Assembly: GCA_022813675.1 (NCBI GenBank) | Contig: CP063375.1 | Span: 1,438,001 to 1,502,000 of the forward strand | DNA from: Deferribacteraceae bacterium V6Fe1 | GTDB lineage: Bacteria; Chrysiogenota; Deferribacteres; Deferribacterales; Deferrivibrionaceae | Reading direction: 5' to 3' | Length of the DNA: 64,000 nucleotides | Shown: positions 1-64,000 of the stretch, piece by piece | Layout of the letters: every line of letters starts with the position of its first letter | Numbering within the stretch: position 1 is the stretch's first letter | Made by a program: the position numbers and the translations under genes | The notes under the pieces: generated by a model | The model's database searches: none | What the model saw: the letters and a program-made list of their open reading frames with translations, nothing else | Told to the model about the DNA's origin: nothing

Positions 1-15
1 AAAAGGCTAAAGGGA

Positions 16-2766
16 TTGGCGAAAAATTATGGCAAAGTTGTATTTATCTCTGCCAATAAAAGACCTATCAGATTTGTAGAAAAAAGTATTGATATTGATA
101 CTTCTTTAAAAACGGAATTTTATACAATAGAAGAGTTTGCAAGGACAGTGGTGACAAACTATTCTGATAATTTGCCTATTTTCCACACAAAAATTGAAAG
201 GGAAATATATTTTCTCGATTTGATAAAAGGGGATGAAAATCTCAATAAAAGAATTGGGCTTGATGATGCAGGCCTTTTATCCTGGGCAAAGAGACTTTCA
301 AGGCTATTTGATGAAATAGACAGGCAGCTTTTGGAAGATAGAATAAAAAACTTTCAATATATAGAAGCACTACCTGAGGCCGTAACTATCCTTGAAAACC
401 TAAAAGACTTGTATGCTAAATATAGACGTGAAAATGAAAATATTACCTATGGTGGTGACATTTTCAGGCGGGCTGCCAAACTTACGTCCGAAGAAAGTTT
501 CAGACAAAATTATACCGGGGCAATTTTTATCTTTACAGGGTTAGTTTACCTTTCAAACTCGGAAGTTGAAATAATTAAAAATATTGATGAGTTTGCAGAT
601 ATAAATTTTTATGTGCAAACGGATTTGATGGATAGAGAAAGAGGGCTTGAGAGGTTTGAGACATTTAAGGTGGTGGACAATTTGATGGCAAAGCTTGGCA
701 AATCAGTCAGAAATATTGAAGAGGAAGAGATAAAGCCTTATTCTTATGAGCCTTCAAAAATCTTTTTTTTCCAGTTTACAGATACCCACAATGAAGCAAA
801 AAAGGCTGTAACACTAATTGAAGATAAATATAAATCTTTTAAAAATAAATATGACAGCAGTAATTTGGCAGTAATCCTTCCGGATTCAAAAACCCTTTTC
901 CCGTTGCTATCTTATTTGGAAAATATAGACAATTTGAGCCTTAATATATCTTTGAGTATGCCATTAAAAAGCACGGAAGTGGGGGTATTTGTAGAAACAC
1001 TTTTTATGCTTTTGGTTGATATTAAAAGAAAGGAAAGCATAGGTGTAGCAAATTCTGCTGATTCCAAAACTCTATTGAGATTTTTAAATTCAAGCCTTCT
1101 ATCCCTTTTTAAAGAGCAAATTATTAACGATATTAATTGGATTAAAAATGAAATTGTCAAAAGTGAGGCTTCTGTTTTTCAACTTGATTCAAATAGAGCT
1201 GTTTTTAAAAAACTTTTAGCCCCTTTTTTACAAACTAAAAATTTAATACAGTTAGAAGAAGCATTTAAAAATCTATTTGATAATCTTGATGAAAGCAAAT
1301 TGAGGCAGGAGACGGCAAAATTAAGTTTTCAAATTTTGCAGTACTTTTATTTTGAGGTAATAAATAATTTCAGATTGATTGACAAAGACAGATTTGGAGA
1401 TTTGCCATTTTTTTATAAGCTGTTGAGTGAGATAATTAATGACATAATTATCCCATATGAGGGGCATCCGCTTCAGGGCATTCAGATAATGGGGATGCTT
1501 GAGGCGAGACTATTGACTTTTGAAAATATCGTAATTACTGACGTTAATGAAGGTGTACTGCCTTCAGGTGATAAAATTGACCCCCTTTTGCCTGAATCGG
1601 TGAAGATAGAGCTTGGTCTTACCTCTTTTAAAGAAAAAGAGATGTTGATGAGATACAATTTTTTCAGGCTCATCTATTCTGCAAAAAATACCTATATCCT
1701 TTTTAAATCAGGGGCAACAGGGAGTGATAAATTTATCCGTAGCAGGTTTGTAGAGCAGCTTTTGCTGATTAAAGAGAAAAATGAAAAAAGGGAGATTAAA
1801 ATTGATTCTGTGCCCTTTTCTATACCGAGATTGAATAAGATTGAAAATTACATACCAAAAGGGGAAGTAGAGTCAAAATTTATTGACAGTATAAAACATT
1901 TTTCACCTTCTGCATTAAATAGTTATATGAAATGCCCTTATTCTTATTATTTAAAATATATCAAGGCTGTGCCTGATAGGGTAAGGTTTGACAGAGATTT
2001 TGAGGCAGATACCCTCGGCAGTATCGTTCATAAATATTTTGAGATACACTTTGGAAAAGTTTTAGGCAAAATCTTGGATGAAAAATTGCTTGATAATGTA
2101 GAGTATAAAATTTTAGAAGATATAAAGAGGCTACCTGAATTTTTATATGAAGATAGGGACAATAGAATAAAAAACTTTTTAGGAAGGCTGACAGAGTTTC
2201 AAATTGAAGGGTTGAAGATTATATTGGAAAGAAGAGTAAAAGATTACTTTAAAAATATTAAAAGTGCTGGAGAAATATTTAAGATATTGGAGACAGAAAA
2301 GGATATTGTCAATTTTGGTTTAAAATTAAAGGGGAGAATTGACAGGGTGGATGAGCTTAGGGATGGAAGGATAAGAGTGATTGATTACAAGACAGGCTCA
2401 GGGAAAAATACCCCTTATACAAGAAAAGTGGCAAAATTAATTGAAATGTTTGATGATATTAAAGATATATATGATGATAAAAACCTTACCCTTGTGAGAG
2501 ACAGTCTTAACTCAGCACAGTTGCCATGCTATATTTTACTTGCAAGGGAATGTTACGAAAAAGATATTATTTCTGAAATTCATTATATCGGGAAGAAAGA
2601 TAGGGATTTTAGAGAAGTGCTGACAGATGAAAATATTGATGATTATAAAAAATTAATAGATTATATAATGAGCCATATGAAAATGACAGATAAGATTTAT
2701 GCCCTGCCAAAAGAAGATATTTGTAAATTTTGTGAGTATGAGAGTTTTTGTAAATTCAGCGTATAG
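16..2766 (+). CDS. AddB/RexB-like PD-(D/E)XK nuclease, possibly partial at N-terminus
   Basis: Resembles the AddB subunit of AddAB-type recombination nucleases, which process double-strand ends. The C-terminal third carries a PD-(D/E)XK nuclease: a CPYSYYLKY motif near residue 640, then GRIDRVDEL and VIDYKTGSG near residues 775-797, and a final CKFCEYESFC cluster. In AddB proteins such cysteines, together with the one in CPYS, hold a 4Fe-4S cluster. The N-terminal part is helicase-like without a clear Walker A motif. The reading frame is open to the window edge and the first start is a TTG at 16 with a poor ribosome site, so the true start may lie upstream. The following HD gene starts 9 bases after the stop. 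An AddA partner would be expected just upstream of the window. Confidence 0.8.
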   Translation: MAKNYGKVVFISANKRPIRFVEKSIDIDTSLKTEFYTIEEFARTVVTNYSDNLPIFHTKIEREIYFLDLIKGDENLNKRIGLDDAGLLSWAKRLSRLFDEIDRQLLEDRIKNFQYIEALPEAVTILENLKDLYAKYRRENENITYGGDIFRRAAKLTSEESFRQNYTGAIFIFTGLVYLSNSEVEIIKNIDEFADINFYVQTDLMDRERGLERFETFKVVDNLMAKLGKSVRNIEEEEIKPYSYEPSKIFFFQFTDTHNEAKKAVTLIEDKYKSFKNKYDSSNLAVILPDSKTLFPLLSYLENIDNLSLNISLSMPLKSTEVGVFVETLFMLLVDIKRKESIGVANSADSKTLLRFLNSSLLSLFKEQIINDINWIKNEIVKSEASVFQLDSNRAVFKKLLAPFLQTKNLIQLEEAFKNLFDNLDESKLRQETAKLSFQILQYFYFEVINNFRLIDKDRFGDLPFFYKLLSEIINDIIIPYEGHPLQGIQIMGMLEARLLTFENIVITDVNEGVLPSGDKIDPLLPESVKIELGLTSFKEKEMLMRYNFFRLIYSAKNTYILFKSGATGSDKFIRSRFVEQLLLIKEKNEKREIKIDSVPFSIPRLNKIENYIPKGEVESKFIDSIKHFSPSALNSYMKCPYSYYLKYIKAVPDRVRFDRDFEADTLGSIVHKYFEIHFGKVLGKILDEKLLDNVEYKILEDIKRLPEFLYEDRDNRIKNFLGRLTEFQIEGLKIILERRVKDYFKNIKSAGEIFKILETEKDIVNFGLKLKGRIDRVDELRDGRIRVIDYKTGSGKNTPYTRKVAKLIEMFDDIKDIYDDKNLTLVRDSLNSAQLPCYILLARECYEKDIISEIHYIGKKDRDFREVLTDENIDDYKKLIDYIMSHMKMTDKIYALPKEDICKFCEYESFCKFSV

Positions 2767-2775
2767 GTGGTATCT

Positions 2776-3942
2776 ATGATTAATAATACTTTGATAAAAA
2801 AGATATTTGAAGCGGCATACATCCAGAGGTGGAATGACCATTTAAGACCGTCTATGGGGTTTACGGAGCTTGACAAGCAGGCTCACAAGGTAATTATTGC
2901 GTATGTCATCGGTAAAATAGAAGAAACCCTTGGCAACAACTTTAACTGGCTAAAGCTTATTGAAGGTTCTGTTTTTGAGACACTTCAAAGGATAATCACT
3001 ACAGATATCAAGCCGCCAATTTTCTACAAGCTCAAAAGTGTCCATGGGGAAAAATTCAATAAATGGATATATTCCGAAATAAAAGAAAAAATCGGTATCA
3101 ATGACAGTCTTTTTTTTAAAAATCTTGAAAAATATTTATTTGATGAGAGCTACTGCTCCTTTGAGAAAAAGATTTTAAAGGCTGCCCACTATTTGGCAAC
3201 TTATTGGGAATTTAAAATAATTTATGAGATGAATAAAAATTTATACGGTATCGAAAAGACAAGGGAAAATATCCTGTCAGAAATAGAAAATCACTATGAC
3301 CTTGTTTCAGTGAAAGAGATAATGACAATCAGAGAGAATACAAGAAATTTTATCGACCTTGTAGGGCAATTAAGGTTTCAACAAAGATGGGCACATACTC
3401 CGCGAATGCCTGAAACAAGTGTGCTTGGACATATGTATATTGTTGCAGCACTTGGATATTTTGATAATTTTAATTTACAAATTTGTGATAGGCTAAAATA
3501 CAATTATTTTTTTGGTGGTATTTTTCATGACTTACCTGAAGTGATGACAAGAGACATTATCTCTCCCGTGAAAAGGGGGGTAGAGGGGCTTGATGAGCTT
3601 CTCAAGGAGATTGAAATTCAGCAGATAAAGGAAAATGTGTTGCCACTATTGCCTAAGTCACTCCACTTAGAGATAGAATATTTTGTAAAAGATGAATTTG
3701 AATGCAAATTTCAAGAAGGTGGAAAAACTAAATTTGTTGGCAAAGAGGAGCTTTTTGAAAAATATAATGATGATAATTTTAATCCGGTAGACGGCAAAAA
3801 GATAAAGGAATACGATATAATCGCCGCATATTTTGAAGCCCTTATCTCCATTGAAAATGGCATTAAACCTATTACCCTTTTGCAAGCAAAGGAAAATATG
3901 GAGAAAAAATACAAATTTTTAAATATTTTTATCAATGAGTAA
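2776..3942 (+). CDS. HD-domain phosphohydrolase family protein
   Basis: A 388-residue protein with an HD metal site: LGHMYIVAAL, then GGIFHDLPEVMTRDI, giving the H...HD...D pattern of HD-superfamily phosphohydrolases, near the middle of the protein. The substrate cannot be told from sequence. The start is taken at ATG 2776, which has AGGTGG five bases upstream, rather than the in-frame GTG at 2767. It follows the AddB-like nuclease closely and is probably co-transcribed with it. It converges on the minus-strand gene ending at 4011. No transmembrane segment or signal peptide is visible. Confidence 0.7.
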   Translation: MINNTLIKKIFEAAYIQRWNDHLRPSMGFTELDKQAHKVIIAYVIGKIEETLGNNFNWLKLIEGSVFETLQRIITTDIKPPIFYKLKSVHGEKFNKWIYSEIKEKIGINDSLFFKNLEKYLFDESYCSFEKKILKAAHYLATYWEFKIIYEMNKNLYGIEKTRENILSEIENHYDLVSVKEIMTIRENTRNFIDLVGQLRFQQRWAHTPRMPETSVLGHMYIVAALGYFDNFNLQICDRLKYNYFFGGIFHDLPEVMTRDIISPVKRGVEGLDELLKEIEIQQIKENVLPLLPKSLHLEIEYFVKDEFECKFQEGGKTKFVGKEELFEKYNDDNFNPVDGKKIKEYDIIAAYFEALISIENGIKPITLLQAKENMEKKYKFLNIFINE

Positions 3943-4010
3943 TATTTTATTATTAATTTACAGCCTGTAAAAATACGTTAACAGTATCCGCAGATGTAAG
4001 CAGAATATAA

Positions 4011-5411
4011 TTATTCAAAAGTGGTAAAGCTAAATATCGCCTCACTGGTTTCGATATTCTTACTTACGTTTTTAAAGCTCAGCCCCCTTGTTTTGCCCAC
4101 ATTAACGATAGGTTCATTTTCAAGAACACAATACCCATCCTTGTTTGTATGGCAAGAAGGAATGTTTAATTCGCATTTTCCGTCATTACCCAATGTTGTC
4201 GCAAAAAGCTGCAATACTTCTCTGCCGTAGGGTGGGGCAATTTCTATATTTTCCGCAACTACGTAATTCGTATTGACAAGTTCGCCGGCTATCTTACCTT
4301 TAAATTCATCTCCATAAACACCTATAGGCAACAGGTAGCTGAATTTTTCATTTTTGTTGAATACGTGTCCTACAATATAATAGCAAATGGGTTGATTTGT
4401 ATTTATAACAAGGTCGACTTTGTCTCCTGCATTCAGGTCAATACCTTCGCCTGTACCATACCCCTTAAACCCAATTTTTACCTTAAGGTTTGACCTTGTA
4501 ACATTTCCGGTAAGTAGAGCGTAATCAAAATTTTGATATTGTGGCTGAAATTGTGCATTAATTATTTTTGAATCAAATATTAGGGAATAATTTTTTATGC
4601 TATTATAATTTTTATTATAAAGATTCATGTTTAGCAATATCTTATTATTTATAACCTCGTAATTTCCTCTTAGAAGAAATTCAGCATTTTCAGGGGTGTC
4701 AACCGAATCTGTTTTCTGTGCGAGCATTGTTTTTAATAATTTTGAAAATTCTGTAATCTCCTCTGACATTTTTGGTTTTACAGGAAAAATGTAAATTTTA
4801 TTGAATGTCAGCTCTTTTGATATGATGTTGACTACAGTGTCAAGGGAGTCAGGGGTTTGCTGAATTTTAACAAGTTGGTCTTTGATTTCACTTTCGGTAA
4901 TATCAATTACAGGAAAATTAGAATGCCCGAGAATTATTGCAACGGTTTTGTATTTTTCAAGAAGCTTCAGGTTGCTTAATATTTTCAGCAAATAATCGTA
5001 TTTTAAAGATGAGTTATTTGTTTGCTCCGACATAGTTTTTAATTTATTGGTTTCTACTGTAAGTTTTTCTATTTCATTTATGTAAGCACTCAAACTGTTT
5101 TCAGATGAAAGGATTGCAATCACCTTGTCATCATCTTGATATTCAAACTTGATCCCCAACAGAGGGATTTCAGATGAAGTTTTGATAATACTTGTTGCTG
5201 CACTTGACTTAATTTCATTATTTAGGACTTTTTGGACTCTTTCAAAGTCACTTTTGATGTTTACAGAAATTTGCGTGGCAAGATCAGCAAGGGCTTCTTT
5301 TTTGGCAATTTCCCTATCTTGCCCATAGCCTATTCCGAAAATCTCTTTATTCTCAGCCATTACATTTGTAAAGCTTATCAATAAAACAATTATGGCAAAG
5401 ATTTTTTTCAT
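4011..5411 (-). CDS. Exported LPP20/DUF4384-type envelope protein
   Basis: A 466-residue protein with a clean signal peptide (hydrophobic residues 4-19 ending VMA). The mature N-terminus reads GIGYGQDREIAKKEALADL, the alternating aromatic/Gly and Ala-rich pattern of LPP20-type lipoprotein domains, although there is no lipobox cysteine here. The C-terminal 170 residues (LNAGDKVDLVINTNQPICYYIVG and EIAPPYGREVLQLFATT) match the DUF4384 pattern, often found in secreted proteins near caspase-like genes. It is the last gene of a minus-strand run with the DUF4139 and CHAT proteins. Function unknown; a periplasmic or outer-membrane-associated role is likely. Confidence 0.6.
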   Translation of the reverse strand: MKKIFAIIVLLISFTNVMAENKEIFGIGYGQDREIAKKEALADLATQISVNIKSDFERVQKVLNNEIKSSAATSIIKTSSEIPLLGIKFEYQDDDKVIAILSSENSLSAYINEIEKLTVETNKLKTMSEQTNNSSLKYDYLLKILSNLKLLEKYKTVAIILGHSNFPVIDITESEIKDQLVKIQQTPDSLDTVVNIISKELTFNKIYIFPVKPKMSEEITEFSKLLKTMLAQKTDSVDTPENAEFLLRGNYEVINNKILLNMNLYNKNYNSIKNYSLIFDSKIINAQFQPQYQNFDYALLTGNVTRSNLKVKIGFKGYGTGEGIDLNAGDKVDLVINTNQPICYYIVGHVFNKNEKFSYLLPIGVYGDEFKGKIAGELVNTNYVVAENIEIAPPYGREVLQLFATTLGNDGKCELNIPSCHTNKDGYCVLENEPIVNVGKTRGLSFKNVSKNIETSEAIFSFTTFE

Positions 5412-5435
5412 ACTTAATCCTCTTATAATGTTAGA

Positions 5436-7037
5436 TTACTCTATTCCACTTATTTTAAGCTCTTTAGGATATTCTATGTCAAATTTCAAGTTAAGCTTTC
5501 GGTTTGATTTGGCAGGTATATTGACTTGCCAAATTATTATTCCGTCTTTTGAAATGGCTGCATCTTTATCAGTAGGTGTTTCCAAATGTGTTTTTATCTG
5601 TTCATTCAATGATATAGGGTAGCTGTCTTTTACCTCGATTCCTACTTCTTTTGATTTGCCGTTTTGGATATCTATCTCATACTCAAAGAATATCTTTTCA
5701 GATTTTGAAACGATTCCTGAATATTCGGTAAATTTTTTAAGTCTTTTTCGTTCAACTTTTAAAGATTCATCCACTCCCAAAGGGAGCTGAATCTGTTCGG
5801 CAGGAGCTTTTGTGCTCGACAAATTTTCAGTATTTAAAAATTTCCCGTCTACGAAAATGTTAACTTTGCCGGCAAAAAGCGGGAATTCAAATGGGTTGTT
5901 GAAGAGCCCTGTAAGAAATACATATGGTGACTTTTTAGGTATCGCGACATATTTTATTAGCTTTTCCTTTAAGTTGTTTTTTGTAATTTTTTTAGAAGCT
6001 ATAAATACTTTATGAGGCTGATTATCTGAAGGCACAGTAACAGTATCTCTTAATATAAAGCTAAAAGATATGCCCTCTTCCTTAACAGCAGGTTCATTTG
6101 AGTCAACACCAGCCAACTTATCCTCAATTTCTTCAGGTATCAAGGCCTTGGATGCCCTCATCTCCTTGTAAAAAACCGGTTGGGAAGGTTTGTAAATATC
6201 CACATACCATGGTGATACATCCGAAAATTTGGCTGATACGGATTTGGCCGTGGAAATTTCCATAGTCACATTTTCCCAATTCTCTCCAGTGCTTTGCGTG
6301 ATATTTGTATAGATATCAAAAGTTATTGAATCGTTGGAAGTATCTACATCAGCATTGTAAAGAGGGCTCCAACCTGCACCGTTTACAAGATAGCTTAATT
6401 CTATTTTTGATTCCGCAGTTTTAAAACCTTTTACCGTGAGAATAATGTTTTTTGATTCCTTATTTTGACCTCCGATGTTTGAAAGCTCATTTTTCAGTTT
6501 GTCTTTTTCTTTATTAAGAGTAGAGATTTCAGTTTCAATTTTAGCCAAATCTTTGTAGGATTTTTTCAGGCTGTTTTCCAGGAAGTTAGAGTAATTTTGT
6601 AGTTCGGCAGCAGTTAATTTTAAGCTTGCTGAAAAAGGGTTGGACTTGCCGATAATATCAATAAAATTTTCTGTAGCCTTTTTTTCTTGTCCGAGCATTT
6701 TTATTTTGTTTTCTACCTCTTTTATTTGTTGCAAAAGCAGATTTATTTTTTCTTCATTTGCAGCTGAAGTATAGCTTTTTTCAACCTTTACATCTACTAT
6801 TTTGCCAATATTTTTGTCGATAGAAGCCTGAATTGTATTATCTATGACGTTTGTAGTTAATCCTTTTATAATGAATAAGTTTTCCCCTTTTGTTATGTTT
6901 ATTTTTCCGCTTCTGTTAATAAGTGCCGAATCTATAAATACCGTAACCTTTTCAATTTTAGTATTTGTTTCAGAGTAAGGATAACAAAATCCATAAATGG
7001 TAAAGATAATTACAAAAACATATAGCAGTTTTTTCAT
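5436..7037 (-). CDS. MuiA-like DUF4139 domain secreted protein
   Basis: A 533-residue protein with a signal peptide (MKKLLYVFVIIFTIYGFCYP). It shows the DUF4140/DUF4139 layout: an N-terminal domain (VTVFIDSALINRSGKI), a coiled coil at about residues 90-185, and a beta-rich domain beginning near SYLVNGAGWSPLYNADV, the hallmark of the mucoidy-inhibitor A family. The biochemical role is not established. It lies 24 bases upstream of the LPP20/DUF4384 gene and downstream of a small membrane protein, so these are likely one operon. Confidence 0.75.
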   Translation of the reverse strand: MKKLLYVFVIIFTIYGFCYPYSETNTKIEKVTVFIDSALINRSGKINITKGENLFIIKGLTTNVIDNTIQASIDKNIGKIVDVKVEKSYTSAANEEKINLLLQQIKEVENKIKMLGQEKKATENFIDIIGKSNPFSASLKLTAAELQNYSNFLENSLKKSYKDLAKIETEISTLNKEKDKLKNELSNIGGQNKESKNIILTVKGFKTAESKIELSYLVNGAGWSPLYNADVDTSNDSITFDIYTNITQSTGENWENVTMEISTAKSVSAKFSDVSPWYVDIYKPSQPVFYKEMRASKALIPEEIEDKLAGVDSNEPAVKEEGISFSFILRDTVTVPSDNQPHKVFIASKKITKNNLKEKLIKYVAIPKKSPYVFLTGLFNNPFEFPLFAGKVNIFVDGKFLNTENLSSTKAPAEQIQLPLGVDESLKVERKRLKKFTEYSGIVSKSEKIFFEYEIDIQNGKSKEVGIEVKDSYPISLNEQIKTHLETPTDKDAAISKDGIIIWQVNIPAKSNRKLNLKFDIEYPKELKISGIE

Positions 7038-7048
7038 AACAGCCCCCT

Positions 7049-7396
7049 TTATTTTAACTTTTTATTTTTGCCTATCAGAAAATATGAAATTCCAAAAATA
7101 ATAGAAATCAGTCCAAATAAGAGCTCAATTTTAGAGTTTATTGGAAATATTTCTTTAATAGTAATACAAACTATTCCAATTATCACTGAAAATAATAAAA
7201 TAATCACCCATACCACTTTTTCATTTCCATTAAATTTTCCGCTTATTGCATCAATAAATGCTAATACAGATACTAATATTCCTATGCCTGCTGGCCCTGC
7301 ATCAACGCTTGCAAGTAGTATCCATAAAATTACAACAACTAAAGAAATACCTATTATTTTAAAATAATTTTTGTTCTTATCGTTTGATATACTCAT
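7049..7396 (-). CDS. Small membrane protein, unknown function
   Basis: A 115-residue protein with about four hydrophobic segments (for example IIGISLVVVILWILLASV and VVWVIILLFSVIIGIVCI) and a lysine-rich end, so an inner-membrane protein. The start is set at ATG 7396, which has a GAGGG-like ribosome site and lies just beyond the stop of the CHAT gene; a longer reading frame to 7432 would overlap that gene. I do not recognise the family. It sits between the CHAT lipoprotein and the DUF4139 protein in the same orientation. Confidence 0.6.
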   Translation of the reverse strand: MSISNDKNKNYFKIIGISLVVVILWILLASVDAGPAGIGILVSVLAFIDAISGKFNGNEKVVWVIILLFSVIIGIVCITIKEIFPINSKIELLFGLISIIFGISYFLIGKNKKLK

Positions 7397-7398
7397 TT

Positions 7399-10300
7399 TT
7401 ATCCCTCGCCGTGTAATATAAAGACAGCCCAATAAAACGGGTTATGGTATTTAGATTTTATATAGTTTTTTGCGAGTTTGACTGACTCAGACTTACTCTT
7501 GCCAGATTTAAGGTTAGTATAAAGTTCTTCCATATATTCCACTGCTGGCTCAGATGCTACTTCCCAAAGGCTAACCAAAACCGAACTTGCTCCAGCTTGC
7601 TGAAATGCTCTTGCAAAATTGGCGACACCTTCCCCCTCTATCTCTTTTCCTACTCCTGTGACGCAAGCTGATAATACCACAAGGTCTGCATTGATTTTCA
7701 TCTTTGAAACTTCGCTCAGTGTTAAAAAACCATCATCATTTTTATTTTCCACTTGACCAAGCAGTATAAATGGCTCTTTTATCCCTTGAATCATTCCAGG
7801 CAGTGATGCATGGGTTGCAAAATGAAGGTATTTATAATCCTCTGGTCTTATTAATTTAAAATTGGTTTCATTTGCTTCTACCCCAAAAAGAATGTCCGGT
7901 GGCTCTGGCTTAGTCCCCATTATTTTCGCGATCTTTTTTATTTCAGTTTCGGTTTCAGGTAAAAGGGGAAATTCTATCTTATTATTTTCACTTTTTGTCG
8001 TTGCTCCCCATTTTACATTTATTGCAAGTGCTCTAAATGCATATTTACTTTTATCGTTTAATGTGTAGTTTGTTAAAGTCTTTCCCTCTTTCCATGCTAT
8101 ATATCTTTGATCGTCAGCAGTAAAAACAGGGTTGCCGATAGCAAAAAGTAATTTTTTGGGATTTTTCTTTTGAAACATTCTATTTAATGCAAGTATTGTG
8201 GCAGATTGGTAATAAGATATATTGTACCTGTCATTTACAAATATAGACGTTTCTATATTATTTCCTTTTTGAATAATTAATGATTCAAATGGCAAAACAC
8301 CAAGTATCCCATCAGGTACTATAATTACTTTTGTATTTTCATCTACATTTTCCAAAGCTTCGGAAAGTAGTAATTTGTAGAGATTTTGTGCAGCTTCAAT
8401 AGAAAACATTTCCGGCTTTTTAAGTGTCATTGGCGAAAGAAATGCTTTTATGTCTTCTTCAAGTTGTTCTTTACTTACAGGTAGTTTTATGATTTTTTTT
8501 ATCCCGCCTTTGGCAACAAGAAACAGATATGTAGCATCATTTGTTACAGAGTATTCCAATAATAACTCATTCTCTTTTAAAGGGAGTTTTTCTGCAGTTA
8601 CAGGTAAAGGGTAATTGATTGCAGCATATCGGGGATATCTTTCTCTTAAAATTGCTATTAAACTATCAAGTTCTTTTTTCAATCCTTCTTTTTTTGCTAT
8701 GAGTTCTTTTGTCTTTTGTTCACCAGATTTATAAGAATTTATAAGCTCTGTTTCAATTGAAGAAAGGTTATTCAAAATTTTATTTTCTGTAGTTCTTAGA
8801 TTAGATGGGATTTCCGACATATCATTATTTTTATTTGATGTAGACATTGCTTCAAGCAATGTCCTTGCTTTTGTCATTTCAGAAAAGTAAAATGCTGCTG
8901 CTTCGGGTGAATTGCCAAACTGTAAAAAATCATATGCACTTCTTCTTGTCCTGAGTAGCTCTGAGTATGCTTGGGACTGCGATGTTACATTTTTTACACC
9001 GGGGACAAGATATTCGCTGTTTTTGTGCATTTCATAAAATACTGCTATAATCTCTCGATAAGGTCTTAATCTGTTGTAATAATTTCCCCCGGCAAAAAAT
9101 TGCTCTTTGCTGTTTATCAAGTGTCTGTTGTCTTCAATCGAATTAATAGCAGTCATAAAATTTATGGCGGCTTCTTGCAAAAGCCCTTTTTCTTTCAATA
9201 TTAATCCCTTTTGTGTATAATATTCCATATGTCTGGTGGGGGTGTCTTTCCATGTAGGCGGAATTTCATTTAATATTGCTAAAGCTCTATCTAATTCTCC
9301 GGTTAGAATATATGTTTCGACAAGGCCTGAGTTTATTAATCTGTTTGGTTTTATTTTACTTTCAAGATTTTTTCTTTCACTAAATACTTTTTCGGCTTCT
9401 CTATATTTTTTTTGTTTTAGCAATACTGCACCTATATTATTTAACCTTGTTTCAATTAAGTGAGGATTATTGAGCTTTTTATCAATATCAAGAGCTTGTT
9501 CAAGGTATTCAAGCGCCTTTTCATAATTTCCAATTTTGAAATATGCCATCCCTATATTGTTTAAGAGGTAAGTTAATGAGTAAGGCCTGTCGAGCTTATT
9601 TTCAATTTCAAATGCTTTGTTGTAATATTGAAATGCATTATCGATATTGCCGAGACTGCTTTCTATGTGGCCTAAGTTATTTAGAATAGTTGCTTTAGTG
9701 GGGTTATCGTTTTGTTTATTAGCAAGTTCGAGAGATTCAAGATACAGGGTTTTTGCGTTTTCGTATCTGTTAAGATCCATGTATAATGTGCCAAAGTTGT
9801 TAAGGCTTATCCCCAATTCTTTTGAGATGTGATTTTTCCTTTGAATATTTATTGCTTCTTCGTAGTATTTCATGGCATTTTCATAATTGTAGATGTCTGC
9901 GTAGGCATCCGCTAATTGTCTTGTAACAATTGAAATAGCTTCAGGGTCATTTACTTTTTCAGCAACTTTTAAAGATTCCTTGAAATAAGATATTGCTTTT
10001 TCAAGCTGGCCCATTTTTGAATATGTTATTCCAAATTGATTTAGGTTGGCCCCGATGGAAAATTCATCGCCGAGTTCCTTGTATAATATGTTGGATTTAT
10101 TAAAAGAATCTATTGCCGATTCAAATTTACCTAACATTCTTTCTGTTTTTCCGAGTTCGTGTAGTGTGATTGACAGACTGCTCTTATCATTGTCTTTTTC
10201 GTATATTTTTTTACAATAGTTAAGGTATTCGTAAGCTTTTGGTATATTTATGCCAAGGCGATTGTAAATAGAAGCAGTGAGAAAATATCCTGTTGCAATC

Positions 10301-10674
10301 CAGCCCTCATCTCCAAGTTTTTTTGCTGCTTCAACTGTTTTTTCATAATAGTAAAGGGCTTTTTCATTATTTCCCATATCTTCGTATGATGCTCCAAGAC
10401 CATTGTAATCGGCAGCATAACATTCATAGTCCTGGCCACAAAGAGCCAAAGATTTTTCATAGTAATATATCGCATCTTTATACCTTTTTTCATTGTATGC
10501 TTTATCAGCTATTTCCCAAATTTTCTCAGCTTCGCTTTTAGGCGTAGTATTTTTATTATTTGTAGTAGATTCTTCTGACAATTTTGAGTGGTATGTATTG
10601 GTTGAACATCCAATATTGATTATGGTGAATAATATTATTAAACAGAGCTTGATATAAAGATTTGATTTTATCAT
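7399..10674 (-). CDS. TPR-CHAT lipoprotein (caspase-like peptidase fold)
   Basis: A 1091-residue protein. The N-terminus is a lipoprotein signal (LIILFTIINIGCSTN, lipobox cysteine about residue 22). It is followed by about ten tetratricopeptide repeats (residues 50-420, motifs such as ALEYLEQALDID) and a C-terminal CHAT protease domain with the catalytic pair visible: His in HFATHAS near residue 955 and Cys in VVLSACVTGVG near 1003. CHAT proteases are caspase-related; here a membrane-anchored periplasmic enzyme is likely. The start is ATG 10674 with GGAG five bases upstream. It heads a minus-strand group with DUF4139 and DUF4384 proteins. There is no link to the CRISPR effectors. Confidence 0.8.
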   Translation of the reverse strand: MIKSNLYIKLCLIILFTIINIGCSTNTYHSKLSEESTTNNKNTTPKSEAEKIWEIADKAYNEKRYKDAIYYYEKSLALCGQDYECYAADYNGLGASYEDMGNNEKALYYYEKTVEAAKKLGDEGWIATGYFLTASIYNRLGINIPKAYEYLNYCKKIYEKDNDKSSLSITLHELGKTERMLGKFESAIDSFNKSNILYKELGDEFSIGANLNQFGITYSKMGQLEKAISYFKESLKVAEKVNDPEAISIVTRQLADAYADIYNYENAMKYYEEAINIQRKNHISKELGISLNNFGTLYMDLNRYENAKTLYLESLELANKQNDNPTKATILNNLGHIESSLGNIDNAFQYYNKAFEIENKLDRPYSLTYLLNNIGMAYFKIGNYEKALEYLEQALDIDKKLNNPHLIETRLNNIGAVLLKQKKYREAEKVFSERKNLESKIKPNRLINSGLVETYILTGELDRALAILNEIPPTWKDTPTRHMEYYTQKGLILKEKGLLQEAAINFMTAINSIEDNRHLINSKEQFFAGGNYYNRLRPYREIIAVFYEMHKNSEYLVPGVKNVTSQSQAYSELLRTRRSAYDFLQFGNSPEAAAFYFSEMTKARTLLEAMSTSNKNNDMSEIPSNLRTTENKILNNLSSIETELINSYKSGEQKTKELIAKKEGLKKELDSLIAILRERYPRYAAINYPLPVTAEKLPLKENELLLEYSVTNDATYLFLVAKGGIKKIIKLPVSKEQLEEDIKAFLSPMTLKKPEMFSIEAAQNLYKLLLSEALENVDENTKVIIVPDGILGVLPFESLIIQKGNNIETSIFVNDRYNISYYQSATILALNRMFQKKNPKKLLFAIGNPVFTADDQRYIAWKEGKTLTNYTLNDKSKYAFRALAINVKWGATTKSENNKIEFPLLPETETEIKKIAKIMGTKPEPPDILFGVEANETNFKLIRPEDYKYLHFATHASLPGMIQGIKEPFILLGQVENKNDDGFLTLSEVSKMKINADLVVLSACVTGVGKEIEGEGVANFARAFQQAGASSVLVSLWEVASEPAVEYMEELYTNLKSGKSKSESVKLAKNYIKSKYHNPFYWAVFILHGEG

Positions 10675-10793
10675 AGGAATCTCCAAGCAAATGACTTAGT
10701 AAATTATACCACACATATCAAATGAATTTGTCAACAATATTTAAAATAAAGATTATTATATATTTGGTTGTATACCCAATTATTATAAAATTT

Positions 10794-11394
10794 TTACTTT
10801 GCATCTCTTACGCATCTGACATAGTTAAATACATACCTTAAATCCCCTTGTGGGCCGAAGTATTGAGGATAGTCGCTTGCTCTCCCTGATTTTGGATCGC
10901 TACGCTGTGAGCCGGCACCGTGAACATCCATAATTCGATTTCTCATTTTTCCTTGTGCAGCACCAAATGCTATGTAAACGGCTGAATTGTAGGGATTCTG
11001 ACTATCAAGATGGGTGGTGCTTGTCCAAAAATAAGGATACTGTTTATTCCCTTCAGTGTCTTTGATTGTGCTAATTTCAAAGATAGGGTCTATAGCAGCT
11101 GTGCCTGTTGCCTGTGTTTTGCCACATTAATCCGGTGATTTTGTCGGTAATGGTACCATCTCCGTTATCGACATAAGACGGCGGATTGATTTGATATTGT
11201 GCATCTTGTCCGTAAAAAGGCTCTCCCGGTTTTGGAGCAGGGATGCTAGATGTATTGCTATAAAATTCGGTTACTCCCGTGTCAACAATTTGATAGCTTA
11301 ATTTTTTCTTCCCAATATATTCTTTGATGGAAGCTGCTTGTAGTGTTGTTAAATATATGATGCATAATATAATTGTTTGCATTGCTTTTTTCAT
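10794..11394 (-). pseudogene. DUF1566 (Lcl-like) exported protein with internal deletion
   Basis: The 5' part (11394 down to about 11110) encodes a signal peptide and the start of a DUF1566 domain (YVDNGDGTITDKITGLMWQ). The 3' end, in a different frame from about 11060 to the stop at 10794, encodes the typical DUF1566 ending (YPYFWTSTTH, VYIAFGAAQG, DVHGAGSQRS, NYVRCVRDAK). The central stretch that normally contains the WRLP motif is missing and the frame changes, so the first frame ends soon after the join at a stop near 11077. This is a deletion remnant, not a sequencing slip alone. Confidence 0.75.
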
Positions 11395-11437
11395 TTTATA
11401 TGCCTCTCTAATTTATAGTTATCGCAGGCTGTTTATA

Positions 11438-11710
11438 TTAGGTATGCTTATTAGCATTTTTTACTTTAATGTTTAAACACCTTGCTATACCTACCAAACT
11501 TATTAATAACCAAAATGATTCAATTATAAAAGCCGATAAATTAAAATCAAAGTATAGTGACATTATAATAAAAAAAGCACCAAAAGCGTTTAGAATGCTA
11601 AATTTTAAAGATTGGCTGTTAATTTTACTCAGTTGTAGCAGTAAATATGCAAGCAAAATTAAAAAAACGCCGACATTGCCTACAAAATCATACCAATGAT
11701 ATTCTATCAT
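11438..11710 (-). CDS. Small membrane protein, CBU_0592-like
   Basis: A 90-residue protein with three predicted membrane spans (VGVFLILLAYLLLQ, FSILNAFGAFFIIMSLYF, FIIESFWLLISLVGIAR). The pattern of a short acidic/aromatic N-terminus, an LQ turn after span one, and an E in span three resembles the small CBU_0592 family of membrane proteins of unknown function. Its start overlaps the stop of the upstream ACT-domain gene by four bases, so the two are translationally coupled. Confidence 0.55.
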   Translation of the reverse strand: MIEYHWYDFVGNVGVFLILLAYLLLQLSKINSQSLKFSILNAFGAFFIIMSLYFDFNLSAFIIESFWLLISLVGIARCLNIKVKNANKHT

Positions 11711-12111
11711 GAGTTTTGGGAGAGTGACTGCAGAGTATTTAGTGCTTCATTTGCTTTATTTGCAGGCACAAAGATATGATCGTGATAATATGCGGCAACT
11801 ACGTTTGCACTGATGCCTTTTTCGGCCAGCGCTGTTGAAACCGCTGCAGTTAAGCCAACTGCTTGCAGGCTAGAATGAATTTGCAATGTTATCTTCTTAA
11901 ATATTTCATCAAAATTGAATTGATATTTTTGAGCGATATTTTTTTCTAATATCAAAGTCAAACCTTCATCTTCTTTAAATGTGCATATAGGATTTAATTT
12001 TTTTACATCATCTAAAATCAATGATTTGACAGTGCAAAAGACATATTCTTCTTCGGATATCACAGGGCGCATATTTTTTAATAATTCGTCCAACTTTACA
12101 ATTCCGCTCAT
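11707..12111 (-). CDS. ACT-domain protein, probable small-molecule sensor
   Basis: A 134-residue protein. The second half (EEIFKKITLQIHSSLQAVGL region, then TAALAEKGIS-like text reading AVSTALAEKGISANVVAAYY, and DHIFVPANKANEAL) matches the ACT_7-type fold of paired small ACT domains that bind amino acids. The start is set at ATG 12111 because GGAG lies six bases upstream; the open frame runs to 12225 but has no ribosome site there. It overlaps the downstream membrane protein gene by four bases. Regulatory target unknown. Confidence 0.6.
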   Translation of the reverse strand: MSGIVKLDELLKNMRPVISEEEYVFCTVKSLILDDVKKLNPICTFKEDEGLTLILEKNIAQKYQFNFDEIFKKITLQIHSSLQAVGLTAAVSTALAEKGISANVVAAYYHDHIFVPANKANEALNTLQSLSQNS

Positions 12112-12246
12112 TAAATTCTCCAAGTTATAATGTATTTTCCTGAGTACGTTAACACTTTTGATTTTTAATTTCAATATTGTTGGAGTTAGTTGATTATAAG
12201 GTAAATAAATATCTGGTGGCGGCATGAAGGGATCTGATTTGATTTG

Positions 12247-12310
12247 CCAGAAAACTATCCGAAAAATTTGTGGAAAAATTTACGATAAGTATATTATGCT
12301 TTATTTCGCC
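12247..12310 (+). promoter_or_regulatory. Promoter-like block similar to the array-1 upstream promoter
   Basis: This intergenic stretch (CCAGAAAACTATCC, then GAAAAATTTG, then TTACGATAAGTATATTAT) closely parallels the block at 18470-18530 upstream of CRISPR array 1, including the GATAAGTAT segment and a following TTTCGC. A TATTAT -10 element on the plus strand would fire towards the 3' end of the TPR gene at 12351, so any product would be a short or antisense RNA. The role is inferred only. Confidence 0.25.
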
Positions 12311-12350
12311 AAGAAGATATTGCAACAGAGTATTTATCCCCACGATTTTT

Positions 12351-13637
12351 TCAATAGCAACTTGCTATTTTTATTTTTACTGCATTTTTTACCGGTTTAT
12401 TTTTCTTCGCATCAAAGGAGTCTTCTAAATAAAATACTACCTTTGTCCCTTCGTGAAATTTTTCTTTTTTGTCAGTTAGTTCTGAGATTTTAAAATAGTA
12501 AGTTTTATTGTCTTCCCCCATTATAAAGCCGGCTTTTTTATTTGGGAGATAACTGCTAATGACACCTGTATATTGTTGTTTATTGCTAAAGTAAGCTTCT
12601 TCCCAAACGTTTTTCAGCTCATTTAAAATATCAAGCTTATTTAAGTGAAAGTTTCCATATTTTTTTGAGAGATTTGAAGGCAACTTGGTCCCCCACTTGT
12701 TTTCATTAATGATGCTTTTTGCCAATACAAAATGTAGTTTTGCTTCATGTTCCATTTGTTTTGCTTCAAAGATTTCAGCGAGTAAAATCAAAAGATGAAT
12801 TTTTTTGTCAATTTCGCCAAAGTTTAAAATTCCTTGCAATGCAAAAGATAGGGCTTTTTCATAATTCTTGAGAATATAATAAATCACTGCAATTTCGTGT
12901 TGAATAAACCAATCCTTTTTTATTTTAACGATATATTGCAGGTTATTCAGAGCTGCATCATACTTTTTGAGCTCTTTGTATGACAGCGCAATACGCCACT
13001 TAAACCAAATATCATTATTATAGTGGAAATTGTTTATTGAATTTAAAGCTAAATTACATGCTTCAATACATTTTTCATACTGTTTAAGTTCATAAAGAGC
13101 TTTTGTTTTATGCATGAAATACTGCTCATATTCTGATGCCATTTCTATTTTTTTACCATTTTGCTCAAAGGAATATGGAGTCTTGCTCAGGTTGTTAATA
13201 TCCAACTTGTCAATAAAGTTTAAAATTATATTGGCGGGATAATTGGGATTTTCTTTTAACTTATTTATGACTTTGAAAATTGACTTTGTGTAGATAAGGT
13301 CTTGTTTTGAGCTGTTATTTATAATTTTTTCTGTATTGGCAATAAGTTCTTGTATTGATAGAGAGTCGCCTTTTTGAGATAAATAATCAAATATGGACCA
13401 AACATAAACATTTTTTATGTAATCGAAGTTATTATTGTTTTTTAACACTTCTTCACAAATTTGAATTGATTCTTCAGATTTACCCAACTTTCTTAGACAA
13501 AGTGCATATCCCCATCCATCCCACTTTTTATTGTCATCTTCTTCCCAAAGCTTTTTAAAAAGGGGCAGGGCTTCCGCGAAATTTTGATTTTGCCTCAAAG
13601 TGGAAGCTATTTTTCTGATTTCTTCGAAATTATTCAT
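12351..13637 (-). CDS. TPR protein with C-terminal cold-shock-like domain
   Basis: A 428-residue protein made of tetratricopeptide-like helical pairs from residue 15 to about 335 (for example ALPLFKKLWEEDDNKKWDGWGY and YDAALNNLQYIVKIKKDWF). The last 75 residues look like a cold-shock/OB domain: TGVISSYLPNKKAGFIMGE, then YYFKISEL and GTKVVFYLED. This suggests an RNA- or nucleotide-binding tail on a protein-interaction scaffold. It starts at ATG 13637 and is followed upstream by a 72-base gap holding a TTGTCAGAAAA motif before sbcC ends. No partner is evident. Confidence 0.6.
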   Translation of the reverse strand: MNNFEEIRKIASTLRQNQNFAEALPLFKKLWEEDDNKKWDGWGYALCLRKLGKSEESIQICEEVLKNNNNFDYIKNVYVWSIFDYLSQKGDSLSIQELIANTEKIINNSSKQDLIYTKSIFKVINKLKENPNYPANIILNFIDKLDINNLSKTPYSFEQNGKKIEMASEYEQYFMHKTKALYELKQYEKCIEACNLALNSINNFHYNNDIWFKWRIALSYKELKKYDAALNNLQYIVKIKKDWFIQHEIAVIYYILKNYEKALSFALQGILNFGEIDKKIHLLILLAEIFEAKQMEHEAKLHFVLAKSIINENKWGTKLPSNLSKKYGNFHLNKLDILNELKNVWEEAYFSNKQQYTGVISSYLPNKKAGFIMGEDNKTYYFKISELTDKKEKFHEGTKVVFYLEDSFDAKKNKPVKNAVKIKIASCY

Positions 13638-13681
13638 TCAAAATCTCCTCTTCTTTATACAATAGACAATATTGTTGGAGA

Positions 13682-13692
13682 TTTTCTGACAA
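13682..13692 (-). promoter_or_regulatory. TTGTCAGAAAA motif upstream of the TPR/cold-shock gene
   Basis: The minus strand reads TTGTCAGAAAA 45-55 bases before the ATG at 13637. The same 11-mer sits upstream of sbcD (18244-18254), of the primase-cas1-cas2 operon (24954-24964) and, on the plus strand, before array 1 (18469). The distance to any -10-like sequence varies, so it looks more like a protein-binding site than a -35 box. Function inferred. Confidence 0.35.
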
Positions 13693-13709
13693 TAAAATAT
13701 TAACAATAT

Positions 13710-16700
13710 TTATATTTTTTCACAGCCTGGTCCGCTAAGCTCACTGCGACCACCGGGGAGAGTTTTAATATTTATTTGAGTCCTTATCCTATCTTTAATA
13801 GCTTGAATGTGAGAGATTACCCCTATTAATTTTCCGTCTTGCTGTAAGCCCACCAAAGTTTCAAGTGCAGTTTCGAGGGATTCGTCATCCAATGTCCCAA
13901 AACCTTCATCTAAAAACAATGAGTCCACTCTGACCTTTTGACTTGCCATCTTTGAAAGTCCTAATGCCAATGAAAGACTTATCAAAAAGCTTTCGCCTCC
14001 CGAAAGATTTTTAGTTGTCCTTATTTCGCCTGCTTGATAATTATCAATAACATTGATTTCAAGCGGTTGTTTATCATCTCTTGTCAGAAGGTATCTATCG
14101 GTCATTTTTATCAGCTCTCTGTTGGCATTTGAAACTAATACTTCAAACGTTAACCCTTGAGCAAAATTTCTAAATTTCTTACCGTCAGAAGAGCCTATTA
14201 GTGAAGATAACCTGTTCCACTGTTTACAAAAGTATTCTTGTTTTTCTATTTGCTCTTTTTCTTTTTTTATTTTTTCTTTTGCATCTTCATTTTCTTTCAA
14301 TTTAAACTTTATATTGGCAATATTGTCCCTTAAGTCTTTTAGCTTTGTATTTATCTCTTCAAGTGCCAAAGTTAATTCTTCTTCTGATTTTTGAGTAATG
14401 TTTTTATCTGCTTCAGCCTTTAAGTTTGTTAGGGTTTCTTCTAATTTTGTCTTAATAATGGCATATTGCTCATCCAATATCTTTGATTTTTCATTTAATG
14501 CGTTTATTTCATCTTCGGTTAACTTGGCTTTTATAAAATCATTTTCATCTTTAAAATTATACTTGTTAAGTAAATTGACAAAATTTTCTTCATATTTTTT
14601 AAGCTCTGGTTCACTTTTTATAATAGTATTTTTCAAAGATTCTATGTTAGTTTTAATTTCCGACAGCTGTTGCTTTAAGTTGTCTAATTTTAATTTTTGT
14701 TCATTTTCATCTTTTTCAGCTGCTAAAATATTTGATTTCAATTGATTTTCTTCTTTGTCAGGGTCTTTATCTGAAAAAAGGGTTTGCCTTTCACTTGTAA
14801 GTTTATCATACTCTTCATTTATATTTTTTAATGCTTCTTCTTTTTTAAATAATTCTTTTTGTAATGTTTCAATTTTTGATTCTATTTTGCCAATATTGCT
14901 TTTTATTTCTGACAAATCTTTTTCCAATGCTTCTTTAGCAGATAAGCTGGTATTCCATTTTTCTAATCTTGATTTAAGGTTTTCAAGCAATTCATTAATA
15001 TCTGTTATTTTTTCAATTTTTAATAATTTTAGTGTGGATAATAGATTGTTTTCTGTTTGGGTATAGTTAGAAGTAAGGTTTTGAAGCTCCTCTGCGGTAT
15101 TTTGCATAATTGCTTCAATGCTTTTTATTTCATTTTCTTTGGCATTATTTTCTTTTTCCAAATCATTTAAGATTTTTGTTAATTCAAGTTCTTTATTATA
15201 AAGATTTTGTATATTAATTTCTTTTTGTTCTATTTCTTCAATAAGATTATCTAACTTACTTATTTCTAATTCAATTTCATTTTCAAATTCGGGATTTGAT
15301 TTTACGAATGGGTGCTCTTTTGAACCGCACAGAGGGCAGGGCTCTCCATCTTTTAGAGATTTGCGGTGCTCTTCAAATTCGGTGACTATATTTCTAAATG
15401 CGATTTTTTTAAAATATTCATCTTTTTCAGCGCGAAGCTGTTTGATTGTTTTACCTTGTAGTTTGTTGCTTAAAAGTTTTTGTTCGGTTTTAATTGTTTC
15501 TTTTATGCCGTTAATCATACTTATATATTCTTCAATTTTATCTTTATGAGATGCCGTTTCTTGTCTTATTTTTAAAAGACTTTTTTCGTATTTTTGTAAG
15601 CTTGATTGTTTTAACTTTATATTTTCTTCTAATGCACTTAAACTGTTTAGTTGATTTTCTATCGCTGATAATTTACTTACCAGTAATTTATCCGATTCAT
15701 TTTCCGTGAGGTATTTTTCTATATTTTGTAATTTGTTAAGTATATGTTCAGCCTTTTTTGATGCCTCTTTTTTAATTGTCAATCCAGCCTTTATTTCAGA
15801 GTCAATATTCATGTAGTCTTTTTTTGTGTCAGCAATTTGTTTGGAAATGTCAGTAATCTTTTGGTCAAGAAGCCTGACTTTTTTTAATATGGGGTATAAT
15901 TTTTCAAGCAAATTTTTGCAAGCTAAAGTATTGTTTGTGGCTTGTTGCAGACGTTTTGCTTGTTCATTAACATCCGCTTCATATTTTGGCATTTCTTTTT
16001 GTTTTTTGGATAGCTCATTTTTACTGTTTTCAAGATTTTTTCTTAGACTTTGCAAAGTAGCATAATCAGCGCTGAGATTGGAAGCTTTGTTAGCAAGTTC
16101 GAGTTTTTTACGATCCGGCTCAAATTGTGATATTTCTTTTTCAATATGTTCTTTTTTTAAGGCAATTTTGTTGACTTCTTCTTTTAACTTAACAACATTT
16201 CTTATCCAATTTAAAGATGCCTCAAGCTTTAGTTTCTGCCCGGATATATTTTTTTCAGCTTTTATTTTTTCTGCTAACTCATTTTTTAAGCTTTCTTCTT
16301 CAGTATCATCTAAAACTACAATTCCAGCTATTTGAGCATTTAACAATTCTAATTTATGTTGCTCTTCTTTATTACGCAAATGAACCTTTTTTGAAATTTC
16401 AGTGTATATCTCTGTCCCAGTAATTTGTTCCAATATTTTTGATTTGTCTTCAATATTTGCCTTTAAAAAGGTGTCAAAACTTCCTTGAGCAAGCAATATC
16501 GATCTTGTAAATCTGTCAAAATCCATTCCGGTTTTTTCTTCTATAATGTTTAGGACATAACTTTTTTTGGTTTCAATAGGTTTGTTTGTAGTCGCATCAA
16601 TAATCTGATGTTCTTGATCCTGCAAATTTCCGTCAGGTTTGTTTCTTGCTCTTCTTTGCTCCCAGTGGCAGCGAAAACGCCCTTTTTGAGATTCAAACAA

Positions 16701-16949
16701 TACTTCGGCATAGCATTCGGCAGTATGGCGGGACATTATCTCATTGCTACTTTTTGTTATTTTTCCTAAACGAGGTGTTTGCCCATAAAGTGCAAGACAG
16801 ATTGCATCAAGTATAGTTGATTTGCCAGCTCCGGTAGACCCCGTAATTGCAAATATCCCTTCGCCTGTGTATTCAGGGCGAGTAAAATCGATAATCCATT
16901 CTCCATAAAGTGAATTTAGGTTTTTAAATCTGAGCTCTAATATTTTCAT
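13710..16949 (-). CDS. sbcC: Exonuclease SbcC (Rad50-like ATPase)
   Basis: A 1079-residue SMC-like ATPase of the SbcCD nuclease, which opens hairpins and processes DNA ends. The N-terminus has the Rad50 start (MKILELRFKNLNSLYGEW) and Walker A GSTGAGKSTILDAI near residues 37-50. Long coiled coils flank a zinc hook, EPCPLCGSKEHPF, near residue 540. The C-terminus has the signature NLSGGESFLISLSLALGLS, Walker B DSLFLDEGFGTLDD, and a D-loop/switch His in VISHI. It follows sbcD with a nine-base gap, as is usual, so one operon. Confidence 0.97.
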   Translation of the reverse strand: MKILELRFKNLNSLYGEWIIDFTRPEYTGEGIFAITGSTGAGKSTILDAICLALYGQTPRLGKITKSSNEIMSRHTAECYAEVLFESQKGRFRCHWEQRRARNKPDGNLQDQEHQIIDATTNKPIETKKSYVLNIIEEKTGMDFDRFTRSILLAQGSFDTFLKANIEDKSKILEQITGTEIYTEISKKVHLRNKEEQHKLELLNAQIAGIVVLDDTEEESLKNELAEKIKAEKNISGQKLKLEASLNWIRNVVKLKEEVNKIALKKEHIEKEISQFEPDRKKLELANKASNLSADYATLQSLRKNLENSKNELSKKQKEMPKYEADVNEQAKRLQQATNNTLACKNLLEKLYPILKKVRLLDQKITDISKQIADTKKDYMNIDSEIKAGLTIKKEASKKAEHILNKLQNIEKYLTENESDKLLVSKLSAIENQLNSLSALEENIKLKQSSLQKYEKSLLKIRQETASHKDKIEEYISMINGIKETIKTEQKLLSNKLQGKTIKQLRAEKDEYFKKIAFRNIVTEFEEHRKSLKDGEPCPLCGSKEHPFVKSNPEFENEIELEISKLDNLIEEIEQKEINIQNLYNKELELTKILNDLEKENNAKENEIKSIEAIMQNTAEELQNLTSNYTQTENNLLSTLKLLKIEKITDINELLENLKSRLEKWNTSLSAKEALEKDLSEIKSNIGKIESKIETLQKELFKKEEALKNINEEYDKLTSERQTLFSDKDPDKEENQLKSNILAAEKDENEQKLKLDNLKQQLSEIKTNIESLKNTIIKSEPELKKYEENFVNLLNKYNFKDENDFIKAKLTEDEINALNEKSKILDEQYAIIKTKLEETLTNLKAEADKNITQKSEEELTLALEEINTKLKDLRDNIANIKFKLKENEDAKEKIKKEKEQIEKQEYFCKQWNRLSSLIGSSDGKKFRNFAQGLTFEVLVSNANRELIKMTDRYLLTRDDKQPLEINVIDNYQAGEIRTTKNLSGGESFLISLSLALGLSKMASQKVRVDSLFLDEGFGTLDDESLETALETLVGLQQDGKLIGVISHIQAIKDRIRTQINIKTLPGGRSELSGPGCEKI

Positions 16950-16958
16950 ATATCTTCC

Positions 16959-18194
16959 TTACTGGGCATTAATATCTTCTTCATTAATATGATTAACAAT
17001 TTCTTTATAAAGAGTGATTAATTCTTCTCTATCTTCTGTTATATTTACTGCATCTAAATATCTGACAAATACATCTATTGGACTTAAATCCTCTAAAATT
17101 TCATCTTCAGCCATTTTGTTAAGAATTTTATCTGAAATAATCTTATTTCTTATTCGAAGTATTTCTAATTTACTCCCCTCAACAAGTCCTTCCAGATATT
17201 CTTTTAAATCGGGGATGTGCTTTGCCCCTGTATACTCTATTTCGAGCCAAGCGTTTGTGTCAGTATTTTTTAATTTTAAGATATTTGACGTTATTTTCTC
17301 AATATCGCCTGAAATTTTTGACAAAATCTGAAATGTGGGCACAGATATTTCATCAATATTGAGCTTATTTTCTTTTATTTCGAGTAAGACTAATTTTTTG
17401 GTCTGGCTAGCTTCGCCAAATCCCATCGGTATGGGTGCGCCTGAGTATCTGATATGTTCGTTATCTCCGACAGTTTGTGGTATGTGTAAATGGCCAAGGG
17501 CAAGATAATCTATTTCAGCAGGGAAAGCATTTTCATCTACATATGATAAAGTCCCTACATAAAGCTCTCTCACACCATCTCCGTCTACAGTTTTTCCGCC
17601 TGTTGTAAAAAGGTGACCTGTAGCAATAATCGGAATAAAGTGGTCAGTATTGTTTGCAAACTTATTTCTTATTTTTACTGCGTAAGATACGACATCTAAA
17701 TAATGATTTTTTATGCCTTCTACAAGCTTTTGATTTTTGCTTTCTATAGTTTCACCGGGTTCTACTGTTCTAATTTCCTTATCGCGAAGGTACGGGACAG
17801 CGCAAATTATTAGCTTTGGTTTGTTGTCTTTATAAATAGTTATTACTTCATCTTCTATATTTTCAGGAATAGAACCTACAATATATACATTTAATATTTT
17901 CAATAGCTCTTTAGGTGCGTTAAGAAATGATGGGGAATCGTGATTTCCGGCTACTGCGATAACATACTTACAGCTTGTTTTGGATATTTCGTATAAAAAT
18001 TTGTAATACAATTCTTGTGCTTTATTACTTGGAGAGCCTGAATCAAAAATATCGCCGGAAATGATTAATACGTTGATATTTTTATCTATAATGGTTTGGA
18101 TTAGCCAGTTTAAAAATGACTCAAACTCATCATATCTTTTTTTACCGTAAAGTGACCTTCCCAAGTGCCAATCTGAAGTATGCAGGATTTTCAT
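16959..18194 (-). CDS. sbcD: Exonuclease SbcD (Mre11-like nuclease)
   Basis: A 411-residue calcineurin-fold phosphodiesterase, nuclease partner of SbcC. The metal-binding motifs are clear: HTSDWHLGRSLYG at the N-terminus, SGDIFDSGSPS, AGNHDSPSF, ATGHLF and LALGHLHIPQ. The start is ATG 18194 with AGGAG six bases upstream; the open frame continues to 18254 but without a ribosome site. The promoter region (18195-18260) contains a TTGTCAGAAAA motif and a TATGTTATATT -10-like stretch resembling the promoter ahead of array 1. Confidence 0.97.
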   Translation of the reverse strand: MKILHTSDWHLGRSLYGKKRYDEFESFLNWLIQTIIDKNINVLIISGDIFDSGSPSNKAQELYYKFLYEISKTSCKYVIAVAGNHDSPSFLNAPKELLKILNVYIVGSIPENIEDEVITIYKDNKPKLIICAVPYLRDKEIRTVEPGETIESKNQKLVEGIKNHYLDVVSYAVKIRNKFANNTDHFIPIIATGHLFTTGGKTVDGDGVRELYVGTLSYVDENAFPAEIDYLALGHLHIPQTVGDNEHIRYSGAPIPMGFGEASQTKKLVLLEIKENKLNIDEISVPTFQILSKISGDIEKITSNILKLKNTDTNAWLEIEYTGAKHIPDLKEYLEGLVEGSKLEILRIRNKIISDKILNKMAEDEILEDLSPIDVFVRYLDAVNITEDREELITLYKEIVNHINEEDINAQ

Positions 18195-18243
18195 TATAAT
18201 CTCCTGATAAAATTTTATACAAATATAACATATTTGGATAATA

Positions 18244-18254
18244 TTTTCTGACAA
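18244..18254 (-). promoter_or_regulatory. TTGTCAGAAAA motif upstream of sbcD
   Basis: The minus strand reads TTGTCAGAAAA, centred about 55 bases before the sbcD ATG and followed by TATTATCC and TATGTTATATTTG. It is identical to the motif before the primase-cas1-cas2 operon and before the TPR/cold-shock gene. Either a transcription-factor site or a chance A+T-rich match; the three identical intergenic positions favour the former. Confidence 0.35.
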
Positions 18255-18468
18255 ATTTGAACAAGAATAAAATTTGTAAGATTACCGGAATATTGATAGT
18301 AGAAATATTAGCTGATGATAATCTCAGGCAAAAACAATCTGGGCGACTGGATTTGAATCGTTTTTTATTTTAGATATCTACTTAAAATAAAAATTAAACC
18401 ATAAATAATTGGTAATAAATGTTATTGCAATATTTAAACACTACCAAATTGATTAATTTTTATATATT

Positions 18469-18530
18469 TTGTCAGAAAATTGTTAGAAAAATTGTAAGAA
18501 ATTTTATGATAAGTATGTTATAATTTCGCA
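18469..18530 (+). promoter_or_regulatory. Promoter with three tandem 12-base repeats, upstream of CRISPR leader 1
   Basis: Three near-copies follow each other at 11-12 base spacing: TGTCAGAAAAT (18470), TGTTAGAAAAAT (18481) and TGTAAGAAATTT (18493). They are followed by an extended -10 box, TG-T-TATAAT, at 18517-18524. The array begins about 310 bases downstream. Phased direct repeats just upstream of a -10 with no good -35 are typical of activator-dependent promoters. Array 2 lacks this block because csx20 ends immediately before its leader. Confidence 0.45.
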
Positions 18531-18540
18531 TATTTATTTT

Positions 18541-18838
18541 GTAGCTTGAAAATTAAATATGGTTCTGAGTGATAAGTAAAACAATCTATGATATTTGTTT
18601 TATTTTGGCGACTTCATTTCAAGTTGATTTTGAAAATTTGCTATTTTTAACGCTTATTGTTAATTGTCAATAAGTTACGGAAAAAGTTAGATGGATAGAA
18701 CTTGAAATTTTTAATCGTTATTTATCAATAAGTTACAAAATGGGGTATCAAAATTTACAGAGTAGAAAAATCGATACCCCCCCTTCTTTAAAAATGCCCT
18801 TGCAAGTATCTGAAAATATGGTATTAAAAAGGGGTGCT
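18541..18838 (+). promoter_or_regulatory. CRISPR leader 1
   Basis: About 298 A+T-rich bases preceding the first repeat, alignable end to end with the 297 bases before array 2. Shared landmarks are GAGTGATAAGTAAAAC near the 5' end, two copies of TCAATAAGTTAC (18668-18679 and 18725-18736), an inverted repeat GGGGTATC (18742-18749) / GATACCCC (18773-18780), and the end CAAGTATCTGAAAATATGG. This marks the left side as leader-proximal, so transcription and acquisition run left to right. The interval 18255-18468 holds no gene that I can see. Confidence 0.8.
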
Positions 18839-20204
18839 ATTGGAATTTTTGACCTGACTCGAAGGGATTACGACGTGTATGACAAAGAAACTTCCGTCTA
18901 AAAATGGTATTATTGGAATTTTTGACCTGACTCGAAGGGATTACGACGAATCTGTTAACTGGCTGGGTGTAAAATACCCTGTACTCATTGGAATTTTTGA
19001 CCTGACTCGAAGGGATTACGACGTGGTCGATTAGCTCGTTATACCAAGTTCCATTATTATTGGAATTTTTGACCTGACTCGAAGGGATTACGACTATATA
19101 GGTGTGGCATAAATAAAATCCCCTTTAATTTTATTGGAATTTTTGACCTGACTCGAAGGGATTACGACTTTACTTCAGGTAAGTTAGACAAGTTAGTATC
19201 AATATACATTGGAATTTTTGACCTGACTCGAAGGGATTACGACCTAATATTCTGTTTTTACCGTTTAAAGGGACAATATCATTGGAATTTTTGACCTGAC
19301 TCGAAGGGATTACGACCATACGGTAACAAATCAAAGCAACAAGTGCACCAGCAATTGGAATTTTTGACCTGACTCGAAGGGATTACGACTTAACAAACAC
19401 ATACTCAATCAACAACGCAGAATTTTTATTGGAATTTTTGACCTGACTCGAAGGGATTACGACAATTTTCTACTAAAAGATACTTCTCATAAATTTACCA
19501 AATTGGAATTTTTGACCTGACTCGAAGGGATTACGACTTCATAATCATCTGCAAACCCCATTATATTTATTATTATATTGGAATTTTTGACCTGACTCGA
19601 AGGGATTACGACGTCAATAGCTTTTTTTATAAACAACGATATGACGCATAATTGGAATTTTTGACCTGACTCGAAGGGATTACGACATATCCTCAACTTC
19701 TTCAAGGCTAACAAATTCAACTTATTGGAATTTTTGACCTGACTCGAAGGGATTACGACTTATGTAACAAAAAATAACGTAAAACAACTTTTCCATTTAT
19801 TGGAATTTTTGACCTGACTCGAAGGGATTACGACTTTGTAAAGCATTTATTTATATCTTTACTAAAAAACTATTGGAATTTTTGACCTGACTCGAAGGGA
19901 TTACGACTTCATAATCATCTGCAAACCCCATTATATTTATTATTATATTGGAATTTTTGACCTGACTCGAAGGGATTACGACGTCAATAGCTTTTTTTAT
20001 AAACAACGATATGACGCATAATTGGAATTTTTGACCTGACTCGAAGGGATTACGACTATATAACTACTCCCTTATTGTTAGGGATAGAACTTTTTATTGG
20101 AATTTTTGACCTGACTCGAAGGGATTACGACCTGTCAACCAGTTACCGTCCGTCTTTTTGCCCGTAGCATTGGAATTTTTGACCTGACTCGAAGGGATTA
20201 CGAC
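18839..20204 (+). CRISPR. CRISPR array 1: 19 repeats, 18 spacers
   Basis: Nineteen 36-base repeats beginning ATTGGAATTTTTGACC and ending GAAGGGATTACGAC, separated by spacers of 36-39 bases. I saw no variation among the repeats. First repeat 18839-18874, last 20169-20204. The repeat 3' end ATTACGAC would give the usual eight-base 5' handle, agreeing with the leader at the left. Spacers at 19538-19576 and 19613-19650 recur exactly at 19908-19946 and 19983-20020. Only one interference module (Csm, type III-A) with a Cas6 is nearby, so it is the likely user. Spacer targets cannot be identified here. Confidence 0.99.
19872..20020 (+). repeat. Duplicated two-spacer block inside array 1
   Basis: The block repeat-spacer-repeat-spacer at 19502-19650 recurs at 19872-20020 with both spacers identical and in the same order, separated by three other spacers. 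Spacer 1 begins TTCATAATCATCTGC and spacer 2 begins GTCAATAGC. Independent acquisition of the same two spacers in order is implausible, so unequal recombination between repeats is the likely cause. Confidence 0.95.
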
Positions 20205-20213
20205 AATAAAGAT

Positions 20214-20239
20214 AAAAAAAGAGGGCTTTTTAGCCCTCT
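20214..20239 (-). terminator. Hairpin with minus-strand U-tract at the end of array 1
   Basis: Stem AGAGGGCT (20220-20227) / AGCCCTCT (20232-20239) with a TTTT loop. Seven A residues lie on the low-coordinate side, so on the minus strand the hairpin is followed by a T run, the layout of a Rho-independent terminator for leftward transcripts such as read-through from cas1-cas2. On the plus strand it is followed by AATTAAAGG and would be weak. The same structure ends array 2. Confidence 0.6.
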
Positions 20240-20290
20240 AATTAAAGGTGATGGGAGTTATTTTACGGTATTAAAGCAATTTTCCTACAG

Positions 20291-20611
20291 GTAGATTTGC
20301 TTATAATCGATGAAGTAGGATTTAAGAAGATACCTTTGAACTATGTAGATGAATTCTTTGAGATTATAAGACAAAGATATGAAACAAATTCAGTAATTGT
20401 AACAACAAATAGACCATTTGAGGAATGGGGAAATATATTTGGAGATGTGGTACTTGCTTCTGCAATAATTGACAGACTTATCTATCATTCCCATATTTTT
20501 AAAATAACAGGTAAAAGCTACAGAATAAAAAGTTTACAAAAAGTAAAAGAAACATAAACACCACTGGGGGATTTTAAGGGCCATAAGGTGGGGATTTTTA
20601 ATTGACTTTGA
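20291..20611 (+). pseudogene. istB: Truncated IS21-family istB and terminal sequence, copy 1
   Basis: The C-terminal 88 or so residues of an IstB-type helper ATPase remain: VDLLIIDEVGF (Walker B), then VIVTTNRPFEEWGNIFGD, through a stop at 20557. The N-terminal part with Walker A is gone. The following bases (CCACTGGGGGATTTTAAGGG and CATAAGGTGGGGATTTTTAATTGAC) look like the right end of an IS21-type element. A nearly identical copy follows array 2 at 41394-41716. It is inactive. Confidence 0.85.
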
Positions 20612-20628
20612 CAACATTTAAATTCAAT

Positions 20629-20664
<36 letters not shown>

Positions 20665-20718
20665 ATATGACTTTAAACTCACAGTAAAAGGACTTTTTAA
20701 AATATAGAGAGGTGTTTT

Positions 20719-21387
20719 ATGGGCAATAATAAAAAAGATAATCAGAAAGAAACAAATGATTTTAGAGAAATTGATGAAAATTTTATTTCGGATGTAATTG
20801 ATGATGCAATGGAAAATTATTCAGAATATGATAAGATTGGAGTTGAACTTTCATTAATGGGAATGTTTTGGCCTGGTGATTACAGATACTCAACCATGCC
20901 TGAAGATTATTCGGGATCTAAATTTAAAGACTATCTTTCTTGGCTTGCAGATTATTTGTATTATTTGGATGCCACACCAAGTGAGGAACAAAAAGGACTT
21001 TGTGCTCATGTAGAAAGGATGACGCCGGAAGGAGGTGTATACTTTTTAGGGTATAATTTTGGTACATTTTTTTCAATTACTGATATTATAGATCTGGCAA
21101 TAGAAGAAGGTATGACACTTGAAGAATTTTTGTCAACGGATAACTATATTAATTCGTTGGAAGATGAAAAAGAGCGAGAAAATGAAATAGAGTTTACTAA
21201 AGAAATATTTAATATAGCTAAATATAATTATGAAAACAAATTAACATATTGTCCTGATTATGATTTACTCGACTTACCTGCACGAGTGCCTTTATCTATT
21301 GTGTTGAAAAAAGAGCCTGATAAAGGAAAGAGAGTCAGGTTGCTTGAAATTTATTATGATATTGCCGGAGATATGTTATCAAAATGA
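20719..21387 (+). CDS. Unknown acidic protein next to CRISPR array 1
   Basis: A 222-residue, strongly acidic soluble protein with a good ribosome site (GAGAGGTGTTTTATG). Visible stretches are VELSLMGMFWPGDYRYS, YLSWLADYLYYLDATPSEEQ, MTPEGGVYFLGYNFGTFFS and a C-terminal CPDYDLLDLPARVPLSIVLK. There is no signal peptide, membrane span or motif that I recognise. It interrupts the duplicated segment between the IS21 remnant and the decayed DUF1703 copy, and has no counterpart beside array 2, so it was probably inserted or retained separately. Confidence 0.6.
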   Translation: MGNNKKDNQKETNDFREIDENFISDVIDDAMENYSEYDKIGVELSLMGMFWPGDYRYSTMPEDYSGSKFKDYLSWLADYLYYLDATPSEEQKGLCAHVERMTPEGGVYFLGYNFGTFFSITDIIDLAIEEGMTLEEFLSTDNYINSLEDEKERENEIEFTKEIFNIAKYNYENKLTYCPDYDLLDLPARVPLSIVLKKEPDKGKRVRLLEIYYDIAGDMLSK

Positions 21388-21520
21388 TTAACTACCAAAA
21401 CTTTGCCAATATATCTCTCATAATTTTTATTTGTAAGCACATAAATGTTAGTTTAAATTTACAATAAGCAGATATATTGAAAATGCAAAATAATATTGAC
21501 ATATATTTGAGTAAAATATT

Positions 21521-21795
21521 TTGGCATAAAAGGTAAAAAAGTGGAAAAACGTATACAATTTTCTGAAAGATAATATTTATAAATCCTTTTGGTATTTTAC
21601 AATTTATAAGCAATGAATTTTTATATAGAAATTACTGGTCTGAGAAGGGGACACCTTCATTTTTAATCAAACTTATAATAGAAAAAAATATGCCAAGAAA
21701 TATTTAAATTAATGCGAACAATTCTATCTTATCGGCATCGAATTTAGCACTGAAAAAAAAGAATGTGGTAAAATTTGAGTGGGAGAAGCTTTAGG
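21521..21795 (+). pseudogene. Decayed fragment of a DUF1703-type ATPase/nuclease gene
   Basis: This stretch aligns with the intact gene at 41960-43501. It matches 42690-42853 (for example GGTATTTTACAATTTATAAG and GACACCTTCATTTTTAATCAA), then jumps to 43385-43501 (TCTATCTTATCGGCATCGAA and GAGTGGGAGAAGCTTTAG). The missing 546 bases in the intact gene are bounded by two copies of AAAGAGAGAAATTAT, so deletion between direct repeats explains the join. Frames are broken by several stops. The remainder of 21388-21890 holds no gene that I can see. Confidence 0.85.
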
Positions 21796-21890
21796 TTAGT
21801 CATATTTTATAATTTATAGTTAATTGCAACACTACCGAGAAGTCTAAGACAATATTTGGTAACACGAAATTGTGAGCAGTCTCCAGTCTC

Positions 21891-22172
21891 TTATATAATC
21901 TCAAAAATTTTATCTGTGTTAATAAAGCTATTTCCAACATTTTGTATGTTATCCCTGCAATGCTTACATAAAAAATAGTATCTTATTGAGTCTGTATTCA
22001 TATCTATGAGCTTATCAAGTTTTTCTTTTAACTTTACATATTCTGCATCAGTAATATTGCACTCAAATACACTTTTTTGGACTCTGATACCATAATTTTT
22101 TAATTCCTTATCTACTCGATATCTTATTCTGTCATCTGAAATATCATAAGAAATTACGTAATATTTTTTCAT
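21891..22172 (-). CDS. cas2: CRISPR adaptation endoribonuclease-fold protein Cas2
   Basis: A 93-residue protein with the ferredoxin-like Cas2 start (MKKYYVISYDISDDRIRYRV, with the conserved Asp in YDIS) followed by VQKSVFECNITDAEY. Cas2 dimers bridge Cas1 in the spacer-integration complex. It begins directly after the cas1 stop codon and is the last gene of the primase-cas1-cas2 operon. Length is normal for the family. Confidence 0.97.
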   Translation of the reverse strand: MKKYYVISYDISDDRIRYRVDKELKNYGIRVQKSVFECNITDAEYVKLKEKLDKLIDMNTDSIRYYFLCKHCRDNIQNVGNSFINTDKIFEII

Positions 22173-23171
22173 TTAAAATCTGTACCCTATATATTCTGAA
22201 TCTTCGATGATTGCTTTGGCAAAGAGATATGTCTGATATCTTACAATATCTTTTAACAACATTTTTTTCTTTTTAGGCTCATACCAAAAGTAGCTGTTAA
22301 ATCTTTTTTCTATTAAGCCGATATATTTTTTCCTCCCATAAATTGATAATGATACAGGTAATTCTTCATTTTCTTCATCAATAATAAAGTCACTTCTGGA
22401 AATAATGTTTTTATTTAACATGCTAATAACCAAATAATCTATTACGACCGGCCTGAATTCTTCCATTAAATCCAATACCATCGAAGGTCTACCATATTCT
22501 TCAGAATGATAACTGCCATAGTAAGGGTCTAATCCTACGGTATTCACTGCTGTCCTTACCAGATTGAGCAATATGGTATAACCAAAGCTTAATAATGCAT
22601 TAAATTCATTCTTGGGAGGTCTTCTTGTCCGTTTTTCAAATTTAATTGCTCCTTTAACTAAATAGTCGAAAGCTGAAAAATAAATATTGGCGATGCTACC
22701 TTCATATCCTAAAAGAGTTTGTAACTCATTTATTAAAGGTATCTCTTTTCTCATAGTTACCAATTTGTTTAAAATATGACTTACCTCTGCTGACTTGTGG
22801 TAATAGTTTAACTTTCTCAATGTACTGATACTATTTTCTAACTTTGCCGATACAATTGCTCTTGCAAATTTTATTTTATGCTTTGTAATAGAAAGTTTTT
22901 GTATTTGAAGCCTTCTTAGGATAATATTTTTCCCTAATTCGGGGACTAATCTTCCCAAGTATTGACCTGAGTATGTTGTAAAGACAACATCTATCTTATT
23001 TTTCAATAAATGCTTTATCGCTTGAGTGCTGATGGAAATATTACCCATAATTATTATTTGGTCTGTATCTTTTGTCAAAAAAATACCAATAGTGTTAAAT
23101 CCTTTCTTTACAATAATTCTGTCACCTGAAATAGAGATATAAGAACCTTGTTCGGTCAAATATACTATCAT
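22173..23171 (-). CDS. cas1: CRISPR integrase Cas1
   Basis: A 332-residue integrase that inserts new spacers at the leader end. The metal residues can be placed: Glu157 in LGYEGSIANIYFSAF, His222 in YGSYHSEEYGRPS and an acidic residue in LDLMEEFRPVV. The beta-sheet N-terminus (YISISGDRIIVKKG) is typical. The start overlaps the stop of the upstream primase-polymerase gene by four bases, so the two are translationally coupled. There is no Cas4 nearby and no reverse transcriptase fusion. Confidence 0.98.
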   Translation of the reverse strand: MIVYLTEQGSYISISGDRIIVKKGFNTIGIFLTKDTDQIIIMGNISISTQAIKHLLKNKIDVVFTTYSGQYLGRLVPELGKNIILRRLQIQKLSITKHKIKFARAIVSAKLENSISTLRKLNYYHKSAEVSHILNKLVTMRKEIPLINELQTLLGYEGSIANIYFSAFDYLVKGAIKFEKRTRRPPKNEFNALLSFGYTILLNLVRTAVNTVGLDPYYGSYHSEEYGRPSMVLDLMEEFRPVVIDYLVISMLNKNIISRSDFIIDEENEELPVSLSIYGRKKYIGLIEKRFNSYFWYEPKKKKMLLKDIVRYQTYLFAKAIIEDSEYIGYRF

Positions 23172-24916
23172 ACATCCAGTTTGTATGAAATTTTTCCATT
23201 TTCATCTGCTACTCTTCTAAAGTTGCCTACTGCAGTTTTAAAAACATCAACCCCCGATGTCTTGAACATCACTTCAAATTTGTCTTCGTATTCTTGTTTT
23301 AAAGCATTAAGCTCAAAGATTTGCTTTTTTAATTTTAGATAATTATCAAGGATATCCTGGAAATTTAATGATTGAATGTCGAGACGGCTCGGCAGTTTTG
23401 CATCTATTTCAAATGTATGTAAATGCAAGGTGGGGTTTGGGTATAGACCTTCGATATTATTAAATTGACAATTGCAATTGACTGTTGATGTTATTTCAGG
23501 GACTTTTGACCTTATTTTTGCACAGCTTATAGGATTACCTTTAAGTCTTGATTTTAAAAATTTATCAGGCGAAATGTTAAAACATTTTGAATAAATATAG
23601 TTTACTGCGTCCACACCTGACTCAAGATGACCGATACTATGGGCAACAATAATCATTTCATCATATGTCAGTTCATTCTTTTTGAGAGCATTCTGATATA
23701 TTTCCTTTAAAACAGGGCATTTAAATATTAGATATTGAAACTCTTTATCGGCATCTATATTGTATGGCTCAACAATATTTTTGAATGAAACGGTTCCCTT
23801 AGGTAAAGCTTGAGGTTTGTCAGAATATCTTTCATAAATGTCTGAAATTCTATAATAATTTAAATATTCTAATAACTTTTGCTCTGAAGCTCTTTCAATC
23901 TTTTTAAGGTATTCATCTATATTTTTTATCTCACTGTTTTTCTTATCTACAAAGAAGCTTCTTTTCCCATTTGCCAGGTGTATACCAAGTGGGAGTTTTA
24001 CAAGATTACCTGTTCCATCATGTTTTACAAAGTTTTGTTTGGGGAAAATTTCAACAGATATTTCAGGAATTATCTCTTTGATATTTATTTTTACACTTTC
24101 AGCAAACTTTTTTGCTATTCTTGCTGGAACAGGCTTGTCAAGGAATACCCAGACGTGCCTCCCCTTGTAACCGCTATTTTCTATTATTGGGCTAATGTTA
24201 AATTTTTCACACTCCTTGCATATGGCTACGGCAATTTTTTGGCATAAAAAATCATATTCTTTAAATTTTTCGTCATTAGACAATACATTTTTTAAAATAT
24301 GTTTTGCTATGTCTACATCAAAACAAATCCAATTAACTGTGCTGTCAAGACGATGTTGGTAAATTCCAATAGTCATATTACCGTTTAAGTGATTTTTTAT
24401 TGTAGATTCATTTAGAGGCTCTCTTACAGGAATGTATCCTGTGTGCCCTTCATTGTTTTTCCATTGTCTGGCATATACGCCTTCTCTGCCACTGAATAGA
24501 GAAAATAGAAGTGAAACTGTGGTTGAAGTAAACTCAGCTTTAATTATTTCATTATTGTTATTGTTTTCAAAAATATTCTTAAAATAGTTATCTTTTGTTA
24601 AAGTGAATGCCTTATGAGCTATTTTCTCTGCTAATTCACCTTTATCGACTTCCAATAAAATTCCAATAAGATGCTTGTAGTAAGTTGGGTTAAACTTATC
24701 TATCTCTATAAGCTCTTTTAACACTTTTATTGCTCTCGTAGGATTAGAGTCATTTAGATAATATTCTAACAATTTTTCATATATAGGTTTTTTATCTTTA
24801 GCCATACCTAAAGCAATATTTAAGTGCTTTATCATATTTGATATATCACCGTTTTTTTCATGCTTTTCAGCAAGCTCTAAATGCTCTTTAAATTCAGTAT
24901 TCTTGATATCATTCAT
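23168..24916 (-). CDS. CRISPR-associated primase-polymerase (CAPP-like) with TPR N-terminus
   Basis: A 582-residue protein. Residues 1-125 are TPR-like helices. An archaeo-eukaryotic primase domain follows, with the catalytic pair D200/D202 in FDVD, a GYKGRHVWVF motif (His254) and HDGTGNLVKLPLGIHLANG. The region after it (IFKCPVL, GHLESGVDAVNYIYSKCFN, PISCAKIR and CNCQF) matches the Cys-containing PriCT-like domain of CRISPR-associated and TOTE-type primases. Start at ATG 24916 with AAGGAGG five bases upstream. Overlap with cas1 implies a role in adaptation, such as making or repairing prespacer ends. Known relatives are reported to have primase and polymerase activity. Confidence 0.85.
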   Translation of the reverse strand: MNDIKNTEFKEHLELAEKHEKNGDISNMIKHLNIALGMAKDKKPIYEKLLEYYLNDSNPTRAIKVLKELIEIDKFNPTYYKHLIGILLEVDKGELAEKIAHKAFTLTKDNYFKNIFENNNNNEIIKAEFTSTTVSLLFSLFSGREGVYARQWKNNEGHTGYIPVREPLNESTIKNHLNGNMTIGIYQHRLDSTVNWICFDVDIAKHILKNVLSNDEKFKEYDFLCQKIAVAICKECEKFNISPIIENSGYKGRHVWVFLDKPVPARIAKKFAESVKINIKEIIPEISVEIFPKQNFVKHDGTGNLVKLPLGIHLANGKRSFFVDKKNSEIKNIDEYLKKIERASEQKLLEYLNYYRISDIYERYSDKPQALPKGTVSFKNIVEPYNIDADKEFQYLIFKCPVLKEIYQNALKKNELTYDEMIIVAHSIGHLESGVDAVNYIYSKCFNISPDKFLKSRLKGNPISCAKIRSKVPEITSTVNCNCQFNNIEGLYPNPTLHLHTFEIDAKLPSRLDIQSLNFQDILDNYLKLKKQIFELNALKQEYEDKFEVMFKTSGVDVFKTAVGNFRRVADENGKISYKLDV

Positions 24917-24944
24917 AAAAACCTCCTTATTAAAAGAACATTTT

Positions 24945-24981
24945 TTGTGGCAATTTTCTGACAAATTTAATATAAATTGAT
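24945..24981 (+). promoter_or_regulatory. Candidate promoter for a leaderless Calp-like operon, with divergent TTGTCAGAAAA site
   Basis: TTGTGG (24945-24950), a 17-base spacer and TAATAT (24968-24973) precede ATG 24982 by eight bases, with no ribosome site, so the first gene is probably translated from a leaderless mRNA. The spacer contains the minus-strand TTGTCAGAAAA motif (24964-24954), which lies 43 bases before the divergent primase ATG. The two operons therefore share a 65-base control region. Confidence 0.5.
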
Positions 24982-25533
24982 ATGCAGTTAGGAAAACTTG
25001 TTAATTTTAAAAATATTTCGAGGGAACACTTTTTAAAAAAAGGTGATTTTGTTTTAATTAATGTCTGTGTTTGGAAAGAAATATCAGGTGAGTTTTTAGC
25101 TAACGATTCCGCTTTACTTATTAACAATAAGAATAAAAGAAGGCCATTAGTAATACTGGAAGTAAAGGGAGATAGTGCGTATTATATTGCATTATCAACT
25201 GATAAAAAAGTAGATAGAAAAATTAACTTAGTTTTTGATTTAAGCAAGTGCAAGATTAATGAAAGATGCGAAGACTTTAAGTTTAAGAAAAAAGCGTATA
25301 TTTTTACAAAGGAAAAAACTGTTAGAAGAAAAAAGAACACATCTGCTGTAAAAATTAAACTTACAGCTGATTTACACAAAATATTTTACCTCATTGATGA
25401 TGAGGAAACTCAAAAAAGAATATTAAGACTCTGTGGTAAAGAAATTAAGACTTGCTACGATGTATTTACCTTTTGTTCAAACTGTGACAAAACATATATG
25501 GAAGAGATTAGTATAAGGGTTAATAATGGATAG
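24982..25533 (+). CDS. MazF/PemK-like protein, extra member of the Calp-like cassette
   Basis: A 183-residue protein with a possible MazF/PemK-like beta-barrel: KKGDFVLINVCVWKEISGE, then NKRRPLVILEVKGDSAYYIALSTDKK, echoing the toxin pattern of an entry strand followed by RPvlVI and a nucleic-acid-facing loop. The basic middle (KFKKKAYIFTKEKTVRRKK) and a cysteine pair near the end (CSNCDKTY) follow. It overlaps the sigma-like gene by eight bases, and three such overlaps couple the cassette. It is not obviously CalpT, which fits the third gene better. It could be a toxin, a nucleic-acid-binding partner or an alternative protease substrate. Family assignment is tentative. Confidence 0.5.
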   Translation: MQLGKLVNFKNISREHFLKKGDFVLINVCVWKEISGEFLANDSALLINNKNKRRPLVILEVKGDSAYYIALSTDKKVDRKINLVFDLSKCKINERCEDFKFKKKAYIFTKEKTVRRKKNTSAVKIKLTADLHKIFYLIDDEETQKRILRLCGKEIKTCYDVFTFCSNCDKTYMEEISIRVNNG

Positions 25534-26164
25534 TATTTTAAATTTCTTAAAATATCCTGAACAAAATAATGAGGAAGGGTATAACAAACTTTATGGATTT
25601 TTTTGTAAAGTAGCTTCAAAATTTGAGATTCAAGATACTTTGGATGAATATCATACTTTTTTATCTAAAAAAATTTTTAGCAATAATGCGTTAAAAAGAT
25701 TTCTCGATAAAAATGAAAAAGAACAAGTGGTTTATGGTTACATTAAAAGAATGATTAATAACTATTTCTATAATGAGTATCGTAACGACTTAGCAACTAT
25801 ACCTATAGATAACCCTATTTCTGAAGATGGCGAGCTTACAATAGGGGATACTATAAAAGATGAATTTTTGGCAGATGAAATTATTTTTGAAGCTTTTAGT
25901 TTGCTAAATTTAATTGATAATGGTTTTTCTGAAAAAAAGAAGAAAATACTATGTCAGTATTTGTATGCAGGTGAGTATATTTTTATTAACGATATGAAGC
26001 AAGATGCTTTTTACAAATCTGTAGAAAGGCTCAAAAAAGAGCTGACAGAGATATGTATTTCAAATAAATTTTCAGAAGAGGCTGTTACTTTTTTTATTCA
26101 AAATATTTATTTGTCAGAAATATGTGAAAAATATCGTCTAATAGGTAGAGGTCAAAATGAGTAA
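25526..26164 (+). CDS. calpS: CalpS-like sigma factor (ECF type), divergent
   Basis: A 212-residue helical protein that looks like a divergent extracytoplasmic-function sigma factor. A region-2-like stretch (VVYGYIKRMINNYFYNEYRND) is followed by an acidic linker and a C-terminal helical, region-4-like segment (FSEKKKKILCQYLYAG...AFYKSVERLKKELTEIC). In Sulfurihydrogenibium the SAVED-Lon protease CalpL cuts CalpT to release the sigma factor CalpS; the position here, immediately before a CalpT-sized and a CalpL-like gene, supports the same role. Direct sequence evidence alone is weak. Eight-base overlaps with both neighbours imply fixed stoichiometry. Confidence 0.65.
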   Translation: MDSILNFLKYPEQNNEEGYNKLYGFFCKVASKFEIQDTLDEYHTFLSKKIFSNNALKRFLDKNEKEQVVYGYIKRMINNYFYNEYRNDLATIPIDNPISEDGELTIGDTIKDEFLADEIIFEAFSLLNLIDNGFSEKKKKILCQYLYAGEYIFINDMKQDAFYKSVERLKKELTEICISNKFSEEAVTFFIQNIYLSEICEKYRLIGRGQNE

Positions 26165-27026
26165 AAGGTTAGAGGAGCTATACACAAAATACTTAGCCAT
26201 AAAAAAATTATCAAATGATGATTTTGTTGAAAAGAAGGGTGATTATAAAATGTTTTTAGAAAATTTAGAAAATATTAAATTTAATGAATCAGATACAGTT
26301 CAGCCTGAGTATGAAATAGGCGAGTTGTTCTTGGTGGACGACTTTTTATTCTTGCTTGTAGGCGAAGTAGATGATTTTTATACAGGCTATAAAGTATCTG
26401 AGTGGGTAGATTTCGCTACCCATAAAGATTTTATTTTTGAGTATGAAGGGGATAAATACTTTGCAATATTGGAGCATGAATTGTATATCCCTAAAAATAA
26501 GGTTGTGCATTATATCGGCACAATTTCGGATAAATATATTGACGTACTTTATGAACACGAAAGCACCGGAGAGCCAATCCCTGACAGTTACACAGGGCTG
26601 ACTATCCCTTATGACGACGAATATGTGCAAATTAAATTTAGACAAAAAGAAATGAAAGAAGTGAGACATTACATAGCTAATCAATTTTTAATCTTTGAGG
26701 AAGAATCAAATATATTGGACTTAAAAAGTTTTAAACAAAAATTTGTGGATAAGCTTAAAAAATTAAATTATCCAAAAGCGGCGTCTTCGGCCACATCTAC
26801 AGCTCAAGGTGAAAATTTTATTTTAAAATATGATAAGGCAAAAGGTATCTTAACAATCTTATTACCTATTGAAAGTAAAGATGTTGGCATTATAAAAGTA
26901 ATTATTGAAGATGATGAATTTTTATGTAAGGTTGAAGAAGATGTCATCAGTTTTGACATTCTTGATGATTTTATAAATATTGACTATTTAGTGGGTAGAA
27001 TCAAGATAATCCTTTTAAATGACTAA
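26157..27026 (+). CDS. calpT: CalpT-like MazF-fold anti-sigma, protease substrate
   Basis: A 289-residue protein, about 33 kDa, the size of known CalpT. The middle (YEIGELFLVDDFLFLLVGEV through DKYIDVLYEHESTGEPI, residues 48-135) has the strand pattern of a MazF-like barrel. A small-residue linker, PKAASSATSTAQG at about 206-218, separates a C-terminal domain of about 75 residues. Cutting there would give fragments of roughly 24 and 9 kDa, matching the CalpT23/CalpT10 split known from Sulfurihydrogenibium. AGAGG five bases before ATG 26157. Role inferred: holds CalpS until cleaved. Confidence 0.7.
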   Translation: MSKRLEELYTKYLAIKKLSNDDFVEKKGDYKMFLENLENIKFNESDTVQPEYEIGELFLVDDFLFLLVGEVDDFYTGYKVSEWVDFATHKDFIFEYEGDKYFAILEHELYIPKNKVVHYIGTISDKYIDVLYEHESTGEPIPDSYTGLTIPYDDEYVQIKFRQKEMKEVRHYIANQFLIFEEESNILDLKSFKQKFVDKLKKLNYPKAASSATSTAQGENFILKYDKAKGILTILLPIESKDVGIIKVIIEDDEFLCKVEEDVISFDILDDFINIDYLVGRIKIILLND

Positions 27027-28527
27027 GCTGGCAAAATATATTACTGATAGTGAAAAATATGATATTTTATTAAGTGCTATCAATGATGGAAATTTCTTAC
27101 CCGGCAGCGAGTTAAAAGATTATTATAACATCTTTGTTGATAGTAATTTTACTGAAAAAGAAGAATTAAAATCTGCTTTATTTTTTGCAATAAAAAGGTA
27201 TGAAAAGTTTCAGGATTTTTCTTTACTTTCCTCTTTACTTAATATTAGTGAAAATTCGTTAACCAATCTATTTAAATCAAATTATAAAAAAGCGACATTT
27301 CCTATTTCAGATAACACTGAAGCGGAATTAGTAAACTTGTATTTGATAGAAGTTGAAGATGAAATACCTGTAAGCTTCCCAAATACGGAAGCTTTAAGAT
27401 TAAATAGTATTCAAAATATAAAGAAAACTTTAAACAAAAACTTTTTTGTATTCTTTGATAAATGTTTTAGTGGCAGATCATTTGGACTTGCTGTCGCATC
27501 TTGTTTTTATGTCTCTGATGAAATAAGAGAAAGGTTTATTTTTACAGGTGAAGTAAGGGCTGATGGCGGAGTATATGATGTTGATGGGTTAGAGTTAAAA
27601 TTTAAAGTAGCACATCAAAATAATAAATATTTGGTGAGTAGCAGATATATTTCTCATATTTCTGAACTGAAGCATATTAATAGTAACGAGCTTAATGTAC
27701 CATTTGTACAGCTTTTTGGCAAAAGTAAGAGTGAGCTTGATAAAAACTTTAAAAAATTAAAAGGGTATACTCCTGAGAGTGCTGTTTTACTTAATATTTT
27801 TGGGTTTAGCCAAGAGGATTTATCTGTTTTTACCGAAGATTATTTAAATAATGAAATTAATGATTATGCAAAATATTTGAATGAGTTTTACGATAAGGTA
27901 AAAAAGCTTTACGATACTAATATAGGTATAAATCTTCATATTATGGGTAGTCTTTCTTCGTTTGCATTTTTAATGGGGCTTGTTTTAGGTGCAAAGAAAA
28001 AATTTGCAATTTATCATTATCAGGATGGAGAAATTTACAAAGTATATGATTTTATTAATCAAAGTGCGAGAAAACTTAAAGGTAAAAAAAATAATTTTTC
28101 ACATATTCAATACAAAACTAAAGTTATTAACGCAAACTCTACTGATTTGTTAGTTTCAATATATTTGGCAAGTCACAGTCCTAAAAGTGATGCATCCAAA
28201 TTTGCTTCTCAAACTTTAAAATGTAATATTGTTGAGATTGAGCTAAAAAATCATCAAGGCAATTTGCCCATAGATAATCAAGAATTGTGGATAGAAATTG
28301 TTAGAGAGATTTATAGTGCTTTAGATAATTTTTTCGAAGAGTTAGGCAACAATGTAGAGAGATACCATATTATTCTTAGCACTCCTGTCCCTATTGCTAT
28401 TGCTTTGGGAATGGCTATAGGTGATTATAAAAAGGTATCAGTTTATAATTTTGATAAGAAAATCATTGGCTATAAAAAAGTTTTTGATTCAGATTTTGCT
28501 GAAGGTACTTTTTTAAATAGCTTTTAA
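27019..28527 (+). CDS. calpL: CalpL-like SAVED-Lon protease
   Basis: A 502-residue protein. A Lon-type protease domain lies at about residues 120-240: the nucleophile is probably Ser154 in CFSGRSFGLAVAS, followed by FTGEVRADGGVYDVDG and a Lys at 194 or 196 (LELKFKVAH), the Ser-Lys dyad spacing of Lon. The C-terminal half is a SAVED domain (INLHIMGSLSSFAFLMGLVLG; YHIILSTPVPIAIALGMAIGDYKK), which binds cyclic oligonucleotides. In the known system cA4 makes CalpL oligomerise and cut CalpT. An N-terminal helical region of about 115 residues precedes the protease. Last gene of the cassette; converges on the outer-membrane protein gene. Confidence 0.88.
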   Translation: MTKLAKYITDSEKYDILLSAINDGNFLPGSELKDYYNIFVDSNFTEKEELKSALFFAIKRYEKFQDFSLLSSLLNISENSLTNLFKSNYKKATFPISDNTEAELVNLYLIEVEDEIPVSFPNTEALRLNSIQNIKKTLNKNFFVFFDKCFSGRSFGLAVASCFYVSDEIRERFIFTGEVRADGGVYDVDGLELKFKVAHQNNKYLVSSRYISHISELKHINSNELNVPFVQLFGKSKSELDKNFKKLKGYTPESAVLLNIFGFSQEDLSVFTEDYLNNEINDYAKYLNEFYDKVKKLYDTNIGINLHIMGSLSSFAFLMGLVLGAKKKFAIYHYQDGEIYKVYDFINQSARKLKGKKNNFSHIQYKTKVINANSTDLLVSIYLASHSPKSDASKFASQTLKCNIVEIELKNHQGNLPIDNQELWIEIVREIYSALDNFFEELGNNVERYHIILSTPVPIAIALGMAIGDYKKVSVYNFDKKIIGYKKVFDSDFAEGTFLNSF

Positions 28528-28546
28528 AGGGAGGTTGCCCCCCCCG

Positions 28547-29122
28547 TTAAAATTTAAATCCAGCTTCTATATTAGTTTTATACCCCCCTAATTGAAGAGT
28601 TTCTGAAGTATATTCAATTTCTTGATTGTTCGTAAAAATTTTAAAGTTTCCTCCAATATAAAAATTGTTTGTAATATCAAATAATAAGCCCGCTTGTATG
28701 ACTACTCCAAGAGCAGTTCCTGTATCGCTATAGACCTCATCCCCATCAAGTGATATTTTTATTTCATTAACATAAGAACCAAAACCCAACCCTACATAAG
28801 GAGTAAATTTTTGATAGGTATTTTGTAAAATAACAGATGTTTCAAAAGCTGTAGTATTTATTTCATCTTTGGCATCATATCCATAAATAGAGTAATTATA
28901 TTCAGTATTATGCCCTGAAATTTCGAATCTTAATCCAAGAAAATCAGAAAACTTTCTTTGGTAATAAATACCAAAATTAGTGCCGGTATCATATTCTGAT
29001 ATATCACCGGCAGGGTTAAAGATTCCTAAATTGGCTCCAATATAGTTTTTTTTCAAATCGGCGCCAGATGCTGCAATAACCATTAGAAAAAGGATTAGTG
29101 TAACTAAATTCAGTTTTTTCAT
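28547..29122 (-). CDS. Outer-membrane beta-barrel protein
   Basis: A 191-residue protein with a signal peptide (LVTLILFLMVIAASGA), alternating aromatic beta-strands (YIGANLGIFNPAG; FTPYVGLGFGSYV; NNFYIGGNFKIF) and a terminal Phe (IEAGFKF), typical of small eight-stranded porin-like barrels. GGAGG ribosome site. It is the only non-CRISPR-type gene between the Calp cassette and the cas operon and lies antisense to both. The upstream region contains ATGTCAGAAAT at 29198-29188, a variant of the shared motif. Function unknown; perhaps a displaced chromosomal gene. Confidence 0.8.
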   Translation of the reverse strand: MKKLNLVTLILFLMVIAASGADLKKNYIGANLGIFNPAGDISEYDTGTNFGIYYQRKFSDFLGLRFEISGHNTEYNYSIYGYDAKDEINTTAFETSVILQNTYQKFTPYVGLGFGSYVNEIKISLDGDEVYSDTGTALGVVIQAGLLFDITNNFYIGGNFKIFTNNQEIEYTSETLQLGGYKTNIEAGFKF

Positions 29123-29213
29123 ATTACCTCCAATTTAAATTTATTAGCTTTGCGCAAAGCATACAACAAAAAACAATAAAATTTTTAATTTCTGACATTT
29201 TTTTTTAACTTTA

Positions 29214-29242
29214 TTTGAAATTTCAAAAAAACATGATAAAAT
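29214..29242 (+). promoter_or_regulatory. Promoter of the type III-A operon with overlapping palindrome
   Basis: TTGAAA (29215-29220), a 16-base spacer and TAAAAT (29237-29242) preceded by TGA form a good promoter, 20 bases before the cas6 ATG at 29262. The -35 lies within the perfect 14-base palindrome TTTGAAATTTCAAA (29214-29227), a plausible operator for a dimeric regulator. This is the only promoter I can see for the ten-gene operon. Confidence 0.55.
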
Positions 29243-29261
29243 TTATACGTGCGGGGGTAGT

Positions 29262-30176
29262 ATGGGTATGATAATTAATTATGATTCTTTTAACTTTCTT
29301 CTAAAACTTGAAAAAAATATTTTTACAAGTACTTATCCGGCTTTTGTTTTAAGGTCTATCTTAGGTAAAGAATTAAAAAGATTTGCTTGTATTTTGAGGC
29401 ATAAGAAATGTGAAGAGTGCCCATTAAAGTTTCAGTGTGCATATTCTTATATTTTTGAAACACCGATTAAAAAAGATACAGAATTTTTAGTAGGAAGAGA
29501 TAAAGCTTCTCATCCTTTTACATTGTATTCAAATATAGATGAAAATCAGCACACTGATAAAATAGATTTTACTATTTCATTATTTGGTAAGGGTATAGAA
29601 TATTTTCCATACATATTTTTTGGATTTTTAAAAGGTGGAGAAAACGGTATATATAGAGAAAGAACAAAATATACTATTGAAAAAGTTACTTGTGGTGATT
29701 TTTTAGTAAATGATGGCACTAATGATTCGATTGAATTATCTGAACCTAAAACATTTCAGTTAGATGAAGATAAAACAACTCTTATTGAAAAATCTTACAG
29801 TATAAAATTTATTACTCCGGTTAGATTAAAGGTTGCTGGCAACTACACGGCCAATATCTCATACTCAGATATAATTTTTTCTGCATTTAGAAGGTTAGAA
29901 GTACTTGGTAATATGTATGGCAAGATTAGTCCAGAGTTAAAAAATATAAATTCATTGTCAGAAAAAGAAGAGAAGAAGTGTCTAAGGTGGAAAGAGTATA
30001 ACAGATATTCCGCCAGACAAAAATCAGCAATGAAGCTTGGTGGAGCTGTTGGAGTGATAGACGTCAAAGGAAAGTTTACTCCTTTTGAAATATCACTTTT
30101 GGAATTTGCGTCTATATTTGGACTTGGCAAAAACACAGGCTTTGGTTTTGGAAAAGTAGAAGTGGAGGAAGTTTGA
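29262..30176 (+). CDS. cas6: CRISPR pre-crRNA endoribonuclease Cas6
   Basis: A 304-residue RAMP protein of the Cas6 type that has a zinc-binding insertion (CILRHKKCEECPLKFQCAYSYIFE, residues 46-68) and ends with the glycine-rich G-loop FASIFGLGKNTGFGFGKVEV. It should cut repeats to leave the ATTACGAC handle. GGGGGT lies before ATG 29262. First gene of the interference operon; its stop overlaps the card1 start by four bases. The catalytic His/Tyr/Lys cannot be fixed by eye. Confidence 0.9.
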   Translation: MGMIINYDSFNFLLKLEKNIFTSTYPAFVLRSILGKELKRFACILRHKKCEECPLKFQCAYSYIFETPIKKDTEFLVGRDKASHPFTLYSNIDENQHTDKIDFTISLFGKGIEYFPYIFFGFLKGGENGIYRERTKYTIEKVTCGDFLVNDGTNDSIELSEPKTFQLDEDKTTLIEKSYSIKFITPVRLKVAGNYTANISYSDIIFSAFRRLEVLGNMYGKISPELKNINSLSEKEEKKCLRWKEYNRYSARQKSAMKLGGAVGVIDVKGKFTPFEISLLEFASIFGLGKNTGFGFGKVEVEEV

Positions 30177-31342
30177 TGGGTAGGAAGGTGCTTGTATCAC
30201 TGGTAAGTGCACAGACTGTTCCAAATATACTATTTATTGATGAGTTTAGAAAAAAATATAACTTTAATTACTATATCTTTGTTACTACTGATAAAATGGA
30301 AAAAGAGCTTAGAAGTAATGCCATCATTGATACTTGTAATTTGGATATAAACAATTGTGAAAAACTCGTTGTTAGTGAAGATTATTTTAAAGATGTTATA
30401 GATAAATTGAAAAAAATATATAATGAGAGCGATGAATATTTTTTTAATTTGACAGGTGGTACCAAAATAATGTCTTTGGGTTTGTATGAGTTTGCCAAAG
30501 AAATAAAGCAAACTGATAACCTATTTTACATCCCTAATGGGAAGAATTTTGTAGCAAATATTACATCCGATAGCATTCAAGAGATAAATTATCGACTAAA
30601 CATTAAAGAGTATTTTTCTTCTTATAATGTAAATATTAAAAACTTAGATAAGCTATCTGGTGCATTAGATTGTGCAAAAAAGCGAGAAAAATACACTTAT
30701 ATTCTTTGGGAATACTTTAATGAAAATGTGGTCTCCTTTAGGCAAACATCTGAAGAGATTAGAAAATACTGGAATTCAGATGAAGTTAAAAACAACGAAA
30801 AGAAAATTGATATTAATAGACTTATAGACATAGGCAAAGATTTTTTTGAAATACTAAATTTAGACATTGGTGGCGAATCAAAAAAACATATAAAATATTG
30901 GATAAAATACTTAACAGGTGGATGGTTTGAAGAGTTAATCTATTTTGAAGCAAAAAAGTTTTTAAATCTTGGTGACGAATATATTAATTTAGGAATCGAA
31001 ATAGACAAGGGAGGAGATAATGAACTAGATGTTGTTTTAGCTTTTGAAAATAAGCTTTATTATATAGAGTGTAAAACCGGGCTTGGGCAAAAAGAATCCG
31101 AAGTATTAAAGGAAACATTTTACAAGCTTTCACATTTGAGAAGTCAGGAGGCTTTTGGGCTTGGAATGAACAATATTTTGATATCATTGGATGAAGAAGT
31201 TTTGTATGATAAAAATGGTATGTTAAAGGATAAGTATAAGTTAGCAAGAGATTATTATAAATTAAAATTTTATGGACTTAGAGATTTCAGAGAGAAAGGT
31301 TTAAATGGTATTTTAAAAGAAATATTTAATAAGGGGGCATAG
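30173..31342 (+). CDS. card1: Card1/Can2-type CARF nuclease effector
   Basis: A 389-residue protein. The N-terminal CARF domain shows the ligand-loop motif YFFNLTGGTKIMSLGLYEFA near residues 90-108. The C-terminal PD-(D/E)XK nuclease has NELDVVLAFENKLYYIECKTG (residues about 283-303; Asp, Glu and Lys of the site all present). This is the DUF1887 layout of Card1/Can2, which is activated by cyclic tetra-adenylate and nicks DNA and cuts RNA. It sits between cas6 and cas10 with overlapping or abutting ends. One of three signal-driven effectors in the locus. Confidence 0.92.
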   Translation: MMGRKVLVSLVSAQTVPNILFIDEFRKKYNFNYYIFVTTDKMEKELRSNAIIDTCNLDINNCEKLVVSEDYFKDVIDKLKKIYNESDEYFFNLTGGTKIMSLGLYEFAKEIKQTDNLFYIPNGKNFVANITSDSIQEINYRLNIKEYFSSYNVNIKNLDKLSGALDCAKKREKYTYILWEYFNENVVSFRQTSEEIRKYWNSDEVKNNEKKIDINRLIDIGKDFFEILNLDIGGESKKHIKYWIKYLTGGWFEELIYFEAKKFLNLGDEYINLGIEIDKGGDNELDVVLAFENKLYYIECKTGLGQKESEVLKETFYKLSHLRSQEAFGLGMNNILISLDEEVLYDKNGMLKDKYKLARDYYKLKFYGLRDFREKGLNGILKEIFNKGA

Positions 31343-33727
31343 ATGGAAAACTTACAATTGGAGAGTTCGCTTATCGGAGTTGCCGCTTTTTTACATGACA
31401 TTGGCAAAGTATACCAAAGAACGGGCAATAAATTACCAGATAAATATTCTAGGAATTCATATGAGAGGCAGCTTATTTTAAATAGAGATTCTCATCTACA
31501 TGCGCTATATACGGCAGCATTTTTTGATGATTTTATTGAAGAAACTACAATTTACCATTTGTGGAAAAAATCTTTTCCTGGTGTATCTATGCAAAAAGCT
31601 TCTTCTGGTCATCACAACCCTGATGATTATTTGACTAAAATTATTGCAAATGCTGATCAGATAGCTTCAGGTTTTGATAGGGAGAGATATGAAGAAAGGC
31701 AACAAAAAGGGAAAAAAGATTATCGAAAAGTACACTTAGCACCGCTATTAAAGCATATAACTTTACAAAGTGAGAGCTATAATGCTGACTATCGATATAA
31801 ATTAGAATCTTTGTCAACAAGCTCTATTTTTCCAGTTCCCAAAGAAGAAGTAACTAATATAAATGCTGAAGATAATTACAGAAAGTTGATAGAAAAATTT
31901 GAAAAAGATTATAAAAAAATTTCCAACAGCTACTCAATCAAAAATTATATAAATGGTCTACAGTCAATTTTTGAAAAGCACTTTTCATTTGTGCCTTCAT
32001 CTACTTGGGATGAATATGATGAAATATCATTATACGACCATTCAAAGACAACAGCAGCTTTTGCTTCAGCAACATATAACTATATGGTAGAAAAAGACAT
32101 TGAAGATGCAAAAAATCTTAAACACGATGAAGAGAGGTTTCTACTCATCAGAGGTGAATTTTTTGGAATACAAAAATTTATTTTTGGAAGCACATCTGAG
32201 TCGAATAAAAACCCTGCCAAAGTATTAAGAGGTAAATCTTTTTATGTGACAATGTTGTCAGAAATTGCTGGTCAATATTGTTTAAATGTATTGAATCTAC
32301 CTACTTTTAATCTTTTACTAAATGCTGCTGGGATGTTTGTGATATTGGCCCCAAATACAGATAAAAGTAAGCAAGAAATTTCCAGGTTGAAAAAAGAAAT
32401 TAATGATTGGTTGTATAACAGTTTTTTTGGAGAAGTTTCATTTGGAATAGCTACTACTACGGCTACATCGGATGATTTTTCCGAAAAGAGATTTGAAAAA
32501 TTATGGTTAGAGTTACTGACTGAACTTGAAAAAGAAAAGTATTCAAAGTTTGATTTGCCATCTAAGCCTGCTGTTTTTGAAAATTACTATAAATGTTTTG
32601 ATGATGGTACATTATGCAAAACATGTGGTAAAAACGTTGCTATTGAAGATGAATGTGAATTTTGTTTAGATTTTAAAGAAATCGGTAAACAGCTTGTTAA
32701 TAACAGGTTTATTTATCTAATGAGCAAGAGTAAAGGCAAGATATTTAATAAATTCGATTTAATGTTTTCTGATAAATTTGAAGATAAAGAAGGGATAGAA
32801 AAAATTATAGATCTTAGTCCCAATAAAGAATTTTTAGGTGCTTATGTGACATATATAAATAATTATGTTCCTAAAAAGGGGGGTGAGCCTAAATCTTTTG
32901 AAGATATGGTTTCAGTAGAGGGTAAAAGTGAAAAAAAACCATTAGGGGTAATTAAAGCAGATGTTGATAATTTAGGTGCTATTTTTGCTGTTGGTTTAGA
33001 GCCTCATAAGCATGAAGCTGAAATGAATTACCGATTAACGTTTTCAAGGTTGTCTGCTTTATCAAGAATGATGAATATGTTTTTTTCATATTATCTTCCA
33101 AAAGTTTGTGAAAAGGAATTCCCTGAGATATACACAGTATTTGCTGGTGGGGATGATTTATTTTTAATAGGTCCTTATGACCAAATTATTGAGCTTTATT
33201 TTATTATTAACAAGGATTTTAAAAGATATACAGGATATAATAATGAAATAACATTGTCCGCAGGTATATCAATATTTAAGCATAGCACACCGGTTGCATA
33301 TATGGCTGAAGTAACCGAAGATAAGTTAATGTTAGCTAAGAGTAAATCCGGAAATATGTTTGATAAAGGTTATATGACACTGTTTAATGCCACAGCCAAG
33401 CCGGAAGATTTTGAGCACTTATCTGATAAATTTGATGAAATATTTGGTGGAGGATTTAGTGGAATTGATAAAAGTTCAAGCAGCTCTTTCTGGTATAAAA
33501 TATTAAGTTTACTTGATATGAGGATCAAATTGAATGAATCAAATAAGCAAAATCTACATAACATAATGTGGCTACCGCGATTAAAATATCTTCTTGCAAG
33601 AACAATTAAAGATAACTCACTAAGAGAAAAATGTGCAGAATTTTTACATAATGCCATAAGCGAAAAGCCGGAATTGTTTAGGGCAATAATTACAAAAAAT
33701 ATATATTATCAAAGGTATGGAGGTTAA
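31343..33727 (+). CDS. cas10: Type III-A Cas10 (Csm1) with HD nuclease and cyclase
   Basis: A 794-residue signature subunit. The HD nuclease motif is intact (FLHDIGK, His18-Asp19), a zinc site CKTCGK...CEFC lies near residues 425-442, and the second palm domain has the cyclase motif FAGGDDLFL with GGDD at 602-605, so both ssDNA cleavage and cyclic oligoadenylate synthesis are expected. The GVIKADVDNLG motif before GGDD is also present. The start is the ATG directly after the card1 stop. The size and the csm2-5 order define subtype III-A. Confidence 0.97.
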   Translation: MENLQLESSLIGVAAFLHDIGKVYQRTGNKLPDKYSRNSYERQLILNRDSHLHALYTAAFFDDFIEETTIYHLWKKSFPGVSMQKASSGHHNPDDYLTKIIANADQIASGFDRERYEERQQKGKKDYRKVHLAPLLKHITLQSESYNADYRYKLESLSTSSIFPVPKEEVTNINAEDNYRKLIEKFEKDYKKISNSYSIKNYINGLQSIFEKHFSFVPSSTWDEYDEISLYDHSKTTAAFASATYNYMVEKDIEDAKNLKHDEERFLLIRGEFFGIQKFIFGSTSESNKNPAKVLRGKSFYVTMLSEIAGQYCLNVLNLPTFNLLLNAAGMFVILAPNTDKSKQEISRLKKEINDWLYNSFFGEVSFGIATTTATSDDFSEKRFEKLWLELLTELEKEKYSKFDLPSKPAVFENYYKCFDDGTLCKTCGKNVAIEDECEFCLDFKEIGKQLVNNRFIYLMSKSKGKIFNKFDLMFSDKFEDKEGIEKIIDLSPNKEFLGAYVTYINNYVPKKGGEPKSFEDMVSVEGKSEKKPLGVIKADVDNLGAIFAVGLEPHKHEAEMNYRLTFSRLSALSRMMNMFFSYYLPKVCEKEFPEIYTVFAGGDDLFLIGPYDQIIELYFIINKDFKRYTGYNNEITLSAGISIFKHSTPVAYMAEVTEDKLMLAKSKSGNMFDKGYMTLFNATAKPEDFEHLSDKFDEIFGGGFSGIDKSSSSSFWYKILSLLDMRIKLNESNKQNLHNIMWLPRLKYLLARTIKDNSLREKCAEFLHNAISEKPELFRAIITKNIYYQRYGG

Positions 33728-33728
33728 T

Positions 33729-34163
33729 ATGGAAGATTTAAAAAAATTTATGATTAAAAATAACAATATTGGGGAGTTGATACGAAATGAAGCTGAAGAA
33801 TTTGCAAAAAAATTGTCAAATGATTTCTTAATTGTAACTAGAAGAGGTAGACCTGAAAATGAGAAAAAAGTAAATAGTACCTCTCAGATGAGAAGTTTTT
33901 ATGACAGCTTGTTTTCATACTATAACAAGATAGTAAATAGCAATGATAAAGAATCAACTTTTAAAACATTGCTACCTTCAATATATCTTGTTGCATCAAG
34001 GGTGGCTTATGCTAATGGAAAAAAGAATGCTGGTAATATTTTTACTGAATTTATGGTTAAAAATATATCATCTATTGAAACATTAGAAGATTTTGACTCT
34101 TTTTTAAAGTTTTTTGAAGCAATACTTGGTTATTATAAATTTCTTAACCCAAATATTAATTAG
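33729..34163 (+). CDS. csm2: Csm2 small subunit
   Basis: A 144-residue helical protein in the csm2 position. Features: a basic N-terminal half, TSQMRSFYDSLFSYYNKI (the S-Q-hydrophobic-R motif typical of Csm2) and LLPSIYLVASRVAYANGK. Start set at ATG 33729, five bases after GGAGG; the earlier in-frame ATG at 33717 overlaps the cas10 end. Csm2 lines the crRNA-target duplex in the effector complex. Confidence 0.92.
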   Translation: MEDLKKFMIKNNNIGELIRNEAEEFAKKLSNDFLIVTRRGRPENEKKVNSTSQMRSFYDSLFSYYNKIVNSNDKESTFKTLLPSIYLVASRVAYANGKKNAGNIFTEFMVKNISSIETLEDFDSFLKFFEAILGYYKFLNPNIN

Positions 34164-34172
34164 GAGGACAGT

Positions 34173-34871
34173 ATGAACATTAAAAATATTACAGGAAAAA
34201 TAATATTAGAGAGTGGGTTACACATTGGTGCGGGAGACTCAGAAATGCATATTGGAGGAGTTGATAATCCAGTTATTAAGGATGCAATATCAGGCAGACC
34301 ATATATCCCAGGTAGTAGTATTAAAGGAAAAATAAGAAGTTTGTTAGAATACTACATGAATATACATATGAAGTATAATACCAAGGGCCAACCTTTACAA
34401 GCAAAACACTTAGAAGATGAAAGTAAAAAAATTGAAGAAAATGATAAAGATATTATAAAATTATTTGGTACTAGTGGTAGTGATTCTAACAAGCATGAGT
34501 TTGGTATTACTAGGACTATTTTCAGTGATGCACATATCAATGAAGCTTCGGTGAAGTCTTTAGAGCTTAAAACTGGCCAACTAACTGAAATAAAGGCTGA
34601 AACTGCAATTGATAGAGTAAAAGGTACTGCTTTAAATGGAAGTCTAAGGTTTATAGAAAGAGTGCCTCGAGGAGCAGAATTTAATTTTTCTGTATCTTTA
34701 AAGACGTTTCCTAATGATGATTTCGACTCGTTAAAAAGTACACTTCTAAAAGGGTTCAAGCTATTGACTTTAGATGCTCTTGGAGGGTCAGGTAGCCGTG
34801 GATATGGTAGAGTATCTATTAAATTTGATGATGAAAATTTACAAAAAGAGTTTGAAGATACTAAACTTTAA
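34173..34871 (+). CDS. csm3: Csm3 backbone subunit (target-RNA nuclease)
   Basis: A 232-residue RAMP. GLHIGAGDSEMHIGGVDNPV near the start carries the conserved Asp31, which by position corresponds to the catalytic Asp of Csm3 that cuts target RNA at six-base intervals. PYIPGSSIKGKIRSLLE, AETAIDRVKGTAL and a GGSGSRGYGRV G-loop are all typical. GGAGG ribosome site. Confidence 0.96.
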   Translation: MNIKNITGKIILESGLHIGAGDSEMHIGGVDNPVIKDAISGRPYIPGSSIKGKIRSLLEYYMNIHMKYNTKGQPLQAKHLEDESKKIEENDKDIIKLFGTSGSDSNKHEFGITRTIFSDAHINEASVKSLELKTGQLTEIKAETAIDRVKGTALNGSLRFIERVPRGAEFNFSVSLKTFPNDDFDSLKSTLLKGFKLLTLDALGGSGSRGYGRVSIKFDDENLQKEFEDTKL

Positions 34872-34885
34872 ATAATGAGGTTGAT

Positions 34886-35815
34886 ATGAAATATTATAAA
34901 GCTAAAATAAAGCCGACTTCACCTTTCGGCACAAATCCTATGTCCGATACGATTTTTGGACAATTAGTATGGACTTTGTCTGATATGGGTGAAGATTTAT
35001 CTAAATTGCTGGCTGATTACGACACCTCACCTTTTTTGGTAGTATCTGACTTTTTACCTTTTAATATGGGAAATGTGCCTAAAATTCCCACTATATACAA
35101 GGTAGAAGGTGCTAAAAATGACAAAATAAATAAAATTTTGGAACGTAAAAAAATTAAGGCAAAAAATTATATTAGCATAGAAACTCTATATAGTACTGCC
35201 AGTTTAAATAAGAATAAAATTGTTGAACTTGCTCAAGCATTAGTCAAATTTAATAAATCTGCTGAAATTATCAGATGTTCAATAAATAGAAAAACCGGCA
35301 CTACTGGGGATGGTTTTGACCCTTATCCTGTTTATGATACTTTTTTTACCGATAATGCTGAATTTACATTTTATTTTTATATTGCTGATGAGAGTAATTT
35401 TGGAATGATTCAGGAAGCTTTAGAATTAATCGGTAAAACCGGATTTGGCAGGGATGCTTCTCTTGGTAGAGGACAATTTGAAGTTTTAGAATTTGACGAA
35501 ATAGAGTTTAGCCCTGAAAATAAAAACGCTATATATACCCTTGGTAATGTTGCATTAGAAGGGTTATCTGTTGAAAGAGCATATTATGAGCCTTTTACTC
35601 GCTTTGGACGTCATGGAAATATTAGAGCTGTAATGGGTAATCCTTTTAAAAATCCTTTAGTGATGGCTTTACAAGGTGCTTTACTTTTTGGGGATAATAA
35701 TATCTTTTCTAAACCTTATATTGGCAAATCTATTAGAAAATTATCATATTATGGCGATACTGTTCAGCAGGGTTATTCTCTTTATATCCCAATAAATGTG
35801 GAGGTGCAACCATGA
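34886..35815 (+). CDS. csm4: Csm4 (crRNA 5'-handle binding RAMP)
   Basis: A 309-residue RAMP protein with the Csm4 opening (YYKAKIKPTSPFGTNPMSDTIFGQLVW), an internal glycine-rich TGFGRDASLGRGQF and an ending GALLFGDNNIF...YYGDTVQQGYSLYIPI. Csm4 caps the complex next to Cas10 and holds the repeat-derived tag. Its stop overlaps the csm5 start by four bases. Confidence 0.93.
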   Translation: MKYYKAKIKPTSPFGTNPMSDTIFGQLVWTLSDMGEDLSKLLADYDTSPFLVVSDFLPFNMGNVPKIPTIYKVEGAKNDKINKILERKKIKAKNYISIETLYSTASLNKNKIVELAQALVKFNKSAEIIRCSINRKTGTTGDGFDPYPVYDTFFTDNAEFTFYFYIADESNFGMIQEALELIGKTGFGRDASLGRGQFEVLEFDEIEFSPENKNAIYTLGNVALEGLSVERAYYEPFTRFGRHGNIRAVMGNPFKNPLVMALQGALLFGDNNIFSKPYIGKSIRKLSYYGDTVQQGYSLYIPINVEVQP

Positions 35816-36963
35816 GTGTAATGAAACAATTTAAAATATCTGCATATTTGGCATCTCCAATCCATATTGGCACCGGTGATACGTTAGATCCATTTTCATA
35901 TGTTATTAAAGATAAAAAGTTATATAGATTTGATACATCAGCGTATATTTCAAAGTTAGAAAGTAATAAAATTAATCAAATTACTCAAATTTTGAAAAAA
36001 CCTTCTTTGTCTTCTACCTTAGAAGCTCGTAAATTTATCTATGATAATTTTGAATATGAAAAAATGAAGGATATAATTTTTGAGGAGCAAGATTTAAATA
36101 AAGGGTCGTTTGGTGCAAGCTATGAAAAAAATTTATCTTCTTTAGCTAATAATGACCCAAGAAATAAAGCTATGAATCAGCTTGAAATTGAAGCAATTTA
36201 TAGCTCTGGAGGAGTTCCCATTATACCCGGTTCATCTATAAAAGGTTCTATAAGGACAGCTATTATTAATAAAATTATTGAAGATGAGGGTATACATTAT
36301 AATCCTAAGGAAATTAATGCGTATAAAAATTTGATGAAAAATATGAATTTTTCTTTTACTGATGATATTTTTAAATGTTTAAAAATATCCGATTTTTCAC
36401 CTACTAAAAAAGAGGTTAGAAAGACAGTTGGATATTTCCTCAACTTTCCTAAAAACTCTTTAGATAAAGAAATAGGTGATACTACGATGTCTGTAGCTGC
36501 TGAAGTCATAATGCCATTTCAGTTATTTATAGGGGAGATTTCTGTGAGTGCAGTTCCTGAACATACATACAAGAGTCAGTTTAAAAAAATATTAGCTGAC
36601 AAAACAGAGCTATTTAAATGCCTTAATAGACACTATCTCGAATTATTTAAAAAAGACTACAAACTATTTGAAAGTAATGCTCCAAAAAATATGTTTGTAA
36701 CTGTTGCTAAAGAACAATTTTTAGAAAAGTTAAGTAATAATGATTATGCTGTTATCAAAGTTGGTAAACATTCTGGTGCTGAAGGTGTGACTTTTAAAGA
36801 AAGAGCAATTACTATTAAAGGCAATAAAAAAAGACAGACTGTTTACGATGCTAAGGAACCTGGAACTGTTTGGTATTTCTCAAGATATAATTCTAAAGAT
36901 TTAAAACAGCTGTCTCAAAAAGAAAAAGAGATATTTCCTTTGGGGTGGATGGTATTGATATAA
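35812..36963 (+). CDS. csm5: Csm5 RAMP subunit
   Basis: A 383-residue RAMP at the crRNA 3' end of the complex. Features: SPIHIGTGDTLDPFSYVIKD at the N-terminus, GGVPIIPGSSIKGSIRTAI near residue 128, and a C-terminal ITIKGNKKRQTVYDAKEPG...FPLGWMVLI. GGAGG lies upstream of ATG 35812. The stop codon TAA shares its last base with the ATG of the next gene (TAATG). Confidence 0.93.
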   Translation: MSVMKQFKISAYLASPIHIGTGDTLDPFSYVIKDKKLYRFDTSAYISKLESNKINQITQILKKPSLSSTLEARKFIYDNFEYEKMKDIIFEEQDLNKGSFGASYEKNLSSLANNDPRNKAMNQLEIEAIYSSGGVPIIPGSSIKGSIRTAIINKIIEDEGIHYNPKEINAYKNLMKNMNFSFTDDIFKCLKISDFSPTKKEVRKTVGYFLNFPKNSLDKEIGDTTMSVAAEVIMPFQLFIGEISVSAVPEHTYKSQFKKILADKTELFKCLNRHYLELFKKDYKLFESNAPKNMFVTVAKEQFLEKLSNNDYAVIKVGKHSGAEGVTFKERAITIKGNKKRQTVYDAKEPGTVWYFSRYNSKDLKQLSQKEKEIFPLGWMVLI

Positions 36964-39041
36964 TGCAACAAAGTATACTAATTACTACACTTGGTCACTC
37001 GTGGCAGTTAATTCCAGAACTCATTGGGTTTACTAACCCAAATAATTTTGGTTTTTATTACGAGCATCCTGATGCAGAAAAAATTAATGTATTAAGGCGT
37101 TTAAACAGTATAAAGCCAATTAATGAAGTATGGGTTATTTCAACTGATAATAAAGTAGCACTTGATTCTATTAAAATATCAAGAGACTGGCTAAATAGCC
37201 AGACTCTTGATATCACCTTAAGAGCTTTTGTCCTTAAAGGTGTTTCCGATTTGATCAGTGTTGAACATTGTAGGCAAATGGGTAATTTGATTTACTCTGT
37301 AGTTTTAGCTGGGAAAAAATATTCGAGGGATGGTCAGCTTATTTTATCTTTAAGTGGTGGCCGTAAAACTATGAGTGCAGATATGCAGGAAGCCGGAAAT
37401 ATTTTTGGTTTTGATGCTATGATTCACATAATAGATGATGGCAATACTCCCCAAGATTTTAAAAACTCTATCGACATAAATACCAAATATTGCAAACATT
37501 TTATGCCAATTGTTGCTTTTGGTAAAAAAGAAGCCAGTAAAATTGTTTATTTAGAACCAAATATATTTAATGTTAAACAATATGAGATAGATATTGATTA
37601 TACACAATATTTAAATCCTGATACAAGTCTTTATGAAGAAATTGAGGAAAGGCGTAAAAAATCAAGAAATATAGCTTTTAATTTTTATCAAAAAATCTAT
37701 CAAAGCGAGCCATCGTCAAATTTTTATTCTCTTTACTTTTTAGAGCCTGATAAAATCAAGGTTTTAAAAGATAAAAAAATAGATAAATTTGACTATAGGT
37801 TAATAAAAAGACTACCAAAAGCTGAACTACATTGTCACTTAGGGGGAATAGCTAACTCTGAGGAAATTATAGAAATAGCTTATGCGAACATACACAAAAT
37901 AAAAACTTTAAGAAAAGAAAATGAAGAATATAATAATTGGTTAAATCTGGTTAAAGAATATATAGTAAGTGGCAATTTATCGACACTTGAGGATTGGGTT
38001 AAAAATTGTAAACAAAAATTATTTAGGCCTTTTGATACCATTCCAGAACCATATAATCTGGCTGGCTTTCTTGTACAATTTCAAGGTTATGAAGATATTT
38101 TGGATAAGCTTATATATGGTAAATATTTACAAAGTGAAAAATTTGCAAATATTGGAATAGAGGAATATTCAAGTTTGGGAGATTTACAGGGCTCAGGCCT
38201 ATTACAAACTAAGGAATCGCTGATAGCTGCTTGTAATATCTTAAAAAGAAAGGCAAAAGAACATAATGTAAAATATCTTGAACTGCGATGCTCACCAAAT
38301 AATTACACTAAATGTGATTTAAGTGTTAGTGATGTAGTAAATACTCTCATTGAAAACTTAAAATCAGAAGATACGATATTTAAACTTATTTTTATTGCAA
38401 CAAGACATAAAAAAATGAGTGAAATCTATCAAATTTTAGAGTTTGTTTTAGAAAATATTGATAATAAAAACAATGATTTTGCTGAAATGTTTGTTGGTTT
38501 TGATTTAGCCGGTAATGAAGAACTTAGAAAGCCGGTAGAGTTAAGAAATGCTTTTTTACCAATTTTAGAAAAATGTCTAAAAATTACTATACATGCAGGT
38601 GAAACTGCTGAAGCTGAAAGTATATGGGAAGCTATTTATCATTTAAGTGCCGATAGAATAGGGCATGGATTAAAATTATTAGAAAAAAAAGATTTGATAG
38701 AAAAAATAAAGGAAAGAAAAATATCTATAGAGTTGTGTCCTTCCAGTAATAAACAGATATTAGATTTTACTACAAAAGAGTATCCTCTAAATAAATATTT
38801 AAACGAAGGGCTTAGAGTCACAATCAATACTGACAATATTGGTATTTCAAGGACTGATTTCACTAATGAATACATAATTGCTTCAAATTTAATAAATAAC
38901 AATTTAAATTTTTGGGAAGTTTTACAATTGATTAAAAATTCATTTATATCTGCTTTTTGTAAAGCCGATGTTAGAAAAGATTTAGTTTTACAAGCTGAAA
39001 GAGAAGTGTTGGAGATAATTAATGAAGAATTCTTTAAATGA
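36963..39041 (+). CDS. cad1: Cad1-type CARF-adenosine deaminase effector
   Basis: A 692-residue fusion. Residues 1-170 are a CARF domain (ILITTLGHSWQLIPELIGF; LILSLSGGRKTMSADMQEAG as ligand loop). Residues from 285 on are an adenosine deaminase: AELHCHLGG with metal His290/His292, HAGETAEAESIWEAI (His544, Glu547), RIGHGLKLL, and INTDNIG (Asp624). Enzymes with this layout (Cad1/CAAD) are activated by cyclic oligoadenylate and convert ATP or dATP to the inosine form. The start is the TAATG overlap with csm5. The Nudix gene starts 20 bases inside its 3' end. Confidence 0.93.
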   Translation: MQQSILITTLGHSWQLIPELIGFTNPNNFGFYYEHPDAEKINVLRRLNSIKPINEVWVISTDNKVALDSIKISRDWLNSQTLDITLRAFVLKGVSDLISVEHCRQMGNLIYSVVLAGKKYSRDGQLILSLSGGRKTMSADMQEAGNIFGFDAMIHIIDDGNTPQDFKNSIDINTKYCKHFMPIVAFGKKEASKIVYLEPNIFNVKQYEIDIDYTQYLNPDTSLYEEIEERRKKSRNIAFNFYQKIYQSEPSSNFYSLYFLEPDKIKVLKDKKIDKFDYRLIKRLPKAELHCHLGGIANSEEIIEIAYANIHKIKTLRKENEEYNNWLNLVKEYIVSGNLSTLEDWVKNCKQKLFRPFDTIPEPYNLAGFLVQFQGYEDILDKLIYGKYLQSEKFANIGIEEYSSLGDLQGSGLLQTKESLIAACNILKRKAKEHNVKYLELRCSPNNYTKCDLSVSDVVNTLIENLKSEDTIFKLIFIATRHKKMSEIYQILEFVLENIDNKNNDFAEMFVGFDLAGNEELRKPVELRNAFLPILEKCLKITIHAGETAEAESIWEAIYHLSADRIGHGLKLLEKKDLIEKIKERKISIELCPSSNKQILDFTTKEYPLNKYLNEGLRVTINTDNIGISRTDFTNEYIIASNLINNNLNFWEVLQLIKNSFISAFCKADVRKDLVLQAEREVLEIINEEFFK

Positions 39042-39612
39042 TATACTTGTTTTTAAGAGAAAAGATATAAAGAAAAAGTATTTAAAAGAAAAAACTGTAA
39101 TTAATATAACAGAAAAACAACTTATTAAAGATTTTAAACCGGAGTCGATTAATTTTATTGAACGGGATAAATGCGAAAATAATGTAGAATATAAACAAAT
39201 TATTCCCTATCTGCTTGTAACTTATCTTAACAAAATGGCGTGTTATCAGAGAAATGGCAGTGAGAATAGATTGCATGGAAAATATTCGGTAGGTATTGGT
39301 GGGCATGTAGAAAAACAGGATTATGTTTATCAGGCATTAATACCGACAATACATAATGCAATTTATAGAGAGCTTTCTGAAGAGTTTTTGGACTTTAATT
39401 TTTATGAGACAGAATTGGCTTTTTTAGGAGTTATTAATGAAGAGCTTACAGATGTAGGTCATACTCACATTGGATTTGTTTATTTATTAAATACAGCAAA
39501 ACAGTTTGCTCCGGGTAAAGAATTAGATAATCTTGAGTGGTTAGACATTGCAGACATTTATGAAAAAGACTTAGAGCTTTGGAGTAAACTCGCACTGGAG
39601 CTAATGTTGTGA
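39022..39612 (+). CDS. Nudix hydrolase coupled to Cad1
   Basis: A 196-residue protein with a Nudix box in slightly expanded form: GIGGHVE (residues 92-97) and AIYRELSEEF (REL-x-EE at 116-121), then a typical strand run ending EELTDVGHTHIGFVYLL and NLEWLDIADI. Nudix enzymes hydrolyse nucleoside diphosphate linkages. Its gene begins inside cad1, implying translational coupling and a shared pathway: probably breakdown of the ITP/dITP made by Cad1, or further depletion of ATP-derived nucleotides. From memory, a Nudix partner of CARF-deaminases has been reported; not verified here. Confidence 0.85.
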   Translation: MKNSLNDILVFKRKDIKKKYLKEKTVINITEKQLIKDFKPESINFIERDKCENNVEYKQIIPYLLVTYLNKMACYQRNGSENRLHGKYSVGIGGHVEKQDYVYQALIPTIHNAIYRELSEEFLDFNFYETELAFLGVINEELTDVGHTHIGFVYLLNTAKQFAPGKELDNLEWLDIADIYEKDLELWSKLALELML

Positions 39613-40007
39613 CAAAACTTTTCTTAATCTTTAGCCATAAATTAACTGTTGAGCAGGTGAGGGATGCAAAAGAGAGTCTGGGGATTGATGAGTTTGTATC
39701 TCTTCCCGATAATTTACAAGCTATTTGGAGTCAGGTTTCACCATATAGTGAATTGCCGTTAACTGAGCTTAACAAGATTGTAGACTGGCTAAAATTTGAA
39801 TCTAACAAAGGAGATTATATTTTAGTGCAGGGTGATTTTGGAGCTACTTTTTATGTCGTGGACTTTTGTTTAAAAAATAACTTAATACCTGTTTATTCCA
39901 CAAGCAGAAGAATCTCAGTGGAAAAAAACGGCAATAATGGTAAAATAGTAAAAACTAATATTTTTGAACATGTAACCTTTAGAAGATATAAATATTTTGC
40001 GTTTTAG
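39609..40007 (+). CDS. csx20: Csx20-type ring nuclease
   Basis: A 132-residue protein that matches the small CRISPR-associated Csx20 family by its opening (KLFLIFSHKLTVEQVRDAKESLG), FVSLPDNLQAIWSQV and the CARF-like GDYILVQGDFGATFYVVDFCL with a basic end. Csx20 proteins cleave cyclic tetra-adenylate and so switch the response off. It starts at GTG 39609, overlapping the Nudix stop by four bases. It is the last gene of the operon, directly before the array-2 leader. Confidence 0.8.
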   Translation: MTKLFLIFSHKLTVEQVRDAKESLGIDEFVSLPDNLQAIWSQVSPYSELPLTELNKIVDWLKFESNKGDYILVQGDFGATFYVVDFCLKNNLIPVYSTSRRISVEKNGNNGKIVKTNIFEHVTFRRYKYFAF

Positions 40008-40010
40008 TTT

Positions 40011-40307
40011 GCAGTTTGAAAATTGAATAAGTGTCGAGTGATAAGTAAAACATGTTGAGAAAATTGTTTTATTTTGGTTGCAAAATTTCAAGTTGATTTT
40101 GAGTTTTTGTTGTTTTTAGCAGTTATTGTTAAGTATCAGTAAGTTATGTAAAAAGTTAGATTAATTGAACATGAATTTTTTAGTTCTTATTTATCAATAG
40201 GTTATGAAATAGGGTATCAGAATTTACAAAGTAGAAAAATTGATACCCCCCCTTCTTTAAATTTTGCTTTGCAAGTATCTGAAAATATGGTACTAAAAAG
40301 GGGTACT
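40011..40307 (+). promoter_or_regulatory. CRISPR leader 2
   Basis: About 297 bases homologous to leader 1. Shared parts are GAGTGATAAGTAAAAC, a TCAGTAAGTTAT/TCAATAGGTTAT pair, the inverted repeat GGGTATC (40212-40218) / GATACCC (40242-40248), the run of seven C, and CAAGTATCTGAAAATATGG just before the first repeat. The tandem 12-base promoter block found ahead of leader 1 is absent; csx20 ends three bases upstream, so array 2 may depend on read-through from the cas operon or on a promoter within the leader. Confidence 0.8.
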
Positions 40308-41309
40308 ATTGGAATCATTGACCTGACTTGAAGGGATTACGACTTGACGGGTATTTAGCTTTCATAGCCTCTACACATCTTATTGGAATCATTGACCTGA
40401 CTTGAAGGGATTACGACGCTTTATACGGACAAAACCCGCAAAGTGCAGACTTTTCATTGGAATCATTGACCTGACTTGAAGGGATTACGACTCTCATTTA
40501 AAGATTCAACAGTTTGCTTATCAGATTATTGGAATCATTGACCTGACTTGAAGGGATTACGACCATATCCAGCGTCCATTCAAGTTTCTGAACTTGCTTC
40601 ATTGGAATCATTGACCTGACTTGAAGGGATTACGACAACCATACCTTCTTTTTCATTTGGAGTAATTGCTGTTATATTGGAATCATTGACCTGACTTGAA
40701 GGGATTACGACTTTAGTCCTTGAAAACTCATCTTCAACTTCAATAACATTATTGGAATCATTGACCTGACTTGAAGGGATTACGACCTTATCCCACGAAT
40801 TTTGGACTTCTTTTTTAGGTTGGATTGGAATCATTGACCTGACTTGAAGGGATTACGACTTTATCCAACTCCTCATCTAATTTATCCCTAAACTCCATTG
40901 GAATCATTGACCTGACTTGAAGGGATTACGACTTTTTTGCATACCAATACCCCAGGGCTTGACTGCAGTAGATTGGAATCATTGACCTGACTTGAAGGGA
41001 TTACGACTTTTATGTTTATCTTTTAGCGCTTCTATTAGCTCCGCATTGGAATCATTGACCTGACTTGAAGGGATTACGACAAGATGTCAGTAAAGAACTG
41101 CACATCAAGACAGTCATCATTGGAATCATTGACCTGACTCGAAGGGATTACGACTTAGCACTGTCAAGGCGGGTTGTAAAATAAACCCCGACGCCTTATT
41201 GGAATTTTTGACCTGACTCGAAGGGATTACGACCCTTTATTTCAGTTATAAAGGCTTTTAAAAATTTCTTCATATTGGAATTTTTGACCTGACTCGAAGG
41301 GATTACGAC
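40308..41309 (+). CRISPR. CRISPR array 2: 14 repeats, 13 spacers, with a graded repeat change
   Basis: Repeats of 36 bases from 40308 to 41309. The first eleven read ATTGGAATCATTGACC...CTTGAAGGG, differing from array 1 at positions 9-10 (CA for TT) and 22 (T for C). Repeat 12 (41119-41154) is intermediate: CA as in array 2 but CTCGAAGGG as in array 1. Repeats 13 and 14 are identical to the array-1 repeat. Spacers are 36-39 bases except the last two, 43 and 40. The order records stepwise repeat change from trailer to leader, or a recombination joint. Confidence 0.99.
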
Positions 41310-41315
41310 AATAAA

Positions 41316-41344
41316 GATAAAAAAAGAGGGCTTTTTGGCCCTCT
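41316..41344 (-). terminator. Hairpin with minus-strand U-tract at the end of array 2
   Basis: Stem AGAGGGC (41325-41331) / GCCCTCT (41338-41344) preceded by an A run, the same element that closes array 1 with one loop-side change. As there, the T run lies on the minus strand, so it best stops leftward transcription into the array. Confidence 0.6.
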
Positions 41345-41393
41345 AATTAGAGGTGATGGGAGCTATTTTACGGTATTAAGGCAATTCCTACAG

Positions 41394-41716
41394 GTAGATT
41401 TGCTTATAATTGATGAAGTGGGATTTAAGAAGATACCTTTGAACTATGTAGATGAATTCTTTGAGATTATAAGACAAAGATATGAAACAAATTCCGTAAT
41501 TGTAACAACAAATAGACCATTTGAGGAATTGGGAAATATATTTGGAGATGTGGTACTTGCTTCTGCAATAATTGACAGACTTATCCATCATTCCCATATC
41601 TTTAAAATAACAGGTAAAAGCTACAGAATAAAAAGTTTACAAAAAGTAAAAGAAACATAAACACCACTGGGGAATTTTAAGGGCCATAAGGTGGGGATTT
41701 TTAATTGACTTTGACA
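41394..41716 (+). pseudogene. istB: Truncated IS21-family istB and terminal sequence, copy 2
   Basis: Nearly identical to 20291-20611: the last 88 or so IstB residues from VDLLIIDEVGF to the stop at 41660, then the CACTGGGGAATTTTAAGGGC and GGTGGGGATTTTTAATTGAC end sequence. Two residues differ (Leu for Trp after PFEE, His for Tyr in RLIHHSH). The high identity of the two copies points to recent duplication or gene conversion. The stretch 41717-41959 holds further heptamer-like repeats and no gene that I can see. Confidence 0.85.
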
Positions 41717-41837
41717 TTCGTCTTTTCTTCATTAACTTAGAACATAGAACTTATCACTTAGCACTTAACACTCGATTACAACTGTTTCCAGATTTGGTTA
41801 TTTATCTTTTCTTGATTTTTGTTAACATTTAAATTCA

Positions 41838-41877
<40 letters not shown>

Positions 41878-41959
41878 ATCACTTATCCCTTGCCTAAAGC
41901 CATAATTTACCTTATATTTACAAAAAGATTATGCTGTCATAAAGATTTCGGAGACAATT

Positions 41960-43501
41960 ATGCAAAAGCTAAAAAAGCTTCCTATAGGGATACAGACTTT
42001 CAGTAAAATAATTGAAGGAGATTATATTTACGTTGACAAAACAAAAGAGGCCTTTGAATTAATCAAAAATTATTCATATGTTTTCTTATCCCGCCCTCGC
42101 AGATTTGGTAAATCTTTATTTCTTGATACATTAAAGGAATTGTTTGAAGGTAACAAAAAGCTTTTTGAAGGTCTGTATATTTATGACAAGTGGAATTGGG
42201 ATGAAAAATACCCGGTAATAAAGATAAGCTGGGCTGGTAATTTCCAAACGCTTGAAGGTTTAAAGCAAGTTGCTTTTGATGTATTTAAAACAAATCAAGA
42301 GAGTTTAGGCGTCATCTGTGATAATGTAAACGATCCTGCAAGCTGTTTTAGAGATTTAATCCATAGAGCATATAAAAAATACAATCAAAAGGTAGTAATA
42401 TTAATAGACGAATATGACAAACCTATTCTTGATGTGATTGAAAATATTGATCAGGCTAAGATAAATAGAGAGTTTATCAAGGGGTTGTATTCTATAATCA
42501 AAGATAATGATGCCTATGTCAAATTTGCATTTTTGACAGGCGTGAGTAAATTTTCCAAGGCATCTATCTTTAGCGGGCTCAATATGCTCACTGACATATC
42601 CCTCAATCCAAAGTATGGCAATATATGCGGCTATACTCAAAAAGATATAGAAACATCATTTATGCCTTATTTTAAAGATGTGGATTTGGAAAAGGTAAAA
42701 AAATGGTACAATGGTTATAATTTCCTAAAAGATAATGTTTATAATCCCTTTGATATTTTGCAATTTATAAGTAATGAATTTGTATTTGATAATTATTGGT
42801 TTGAAAGCGGCACACCATCTTTTTTGATTAAGCTCATAAAAGAGAGAAATTATTTTTTACCGAGTTTAACTAATCTGATATTAGATAAAAAAATACTTTC
42901 CAGCTTTGATATAGAAAATATTGATTTGGAAGTGATACTTTATCAATCGGGTTATTTGACGATTGAGAAGATGATTGATACAGGCAGGTCTATAGAATAT
43001 AAGCTAAAGATACCAAACCTTGAAGTCCAGATATCATTAAATGATTATATTCTTCGCTACTTTTTTAATCATAAGGAAGTAACATATATTCAAAATCAAA
43101 CTTTTAGTGCTTTACATAACGCTGATTTTAACATAGTAAAAAATAATCTAATTTCACTATTTGCCTCAATACCGTATACAAATTTCACAAAAAATAATAT
43201 CAGTTTATACGAAGGTTTTTATGCAAGTGTAATTTATACTTATCTTTCTTCACTTGGCTTTAGGCTGATTGGTGAAGATGTTACAAACAAAGGCAGGATA
43301 GATTTGACTATTTTTACAGAAGATAAGATTTATATTTTGGAATTTAAGGTTGACGGCCAAAAGGGGGAAGCTTTAAGGCAAATCAAAGAGAGAAATTATG
43401 CTGAGAAATATTTAAATGAAGGCAAACAAATCTATCTTATCGGCATCGAATTTAGCTCTGAACAAAAGAATGTGGTAAATTTTGAGTGGGAAAAGCTTTA
43501 A
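41960..43501 (+). CDS. AAA-ATPase-like / PD-(D/E)XK (DUF1703) protein
   Basis: A 513-residue protein of the AAA-ATPase_like plus PDDEXK_9 type. N-terminal IGIQTFSKIIEGDYIYVDKT and the modified Walker A FLSRPRRFGKSLFLDTL (residues about 42-58) are followed by VVILIDEYDKPILD (Walker B). A C-terminal nuclease fold reads GRIDLTIFTEDKIYILEFKV near residue 465. These genes are common in mobile and defence regions; the function is unproven. Two 15-base direct repeats in it (42839 and 43385) explain the deletion in its decayed copy at 21521-21795. Confidence 0.8.
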   Translation: MQKLKKLPIGIQTFSKIIEGDYIYVDKTKEAFELIKNYSYVFLSRPRRFGKSLFLDTLKELFEGNKKLFEGLYIYDKWNWDEKYPVIKISWAGNFQTLEGLKQVAFDVFKTNQESLGVICDNVNDPASCFRDLIHRAYKKYNQKVVILIDEYDKPILDVIENIDQAKINREFIKGLYSIIKDNDAYVKFAFLTGVSKFSKASIFSGLNMLTDISLNPKYGNICGYTQKDIETSFMPYFKDVDLEKVKKWYNGYNFLKDNVYNPFDILQFISNEFVFDNYWFESGTPSFLIKLIKERNYFLPSLTNLILDKKILSSFDIENIDLEVILYQSGYLTIEKMIDTGRSIEYKLKIPNLEVQISLNDYILRYFFNHKEVTYIQNQTFSALHNADFNIVKNNLISLFASIPYTNFTKNNISLYEGFYASVIYTYLSSLGFRLIGEDVTNKGRIDLTIFTEDKIYILEFKVDGQKGEALRQIKERNYAEKYLNEGKQIYLIGIEFSSEQKNVVNFEWEKL

Positions 43502-43728
43502 ATTTAGCACACAGATTTCGTGAATTTTCAAAATAAATTGCTTTGTTAGATATAAATATTTTTTCAATGTTAGCAATATCGTGGTATACTATGGTATAGT
43601 AATTGGTAATAATTTTTGTAAGGAGTTTTATTGAGAATCTCATGTATATATTTTTATATTTATACTAGATAGGAGTTTTCGTGTTTTGTGCTATATTATT
43701 ATACCACTAAATTAATTGAGCAAGAGGA

Positions 43729-44580
43729 ATGAATAAGTTTAGCAAAGATGAGCATGATTTTTATCTAAATAATGAAAAAAAAATAAAGTCAGAATCATAT
43801 GTTTATAATTTTAACAGCTATGATCTTATTCCAGAACTGTTGGATACTTCTGAAAATCATATAGATGGTAATAATATCAATAGTTTAGAAATATATGAAT
43901 TGCAGCATATTGAAGATTTTTATATTAAAAATGTTTTTTTGAATGAATCCTTGATTGATGATTATTACAGTATAAGTGAGCTTGATTTAGCACCTATAGA
44001 GGAATACGAAGATATTCAAGAGTATCATTTCTTTAGATATGAGGTTGATTTATATGCACCAGAGTATGATAAAATTGGTGTCGATGAGTTTATTGAAGCA
44101 ATATGTGATTTATTTGCTTTTGGATTAGATGAATATTATCAATTATACAATATATTTGAAGGGAAAGAATCTATCCATTATAAAACAAAAGAAGTTATTT
44201 TTAACTTTTTAAAAGAAAATTGCACTGTAAGTGAGATAGTACTTGCTTACCAAATTAGGCAATTATGGGTGAATAACACAAATTTTCACTATGAATGTAA
44301 TAAATATAAAAATGATTTTTGTTTTGAAAAAAGACCTAATATCTCATGGAGAGTTTCAATGAAAATGGTAAAATGTTTTAATTCATTACCTAGTATCGAT
44401 GAAATAGAGCTTATGTTAGATGAATTATACAGCATATGGATTGAATCATATTTTAAAATATATAGATTTTTTTATGATTTTTTATCGGCGTTTTTTGATA
44501 ATCAACTTTTTAAATTAACTGCATCACCTATGTCATTATGCGAGATTGATAAGTCATTTTGGGAGAACTATTGTGAATAA
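43729..44580 (+). CDS. Unknown protein coupled to a SNF2 helicase
   Basis: A 283-residue acidic, aromatic-rich protein with no motif that I recognise. Stretches include ELDLAPIEEYEDIQEYHFFRYEVDLY and LFAFGLDEYYQLYNIFEG. It ends 8 bases inside the SNF2 helicase gene, so the two are translationally coupled and probably work together. The upstream 227-base gap contains two imperfect TGGTATACTATGGTATAG-type units (near 43590) that could be an operator. Likely a specificity or partner protein of a defence helicase; inferred only. Confidence 0.6.
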   Translation: MNKFSKDEHDFYLNNEKKIKSESYVYNFNSYDLIPELLDTSENHIDGNNINSLEIYELQHIEDFYIKNVFLNESLIDDYYSISELDLAPIEEYEDIQEYHFFRYEVDLYAPEYDKIGVDEFIEAICDLFAFGLDEYYQLYNIFEGKESIHYKTKEVIFNFLKENCTVSEIVLAYQIRQLWVNNTNFHYECNKYKNDFCFEKRPNISWRVSMKMVKCFNSLPSIDEIELMLDELYSIWIESYFKIYRFFYDFLSAFFDNQLFKLTASPMSLCEIDKSFWENYCE

Positions 44581-47371
44581 CTTTGGTCTGGTTCCATGCA
44601 AAATGTGTTGTGTTAAACTTATTCATAAACCTGAAAATGGATTTGGTTTTGTGTTAAAAGTTGAAGTTGATAAAGAGGAGATTAGTTTTCAAGTTTTTTT
44701 TCCTAAGCTTAATCAGAAGGTATGGCTGAAGCCTACTGATTTATCTTGTGGATTTTCAATAGGGATGGTTGTTAAGAATATTCCAAGTGTTATAACAAGA
44801 AAATCTCTTGGCGTTGGAAAAGTTTTAAGGATAAGAAAAATTGAGGACATTGAGCAAGTTTTGGTTGATTTTTTTGATAGTGGTAAAAAAGTATGGCTAC
44901 CCTACCAAGTTTTAGCTTTTACTCGTGATATAGATGAAAAATTCTATAATCAAGTACTTGAGGATAAAGATAACACAAAGTATTTTGCTATAAGAAATTT
45001 AGCATATGCTTTAGAGTTATGGCACCAAAATACAGGGGGATTAAGTCACTTAGATATAGAACCTTTACCACATCAAATACATCTTGTTCATCATATATTG
45101 AATTCAGGAAACTATAATTGGTTGATTGCTGATGATGTTGGGCTAGGAAAGACTATTGAAGTTGGTTTACTCATATCAGCTTTAATGGCAAGAGAAATAG
45201 TACACAGGGTGTTAGTTGTAACACCAGCTTCTCTAACTAACCAATGGAGAGATGAGCTTAAGTATAGATTTAATATGAATCATTTTGAAATCTACGGTAG
45301 TGATTTTAATATTTTTGATCTAACTCATTGGGATAAGCATAATTTTGTAATAGCTTCAATTGATGTAATTAAGAATGACAAACATTTGTATAAAATTCAG
45401 AATTCTGGATATTGGGATTTAATTGTTTTTGATGAAGCACACAAATTAACGAGAGTTAGGTTTGGTGATCAATATAAAGCTACGGAAAGGTTTAGGCTTG
45501 CAGTACAATTAAGAAAACTAACTAACTTTATCCTTTTATTATCTGCAACTCCTCATCAAGGTAAGCATGACAAGTTTATTGCTTTATTAGAGTTGATTAG
45601 GCCTGATTTAAAAAAACAGTTATTAAAGTTAAATGATCATCCTGAAATAGTAAAAGATTTGATTTTTAGAAATAGTAAGTCAGAAGTGATTGATCTTAAT
45701 GGTAATTTTATTTTCAAAGGGAAGGAAACTTTTAGAATAACAGTTATGTTAAGTGAAAAAGAAAAAAAATTTGAAGAATATTTAAAAAGCTATTTAAAAA
45801 AAGGTTATAAAGCAAGCGAACTAAGTGGTAATACATATGGGCAAGCCATAGGATTTGTTATGACTACTTTTAGAAAGTTAGCTGCATCAAGTTATCCTGC
45901 AATTATAAGTGCCCTAGATAAAAGGTTAAAAAAGCTTATTGAAAATGGCTCAAACACTAATAATAAAATGTTTAAACTTTTTTTTAAAGATGAAACTGAT
46001 GAGCTATATAATTTAATTTCTATTGCAGAAGAATGCTTATATAATGATTCTAAACTCCATAACTTTATGACTATTTTGGAAAATATTACTAAAAACAATC
46101 CTGATGAAAAAATAGTTGTATTTACTGAATATAAAGCTACTCAGAACTATTTAAAAAGTAAAATCGAGGAAATCTTTGGCAAAGACACTGTTAGTTTGAT
46201 ACATGGCTCTATGAATATTAATGACAGGATAAAAGCTATTGATGACTTTGAAGAGAATAATAGATTTTTGATTTCTACTGAAGCTGGTGGTGAAGGTATA
46301 AATCTTCAAAGAAAGTGTCATATAATGATTAATTATGATTTACCGTGGAATCCTATGAGATTAGTTCAAAGAATTGGTCGATTATATCGTTATGGGCAAA
46401 AAAAAGTAGTTAAAGTATTTAATATAACAACTAGTGATACTATTGATGGATACTTAACTGATTTACTTTATTCAAGAATTGAGCAAATAGTGAAAGATAT
46501 GTCAATTGTAAATAACGACTATAAACCAGGGTTAGAGGCAGAAATAGTAGGTGAGCTTTGTGAACTAGTTGAAATTACAGATATATTGGAGTCATCTGAA
46601 TCATTAAATAGAGCCAAAACTGAAGAAGATATAGTATATACTTTACAAAAAGCTAGAGAAGCCTTAGAAAAACAAAGAGATATTTTAGTGCATGCAAGCT
46701 CTTTTTCTGCAAAAGATACCACAGAAGGTCTATCTTTAAATGTAAAGCATTTAGAAAAATTTTGTTTTGATATGTTTCAATTACTTGATATAGAGATAAC
46801 AAAAGTTACCCATAATAATAGTGTTTATGAGTTAAAACTGCCTGATGAGCTTAAAGAGGAGTTAGGCTTTCAATCTAAAAACATCAGAGTTAGCTTTATT
46901 AAGGACCCAAAATTTATAAGAAAAGGAATTTTGTTAATGGATATCAATAATCCTCTATTAAGAATTTTGCTAGAAAAAGCTAAAGCGCCTAAATTTGGAG
47001 GGCAATTGGCAATTATTCAAGAAGATATAGATGGAGCAAGATTTATTAAGAGTTCAATTTTGCGATGGCAAGATGAGCAGGGTAGGCGTATAAAGCAAGA
47101 ATATAATGTCTGGTTATTAAAAGATTTAAATAATGTAGAGCATAACTCTTCCACTTTTAGTGATTGGTTGTTAGAAAATGAATCACTAAATGAAGTTAAT
47201 AAGGTTAATTTTGAAAAGAAGCTAATCAAGAATGTAATAGATATTTTTAATAAAAAAATAGAAGAAAGGTTAGCTGCTTTATCATCTAAAAACCTTTTTC
47301 CTGAAAGTTTTGAAAATATTTCTGCTGGATATATTTTGAACTTAAGTAATAAAAATAGCATATTAAAGTAA
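44573..47371 (+). CDS. SNF2-family helicase
   Basis: A 932-residue SF2 ATPase of the SNF2/RapA-like kind. Motifs: Walker A DDVGLGKT (GLGKT at 190-194), VLVVTPASLTNQW (Ia), DEAH at 287-290, LLLSATPHQGKHDKF (III), and C-terminal VVFTEYKAT, LIHGSMN, STEAGGEGINLQ and QRIGRLYRYGQ (VI) near residues 520-608. The last 270 residues are a unique C-terminal region. Start chosen at GTG 44573 with GGGAG seven bases before, rather than TTG 44546. Similar helicases occur in DISARM-like and other phage-defence operons. Confidence 0.85.
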   Translation: MNNFGLVPCKMCCVKLIHKPENGFGFVLKVEVDKEEISFQVFFPKLNQKVWLKPTDLSCGFSIGMVVKNIPSVITRKSLGVGKVLRIRKIEDIEQVLVDFFDSGKKVWLPYQVLAFTRDIDEKFYNQVLEDKDNTKYFAIRNLAYALELWHQNTGGLSHLDIEPLPHQIHLVHHILNSGNYNWLIADDVGLGKTIEVGLLISALMAREIVHRVLVVTPASLTNQWRDELKYRFNMNHFEIYGSDFNIFDLTHWDKHNFVIASIDVIKNDKHLYKIQNSGYWDLIVFDEAHKLTRVRFGDQYKATERFRLAVQLRKLTNFILLLSATPHQGKHDKFIALLELIRPDLKKQLLKLNDHPEIVKDLIFRNSKSEVIDLNGNFIFKGKETFRITVMLSEKEKKFEEYLKSYLKKGYKASELSGNTYGQAIGFVMTTFRKLAASSYPAIISALDKRLKKLIENGSNTNNKMFKLFFKDETDELYNLISIAEECLYNDSKLHNFMTILENITKNNPDEKIVVFTEYKATQNYLKSKIEEIFGKDTVSLIHGSMNINDRIKAIDDFEENNRFLISTEAGGEGINLQRKCHIMINYDLPWNPMRLVQRIGRLYRYGQKKVVKVFNITTSDTIDGYLTDLLYSRIEQIVKDMSIVNNDYKPGLEAEIVGELCELVEITDILESSESLNRAKTEEDIVYTLQKAREALEKQRDILVHASSFSAKDTTEGLSLNVKHLEKFCFDMFQLLDIEITKVTHNNSVYELKLPDELKEELGFQSKNIRVSFIKDPKFIRKGILLMDINNPLLRILLEKAKAPKFGGQLAIIQEDIDGARFIKSSILRWQDEQGRRIKQEYNVWLLKDLNNVEHNSSTFSDWLLENESLNEVNKVNFEKKLIKNVIDIFNKKIEERLAALSSKNLFPESFENISAGYILNLSNKNSILK

Positions 47372-47449
47372 TTAAATAAATTATTAATATGTTTTAATCT
47401 TCTAAGTAATTATGGGATACTTAGCTTTTTTGACTTGAAGATGATAGTG

Positions 47450-50400
47450 TTATTTTTTCTTCCTAAAGTCGAAAAGAGGCTCTAGTTTTTTAGCAATATT
47501 TTTATTTACTAATGAATTGATGCTTTCTTTGTCTTTGAGAACAGTATTTTGCTTTTTTTTAGAAAAATCAAATTTATGACTCTGTGTGAAAATGTTACTT
47601 TGTTTGGCAGATTTATTGTGATTTTTGGGCGTATATATGTAGTTTTCTTGTTGGATATTTTCATTAAAGATGCGTTCTTCTTTAGTTTCATATTTTAAGG
47701 CTGGTTTAGTTTTATTATCAGCACTTTTTGATTCAGTAATAAAATCTTCCGCGTCTTCTTTTACCGTATTTGGTATGATATTGATAGGCTTTTCAGTTGA
47801 GTATGAATTTTCATTTTCCCATTCCAAACGAATTTCATGTGCTCTCCTTTTGATTTCTTCCAACAAATCATTGTGTGGAGTATCATTGCTTTCAAGTTCC
47901 GAAAAGTTAGGTTTTATCCCACTACGTTCTAATTCAAAATATAATTTTTCCATAGTTTCTTGAGGATTTCTGTAATATTCGCTTCCTCTAATTCTAAAAA
48001 ACCTCCAACCAAGCCTTTCTAAAATAGCTTGTCTTTTAAGATCATTAGGCAAGTTTTCTGGCCGGTGGTATTTTTCTCCATCGCATTCAACAGCTATCTT
48101 ATTCTTACCATCTTCAACAACCATATCAATTCTATAAGCACCTACTTTCCACTGTGGTGTAACTTTATATCCGCGATTTAAAAGTGTTTTCATTACATCT
48201 TTTTCAAATTCTGACTCAGCTTTTGACAATGAAGATTCATAGTTATTAAGTACAGGATTTCTCACATGATTTATTAACTTAAGCCTTATATCATCAGGTT
48301 TTAAGTCAATTTCTGGATTAAGTGAGTGAACAACCCAAAGTTGATCTTTAGCCCTACTTACAGCAACATTATATCTTTTTTTATACATATCGTTTCTACC
48401 ATCTTCACTTACCAAAGTTATAGGGGCACCATTTATATTAGGGCTATCAACTAAACTTAGGAAAATTACATCTCGTTCATCTCCTTGGAATTGAGGTGGA
48501 GTACCACATAGAATCTTCCTTTTTTCATATTCATTTGGCTCTATATATTTTTGAAGCAATTTATCAATTTCAATAGCTTGTTGATCTCCAACCATTGAAA
48601 TAACGCCAAAAGTTTTATCTGCGTAATTTGGGTTTTCAATACATGCACAGATTAAAGATACGATGTGATCAACTTCTTCAAAGTTAACTTTGTTTTGGCT
48701 TCTATGGCCATTTGGTACTCTATACTCAACAGTAGGTGGAGTAATACTCACCCCAGAATTTTCACGTAATGGTTTTATTTTGCCATTATATGACAGTTGG
48801 TTACAAAACTCTATAATTTCAGGTAGGCATCTAAAATGTTCCGTAAGCATTAATGGCTTAAAATTTAATGTTTTAGCCATATCATAAACAGATGTTTTAC
48901 CATTAAATAAGTGATTGTTGGGGATATCTCCAATAAACTGTTCAATTAAAGCATTAATTTCTTCTTCTTTGAGTCCTACATTTGAAGGGCTAACTTGTTC
49001 ATCATCACCAACAATGATTACTTGTTTCCCTAAATATAAAACTGACAAAGCCAGGATATCAGCTTGGCTTGCTTCGTCTATTATTATTACATCAAATTTA
49101 TTACTACGAGGATCAAATGTTTCTGAAACTTTATTTAAAGACATTATCCATACAGGAATAGCCGATTGACATTTTGTCATTAGATCTCGAGCTTTCAGCC
49201 TTAGTCTTGGGGCCGATTTACCCGTTCCTTTACCTATTTGTCTTACTGTTTGACGCCAACCTTCAATAGCCTGATTTTGTTCTGCTGATGTGTTAGTTAT
49301 TTTTAGATACCATGCCCTTTCATAGGCAAGTCTCTTTGCATTATTCATCAGAGATTCATTTAATTGTGTAATTTCCTTTTGTATTTCATTATAATTATAT
49401 TTATCCAATCTATTTAGTTGATTGGACAATTGCCTCCATTTCCAAGCTTCTAATATATTTTCTGGTAAATTACTATTACCATGTACCCCTTTTCTACAAT
49501 GAATATCATTTGCCCAGTCAGGTGCAACTTTATTGAGTTTTTCAAGTAGTGATTTCCTTTTTTCAAATATTTCATATTTTTTGTAAATACTTCTTACTAT
49601 TCTGTATAATTTTGCATAATCTTCATAATTGCAAGAGCGTGCTGCAATGTAAAGTTCATCAAATGGAAAACCTAAATGTTTATATTCTTTCAAAAGGCTT
49701 TTATAATCTGACCATACTTTGTGGATATCTATATGCTCTATTTTCTTGATATGCTTATCTATATCTTTTAGTAAAATATTTTCTAAAGTATGAATGATAG
49801 ATTCTACAGAATAATTTGTATTTAAAATTGTGTCAAAAAAATCTTGATTTTTAGATATAGACTTTATTTCTTTGAGTGTAGCCAAATATTCATCGTTATG
49901 CCAATTAAGTGCTTTTAGTATATTTCTTTTAATTTTTTCAATGTTTTCTTCAAATTTATCGAAATCATATTCAATGTTTTCTTCAACTTCATATAGGAGT
50001 TTCTTAAATTTCTCATAAACCTTTCTTTTGTTTACAGTGTATTTAATAACTTTATTAACTAAGCTATAGTCAGCTTTACTGCAAGGACGGTTATTATTGA
50101 TTTTTATGGAGTTTTTTATTTTTTTCCACTTAGGCTTTATTATTGTATCTAGTAGGCCAACAGGATTTTCCTTGTTTGTGCTAATTATATCATTAAGTAA
50201 AATTAACGTTTCTTTTGTCATTATTTCGTCAGGTACCTCTACTTCGTTTTCTAAACGTATTTTATAATAACTTTCATATTCTTGTTGAAAATAATTTAAC
50301 TCTTCTAAAAAATCATTCCACAGGCTTTTGTATGCGGTATTTTTTAATGATTTAGAAAAAATTTTATATTGTAGTTGTTCAAAATTATTTAAATCCTCAA

Positions 50401-52234
50401 GTAATTTCTTTGTTTTTTTGAGCAATTCCACAAGAATATCATAATTGACATTATCTGAAATAGCTATATTTGCTTCCCAACCTGTGAGCTCTTTATTTAA
50501 ATATTGAATTTTTTCTTTATTTGATAAAAAAATATCTTCAGTCCAAATTGATTCAAAATCAATATTTTGTTGTAACAGTTGTTCTTCTTCTAAATTAATT
50601 TCTTCGTTTGATTTATACAACTCTTCCAATTCTTCTAACGAAAGAGGTAGCCCAATAGTGTCATCAGTAGTTTCTCCATTAATATAATCAAATTTACCTT
50701 TCCCTTCATATATAAATTTTGCGGCTTCTATGAGTTTTATCGTCTGATTGTTATAAATAATATCTTTATATTCATTTGCTCTTATTTCGGTTAATTCATT
50801 TATTTTGTTTCTATATAACTTAATTAATTCTTGTCTCTCAGATTTTAGCCTTTCTATTTTTTTCTTTGACTCACTAGAATTAAATCTTGTGTTTTTCTCC
50901 GCAATATCTGCTATTGCTATATCCATTTCTTTTCTTTGAGAAGCAGAGCTTAGTAAGCTAATACACAAGCTTTGTAATTCCTTAAAAACTTTATTTTTGA
51001 GTACAGTTAATGCCTTTTCCGTGTGACTTGTAACTAAAATGTTCTTTCCTTCACTTAATAAATGACCAATAAGATTAGCTATCGTATGAGTTTTTCCTGT
51101 GCCTGGTGGTCCTTGAACTAATACTGCACCAGAGCTGTTAAGAAACTTTAATATTTTCAATTGCTCGCTGTTTGCTGGCAAAGTAAATAGTATATCTTCA
51201 TCAATTCCGTTTTGATTCCAATTTTCTTGTGTAATTTCTTCAGTTTTATTATTTTTATGTCTACCAATTAGATTACCAAAAAAATATGGTAATTCTGATT
51301 CATCAAGATTTTCCGACTCTTCAAGAATCCTGTCAATGAACATAGAAAATCCTAATGTTCTTTTTCTTAAAAATAATATAGGCTCATGTGTAATTTGCGG
51401 TCCTTTATGATTAGGATCAAAATTTTCACCATATTTACCATTTTTATCTATTACATTTATGAGTTTAGAAAATATAGCTTCAATATTTGCTTTATCAGCA
51501 ATATGATAAGTATTCTCATTAATTTCTTCTAATACTTCAGCCAGCATTTTTTGATTTATTGAGCTTATACTTCTTAACATAGGTGTGTATAATTCGACCT
51601 TAGGTTCTTCAATTTTTACAACAAAAGAAGGTTTGTTAGAATCAAATTCCAATATCACTTTTTGCAATATGGCATGATGATCTATTATTCTATCTTCTGT
51701 TTTCCATCTAATTCTTCCATCCCCTAAAATAAGCTCAACACTTTCTGACTCCTTTTTTATATCAGAATATAATTTGAATAAGTCAGTATAAAGATCTAGA
51801 GCATGTTTTTTAGGTAGTTCAACAGTTCTCCAGTTATTTCTTTTTATAATCCAGTTTTTGAAAAAATCGTATCTTTTGGGTTCATCATTAAAATTTTCTT
51901 CTACATATGTTACTTCATTATCTTCTTTAAGTATTTCTTTTACAATTTGTTCTTTATAGCTTACTTGTTCGACTGAAATATCTTGCCATTTACCATCTAT
52001 CCATTCGATGATTTCCTCATCTGGTTTGGGACATGGATTTATAATTGGCTTCATCACTTCTAAAATTTTTTCGTTTTCAAAATCAAGAGTTTCATAAACA
52101 AACCATACTTCTTTTGTTTTAGGAAGATTTGTTAGATTTATAAGTGCTTTTTGTTTTCCTATTTCACATATGATAGGATTAGAAAGCTCATTAAATTCTT
52201 TTAAAAATTTAAAAACATTATGTATTTGGCTCAT
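47450..52234 (-). CDS. SF1 helicase with C-terminal Vsr-like nuclease
   Basis: A 1594-residue protein of the UPF1/DNA2-like SF1 type. Walker A VLVQGPPGTGKTHTIANLIG lies near residue 378, then a long coiled-coil insertion (about 420-1000), Walker B FDVIIIDEASQADIL near 1050, GDDEQVSPSN, and VAVSRAKDQLWVV near 1297. At about 1360-1440 there is a Vsr/MTES_1575-type nuclease domain (GAYRIDMVVEDGKNKIAVECDG; RLGWRFFRIRGSEYY), then a basic low-complexity tail. This layout is typical of stand-alone or operonic phage-defence proteins. It converges with the SNF2 gene and follows the YdbC-like gene. Confidence 0.85.
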   Translation of the reverse strand: MSQIHNVFKFLKEFNELSNPIICEIGKQKALINLTNLPKTKEVWFVYETLDFENEKILEVMKPIINPCPKPDEEIIEWIDGKWQDISVEQVSYKEQIVKEILKEDNEVTYVEENFNDEPKRYDFFKNWIIKRNNWRTVELPKKHALDLYTDLFKLYSDIKKESESVELILGDGRIRWKTEDRIIDHHAILQKVILEFDSNKPSFVVKIEEPKVELYTPMLRSISSINQKMLAEVLEEINENTYHIADKANIEAIFSKLINVIDKNGKYGENFDPNHKGPQITHEPILFLRKRTLGFSMFIDRILEESENLDESELPYFFGNLIGRHKNNKTEEITQENWNQNGIDEDILFTLPANSEQLKILKFLNSSGAVLVQGPPGTGKTHTIANLIGHLLSEGKNILVTSHTEKALTVLKNKVFKELQSLCISLLSSASQRKEMDIAIADIAEKNTRFNSSESKKKIERLKSERQELIKLYRNKINELTEIRANEYKDIIYNNQTIKLIEAAKFIYEGKGKFDYINGETTDDTIGLPLSLEELEELYKSNEEINLEEEQLLQQNIDFESIWTEDIFLSNKEKIQYLNKELTGWEANIAISDNVNYDILVELLKKTKKLLEDLNNFEQLQYKIFSKSLKNTAYKSLWNDFLEELNYFQQEYESYYKIRLENEVEVPDEIMTKETLILLNDIISTNKENPVGLLDTIIKPKWKKIKNSIKINNNRPCSKADYSLVNKVIKYTVNKRKVYEKFKKLLYEVEENIEYDFDKFEENIEKIKRNILKALNWHNDEYLATLKEIKSISKNQDFFDTILNTNYSVESIIHTLENILLKDIDKHIKKIEHIDIHKVWSDYKSLLKEYKHLGFPFDELYIAARSCNYEDYAKLYRIVRSIYKKYEIFEKRKSLLEKLNKVAPDWANDIHCRKGVHGNSNLPENILEAWKWRQLSNQLNRLDKYNYNEIQKEITQLNESLMNNAKRLAYERAWYLKITNTSAEQNQAIEGWRQTVRQIGKGTGKSAPRLRLKARDLMTKCQSAIPVWIMSLNKVSETFDPRSNKFDVIIIDEASQADILALSVLYLGKQVIIVGDDEQVSPSNVGLKEEEINALIEQFIGDIPNNHLFNGKTSVYDMAKTLNFKPLMLTEHFRCLPEIIEFCNQLSYNGKIKPLRENSGVSITPPTVEYRVPNGHRSQNKVNFEEVDHIVSLICACIENPNYADKTFGVISMVGDQQAIEIDKLLQKYIEPNEYEKRKILCGTPPQFQGDERDVIFLSLVDSPNINGAPITLVSEDGRNDMYKKRYNVAVSRAKDQLWVVHSLNPEIDLKPDDIRLKLINHVRNPVLNNYESSLSKAESEFEKDVMKTLLNRGYKVTPQWKVGAYRIDMVVEDGKNKIAVECDGEKYHRPENLPNDLKRQAILERLGWRFFRIRGSEYYRNPQETMEKLYFELERSGIKPNFSELESNDTPHNDLLEEIKRRAHEIRLEWENENSYSTEKPINIIPNTVKEDAEDFITESKSADNKTKPALKYETKEERIFNENIQQENYIYTPKNHNKSAKQSNIFTQSHKFDFSKKKQNTVLKDKESINSLVNKNIAKKLEPLFDFRKKK

Positions 52235-52249
52235 TTTAGTTTTAAATTG

Positions 52250-52468
52250 TTATATTCCAAGAGCATTTAGTACTTCTTTTAGGTTTGCAATTTCTTCTTC
52301 GGTAAGAGTTACACCTTTGCCGATTTTACCATCTTTGTGATTCCAGTCTCTTAAATCAAACTTTGCAGGCCGACCATTCCAACTCACCTTATTCAGCTCT
52401 TTAGTCCAGTTACTTTTTTCAGAAAGAATAGCGATTCTTTCCACGATTTCATATTTTATTTCGCTCAT
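52250..52468 (-). CDS. YdbC/PC4-like ssDNA-binding protein
   Basis: A 72-residue protein matching the YdbC (PC4-like) family: IVERIAILSE at the start, WNGRPAKFDLRDWNHKDGKIGKGVTL, then TEEEIANLKEVLNAL. PC4-fold proteins bind single-stranded DNA. It starts 18 bases after the PLD fragment ends and lies 15 bases before the SF1 helicase, so it probably serves that unit. Confidence 0.8.
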   Translation of the reverse strand: MSEIKYEIVERIAILSEKSNWTKELNKVSWNGRPAKFDLRDWNHKDGKIGKGVTLTEEEIANLKEVLNALGI

Positions 52469-52486
52469 ATGTACCCCTATTATAGT

Positions 52487-52702
52487 TTATTTAGTTATTC
52501 TGCCATTTATGAAATCTACGCTAAGCCCGACAAGTATTTTTAAAGTAAAATTGTTGTTTCTTTTCAAAGATTCGTAAAGCTCTTGAACACCAGAGAAGTA
52601 AAAGAAGCCAACAAGAAATTTTAATTCATTACTTACGCTTATAAGAGTATTTAGCCTGCTCTTAAGAATTTTTTCCGGCTGATTAGTTATAAAGTTACTC
52701 AA
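52487..52702 (-). pseudogene. N-terminal fragment of a PLD-domain protein
   Basis: A 71-residue frame (TTG 52702 with GGGGAG upstream) resembling the beginning of PLD-family helicase or restriction proteins: LISVSNELKFLVGFFYFSGVQELYESL and FTLKILVGL. Such proteins normally run for several hundred residues; here the sequence ends after GRITK and YdbC follows at once. The rest was lost by deletion. The IS4-like element is inserted about 70 bases upstream of it. Confidence 0.6.
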
Positions 52703-52772
52703 AACTCCCCCAAAACAATTAGTAATATGTCATTTTAACATTTGATTCAATTTTTTGTCAATGATAATAGAA

Positions 52773-54190
52773 CTGTAGTCTCCCCGTTTTTTTCATACTA
52801 TATGGCATAGTGAACTTTTTGGGAACAAGAAATCTTCTATTGTCAGTTGTTTTAGTTTATTTTTCTTTCGTCGCCTGTGAAGATATAATGTCTTAACTCC
52901 AGCAAAAATATTTCTTACACCCCTTAAAAGTGTATAATAAATAAACTGAGGTCGTTTCTTCTTTTCGGGTTTTGAGGCAAGAACTACTTCTTCTCGTAAT
53001 ATTTCATCTTCATTAATATCAACCAGTACAGACCAAGCAAGCATTACTGCACCAAGCATTGACCTTATTGAATTAAAATTTCTTATTATTGATTTCTCTA
53101 TGCCAAAGCCTTGCTTTTCAAATCTATAACTTTCTTCTACTCCCCAACGTCTATAATAGCCACGTATTCTCCTCTTAATTTCTTCTGATTTACTTAAATG
53201 TCCATTGGTTAAAAATATATGGGATTCTTTATTAAATTCTCCTTTATGTGATATTAGGGTGACAGGATATAATTTTGATTTAATTTCTATAAAGCATTTC
53301 AAATATCCATATCTAAAATGTTTTCCGTTTTTATATCTTCTATTTATAGATTTATTTAACTCTTCAATATTTACGCTTTTCCCTTTATAAATTAAATGAC
53401 GGTTGGTCTTCATTCTCACAATAAAACTTAAACATTCTTTTAGGAAATAGCCAAGATAAGCTCCATTATCATAGCCCCTATCCATTACCCATAAGCCTTT
53501 TTTACCAACATTAGTTACAAAACTTTCTACACTTTTTAAGCCTTCTGTATTAGCACTCTTAAAATCTTTACTCTCTGTGCTGTACATCCCAAGATAAGCA
53601 GGATAAGTTTGATTACTTTTGTCATCAAATAAACTTATCTGATTCAAATAATAACCCTCGAGATATTTACCTGTGCTACCATCTCTCACTTTACAGGACT
53701 GCTCAAAATTATTAGCAAATAAATGGCTTATATCTCCATCATCAAGGGCTATTATTGTACTATCATCTACTTTAGTAGATGCTTGTGATAATAAATAATC
53801 ATTAGCTAATTCAAGTAAATTAGTCTTACCCTCAAGATGATTAAACAAACGTTTCATAGTGTTTTAAGTTTTATTTTCTCATTCAGGCTTCTTGATATTT
53901 CAGTAATGTTACAATTTCCTGTTATTAATACCCCTGATACTAGTTCCAGAATGAATTTACCATATGGTAGACTTACCTTACCTTCAAAGTTATGGACCAT
54001 TACTCTAATTTTTCCCTTCACTTTTTTTAATAATTCAGTCATAATTAAACACCTCTTTTTGTTTGGTTGTTAGTTGTTTATGCAAATTCAACTATACCAG
54101 CGAAAAGAGGTACTTACAACTATTTTATTACAATTTCTTACATAAAACCAATCAGTTACATAATTCCATTAAAAAAACGGGGAGACTGCA
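52773..54190 (-). mobile_element. IS4-like insertion sequence, copy A
   Basis: Bounded by inverted repeats TGTAGTCTCCCCGTTTTTTT (left) and, on the other strand, TGCAGTCTCCCCGTTTTTTT (right). Flanked by a nine-base direct repeat ATAATAGAA (52764-52772 and 54191-54199), so it inserted by transposition. About 1.4 kb with a single, frame-disrupted transposase. Element B (56334-57801) is a relative with similar ends but clearly different sequence. Confidence 0.88.
52793..54042 (-). pseudogene. IS4-family transposase, frameshifted (element A)
   Basis: A 62-residue N-terminal frame (54042-53854) ends in RSLNEKIKLKTL, and a 354-residue frame (53857-52793) continues with KRLFNHLEGKTNLL. Element B has the corresponding join intact (LNEKSGVKHTLKRLQRN), which locates the shift at about 53855. 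The DDE-type segments remain: ALDDGDISH, LWVMDRGYDNGAYLGYF and YRRWGVEESYRFEKQ. No canonical slippery heptamer is present at the join, so I call it a mutation. Confidence 0.85.
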
Positions 54191-54307
54191 ATAATAGAAA
54201 AACTTGCTTACTTTTTTATACACATGTTTCGGAGAGACCTTACTATTTTGCAAAACAGAGGGAAATAGAAAATCTATAAGAGTTAACATTTGATAAATAA
54301 AAATAAT

Positions 54308-54405
54308 TGGCGGGAGTGTGAAGGAATCGAACCTCCCTCCCAACCAAAAAGGCGGGACAGTCGGCTTTGAAGGCCGCGGGGGACACCAGAGCCCCATCCA
54401 CTCCC
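54308..54405 (-). tRNA. selC: tRNA-Sec (selC), anticodon TCA
   Basis: A 98-base tRNA on the minus strand with encoded CCA. The acceptor arms GGGAGTG (54405-54399) and CACTCCC pair, with discriminator G. The anticodon loop CTTCAAA puts TCA at 54370-54368. The long variable arm and a T arm (GGTTCGATTCC) fit a bacterial selenocysteine tRNA. It implies that the organism makes selenoproteins. It marks the border between the defence island and housekeeping genes. The gap 54191-54307 holds nothing else that I can see. Confidence 0.95.
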
Positions 54406-54507
54406 ATATAGTAAGCATACTTCAACTTCATAAAAAATTCAATTTGTAAAATGTTTGTTTTGTATATATAGTACCTTTTTTAAAAAATGATTCAACGGGA
54501 GCTTATT

Positions 54508-55428
54508 ATGTATAATGTTTTGGTGATTGGGGCTGGTGCAATGGGGATTTTGTATGCCGCCCAACTTTCAAGCTCTGAAAAAATAAATGTATATTTTGGA
54601 GCAAGTGGTGAGAGATATAAAAGGCTAAAAGATCACATATTTATATTTAACGAAAAAAAATATGATTTTAAAGTAATCGATATTGAAAACTATTCGGACA
54701 AGCCGTTTGATTTGGTAATAGTTGCAGTGAAGTTTTTTCAGTTGGATGAATCAATCAGGAACCTTCATAAGTTAATTGGAGAAAATACCGTCTTTGTGTC
54801 TCTTTTAAATGGCCTTGATAGTGAAGATATTATAGCAAACATTTACGGAGAAGAAAGGGTCGTATATTCAATGACAGTTGGTATGGATTCCGTTAGAAAT
54901 GCTGATGGGTCTGTAACTTGTAAAAATTTCGGGAAATTGGTGTTTGGTGCAAAAAATGTCAATCAGAGAAAAAATGTTGAGTTGGTAAAAAATATTTTTG
55001 AAACTGCCAATGTTGCTTACGAAATACCTGAAAATATAATGAAATCTATATGGTGGAAATTTATGGTAAATGTAGGGATTAATCAGGCATCTGCGGTACT
55101 TGGCCTTAATTATGGTGGGTTTCAGAAAAGTGAAGCTGCAAGGGCACCTATGCTTGGCCTTATGAAAGAGGTAATTTTGATTTCTCAATATGAAAATATT
55201 AATCTTAATGAAGACGAAGACTTGAATGTCAAATGGTTTAAGGTGCTTCACAGCCTTTCTCCTACTGCAAAGACATCTATGCTTCAAGATATTGAGGCAA
55301 AAAGGAAAACTGAAGTGGAAATTTTTGCAGGCAAAGTTATTCAGCTGGCAAATAAATATGGTGTGGATACCCCTTACAATAAAATCTTTTTTGAGGTTAT
55401 CAAAGGGATAGAGAGCAATTATTTATGA
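54508..55428 (+). CDS. panE: 2-dehydropantoate 2-reductase (ketopantoate reductase)
   Basis: A 306-residue NADPH enzyme of pantothenate and CoA synthesis. The Rossmann motif VIGAGAMGILYAAQL is at residues 5-20, the substrate-domain SIWWKFMVNVGINQASAVLG is near 185, and KTSMLQDIEAKRKTEVE near 250 carries the conserved residues. Start at ATG 54508, with GGGAG six bases upstream; an earlier in-frame ATG (54487) precedes that ribosome site. The stop overlaps the next gene by four bases. Confidence 0.92.
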   Translation: MYNVLVIGAGAMGILYAAQLSSSEKINVYFGASGERYKRLKDHIFIFNEKKYDFKVIDIENYSDKPFDLVIVAVKFFQLDESIRNLHKLIGENTVFVSLLNGLDSEDIIANIYGEERVVYSMTVGMDSVRNADGSVTCKNFGKLVFGAKNVNQRKNVELVKNIFETANVAYEIPENIMKSIWWKFMVNVGINQASAVLGLNYGGFQKSEAARAPMLGLMKEVILISQYENINLNEDEDLNVKWFKVLHSLSPTAKTSMLQDIEAKRKTEVEIFAGKVIQLANKYGVDTPYNKIFFEVIKGIESNYL

Positions 55429-56288
55429 CATATTTAAAATTGCTTCTTGCTGCTTTGTTTTGGGGTAGCTCATTTACAGCCGGTAAAGTGGCGGTAGCAT
55501 ATTTGCCTGTATATACCGTAGCATTTTATAGATTTTTTATTAGTTCAGTTTTATTGATAGCAATCTTTTATTTTTATAATTACAGGTTTAAGCTCAAGGA
55601 GTTTGTTTTTTGTATATTTGGAGGATTGACCGGGATATTTGCTTATAATTATTTTTTCCTTAAAGGGCTTTCAATCACTATGGCGTCCAAAGCATCAATT
55701 ATTGTTGCTATCAATCCCGTCTTATCGGTAATAGGCGCAGTTTTTTTATTTAAAGAGAAGATAAATATTAAGCAAATTGTTGGCATTATATTGGCATTTT
55801 TGGGGATAATACTGCTTATTACCAAAGGGAGAATTGATTTGATTTTGACAGGCGGATTTAATAAAGGGGATATTTTTATACTATTTGCGGCGGTTTCTTG
55901 GTCGTGTTATACATTATTTGGTAAAAAGGTATTGACTAATATCTCTGCAATAGAGTCGACAACATATTCGGTTATATGGGGGACATTTATATTATTCCCT
56001 TTATTTTTAAGTGAAAATATTGAAAATTTTTATCATATTAATGCTAAATCTTTGCTTAGCATTTTGGTGCTTTCAGTTTTGGCTACAGTTTTGGGGTTTA
56101 TATGGTTTTACGATGGGATAAAGAAAATTGGAGCATCAAAAACAGTTGTTTTTATATACCTTGTGCCTCTGTTTGGGGTGTTGATAGGTTTTTTACTCTT
56201 GGGAGAAAGACTTAGTTTGGCTGCTTTAGTCGGAGGTATGGTTACAATTACAGGTGTTTTTATTGTTAACAAGTTTAGTGAAAAATAA
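55425..56288 (+). CDS. EamA-family (DMT) transporter
   Basis: A 287-residue inner-membrane protein with ten hydrophobic spans in two EamA repeats (first from LLLAALFWGSSFTAGKVAVA, second from ILFAAVSWSCYTLFGKKVL). It belongs to the drug/metabolite transporter superfamily; substrate unknown. It overlaps panE by four bases. Confidence 0.9.
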   Translation: MTYLKLLLAALFWGSSFTAGKVAVAYLPVYTVAFYRFFISSVLLIAIFYFYNYRFKLKEFVFCIFGGLTGIFAYNYFFLKGLSITMASKASIIVAINPVLSVIGAVFLFKEKINIKQIVGIILAFLGIILLITKGRIDLILTGGFNKGDIFILFAAVSWSCYTLFGKKVLTNISAIESTTYSVIWGTFILFPLFLSENIENFYHINAKSLLSILVLSVLATVLGFIWFYDGIKKIGASKTVVFIYLVPLFGVLIGFLLLGERLSLAALVGGMVTITGVFIVNKFSEK

Positions 56289-56333
56289 AGTTGCCAAATT
56301 ATTTGATAAAAAAGAACAAGTCATACTACATTA

Positions 56334-57801
56334 ACTGCTATCACCCCATTTTTATATAAGAAGTTATATTTGACAGTTATTTACGATTGATAATGCCTCC
56401 AAAATGTTGTATGTTATTTTTACCAAAAAAAGCAACAATAACAACAAAATGGAGGCAGTTTATGATAGGTGAAATTGCTAAAAATGTGAAGGAAAAAATG
56501 CTTAACATCACAAGAAATCTTCATGATTATATTACAAAGCCCCAACAAAAGTATTTGCTTGAGATGTTATCCGGATGTTTTGCAACCAAGAGTTTGAACC
56601 TTACGCAAATATCAGGCTATCTCAATGAAAAAAGCGGAGTGAAACATACACTTAAGCGACTGCAAAGGAATACATTTTCTTATTCGAATTTGGGTTTTAT
56701 TTCTAATGTTTATAATATTGATTATGTATACGAAGAGACTAAGTCAGAAGATAAATTATTAATATCAATTGACGGTGGAGATTTGAGCCATTCATATGGT
56801 AAGAGCTTTGAGCTAATATCTAATGTGAGGGATGGTAGTAGTGGTCGTATTTCTCCAGGCTATCATTTAAATCATGCAGTATGCTATAGCCCATTATCAG
56901 GGAGGACATTTTCACTGTATCTTGATGTATACAGCAGCAATTCTAATGAGTTTACAAGTGAGAATTCGGAGACATTTAAGATGCTTGATATGTTGAGGGA
57001 TAAGTATATTTCTAAAGGCTTATTTTTGTTTGACCGTGGTTACGATCGTGGAATTATTTTAAGATATCTTCTTCGGCATGGATTAAATTTTATTGTAAGG
57101 AGTGTAGGTGTAAGACATGTAGATTATAAGGGTAAAGGTGTGTCGGTATCGGAACTTTGTGAGAATTATATTAACAGGCGTTACAAGAATGGCGGTATTT
57201 CTTACGGTTATGCCCAGTGTTTTATAAAGGTATGGCCGTTACCGTTGTCAGTGTTAAATGTAGTAGAGATAAGAATATGTTATATTTTCTTTGTAATGGT
57301 CATATGAGTAAGAGTAAGGAAGTATATTTTATTATTAAGTCATACTTTAAGAGGTGGCGTATTGAAGAGAGTTATAGATTTATGAAGCAACAGTTTGGAA
57401 TGGAGAAATGCCTTGTGAGGAGATTTGAGTCACTTAAGACGATATTGTCGATAGTTTCATTTTGTTGGAATGTATTAAGTCAGGTGGAGTCTGATACGAT
57501 TGCTGCAAAAATGTTGGATAGGATGTCTAAACGGGAAAAGGTCAATAGGAAAGGTAGGGTTGTGTGTAGGTTTATTTATTATCGTATTTCTGACGGGATA
57601 AGAAATTTACTGTTATTGCTGGAGAAAAAGCTATTTGATTTTAGGAAAAAAATTTATGAGTCTGATATGGTTAGCTTTTTTAAGATAAGTTTTTATTTGG
57701 AGTTAGGGGAAAAGAGACAGACTATTAATGGCTTAGGAAATATGAAAAGGAAGAAAAGTGTACTCGTGGCATAAGGGTGCAAAAAATGGGGTGACGGCAG
57801 T
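56334..57801 (+). mobile_element. IS4-like insertion sequence, copy B
   Basis: Inverted ends ACTGCTATCACCCCATTTTT (left) and ACTGCCGTCACCCCATTTTT (right, other strand), flanked by a six-base direct repeat ACATTA (56328-56333 and 57802-57807). About 1.47 kb. It lies between the EamA gene and the GspF-like gene, 44 bases before the latter's ATG. Related to element A by transposase and end sequence, but diverged. Confidence 0.85.
56462..57774 (+). pseudogene. IS4-family transposase, frameshifted (element B)
   Basis: Start ATG 56462 after GGAGG. The first frame runs through LISIDGGDLSHSYG and LFLFDRGYDRGIILRYL to about 57228 and then reads out of phase to a stop at 57307. The correct continuation (MAVTVVSVKCSRDK, then FKRWRIEESYRFMKQQFGMEK) is in the -1 frame from about 57217 to 57774. 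Element A is continuous at this position. One base change in length inactivated it. Confidence 0.85.
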
Positions 57802-57830
57802 ACATTAAATATTTAAAAATATTTTTTTTG

Positions 57831-57839
57831 TGATATAAT
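57831..57839 (+). promoter_or_regulatory. Extended -10 promoter, leaderless GspF-like gene
   Basis: TGATATAAT (57831-57839) forms an extended -10 box only seven bases before ATG 57846, with no ribosome site, so the mRNA is likely leaderless. IS element B ends 30 bases upstream and may have replaced the original -35 region. Confidence 0.45.
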
Positions 57840-57845
57840 GAAACT

Positions 57846-59063
57846 ATGCGATTTAAGTATACCGGCGAAAAAAACAATATTAAGGTAAACGGCATCATTG
57901 ATGCTTCCGACTCAAATGAGGCGTCCCTCATATTATTCGATCAAGGGATAAATTTAATTAATCTGAAAGAAGTAGGTTTTATTGATGAGTATCTCTACAA
58001 GATAAAAGCGTTTAAAACAAAAACATCAAAAGTTAAGCTGGAAGAGCTTATCGTTTTGACAAGGCAGTTTGCCACTCTGTTTGATGCGGGGATTCCGGTT
58101 GTTAAAATACTTGATAGAATGTCAAAACAGAACTTTTCCGAAAAACTTTTAACTGCAATTTTGAAAATTAAAGAGGATGTAGAAGCAGGACTTTCTCTAA
58201 GTGCGGCTTTTGGAAGGCAGAAGGGGATTTTTTCACCTTTATATATAAATATGCTTAAAGTAGGTGAGGAAGGCGGAGTCCTTGATATTGTACTAAGCAG
58301 GCTGGCCGATATCCTTGAAACCGACCTTGAGACAAGAAACAGGATTAAACATGCGACGAGATATCCGAAGCTTACCGTAGGGGCAATAGCGGTAGCTTTT
58401 AGCATCTTGGTAGTGTTTGTTATTCCAAAATTTGTTGGCTTGTTTAATAAATTTAAAGCGGAGCTTCCTTTACCTACCAAGATATTAATATGGATAAATT
58501 ACTTTGTGCAAAACTATTGGTGGCTTATTATTTTTATAATCTTTTCCGCTATTTTTGCCTATAAAAAGTATAAGTCCACGGAAAATGGGAAAGTTAAGCT
58601 CGATTTGCTTGTTTTTAAAATTCCAATAATTGGACCAATTTTGCATAAAATATACATATCAAGGATTACAAGGATATTAGGACTTCTTTACAGAAGTGGT
58701 ATCCCTGTTATTTCAAGTTTTGATATCGTATCTGAAGTTAGCGGAAATGAAATAATCAAAAAAGAGATTCAAAATGTTAAAATTAGAGTTTCTCAAGGTA
58801 ACAATATTGCCGCTTCTTTCAGTTATTCAGAGTATTTTCCAGAGGTAGTTACGGATATGATTGCTGCAGGGGAAGAAACAGGTAGGCTGGATGAAATGCT
58901 TGAGAAAATTGCCGATTATTATGATGAAGAAACTGATTACGCTATTAAAAATCTATCAACTGCCATAGAGCCGATTCTTCTTGTATTAATAGCTGGCATG
59001 GTAATATTGCTTGCCCTTGGTGTATTCCTCCCAATGTGGGATATGATAAAAGTTATAAAATAA
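57846..59063 (+). CDS. GspF/PilC-like inner-membrane platform protein
   Basis: A 405-residue protein of the type II secretion/type IV pilus F family. It has two T2SSF repeats (LVLTRQFATLFDAGIPVVKIL-like text near 75-95 and ITRILGLLYRSGIPVISSF near 277-295) and three membrane spans, the last LLVLIAGMVILLALGVFLP. It anchors the assembly ATPase. Followed directly by a pseudopilin-like gene; an N-terminal GspE/PilT-like ATPase gene lies 4 kb downstream. Confidence 0.92.
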   Translation: MRFKYTGEKNNIKVNGIIDASDSNEASLILFDQGINLINLKEVGFIDEYLYKIKAFKTKTSKVKLEELIVLTRQFATLFDAGIPVVKILDRMSKQNFSEKLLTAILKIKEDVEAGLSLSAAFGRQKGIFSPLYINMLKVGEEGGVLDIVLSRLADILETDLETRNRIKHATRYPKLTVGAIAVAFSILVVFVIPKFVGLFNKFKAELPLPTKILIWINYFVQNYWWLIIFIIFSAIFAYKKYKSTENGKVKLDLLVFKIPIIGPILHKIYISRITRILGLLYRSGIPVISSFDIVSEVSGNEIIKKEIQNVKIRVSQGNNIAASFSYSEYFPEVVTDMIAAGEETGRLDEMLEKIADYYDEETDYAIKNLSTAIEPILLVLIAGMVILLALGVFLPMWDMIKVIK

Positions 59064-59065
59064 TT

Positions 59066-59428
59066 ATGACATTAGGCAGACACCCTGAACCTACTCATAG
59101 AATCTCAAGAACAGTTGAAATCATAATTGTGCTTTGCGTTATATCTGTTTTTGTGGCAATTATTTATAATAAATATAACACTATTCGGGATGAAGCTTTG
59201 GCAAATATGAGAAAAATGGAAGTAAATACGATATCTTTGTCGATAAAATTGTATCAGATAAAAAATGGTAAATATCCCAAATACTTAACTGATATTATAG
59301 ATGAAAAAGTACTGGATGAGGAAACTGCAAAGATGCTTGGGTTTGATGAGCGTTTAGAAGGGAAAACCTTGCTTGACCCATTTGGAAAACCCTATATTTA
59401 TGATAACACTACCGGATTTGTTAAATAG
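59066..59428 (+). CDS. Degenerate type II pseudopilin-like protein
   Basis: A 120-residue protein with the GspG-like layout: a short basic leader, one hydrophobic helix (TVEIIIVLCVISVFVAIIY) with the Glu at the usual fifth position, and a globular part with YQIKNGKYPKYLTDI and GKTLLDPFGKPYIYD, typical of GspG. The prepilin-peptidase site lacks the usual Gly-Phe, so processing is doubtful. ATG 59066 lies three bases after the GspF-like stop. Confidence 0.75.
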   Translation: MTLGRHPEPTHRISRTVEIIIVLCVISVFVAIIYNKYNTIRDEALANMRKMEVNTISLSIKLYQIKNGKYPKYLTDIIDEKVLDEETAKMLGFDERLEGKTLLDPFGKPYIYDNTTGFVK

Positions 59429-59432
59429 TCCT

Positions 59433-60428
59433 TTACCTTTTTTGAAACTTGTACACCTTTTTTAAATGCTCTGCATAACTTTTTGAAAAGTGATGTTTCC
59501 CTTCCTTATCTGCTACAAAGTATAGGTAATCTGTAGTCGCTGGATTTATTGCGGCTTCAAGAGAATATTTATCAGGGTTGCAAATAGGGGTAGGTGGCAG
59601 TCCGGATATTTTGTAAGTGTTGTATATATTACTTCTGTCGGTTAAATCTTTTTTTCTAATATTACCGTCAAAATCTTCATATATTCCGTATATGATTGTC
59701 GGATCGGATTCAAGTCTCATTCTTTTCTTTAACCTGTTATGAAATACGGACGATATCAAAGGTAATTCATCTTTGTAATAAGATTCTTTTTGAATAATAG
59801 ATGCGAGTATCACCGCTTCGTAAATATTTAACCCCATGTTTTTAGCTTTTTCTTCAAACTGTTTGGGTAGATTTTTAAAAAATGTTTCAACCATTTTTTC
59901 TATTATTTTTTCAGGTTCGGTATTTTCATCGAAAAAATATGTTTCAGGATACAGAAAGCCTTCCACATTTTTGACATTAATGCCGATAACAGAAGATGCA
60001 AATTGTCCATCAAGGCATTTTTCTGCAAATTTCTCAAATTTGGCAATGTTCAATTTGTCAAGTGTGCCTGCTATATCATAAATATTATAACCTTCCGGTA
60101 TTGTAACCTTGATTTGATATGTTTTACCGTTGATAATATAGTTTAGAGCTTCATCTATTGATATGTTTTCAAATTTGTAAGTCCCATACTTTATTTTTTT
60201 GTCAAAGTGTTGCACTTTTGTAAGGTAATATTTGAATAAAGCGGGGGTTTTTAAATGAGTAAAAATCTTATTGTATATAGAGCTAAAGGGTTCATTTTTT
60301 TCAATTTTTAGGTTGTAAGTTATATAAGTCCTTTCAAGGAAATTTTTACAATTAACAATCCACACTCCCAAGAGTGTGGTGATTGTAAAAGTCAAAATTA
60401 TAGCTAATAAGAAAAGTTTTTTAAGCAT
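59433..60428 (-). CDS. mltG: Endolytic murein transglycosylase MltG
   Basis: A 331-residue YceG-fold protein with one N-terminal membrane span (LFLLAIILTFTITTLLGVW). The LysM-like region (ITYNLKIEKNEPFSSIY) is followed by the catalytic Glu in VILASIIQKESYY and SDPTIIYGIY, and ends SGLPPTPICNPDKYSLEAA. It cuts nascent peptidoglycan strands. The start overlaps the carA stop by one base, so the two are co-transcribed. Confidence 0.95.
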   Translation of the reverse strand: MLKKLFLLAIILTFTITTLLGVWIVNCKNFLERTYITYNLKIEKNEPFSSIYNKIFTHLKTPALFKYYLTKVQHFDKKIKYGTYKFENISIDEALNYIINGKTYQIKVTIPEGYNIYDIAGTLDKLNIAKFEKFAEKCLDGQFASSVIGINVKNVEGFLYPETYFFDENTEPEKIIEKMVETFFKNLPKQFEEKAKNMGLNIYEAVILASIIQKESYYKDELPLISSVFHNRLKKRMRLESDPTIIYGIYEDFDGNIRKKDLTDRSNIYNTYKISGLPPTPICNPDKYSLEAAINPATTDYLYFVADKEGKHHFSKSYAEHLKKVYKFQKR

Positions 60429-61549
60429 TACTTGTGGGATTTAATAAGCTCAACAAACCTCTCAAATAGATACGCTGCATCGTGAGGCCCTGGTCCGTTT
60501 TCAGGATGATATTGAACGGCAAAAGCCGGTTTGTCTTTAACTTCAATACCTTCAACGGTTTTGTCATTAAGGTTTATGTGGCTGACTTCAACTTTATCCT
60601 TAATAGACTCCACATCAACAGCAAAACAATGATTTTGAGCTGTTATCTCAACTTTTTTGGTTTTTAAATCCATTACCGGTTGGTTGCCGCCATGGTGACC
60701 GAATTTGAGCTTATACGTTTTGCCACCAAGCGCAAGAGACATAATTTGGTTGCCAAGGCATATCCCAAAAGTAGGGACGTTGCTTTCAATGGCTTGTCTG
60801 GCTATTTCTATTCCGCTTTTTATCGGCTCAGGGTCTCCTGGGCCATTTGAAAGAAATATTCCGTCCGGATTTAGCGCTTTTATTTGAGAAAATGTGTAAG
60901 TATAAGGCACAACAGTGACTTTACATCCGTTATCTGCAAAATATCTCAAGATATTTCGTTTGACTCCGAAATCAACGGCAACAATGTGAAAATCGAGATT
61001 GTCATATTGTTTATAGCCGTTTTCCAAATCCCACGTCCCTTCCGTCCACTCATAAGGTGATTTACAGCTGACATATTGAACAAGGTCTTTGCCAACTATA
61101 GATTCAATATTTTTTGCCTTTTCCTTTAACTCGTCTATATTGTCAGTCACTGTTGAAATTATGGCATTCATTGAGCCTTTTTCACGTATATGTCTAACAA
61201 GCTTTCTGGTGTCAATTTTTTCTATTCCGATAATGTTATGTTTTTTTAGAAAATCTCCAAGACTTGTTGTGGCGCGGTAGTTTGAATAAACAGTGCTATA
61301 TTCTTTTATGATAAATGCAGATACATAAGGTTTTATGGATTCAAAATCTTCTTCATTAATACCGTAATTTCCAATGAGCGGATAAGTCATTGTGACCATT
61401 TGTCCATAATAAGAGGGGTCGGTCAATATTTCCTGATACCCTGTGATTGAAGTGTTGAAAACAACCTCGCCGGTTACTTCCCCTTGTGCACCGAAACTTA
61501 TACCTTTAAAAACCGTGCCATCTTCCAAGACAAGAAATGCATTAGCCAT
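60428..61549 (-). CDS. carA: Carbamoyl-phosphate synthase small subunit
   Basis: A 373-residue glutamine amidotransferase subunit supplying ammonia for carbamoyl phosphate. The N-terminal domain has FNTSITGYQEILTDPSYYGQ. The class I GATase triad is visible: Cys in FGICLGNQIM and His/Glu in YHPENGPGP. GGAGT lies before the ATG. carB is not in the window. Confidence 0.97.
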   Translation of the reverse strand: MANAFLVLEDGTVFKGISFGAQGEVTGEVVFNTSITGYQEILTDPSYYGQMVTMTYPLIGNYGINEEDFESIKPYVSAFIIKEYSTVYSNYRATTSLGDFLKKHNIIGIEKIDTRKLVRHIREKGSMNAIISTVTDNIDELKEKAKNIESIVGKDLVQYVSCKSPYEWTEGTWDLENGYKQYDNLDFHIVAVDFGVKRNILRYFADNGCKVTVVPYTYTFSQIKALNPDGIFLSNGPGDPEPIKSGIEIARQAIESNVPTFGICLGNQIMSLALGGKTYKLKFGHHGGNQPVMDLKTKKVEITAQNHCFAVDVESIKDKVEVSHINLNDKTVEGIEVKDKPAFAVQYHPENGPGPHDAAYLFERFVELIKSHK

Positions 61550-61603
61550 TTTGACTCCTTTAATTTTTATCAGAATATTAAGGATTTTTAAGATTTTTTC
61601 AAG

Positions 61604-62848
61604 TTAGAAAAAGAGTTCAAATTTAAAAATTCTGTCATTTCTATAAATTGTAAAAATATTTTTATCAAATATGTTGTTTATGATAATTTCATTTATGTCA
61701 GAAACCTTTTTGATTTCAATATCATTTATGGCAAGCAGGATATCCCCTTTTTTAAGATATGCCGGTATGGAGCTGTCTGTAACTTTTACGTAATCCCCAC
61801 TTTGTTTAAATTTGATGCCAAAAAAGTCACTTAAAATTTTTAATCCATAATTTTCAGGCATTGTGTCTGTCTTTATTTTACCTTTTAAAAATTTATCCCC
61901 TCTCTTTGCTATTATTTCAAAGGAATTGCCCGGAGGATAGCTTTTAAAAATATATTTAAGGGCTGATTTTGTGGCTACCGGGATGTTGTTTAGCTTATAG
62001 ATTATATCCCCCTTTCTTAGCCCTATCTTTTCTGCAGAGCTCCCCTTATCCACCTTTTCCACGCTAAGTCCGTCTTTCGTTTCTTCAATTATCATCCCTG
62101 TGTAAGTTGGTCTGATTTTACCGTATTTTGTTATTTCTTCTGTAACTCTTTTTAAGATATCTATAGGTATTGAAAAGCCTATGCCCTGGGCTTCTTTGTA
62201 AATAGCAGAATTTATTCCGATAACTTCTCCATCTAAGTTAACCAAAGGGCCGCCGCTATTTCCGGGATTGATAGGTGCATCGATTTGTATGAAAGTCGAA
62301 AAAGAATTATTTATATTCAAAATGCGGTTAGTATTGCTCACTACGCCTGTGCTTACAGAGCTTTCAAGCCCGTAAGGGTTTCCCATTGCAATAACAGTTT
62401 CCCCAAGCATAATATCACTACTTGTACCAAGGGTCACGGGGGTAACGTTTTTAATATTTTTTACCTTAATTATTGCTATGTCCAGGTCTTCATCACCACC
62501 TATCAGCTCTGCTTCATATTGAATTTCATCCCCTGCTACGGCATAAATTTTAGAAGCTGATTTTATCACATGATAATTTGTCACAGCAGTACCATCGGTA
62601 TCAATAAAAAAACCGGAGCCAATACTTTCTGTCTTATAAGTCTTTTTAAAACCAAAAAATTCACCGAAGAAAGGGTCATCAAAGAAGGGGTTGAAATCCC
62701 TTTGGACTATTCTCTCTGTTCTTATATTAATTACACTGTTTTTAATAAGTTTGACAGCCTTGACAACTTCCGTCTCCCTGTGGGAGCAAAATGCAAAATT
62801 TGCAGCAAGAAGTATTATTAGTATTGACTTAACAATCTTGTTCAACAT
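61604..62848 (-). CDS. HtrA/DegP-like periplasmic serine protease
   Basis: A 414-residue protein with a signal sequence (IVKSILIILLAANFAFC). The trypsin-like triad is His in AVTNYHVIKSA, Asp in DEDLDIAIIKV and Ser in NPGNSGGPLV. Two PDZ domains follow (IEETKDGLSVEKVDKGSSAE and GDYVKVTDSSIPAYLKKG). A quality-control protease of the envelope. Start taken at the ATG at 62848, where the signal peptide begins; upstream frame lacks coding character. Confidence 0.92.
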   Translation of the reverse strand: MLNKIVKSILIILLAANFAFCSHRETEVVKAVKLIKNSVINIRTERIVQRDFNPFFDDPFFGEFFGFKKTYKTESIGSGFFIDTDGTAVTNYHVIKSASKIYAVAGDEIQYEAELIGGDEDLDIAIIKVKNIKNVTPVTLGTSSDIMLGETVIAMGNPYGLESSVSTGVVSNTNRILNINNSFSTFIQIDAPINPGNSGGPLVNLDGEVIGINSAIYKEAQGIGFSIPIDILKRVTEEITKYGKIRPTYTGMIIEETKDGLSVEKVDKGSSAEKIGLRKGDIIYKLNNIPVATKSALKYIFKSYPPGNSFEIIAKRGDKFLKGKIKTDTMPENYGLKILSDFFGIKFKQSGDYVKVTDSSIPAYLKKGDILLAINDIEIKKVSDINEIIINNIFDKNIFTIYRNDRIFKFELFF

Positions 62849-62945
62849 AGATGCAATAATAATTGAAAAAATAATTAAATTCAATGAAATATCTGCTAAA
62901 ATATGTTATGATTTTATAAATACTTTATATGAGAAGGAGTATATG

Positions 62946-64000
62946 ATGAATCGCTTGGGAGAAGATCTGTTAGCAAAAGGTTTGATATCGAAAGAGCAGC
63001 TGAATACAGCTCTTGAAAGACAAAAGGTTACTAAAGAAAGATTGGGCAATATATTGGTGAAACTTGGGTTTATCACTGAGCAGGATCTGTCTAATTTTTT
63101 AATAGAAAAGTATAATGTGCCAAAATATTCGGAAGAAACGGTAAGTATCCCCGCAAGTTTACAAAAGATGGTAGATTTTAATTATGTTGTAAATTATGGG
63201 ATTATTCCGTTCAAGGCTGACGATAAATCTATCTATGTGGGGATTAATAACTTTAACAATTTGATTGAAATTGACTCATTAAACCAAAGATTGGGGAAGA
63301 AGGTTGTCCCTTACTTTTTCAAAGATTCGATGTTTGAAAAGATAATGAGTGATTTTGCTAAATTTCCTTATGGCGTTAAAGATTATGAGTTTAAACCTTT
63401 CAAGGTATTTGCTAAGGATAAGCTTAATTCCAATTACACCCTTGCAGATTTTTTGAAGGTACTTGAAGAGTTTGACAGCTCATTGAAATATGTAATATTT
63501 ATGGAAGGGGAGAGGCCTGTTGCCAGAAAGTCAAGAGTAAATTACAGGCTTGTTTTTGATGAGATTAAAAGGGCTAAGATTCTTGAGTTTATTAAACAGA
63601 CAACAGGGGAAGATGAACGTAAAAAGCTTGTTAAGGATGGGTATGTTAATTTTAAAAAAGAGTTTAACAATAAAACATATTCCTTTTTAATTTTTAAAAG
63701 CCAAGATAAGTTTAGTATCCATGTAAAAGATGCATCATCCACTATTCCTGATATTGAAAACTTGGGATTTAAAGAAGATATACAAAAATACTTAGTCCAA
63801 GTCCCAAAAGGGCTGACTATTTTTACCGCTCCGTACAGACACGGAAAGAGCACCGTATTTTCTTCCATTGTAAATCTATATAACAAAACTAAGCCTTTTA
63901 ATATTGTCATGATAGATACTAATATTGAAAACTATATCCCTCAGAATAAATCAGTTGTCACTATTATTGAGTGTGAAGAAAAGAGTCAGTTTTCAAAAAA
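62946..64000 (+). CDS. GspE/PilT-like secretion ATPase, N-terminal part
   Basis: Open from ATG 62946 (AAGGAG six bases before) to the window edge, over 350 residues, so partial. Residues 1-150 form an MshEN-type N-terminal domain (LGEDLLAKGLISKEQLNTAL and LGFITEQDLSNFLIEKY). The ATPase core starts near residue 200. Its nucleotide-binding loop reads LTIFTAPYRHGKSTVFSSI: GKST is kept, but the usual GPTGSGKT is altered. Probably powers the GspF-like platform. Completion lies beyond the window. Confidence 0.8.
   Translation, partial: MNRLGEDLLAKGLISKEQLNTALERQKVTKERLGNILVKLGFITEQDLSNFLIEKYNVPKYSEETVSIPASLQKMVDFNYVVNYGIIPFKADDKSIYVGINNFNNLIEIDSLNQRLGKKVVPYFFKDSMFEKIMSDFAKFPYGVKDYEFKPFKVFAKDKLNSNYTLADFLKVLEEFDSSLKYVIFMEGERPVARKSRVNYRLVFDEIKRAKILEFIKQTTGEDERKKLVKDGYVNFKKEFNNKTYSFLIFKSQDKFSIHVKDASSTIPDIENLGFKEDIQKYLVQVPKGLTIFTAPYRHGKSTVFSSIVNLYNKTKPFNIVMIDTNIENYIPQNKSVVTIIECEEKSQFSK

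What the first reader, a model, noticed from the sequence alone, without database searches (positions are those of the whole stretch)
24945..40007. Type III-A locus with three different signal-driven effector classes plus a ring nuclease
One Cas10 with an intact GGDD cyclase is accompanied by a CARF nuclease (Card1-like), a CARF-adenosine deaminase (Cad1-like), a SAVED-Lon protease cassette (Calp-like) and Csx20. Each class is known on its own. Seeing nuclease, nucleotide-pool and sigma-factor outputs layered in one locus, with no Csm6/Csx1, suggests graded or ordered responses to the same messenger. The sequence shows the motifs; the ordering idea is inference.
Basis: partly seen in the sequence, partly recalled or inferred. 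Interest (0 to 1): 0.85.

Follow-up and report, generated by a model that had tools for sequence, protein, structure and literature searches.

The report
Three-effector type III-A CRISPR locus
This bacterial immune locus wires one alarm-molecule synthase (Cas10) to three different predicted weapons plus off-switches; each weapon is of a known kind, but the set is rare, stays together in three related species even where the alarm complex itself was swapped for another type, and comes with an unrecognised extra gene and a shared promoter-like element.

Summary
Window 24982-40007 holds a complete type III-A complex (HD+GGDD Cas10) with a Card1/Can2-like nuclease, a Cad1-like CARF-deaminase, CalpL/T/S and Csx20; catalytic residues are intact. 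The 'graded or ordered' reading has no sequence support; one shared messenger, most likely cA4, feeding three parallel outputs fits better, with Csx20, CalpL and perhaps Cad1 as off-switches. Among 68 stretches with CalpL, all three classes occur together only in this genus (three species); Card1+Cad1-Nudix+Csx20 without Calp occurs in one unrelated genome. New points: (1) in one sister species cas10-csm5 is replaced by cmr1-6 while flanking effectors stay 87-94% identical in DNA; (2) C3a162 precedes calpS in 49 of 59 loci, is profile-similar to PemK/MazF toxins and has four conserved cysteines; (3) a bipartite element WTGTCAGA-N15/16-TGTY precedes PrimPol-cas1-cas2 and other CRISPR-linked genes (21 hits in 260 kb, shuffles 0-2). 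CalpS is a candidate reader of it, untested. Verdict: a new combination of known parts, with new leads in the Calp branch.

The parts
24982..25533 (+). C3a162-family gene, first gene of the Calp operon; PemK/MazF-like profile, four conserved cysteines
   Evidence: PADLOC PDLC01080 E=9.3e-28; precedes calpS in 49 of 59 loci; hhalign to PemK E=1.2e-4
25526..26164 (+). CalpS, ECF-like sigma factor (by position and PADLOC HTH match)
   Evidence: PADLOC HTH E=6e-11; same gene order in 59 loci
26157..27026 (+). CalpT, anti-sigma factor
   Evidence: PADLOC CRISPR-T E=9e-24; family profile matches CalpT10 of 8b0u
27019..28527 (+). CalpL, Lon protease-SAVED; protease and ring-nuclease residues intact
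28547..29122 (-). outer-membrane beta-barrel protein, present also in sister genome G012, absent from G013
   Evidence: Pfam OMP_b-brl above cut-off
29262..30176 (+). Cas6
   Evidence: PADLOC E=4.6e-73
30173..31342 (+). Card1/Can2-like CARF nuclease, D286/E299/K301 present
31343..33727 (+). Cas10/Csm1 with HD and GGDD
   Evidence: TIGR02578 636 bits; motifs
33717..36963 (+). csm2, csm3, csm4, csm5 (33717-34163, 34173-34871, 34886-35815, 35812-36963)
   Evidence: ORFs and order; same genes recognised in relatives by iterated profiles
36945..39041 (+). Cad1-like CARF-adenosine deaminase, metal-site residues and CARF GGRK present
   Evidence: PADLOC CARF_ADA E=5.5e-194; 9c67
39022..39612 (+). Nudix-family hydrolase, RELSEE present; follows cad1 also in G012, G013 and G272
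   Evidence: 3e57 E=1.2e-17
39609..40007 (+). Csx20, ring nuclease family
   Evidence: NF040559 160.6 bits, cut-off 70
18839..20204 (+). CRISPR array 1, 19 repeats of 36 nt
40308..41309 (+). CRISPR array 2, about 15 repeats, repeat differs from array 1 at a few positions
21891..23171 (-). Cas2 (21891-22172) and Cas1 (22173-23171)
   Evidence: read from sequence and recognised across relatives
23168..24916 (-). CRISPR-associated primase-polymerase (PrimPol/CAPP); listed ORF begins at 24964 but the likely start is the ATG after AAGGAGG
   Evidence: NF040561 291 bits, cut-off 200; start context
24937..24964 (-). element WTGTCAGA-N15/16-TGTY before PrimPol
   Evidence: conserved in G012, G013, G014 (two loci), G008
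18227..18254 (-). same element before sbcD-sbcC (likely sbcD start ATG near 18194)
13665..13692 (-). same element before the TPR-cold-shock-domain gene 12351-13637
   Evidence: also before the homologue in G012 and G013
29172..29198 (-). same element before the outer-membrane protein gene
   Evidence: also in G012

Best explanation
A chromosomal type III-A CRISPR system with one Cas10 cyclase and three parallel effector arms read out, most likely, through one messenger, cA4. Target RNA activates Cas10; cA4 (i) turns on the Card1-like nuclease, (ii) turns on Cad1, which makes ITP from ATP, with the co-encoded Nudix enzyme probably hydrolysing the ITP so that the ATP drain is effectively irreversible, and (iii) turns on CalpL, which cuts CalpT and frees sigma factor CalpS to change transcription. 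Csx20, the CalpL SAVED domain and perhaps the Cad1 CARF domain destroy cA4 and end the response. The arms behave as a portable set: the same set surrounds a type III-B core in a sister species. Shown here: gene content, family membership, intact catalytic residues, conservation and core swap. Inferred from relatives: messenger identity, activities, Nudix substrate, shut-off.
For: Family and structure-homologue matches for every part; catalytic residues; the whole set kept in G012 and G013; same effectors around csm or cmr genes with flanks at 93.8% and 87.3% DNA identity, both Cas10s with GGDD, as expected if the effectors need only a messenger both cores make; Card1+Cad1-Nudix+Csx20 in unrelated G272. 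Literature: CalpL is a cA4-activated protease and cA4 ring nuclease (PMC11417357); Csx20 is a cA4 ring nuclease (PMC12409355); TaqCad1 converts ATP to ITP on cA4 and cleaves cA4 (PMC12669630); loci with several effectors usually share one activator (PMC11229360).
Against: No biochemistry on these proteins. BabCad1 prefers cA6 and does not cleave its ligands (PMC11645235), so this Cad1 may use another messenger and may not be an off-switch. The Nudix role rests on my memory of Li et al. 2025 (Science 387, eadr0393), which is not held. What the CalpS arm transcribes is unknown.
Confidence: 0.75

Rival explanations
1. One reading: the arms fire in order or by grade as the messenger rises, for example the transcriptional arm first and the ATP drain and nuclease later.
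For: Three outputs of very different cost sit on one messenger. Published sensor affinities differ between relatives (PMC11645235, PMC11417357).
Against: Nothing in the sequence encodes an order: card1, the cas10-csm genes, cad1, nudix and csx20 lie in one run of overlapping genes, and relatives share cA4 as activator (PMC11229360).
Confidence: 0.15
2. Two channels: Cad1 answers mainly to cA6 while Card1, CalpL and Csx20 answer to cA4, so Csx20 would silence two arms and leave the ATP drain running.
For: BabCad1 binds cA6 about 25-fold tighter than cA4 (PMC11645235); Csx20 cleaves cA4, not cA6 (PMC12409355).
Against: TaqCad1 prefers cA4 (PMC12669630); effectors with different messengers rarely share a locus (PMC11229360).
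Confidence: 0.2
3. The set is mere accumulation: defence genes gather by transfer and recombination, and the effectors are redundant backups, for example against phage anti-CRISPRs, with no coordinated logic.
For: Subsets occur freely: Calp+Cad1, Calp+Card1, Card1+Cad1; cores are exchanged; other defence-like genes lie near.
Against: The full set, in order and with csx20 last, is kept in three species at protein identities from about 34% (C3a162) to 99%, so it has lasted.
Confidence: 0.3
4. The Nudix enzyme is protective: it cleans ITP to limit self-damage from Cad1 rather than completing ATP depletion.
For: A Nudix-family relation and pairing with Cad1 fit either role.
Against: From memory, Li et al. 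2025 describe ITP hydrolysis as the second step of ATP depletion; pyrophosphate removal would make the drain irreversible.
Confidence: 0.3
5. The shared WTGTCAGA-N15/16-TGTY element is a plain sigma-70-type promoter of these genes, or the site of an unrelated regulator, and has nothing to do with CalpS.
For: TTGTCA is one base from a TTGACA -35 box; no relative with PrimPol but without Calp exists in this phylum to test against.
Against: The conserved part is longer (TGTCAGAAA) and the -10 side is not TATAAT-like; whole-genome counts cluster at this locus.
Confidence: 0.6

Closest known systems
CalpL/CalpT/CalpS of Sulfurihydrogenibium (PMC11417357)
   Same: Lon-SAVED protease, CalpT and CalpS in one operon; protease and ring-nuclease residues conserved
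   Different: A fourth gene, C3a162, comes first here and in most Calp loci; the papers I could read describe a tripartite system
Cad1/CAAD (BabCad1 PMC11645235, TaqCad1 PMC12669630, LngCAAD of Li et al. 2025)
   Different: Longer (698 aa) and distant from all solved ones; followed by a Nudix gene (pairing known from memory for LngCAAD)
Card1 of Treponema succinifaciens / Can2
   Same: CARF plus PD-(D/E)XK nuclease, catalytic residues present
   Different: Low sequence identity; activator untested
Multi-effector type III loci of the published survey (PMC11229360)
   Same: Several effectors beside one Cas10, presumed one messenger
   Different: The triples reported there were Csx1+Can1-2+Cam1 (three loci); this triple is Card1+CalpL+Cad1. 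Cad1 is not among that survey's ten known effectors
Csx20 ring nuclease (PMC12409355)
   Same: Equivalog-level match
   Different: There most strongly linked with Csx1; here no Csx1 in the locus
CRISPR-associated primase-polymerase, CAPP (PMC8211822)
   Same: NF040561 match above cut-off, next to Cas1 and Cas2
   Different: In this phylum it occurs in the same six genomes as CalpL, usually divergent from the Calp operon

Membership tests
Type III-A CRISPR-Cas | Csm1-type Cas10 with csm2-csm5 | tested here: met
   TIGR02578 636 bits against cut-off 170; csm2-5 in order
Type III-A CRISPR-Cas | Cyclase motif GGDD in Cas10 | tested here: met
   GGDD 602-605
Type III-A CRISPR-Cas | Makes cyclic oligoadenylate on target RNA | not testable with these tools
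   Needs biochemistry
Card1/Can2 | CARF_Card1 and Card1-like endonuclease domains | tested here: met
   Both Pfam models above cut-off
Card1/Can2 | Catalytic D, E, K | tested here: met
   D286, E299, K301 by alignment to 6wxw
Cad1/CAAD | CARF plus adenosine-deaminase domain over full length | tested here: met
   PADLOC CARF_ADA residues 10-695; Pfam A_deaminase 166 bits
Cad1/CAAD | Deaminates ATP on cA4/cA6 | not testable with these tools
   Needs biochemistry
Calp system | Lon-SAVED protease with Ser-Lys dyad | tested here: met
   S154 and K194 aligned to S152/K193
Calp system | CalpT and a sigma factor encoded beside CalpL | tested here: met
   CalpT10 match; calpS by position and HTH match
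Csx20 | NF040559 equivalog score | tested here: met
   160.6 bits against cut-off 70
Nudix hydrolase | Nudix fold and REUXEE motif | tested here: met
   3e57 homologue E=1.2e-17; RELSEE at 116-121
Nudix hydrolase | Full GX5EX7REUXEEXGU box and Pfam NUDIX cut-off | tested here: not met
   17.6 bits against 21.1; box lengthened before REL. Called Nudix-family by homology to 3e57 only
PemK/MazF toxin (for C3a162) | Pfam PemK_toxin score above cut-off | tested here: not met
   One of 43 members hits at E=0.063; window protein none
PemK/MazF toxin (for C3a162) | Profile-level relation with conserved Arg-Pro and Thr/Ser | tested here: met
   hhalign E=1.2e-4, score 31.1 against at most 13.6 in 100 column shuffles; R54-P55 invariant. 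Probability only 55%
PemK/MazF toxin (for C3a162) | MazF fold | tested here: inconclusive
   Models of low confidence (pLDDT 56 and 33); E. coli MazF 5co7 at rank 13, TMt 0.52, E=0.97

The most novel reading that the evidence does not exclude
The Calp arm is a four-gene switch, and the sigma factor it frees reads the shared WTGTCAGA-N15/16-TGTY element, so that cA4 signalling turns on spacer acquisition (PrimPol-Cas1-Cas2) and DNA-processing genes, tying interference to adaptation, while the interference core is an exchangeable cassette inside a fixed set of effectors.
Probability: 0.2. Interest if true: 0.85.

Novelty: new variant of a known kind. Interest (0 to 1): 0.6.

Why it matters
How several effectors on one messenger divide the work is open; [quoted passage not shown] Sister species with the same effectors around a Csm or a Cmr core make the question directly testable by swapping cores. 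A conserved fourth Calp gene means that the published three-protein switch may be incomplete. What CalpS transcribes is not stated in any paper I could read; the shared element gives a concrete candidate regulon.

Tried and rejected
1) I first read the conserved element as a calp/cas6 promoter on the + strand. Rejected: on the other strand it fits start codons better, and in G006, where calp is not divergent from PrimPol, it is absent before calp while a degenerate copy lies before PrimPol. 2) I first took C3a162 for CalpT and the 289-aa protein for an unknown gene; the CalpT10 match settled it. 3) The genome-contig scan with CalpL found only two loci of this phylum; the genome search was used instead. 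4) Structure models of C3a162 stayed poor and Foldseek was not significant. 5) CalpL was not found in viral contigs or plasmids; the repeat of array 1 was not found in viral contigs and array 1 had no match in phage records. 6) The control for CalpS as regulator (relatives with PrimPol but without Calp) could not be run: full-length PrimPol and CalpL occur in the same six genomes of the phylum. 7) The original Calp and CAAD-Nudix papers and the accessory-gene survey are not held. 8) A bipartite-motif count over all upstream regions including other phyla was no better than shuffles; the element is specific to this phylum's loci.

Full report
WHAT IS THERE. The window is base 1438001-1502000 of a 2.36-Mb single-contig genome. 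Two homologous loci in named records are titled Calditerrivibrio and Deferribacteraceae, so the phylum is Deferribacterota; the genome itself is unnamed. Between 24982 and 40007 on the + strand lie C3a162, calpS, calpT, calpL, (an outer-membrane protein on the - strand), cas6, card1, cas10, csm2-5, cad1, nudix and csx20, most junctions overlapping by a few bases. To the left, on the - strand, is PrimPol-cas1-cas2; two arrays with nearly identical repeats flank everything.

FAMILY EVIDENCE. Each part was tested with profile libraries and against sequences of solved structures. Cas10, Csx20, PrimPol, SAVED and both Card1 domains pass curated cut-offs; Cad1 matches PADLOC's CARF_ADA over its whole length. 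Catalytic residues are present in all three effectors and in Cas10. The effectors' folds were not modelled here; the fold claim rests on homology to solved relatives.

A Nudix-family gene overlaps the end of cad1. From memory, Li et al. 2025 (Science 387, eadr0393; listed in the references of PMC12669630, paper not held) pair a Cad1-type deaminase with a Nudix hydrolase that turns ITP into IMP. Second, the Calp cassette has a fourth gene. The 289-aa protein is CalpT: its family profile hits the CalpT10 chain of 8b0u. The 183-aa gene ahead of calpS belongs to PADLOC family C3a162, function unknown.

HOW COMMON IS THE SET. CalpL was sought in this phylum, in 385 genomes sampled across the domain and in three further phyla. 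Stretches from these genomes were assembled and genes assigned with iterated profiles; 68 stretches carry CalpL. Calp together with Card1, Cad1, Nudix and Csx20 occurs only in the three species of this genus. Calp+Cad1 without Card1 occurs in three genomes of another phylum, Calp+Card1+Csx20 in five stretches, Calp+Card1 alone in two. Many contigs are short and other effector classes were not profiled, so these are lower bounds. Among the few full-length Cad1 genes elsewhere, G272 carries Csx20-Card1-Cas10-csm-Cad1-Nudix-Cas6-RT-Cas1 without Calp. In the published survey of 1113 loci CalpL is in 17, seldom alone, and triples are rare (PMC11229360).

CORE SWAP. Against sister genome G012, window 24926-31346 aligns at 93.8% and 36975-41315 at 87.3% DNA identity, but the stretch between them, cas10-csm5, is replaced by cmr1-cmr6. 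Identity is 92-100% from C3a162 through cas6, falls from 90 to 76% through card1, and rises again from about 71% at the start of cad1 to over 90%, as expected if exchange ran through the flanking effector genes. G014 holds two loci, one III-A and one III-B, that share the cas6-cas1-PrimPol-calp region at 95-97%; there the Card1-like gene sits with the III-A core and a TIGR02221-family gene with the III-B core. So interference cores move in and out of a standing set of effectors, adaptation genes and arrays. Both Cas10s of the G000/G012 pair keep GGDD. The direction of the exchange was not determined.

FOURTH CALP GENE. C3a162 directly precedes calpS in 49 of 59 loci; the ten exceptions are seven genomes of one family, whose CalpS is longer, one other genome, and two loci with a short or interrupted copy. 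In the stretches read it was not found away from calpS except for those two. Gaps are overlaps or a few bases. Across 53 members R54 and P55 are invariant and four cysteines are 94-98% conserved. Profile-profile comparison with 22 PemK proteins gives E=1.2e-4, probability 55%, score 31.1; 100 column shuffles of PemK reach at most 13.6, and the other locus families compared with C3a162 at most 13.8. Plain Pfam PemK does not accept it, and structure models were poor. Working hypothesis: an RNA-binding or RNA-cleaving protein made in step with the sigma factor; confidence about 0.3.

SHARED ELEMENT. Upstream regions revealed WTGTCAGA-N15/16-TGTY. In 260 kb of Deferribacterota sequence around these loci it occurs 21 times, against 0, 0, 2, 0 and 0 in second-order shuffles; 16 are intergenic and all 16 point at a nearby start: PrimPol (six loci, one cut by a contig end), a TPR-cold-shock gene known to PADLOC as CRISPR-associated (three), an uncharacterised gene near cas1 (MRNLKILFWNVKNKD..., two), the outer-membrane protein (two), cas6 of G014 (two loci) and sbcD (one). 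In the whole G000 genome ATTTTCTGACAAW (the same core on the other strand) occurs five times, four of them in window 13.7-25 kb. A wider form, AACA-N13..15-TTTCTGAC, also has five matches there, four in this region, while its reversed control totals five as well, so it is the placing, not the number, that stands out. The pattern was found after looking, so the figures are descriptive, and several sites are orthologous or duplicated copies, not independent. CalpS is a natural candidate reader because a Calp cassette is present in every genome examined, but these genomes were chosen for having one; an ordinary promoter with a TTGTCA -35 box is the plain rival and, I think, more likely.

MECHANISM. 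Most likely: target RNA binding, cA4 synthesis, parallel activation of Card1, Cad1(-Nudix) and CalpL, cleavage of CalpT, release of CalpS, and shut-off by Csx20 and the SAVED ring nuclease. Shown here are gene content, motif integrity, conservation and the core swap; every biochemical step is carried over from relatives. The ordering idea has no evidence for or against it beyond differing affinities of relatives.

VERDICT. A real, intact and unusual combination of known modules: new variant of a known kind.

Noticed in passing
window 7399-10686 (-): TPR-CHAT protein (1095 aa, CHAT peptidase domain E=2e-54), a possible further defence or signalling protease outside the CRISPR operons.
   Followed up: no
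window 12351-13637 (-): TPR protein fused to a cold-shock-like domain, PADLOC CRISPR-associated family PDLC01170 (E=1.4e-126); its homologue in G006 lies directly behind cas1.
   Followed up: partly
window 44546-47371 (+) and 47450-52234 (-): A helicase resembling BrxH/DrmD/HmaA proteins and a 1594-aa protein matching PADLOC candidate PDC-S37: a possible second defence system next to the CRISPR locus.
   Followed up: no
window 19502-19686 and 19872-20056: A 185-nt stretch of array 1 (spacers and repeats) is present twice, identical: an internal duplication of spacers.
   Followed up: no
window 20620-20686 and 41734-41897: Short tandem repeats of AACTTAG type lie a few hundred bases beyond the right end of each CRISPR array, suggesting that array and flank were once copied together.
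   Followed up: no
L028 7070-11017 and L030 13386-16700: In G014 (two calp loci) the III-A cas10 is interrupted by an inserted ORF of 455 aa, and in the other locus C3a162 is interrupted by an insertion.
   Followed up: partly
whole phylum (51 genomes): Full-length PrimPol/CAPP and CalpL occur in the same six genomes, and in another phylum PrimPol also lies divergent from calpS: adaptation polymerase and Calp travel together in two lineages.
   Followed up: partly
window 18839-18874 compared with 24937-24964: The first 20 bases of the CRISPR repeat (ATTGGAATTTTTGACCTGAC) look loosely like the element before PrimPol read on the + strand (G013: ATTGGAAATTTTCTGAC); may be chance.
   Followed up: no
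window 54308-54405 (-): A selenocysteine tRNA gene.
   Followed up: no

Follow-up and report, generated by a model that had tools for sequence, protein, structure and literature searches.

A Conserved Gene Pair Encoding a Predicted RapA-Type Swi2/Snf2 ATPase and a Helical Partner Protein Is a Candidate Defence Module

Introduction

SNF2 helicases are found in many multi-gene defence systems, including DISARM, BREX, Hma, Dpd, and Zorya, where their role is obscured by the large complex in which they act. A minimal two-gene version, free of nuclease and with one dedicated partner, would make this role directly testable. The helicase of the Hma system, HmaA, has the architecture of a RapA-type Swi2/Snf2 helicase (PMC12839542). 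The gene pair described here lies in a 64,000-nucleotide stretch (the window) of contig CP063375.1 of Deferribacteraceae bacterium V6Fe1. No description of the pair was found in a literature search that covers preprints and subscription journals poorly and is hence weak evidence of absence.

Organization of the Locus

The pair is located on the plus strand. The partner protein, P0001 (positions 43729–44580), is 283 amino acids in length and is composed of an acidic, predicted disordered N-terminal region of approximately 110 residues and an all-helical C-terminal domain of approximately 150 residues. P0002 (positions 44573–47371) is a 932-amino-acid RapA-type Swi2/Snf2 ATPase with Pfam SNF2 and Helicase_C matches, and begins with GTG. 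The P0001 stop at 44580 and the P0002 GTG at 44573 give an overlap of exactly eight bases. A Shine-Dalgarno-like GGGAG sits just upstream of the GTG, within the end of P0001, and positions 44560–44580 are the apparent point of translational coupling. A search around the pair identified no terminator and no excess of promoters.

Three genes face the pair on the minus strand. P0003 (positions 47450–52234) is a 1594-amino-acid SF1 helicase with a C-terminal MTES_1575/DUF559 nuclease and is convergent with P0002, with 78 bp between them. P0004 (positions 52250–52468) is a 72-amino-acid ssDNA-binding protein of the PC4/YdbC family, and P0005 (positions 52487–52702) has 71 amino acids and is what remains of the N-terminus of a truncated helicase-related protein. 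The ORFs, strands, and 8-bp overlap given in a preliminary description of this DNA were all correct when the coordinates were rechecked. The surroundings of the pair also include an AAA-ATPase-like ORF and a transposase, and a type III-A CRISPR array is located 2.4 kb away.

Conservation and Distribution of the Pair

A gene with the partner domain is located directly upstream of the clade helicase, on the same strand, in all 19 loci, which span at least three named phyla. Hosts of the pair include Pseudoalteromonas, Nitrosococcus, and a Desulfobulbaceae MAG. Most of the related pairs overlap by 1 to 10 bp or are separated by 0 to 22 bp. In a class-level sample of 369 genomes, five encode the helicase, the same five encode the partner, and no genome has one without the other. 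Two loci were found using the partner alone, and the helicase adjoins it in both. The preliminary description had suggested a hitherto undescribed two-gene unit made up of the 283-residue protein and the SNF2 helicase, had called for a search for conserved pairing, and had named its absence from other genomes as the refuting result. The search was run; the pairing at 19 of 19 loci and the reciprocal co-occurrence are contrary to that result and support the suggestion. P0001 and P0002 almost certainly constitute one functional unit.

The distribution is patchy, with the helicase or the pair present in roughly 1% of sampled genomes. The Deinococcus pairs are carried on plasmids. Viral contigs contained no true family member, with one partial match at 29%, and no family member was identified in phage records.

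The Partner Protein

P0001 has no match in Pfam, NCBIfam, or PADLOC, in agreement with the earlier statement that it has no recognisable family. Its C-terminal domain is homologous to the C-terminal domain of the 18 other upstream partners. A profile built from 11 partners, with P0001 left out, detects P0001 at E = 9.6e-14, while the best of 2000 shuffles of P0001 reached E = 0.37; chance is therefore excluded as the source of this homology. The same profile had no match in control loci with distant SNF2 relatives. As a lone query, P0001 returned nothing in viral contigs, plasmids, or phages, and a single weak match, interrupted by a stop, within the order (E = 0.003). The family emerged only by way of the helicase and not from searches with P0001.

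The structure model of P0001 has a pLDDT of about 90 over most of residues 120–182. The partner domain has no match among PDB sequences, PDB folds, or viral folds. A DnaD-like resemblance at rank 8 (E = 7.4) in the first fold search was not significant, was gone with a better model, and was rejected. Because the family is absent from PADLOC, annotation of that type overlooks the pair.

An acidic segment (26–42% D/E) directly precedes the helical domain in 12 of 14 partners. The Deinococcus partners lack it and have a long coiled/proline-rich region instead. Of five longer partners scanned with Pfam, three have an N-terminal TPR. The pN/pS of the partners is 0.09–0.41 in the last 190 residues vs. 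0.34–0.57 before them, and the partner gene, like that of the helicase, is under purifying selection. Two tryptophans of the partner, W180 and W207, are invariant. P0001 is the most divergent partner, contains no TPR, and has an acidic segment at the low end of the range (26% D/E). The window copy may be degenerate.

The Swi2/Snf2 ATPase

P0002 has an intact Walker A motif (DDVGLGKT) and an intact Walker B motif (DEAH), and the ATPase motifs are invariant. P0002 shares 42–48% identity with clade members and 26–29% with HmaA/BrxHII-type relatives, and the paired helicases separate from the other tested relatives with a support of 1.000. These sequence comparisons place P0002 in a separate clade among the RapA-type Swi2/Snf2 ATPases. 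The closest solved structure is RapA. The dN/dS of the helicase, 0.06–0.17, indicates purifying selection. A nuclease was sought in the C-terminus, and no acidic residue was conserved at 90% or more across residues 650–932 of 13 helicases. Neither P0001 nor P0002 has a recognisable nuclease.

Genomic Neighbourhoods

DNA-methyltransferase-based restriction genes, mostly type I, directly flank the pair in nine of the 19 loci. Type I restriction-modification genes are located by the pair in six (L009, L010, L022, L050, L061, and L062). A methyltransferase with ResIII is found in L058 and L059, where the methyltransferase gene directly follows the helicase on the same strand. A complete Hma operon is present in L024, and the partner begins 81 bp after HmaC. 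An adjoining restriction system is absent from the other ten loci, which include the window and the Deinococcus plasmids. Defence-island genes in general adjoin restriction systems, and such association does not prove cooperation.

Other neighbours include I-F3 CAST-like genes (L009), Dsr1 (L005), WYL regulators, and, in one lineage, a HEPN RNase. No evident defence gene was within reach in L008, L023, L025, and L049.

The Facing Genes

The facing genes had been described as an operon of a PLD fragment, a YdbC-like ssDNA-binding protein, and a giant helicase-nuclease. The last two stand, with a PC4 match at E = 1.7e-9 for P0004 and a Vsr-like MTES_1575/DUF559 match at E = 1.2e-32 for P0003. 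The supposed PLD fragment, P0005, is a remnant and not a working gene. It corresponds to the initial ~70 residues of a longer "helicase-related protein" that is cut off here, and is 60% identical to Thermus/Allomeiothermus plasmid proteins across 97% of its length.

Homologues of P0003 are found without the pair in Fusobacteria ZRK30, in Acetoanaerobium, and downstream of BREX-1 in Acinetobacter. A PC4 gene adjoins the homologue in the first two. P0003 is not directly beside the pair in any other pair locus read; the nearest case is L060, where a DUF4011 (Hhe-type) SF1 helicase is encoded three genes downstream of the pair. Because PC4 and P0003 are found together where the pair is missing, and the pair is found where P0003 is missing, PC4 and P0003 form a separate conserved unit that is not part of the pair system. 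Hhe, ProA, and the PADLOC candidate PDC-S37 share with P0003 an SF1 helicase joined to a Vsr/MTES_1575-type nuclease. P0003 reaches only 169 of 2000 bits for Hhe and 238 of 1500 bits for ProA. It aligns with PDC-S37 at 243 bits over residues 321–1465. The PC4/YdbC neighbour of P0003 is a further difference from all three.

Discussion

The gene neighbourhoods suggest that the pair is probably a defence module. The favoured explanation, held with somewhat less assurance, is a two-gene defence module in which the ATPase serves as motor and the partner is its dedicated adaptor or sensor. How such a module would work is more tentative, and a motor-plus-adaptor remodelling mechanism is offered as a possible scheme at clearly less than even odds. 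The helical domain of the partner would dock on the ATPase. The N-terminal part of the partner evolves fast and, whether TPR, acidic linker, or the Deinococcus coiled/proline-rich region, may act as a sensor, tether, or auto-inhibitor. Upon infection the motor would be released and translocate along the double-stranded DNA of the invader, where it would dislodge or stall the complexes that replicate and transcribe it. Having no nuclease of its own, it could either directly block the invader or make the DNA accessible to nucleases encoded nearby. Candidates would be type I restriction enzymes, Hma, the HEPN RNase, and, in the window, possibly type III CRISPR. That the pair is an autonomous immune system, in which a nuclease-free RapA-type motor, governed by a partner whose helical domain is new and whose sensor region varies, halts invading DNA through ATP-driven remodelling instead of cutting, with a HEPN ribonuclease as third gene in one lineage, is conceivable at somewhat under even chances.

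The restriction genes beside nine of 19 loci, the 81-bp spacing after HmaC, and the same-strand methyltransferase genes of L058 and L059 could also mean that the pair serves as an accessory of the restriction-type systems encoded next to it, for example by clearing proteins or raising processivity for HsdR, Hma, or MTase-Res. This is unlikely, as ten loci have no such neighbour, the neighbouring system varies (type I, MTase-ResIII, Hma) and is therefore no fixed partner, and the L024 Hma operon comes with an HmaA-type helicase of its own. The pairing of the facing PC4-helicase-nuclease genes with P0001 and P0002 in one multi-gene system, to which their convergent placement 78 bp apart lends some appeal, is extremely improbable; the two sets are on opposite strands, L060 is the closest approach elsewhere, and the independent distribution of P0003 homologues largely refutes it.

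Two further readings concern the proteins themselves. With RapA as the closest solved structure, and an acidic linker and TPR that fit tethering to RNA polymerase or protein, the pair could be a transcription remodeller with a dedicated regulator, recycling or displacing RNA polymerase in a regulatory and not an immune role. Its score of 186 bits against the RapA model (cut-off 576), presence in roughly 1% of genomes, plasmid carriage, and defence-island contexts make this distinctly improbable. A toxin-antitoxin-like pair, in which the free ATPase is toxic and the acidic partner, as a DNA-mimic antitoxin, keeps it off DNA, would account for the overlap of a small gene with the large gene that follows it and for the 26–42% D/E segment. 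It is very improbable given that the Deinococcus partners lack this segment, that conservation peaks in the helical domain and not in the acidic segment, and that partners of 400–1300 amino acids are atypical of antitoxins.

Comparison with Known Systems

The DISARM helicase DrmD is SNF2-like and is the top-scoring NCBIfam model for P0002. P0002 scores 315.8 bits against NF038317 (cut-off 610) and 164.5 bits against NF038318 (cut-off 950). The preliminary description had found no match to DISARM, and this holds; the DrmD score of 316 bits is below the cut-off, and no DrmA, DrmB, or methylase is located beside the pair in the window.

BrxHII and BrxHI of BREX share the SNF2 core and a length similar to that of P0002. 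P0002 scores 321 and 276 bits against their respective models vs. 1939 bits for a true BrxHII (L031) and 649 bits for L028. No BREX core gene (PglZ, BrxC, or others) is beside the pair in the window.

Hma also has a defence-linked Swi2/Snf2 helicase of RapA type. The pair helicases score about 290–320 bits against the HmaA model (P0002, 316) vs. 1437 bits for a true HmaA (L036). The partner is not among the described Hma genes, the Hma core is found in only one of the 19 pair loci (L024), and no DUF499 was identified in the whole genome of the window. L024 and L063 have an HmaA-type helicase as well as the pair. The idea that the pair stands in for HmaA at the L024 Hma locus was rejected because a separate HmaA-type helicase is located farther upstream.

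RapA itself is the closest solved structure to P0002. P0002 scores 185.7 bits against an equivalog cut-off of 576. Unlike RapA, with its housekeeping distribution, the pair is mobile and patchy and contains a dedicated partner gene.

Genes at the Pair Locus

The partner protein P0001 (283 residues, 43729-44580) and the RapA-type SNF2 helicase P0002 (932 residues, 44573-47371) are encoded in tandem on the plus strand, facing three minus-strand genes. All five genes named in the preliminary description are present where it placed them. The eight-base overlap that it gave for the pair was confirmed by counting the shared bases between the P0002 GTG start at 44573 and the end of P0001 at 44580. 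A GGGAG motif lies inside P0001 just before this GTG and, together with the overlap, fits the expectation for translational coupling. P0001, said to lack a recognisable family, drew no hits from Pfam, PADLOC, or NCBIfam, and P0002 contains the SNF2 and Helicase_C domains of the proposed SNF2 helicase.

The facing helicase-nuclease (P0003, 1594 residues) is an SF1 helicase joined to an MTES_1575/DUF559 nuclease, and the YdbC-like ssDNA-binding protein (P0004, 72 residues) is PC4/YdbC, both as first described. The "PLD fragment" (P0005, 71 residues) is present as an ORF and is not a working gene; because only about 70 residues are left, it is a remnant. It matches Thermus/Allomeiothermus plasmid proteins annotated as helicase-related, with 60% identity over 97% of its length.

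P0003 is separate from the pair, and its membership in the pair system was largely ruled out by relatives found elsewhere without the pair. These have PC4 directly upstream (Fusobacteria ZRK30, 47% identity), PC4 directly downstream (Acetoanaerobium), no PC4 (Fusobacterium), or a position after BREX-1 brxL (Acinetobacter). A PC4/YdbC ssDNA-binding gene adjoining an SF1 helicase of about 1600 residues with an MTES_1575 nuclease forms a second conserved pair, shared by the window, Fusobacteria ZRK30, and Acetoanaerobium (window 47450-52468; L042, 5759-10692; L043, 5926-11279).

A type III-A CRISPR locus with Cas6, Cas10, Csm genes, and Cas1 lies upstream of the pair. Two arrays with slightly different repeats flank the csm locus (18820-20207, 19 repeats; 40300-41316, 14 repeats). 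Each is followed by an IstB-like fragment (20297-20557 and 41400-41660), and the array-plus-fragment stretches are 76% identical. The P0005 remnant is separated from a selenocysteine tRNA (54308-54405) by a transposase split in two frames, IS4-like by eye (52793-54073); a similar split transposase is at 56387-57774.

Conservation of the Pair

P0001 as the sole query returned no convincing relatives. Full-length relatives of P0002 with 41-46% identity come from Nitrosococcus halophilus and two Deinococcus, where they are plasmid-borne, and from a Desulfobulbaceae MAG, Vibrio splendidus, and Pseudoalteromonas. The next plasmid relatives are clearly apart, aligning only in part and at about 28-35% identity. 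Each of the close relatives has, directly upstream, a same-strand gene for a protein whose C-terminal 150 or so residues align with P0001. Genome sampling added pair loci in G059, G312, G297, G259, and G725 (helicase broken across two contig ends), then in G1149 and G988, and five more came from the order of G1149.

Partner and helicase occur together at all 19 loci, although the independent cases are nearer 16 (L058-L060 are mutually close, as are L006 and L007). In a sample of 369 genomes from a single class, five contain the helicase family and exactly these five contain the partner family, neither being found alone, with the reservation that the initial search filter may overlook weak cases, so that absence elsewhere is not absolute. 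In both loci retrieved by the partner profile alone, the helicase adjoins the partner.

A profile of 11 partners, with P0001 left out, recovers it at E = 9.6e-14 (search space 10,000); among 2000 shuffled versions of P0001, the lowest E-value was 0.37. The profile had no match in the control loci (L028, L031, and those fetched with L031), whose SNF2 proteins, of BREX, Hma, and other kinds, are distantly related. The pair is almost certainly a real, conserved unit missing from the libraries searched, as the suggestion of an undescribed two-gene system had anticipated.

Partner Protein

Most partners are 400-750 residues long; a TPR can be recognised at the N terminus of several, and a long linker leads to the conserved helical domain. 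In 12 of 14 partners, Asp and Glu make up 26-42% of the 80 residues preceding the domain; only the two 1300-residue Deinococcus partners differ, being proline-rich at that place. P0001 has both the acidic stretch and the helical domain, and no TPR. AlphaFold2 predicts a confident all-helical domain: residues 120-182 of P0001 and 1-155 in L023 are for the most part modelled at a pLDDT of about 90 or higher. The domain model had no significant match in PDB folds or viral models, nor the domain among PDB sequences. Almost invariant are W180, W207, and a Phe near 248-251 (P0001 numbering), which look structural and not catalytic; no nuclease-like motif was seen in the domain. The front of the partner evolves faster in every comparison, with pN/pS of 0.34-0.57 before the domain versus 0.09-0.41 in the last 190 residues. 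Such a pattern, in which a conserved, putative docking domain follows a rapidly changing front part, would fit a sensor or adaptor.

Neighbourhoods of the Pair

Restriction genes flank the pair at 9 of 19 loci. Type I restriction is beside it in L009, L010, L022, L050, L061, and L062; the L022 HsdM is cut by a contig end and was assigned by its resemblance to that of L050. In L058 and L059 an N6_N4 methylase directly follows the pair, then a ResIII helicase (read in L059 only). WYL regulators are near the pair in L022 and L050. In L009 (Vibrio splendidus, 9934-14888) the pair has a type I restriction operon on one side and, on the other, tniQ-cas8/5-cas7-cas6-like genes, which by eye look like an I-F3 CRISPR-associated transposon. 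No defence neighbours are evident in L008, L023, L025, and L049.

The ninth of the loci with flanking restriction genes is L024, where an Hma operon adjoins the pair (HmaB 1415 bits, HmaC 1170 bits). In L024/L063 (G297) the pair directly follows HmaC, and a gene of about 1400 residues lies between the HmaA-type helicase and HmaB. That the pair supplies Hma's own helicase in L024 was ruled out: a separate HmaA-type helicase is already present further upstream, and the pair is therefore an addition to Hma.

A gene of about 220 residues with a HEPN-like R-N-x3-H motif, reading R-N-Q-[IL]-I-H, is directly upstream of the pair in four members of one order of proteobacteria (L058, 7716-8375; L059, 6341-7012; L060, 1572-2396; L061, 6268-6924). 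Its Pfam HEPN score is under the cut-off. A fragment of this family, apparently interrupted, is downstream of the pair in L050 (12295-12774). The HEPN-like gene is possibly a third gene of the pair system in that order.

Proposed Role and Comparison with Known Systems

The pair is likely a defence module. The best-supported mechanism, put forward tentatively from anatomy and neighbourhood, is a RapA-type motor without a nuclease, which the partner would regulate as a dedicated adaptor or sensor. An active nuclease in the helicase C-terminal region is unlikely on sequence grounds, since no acidic residue beyond residue 650 is at least 90% conserved among 13 pair helicases. Purifying selection on the helicase is strong (dN/dS 0.06-0.17 wherever computable).

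BrxHII and the helicases of DUF499-centred systems have a RapA-like layout of Tudor, Swi2/Snf2 core, inactive REase, and alpha+beta (PMC12839542). With PADLOC models, the pair helicases score about 290-330 bits, whereas true HmaA (L036) scores 1437 bits, and true BrxHII (L031) and L028 score 1939 and 649 bits. P0002 scores 316 bits against NCBIfam DrmD, where 610 are required, which upholds for the helicase the earlier mismatch to DISARM. RapA is the closest solved structure to P0002, yet the NCBIfam RapA score is 186 bits, with 576 required. In a tree of 803 core columns, a long branch with support 1.000 separates the paired helicases from seven other SNF2 proteins. P0002 shares 42-48% identity with pair members and 26-29% with the others. 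Because the model scores are far under those of true members or the cut-offs and the tree split is separate, P0002 is placed outside the HmaA, BrxHII, DrmD, and RapA families.
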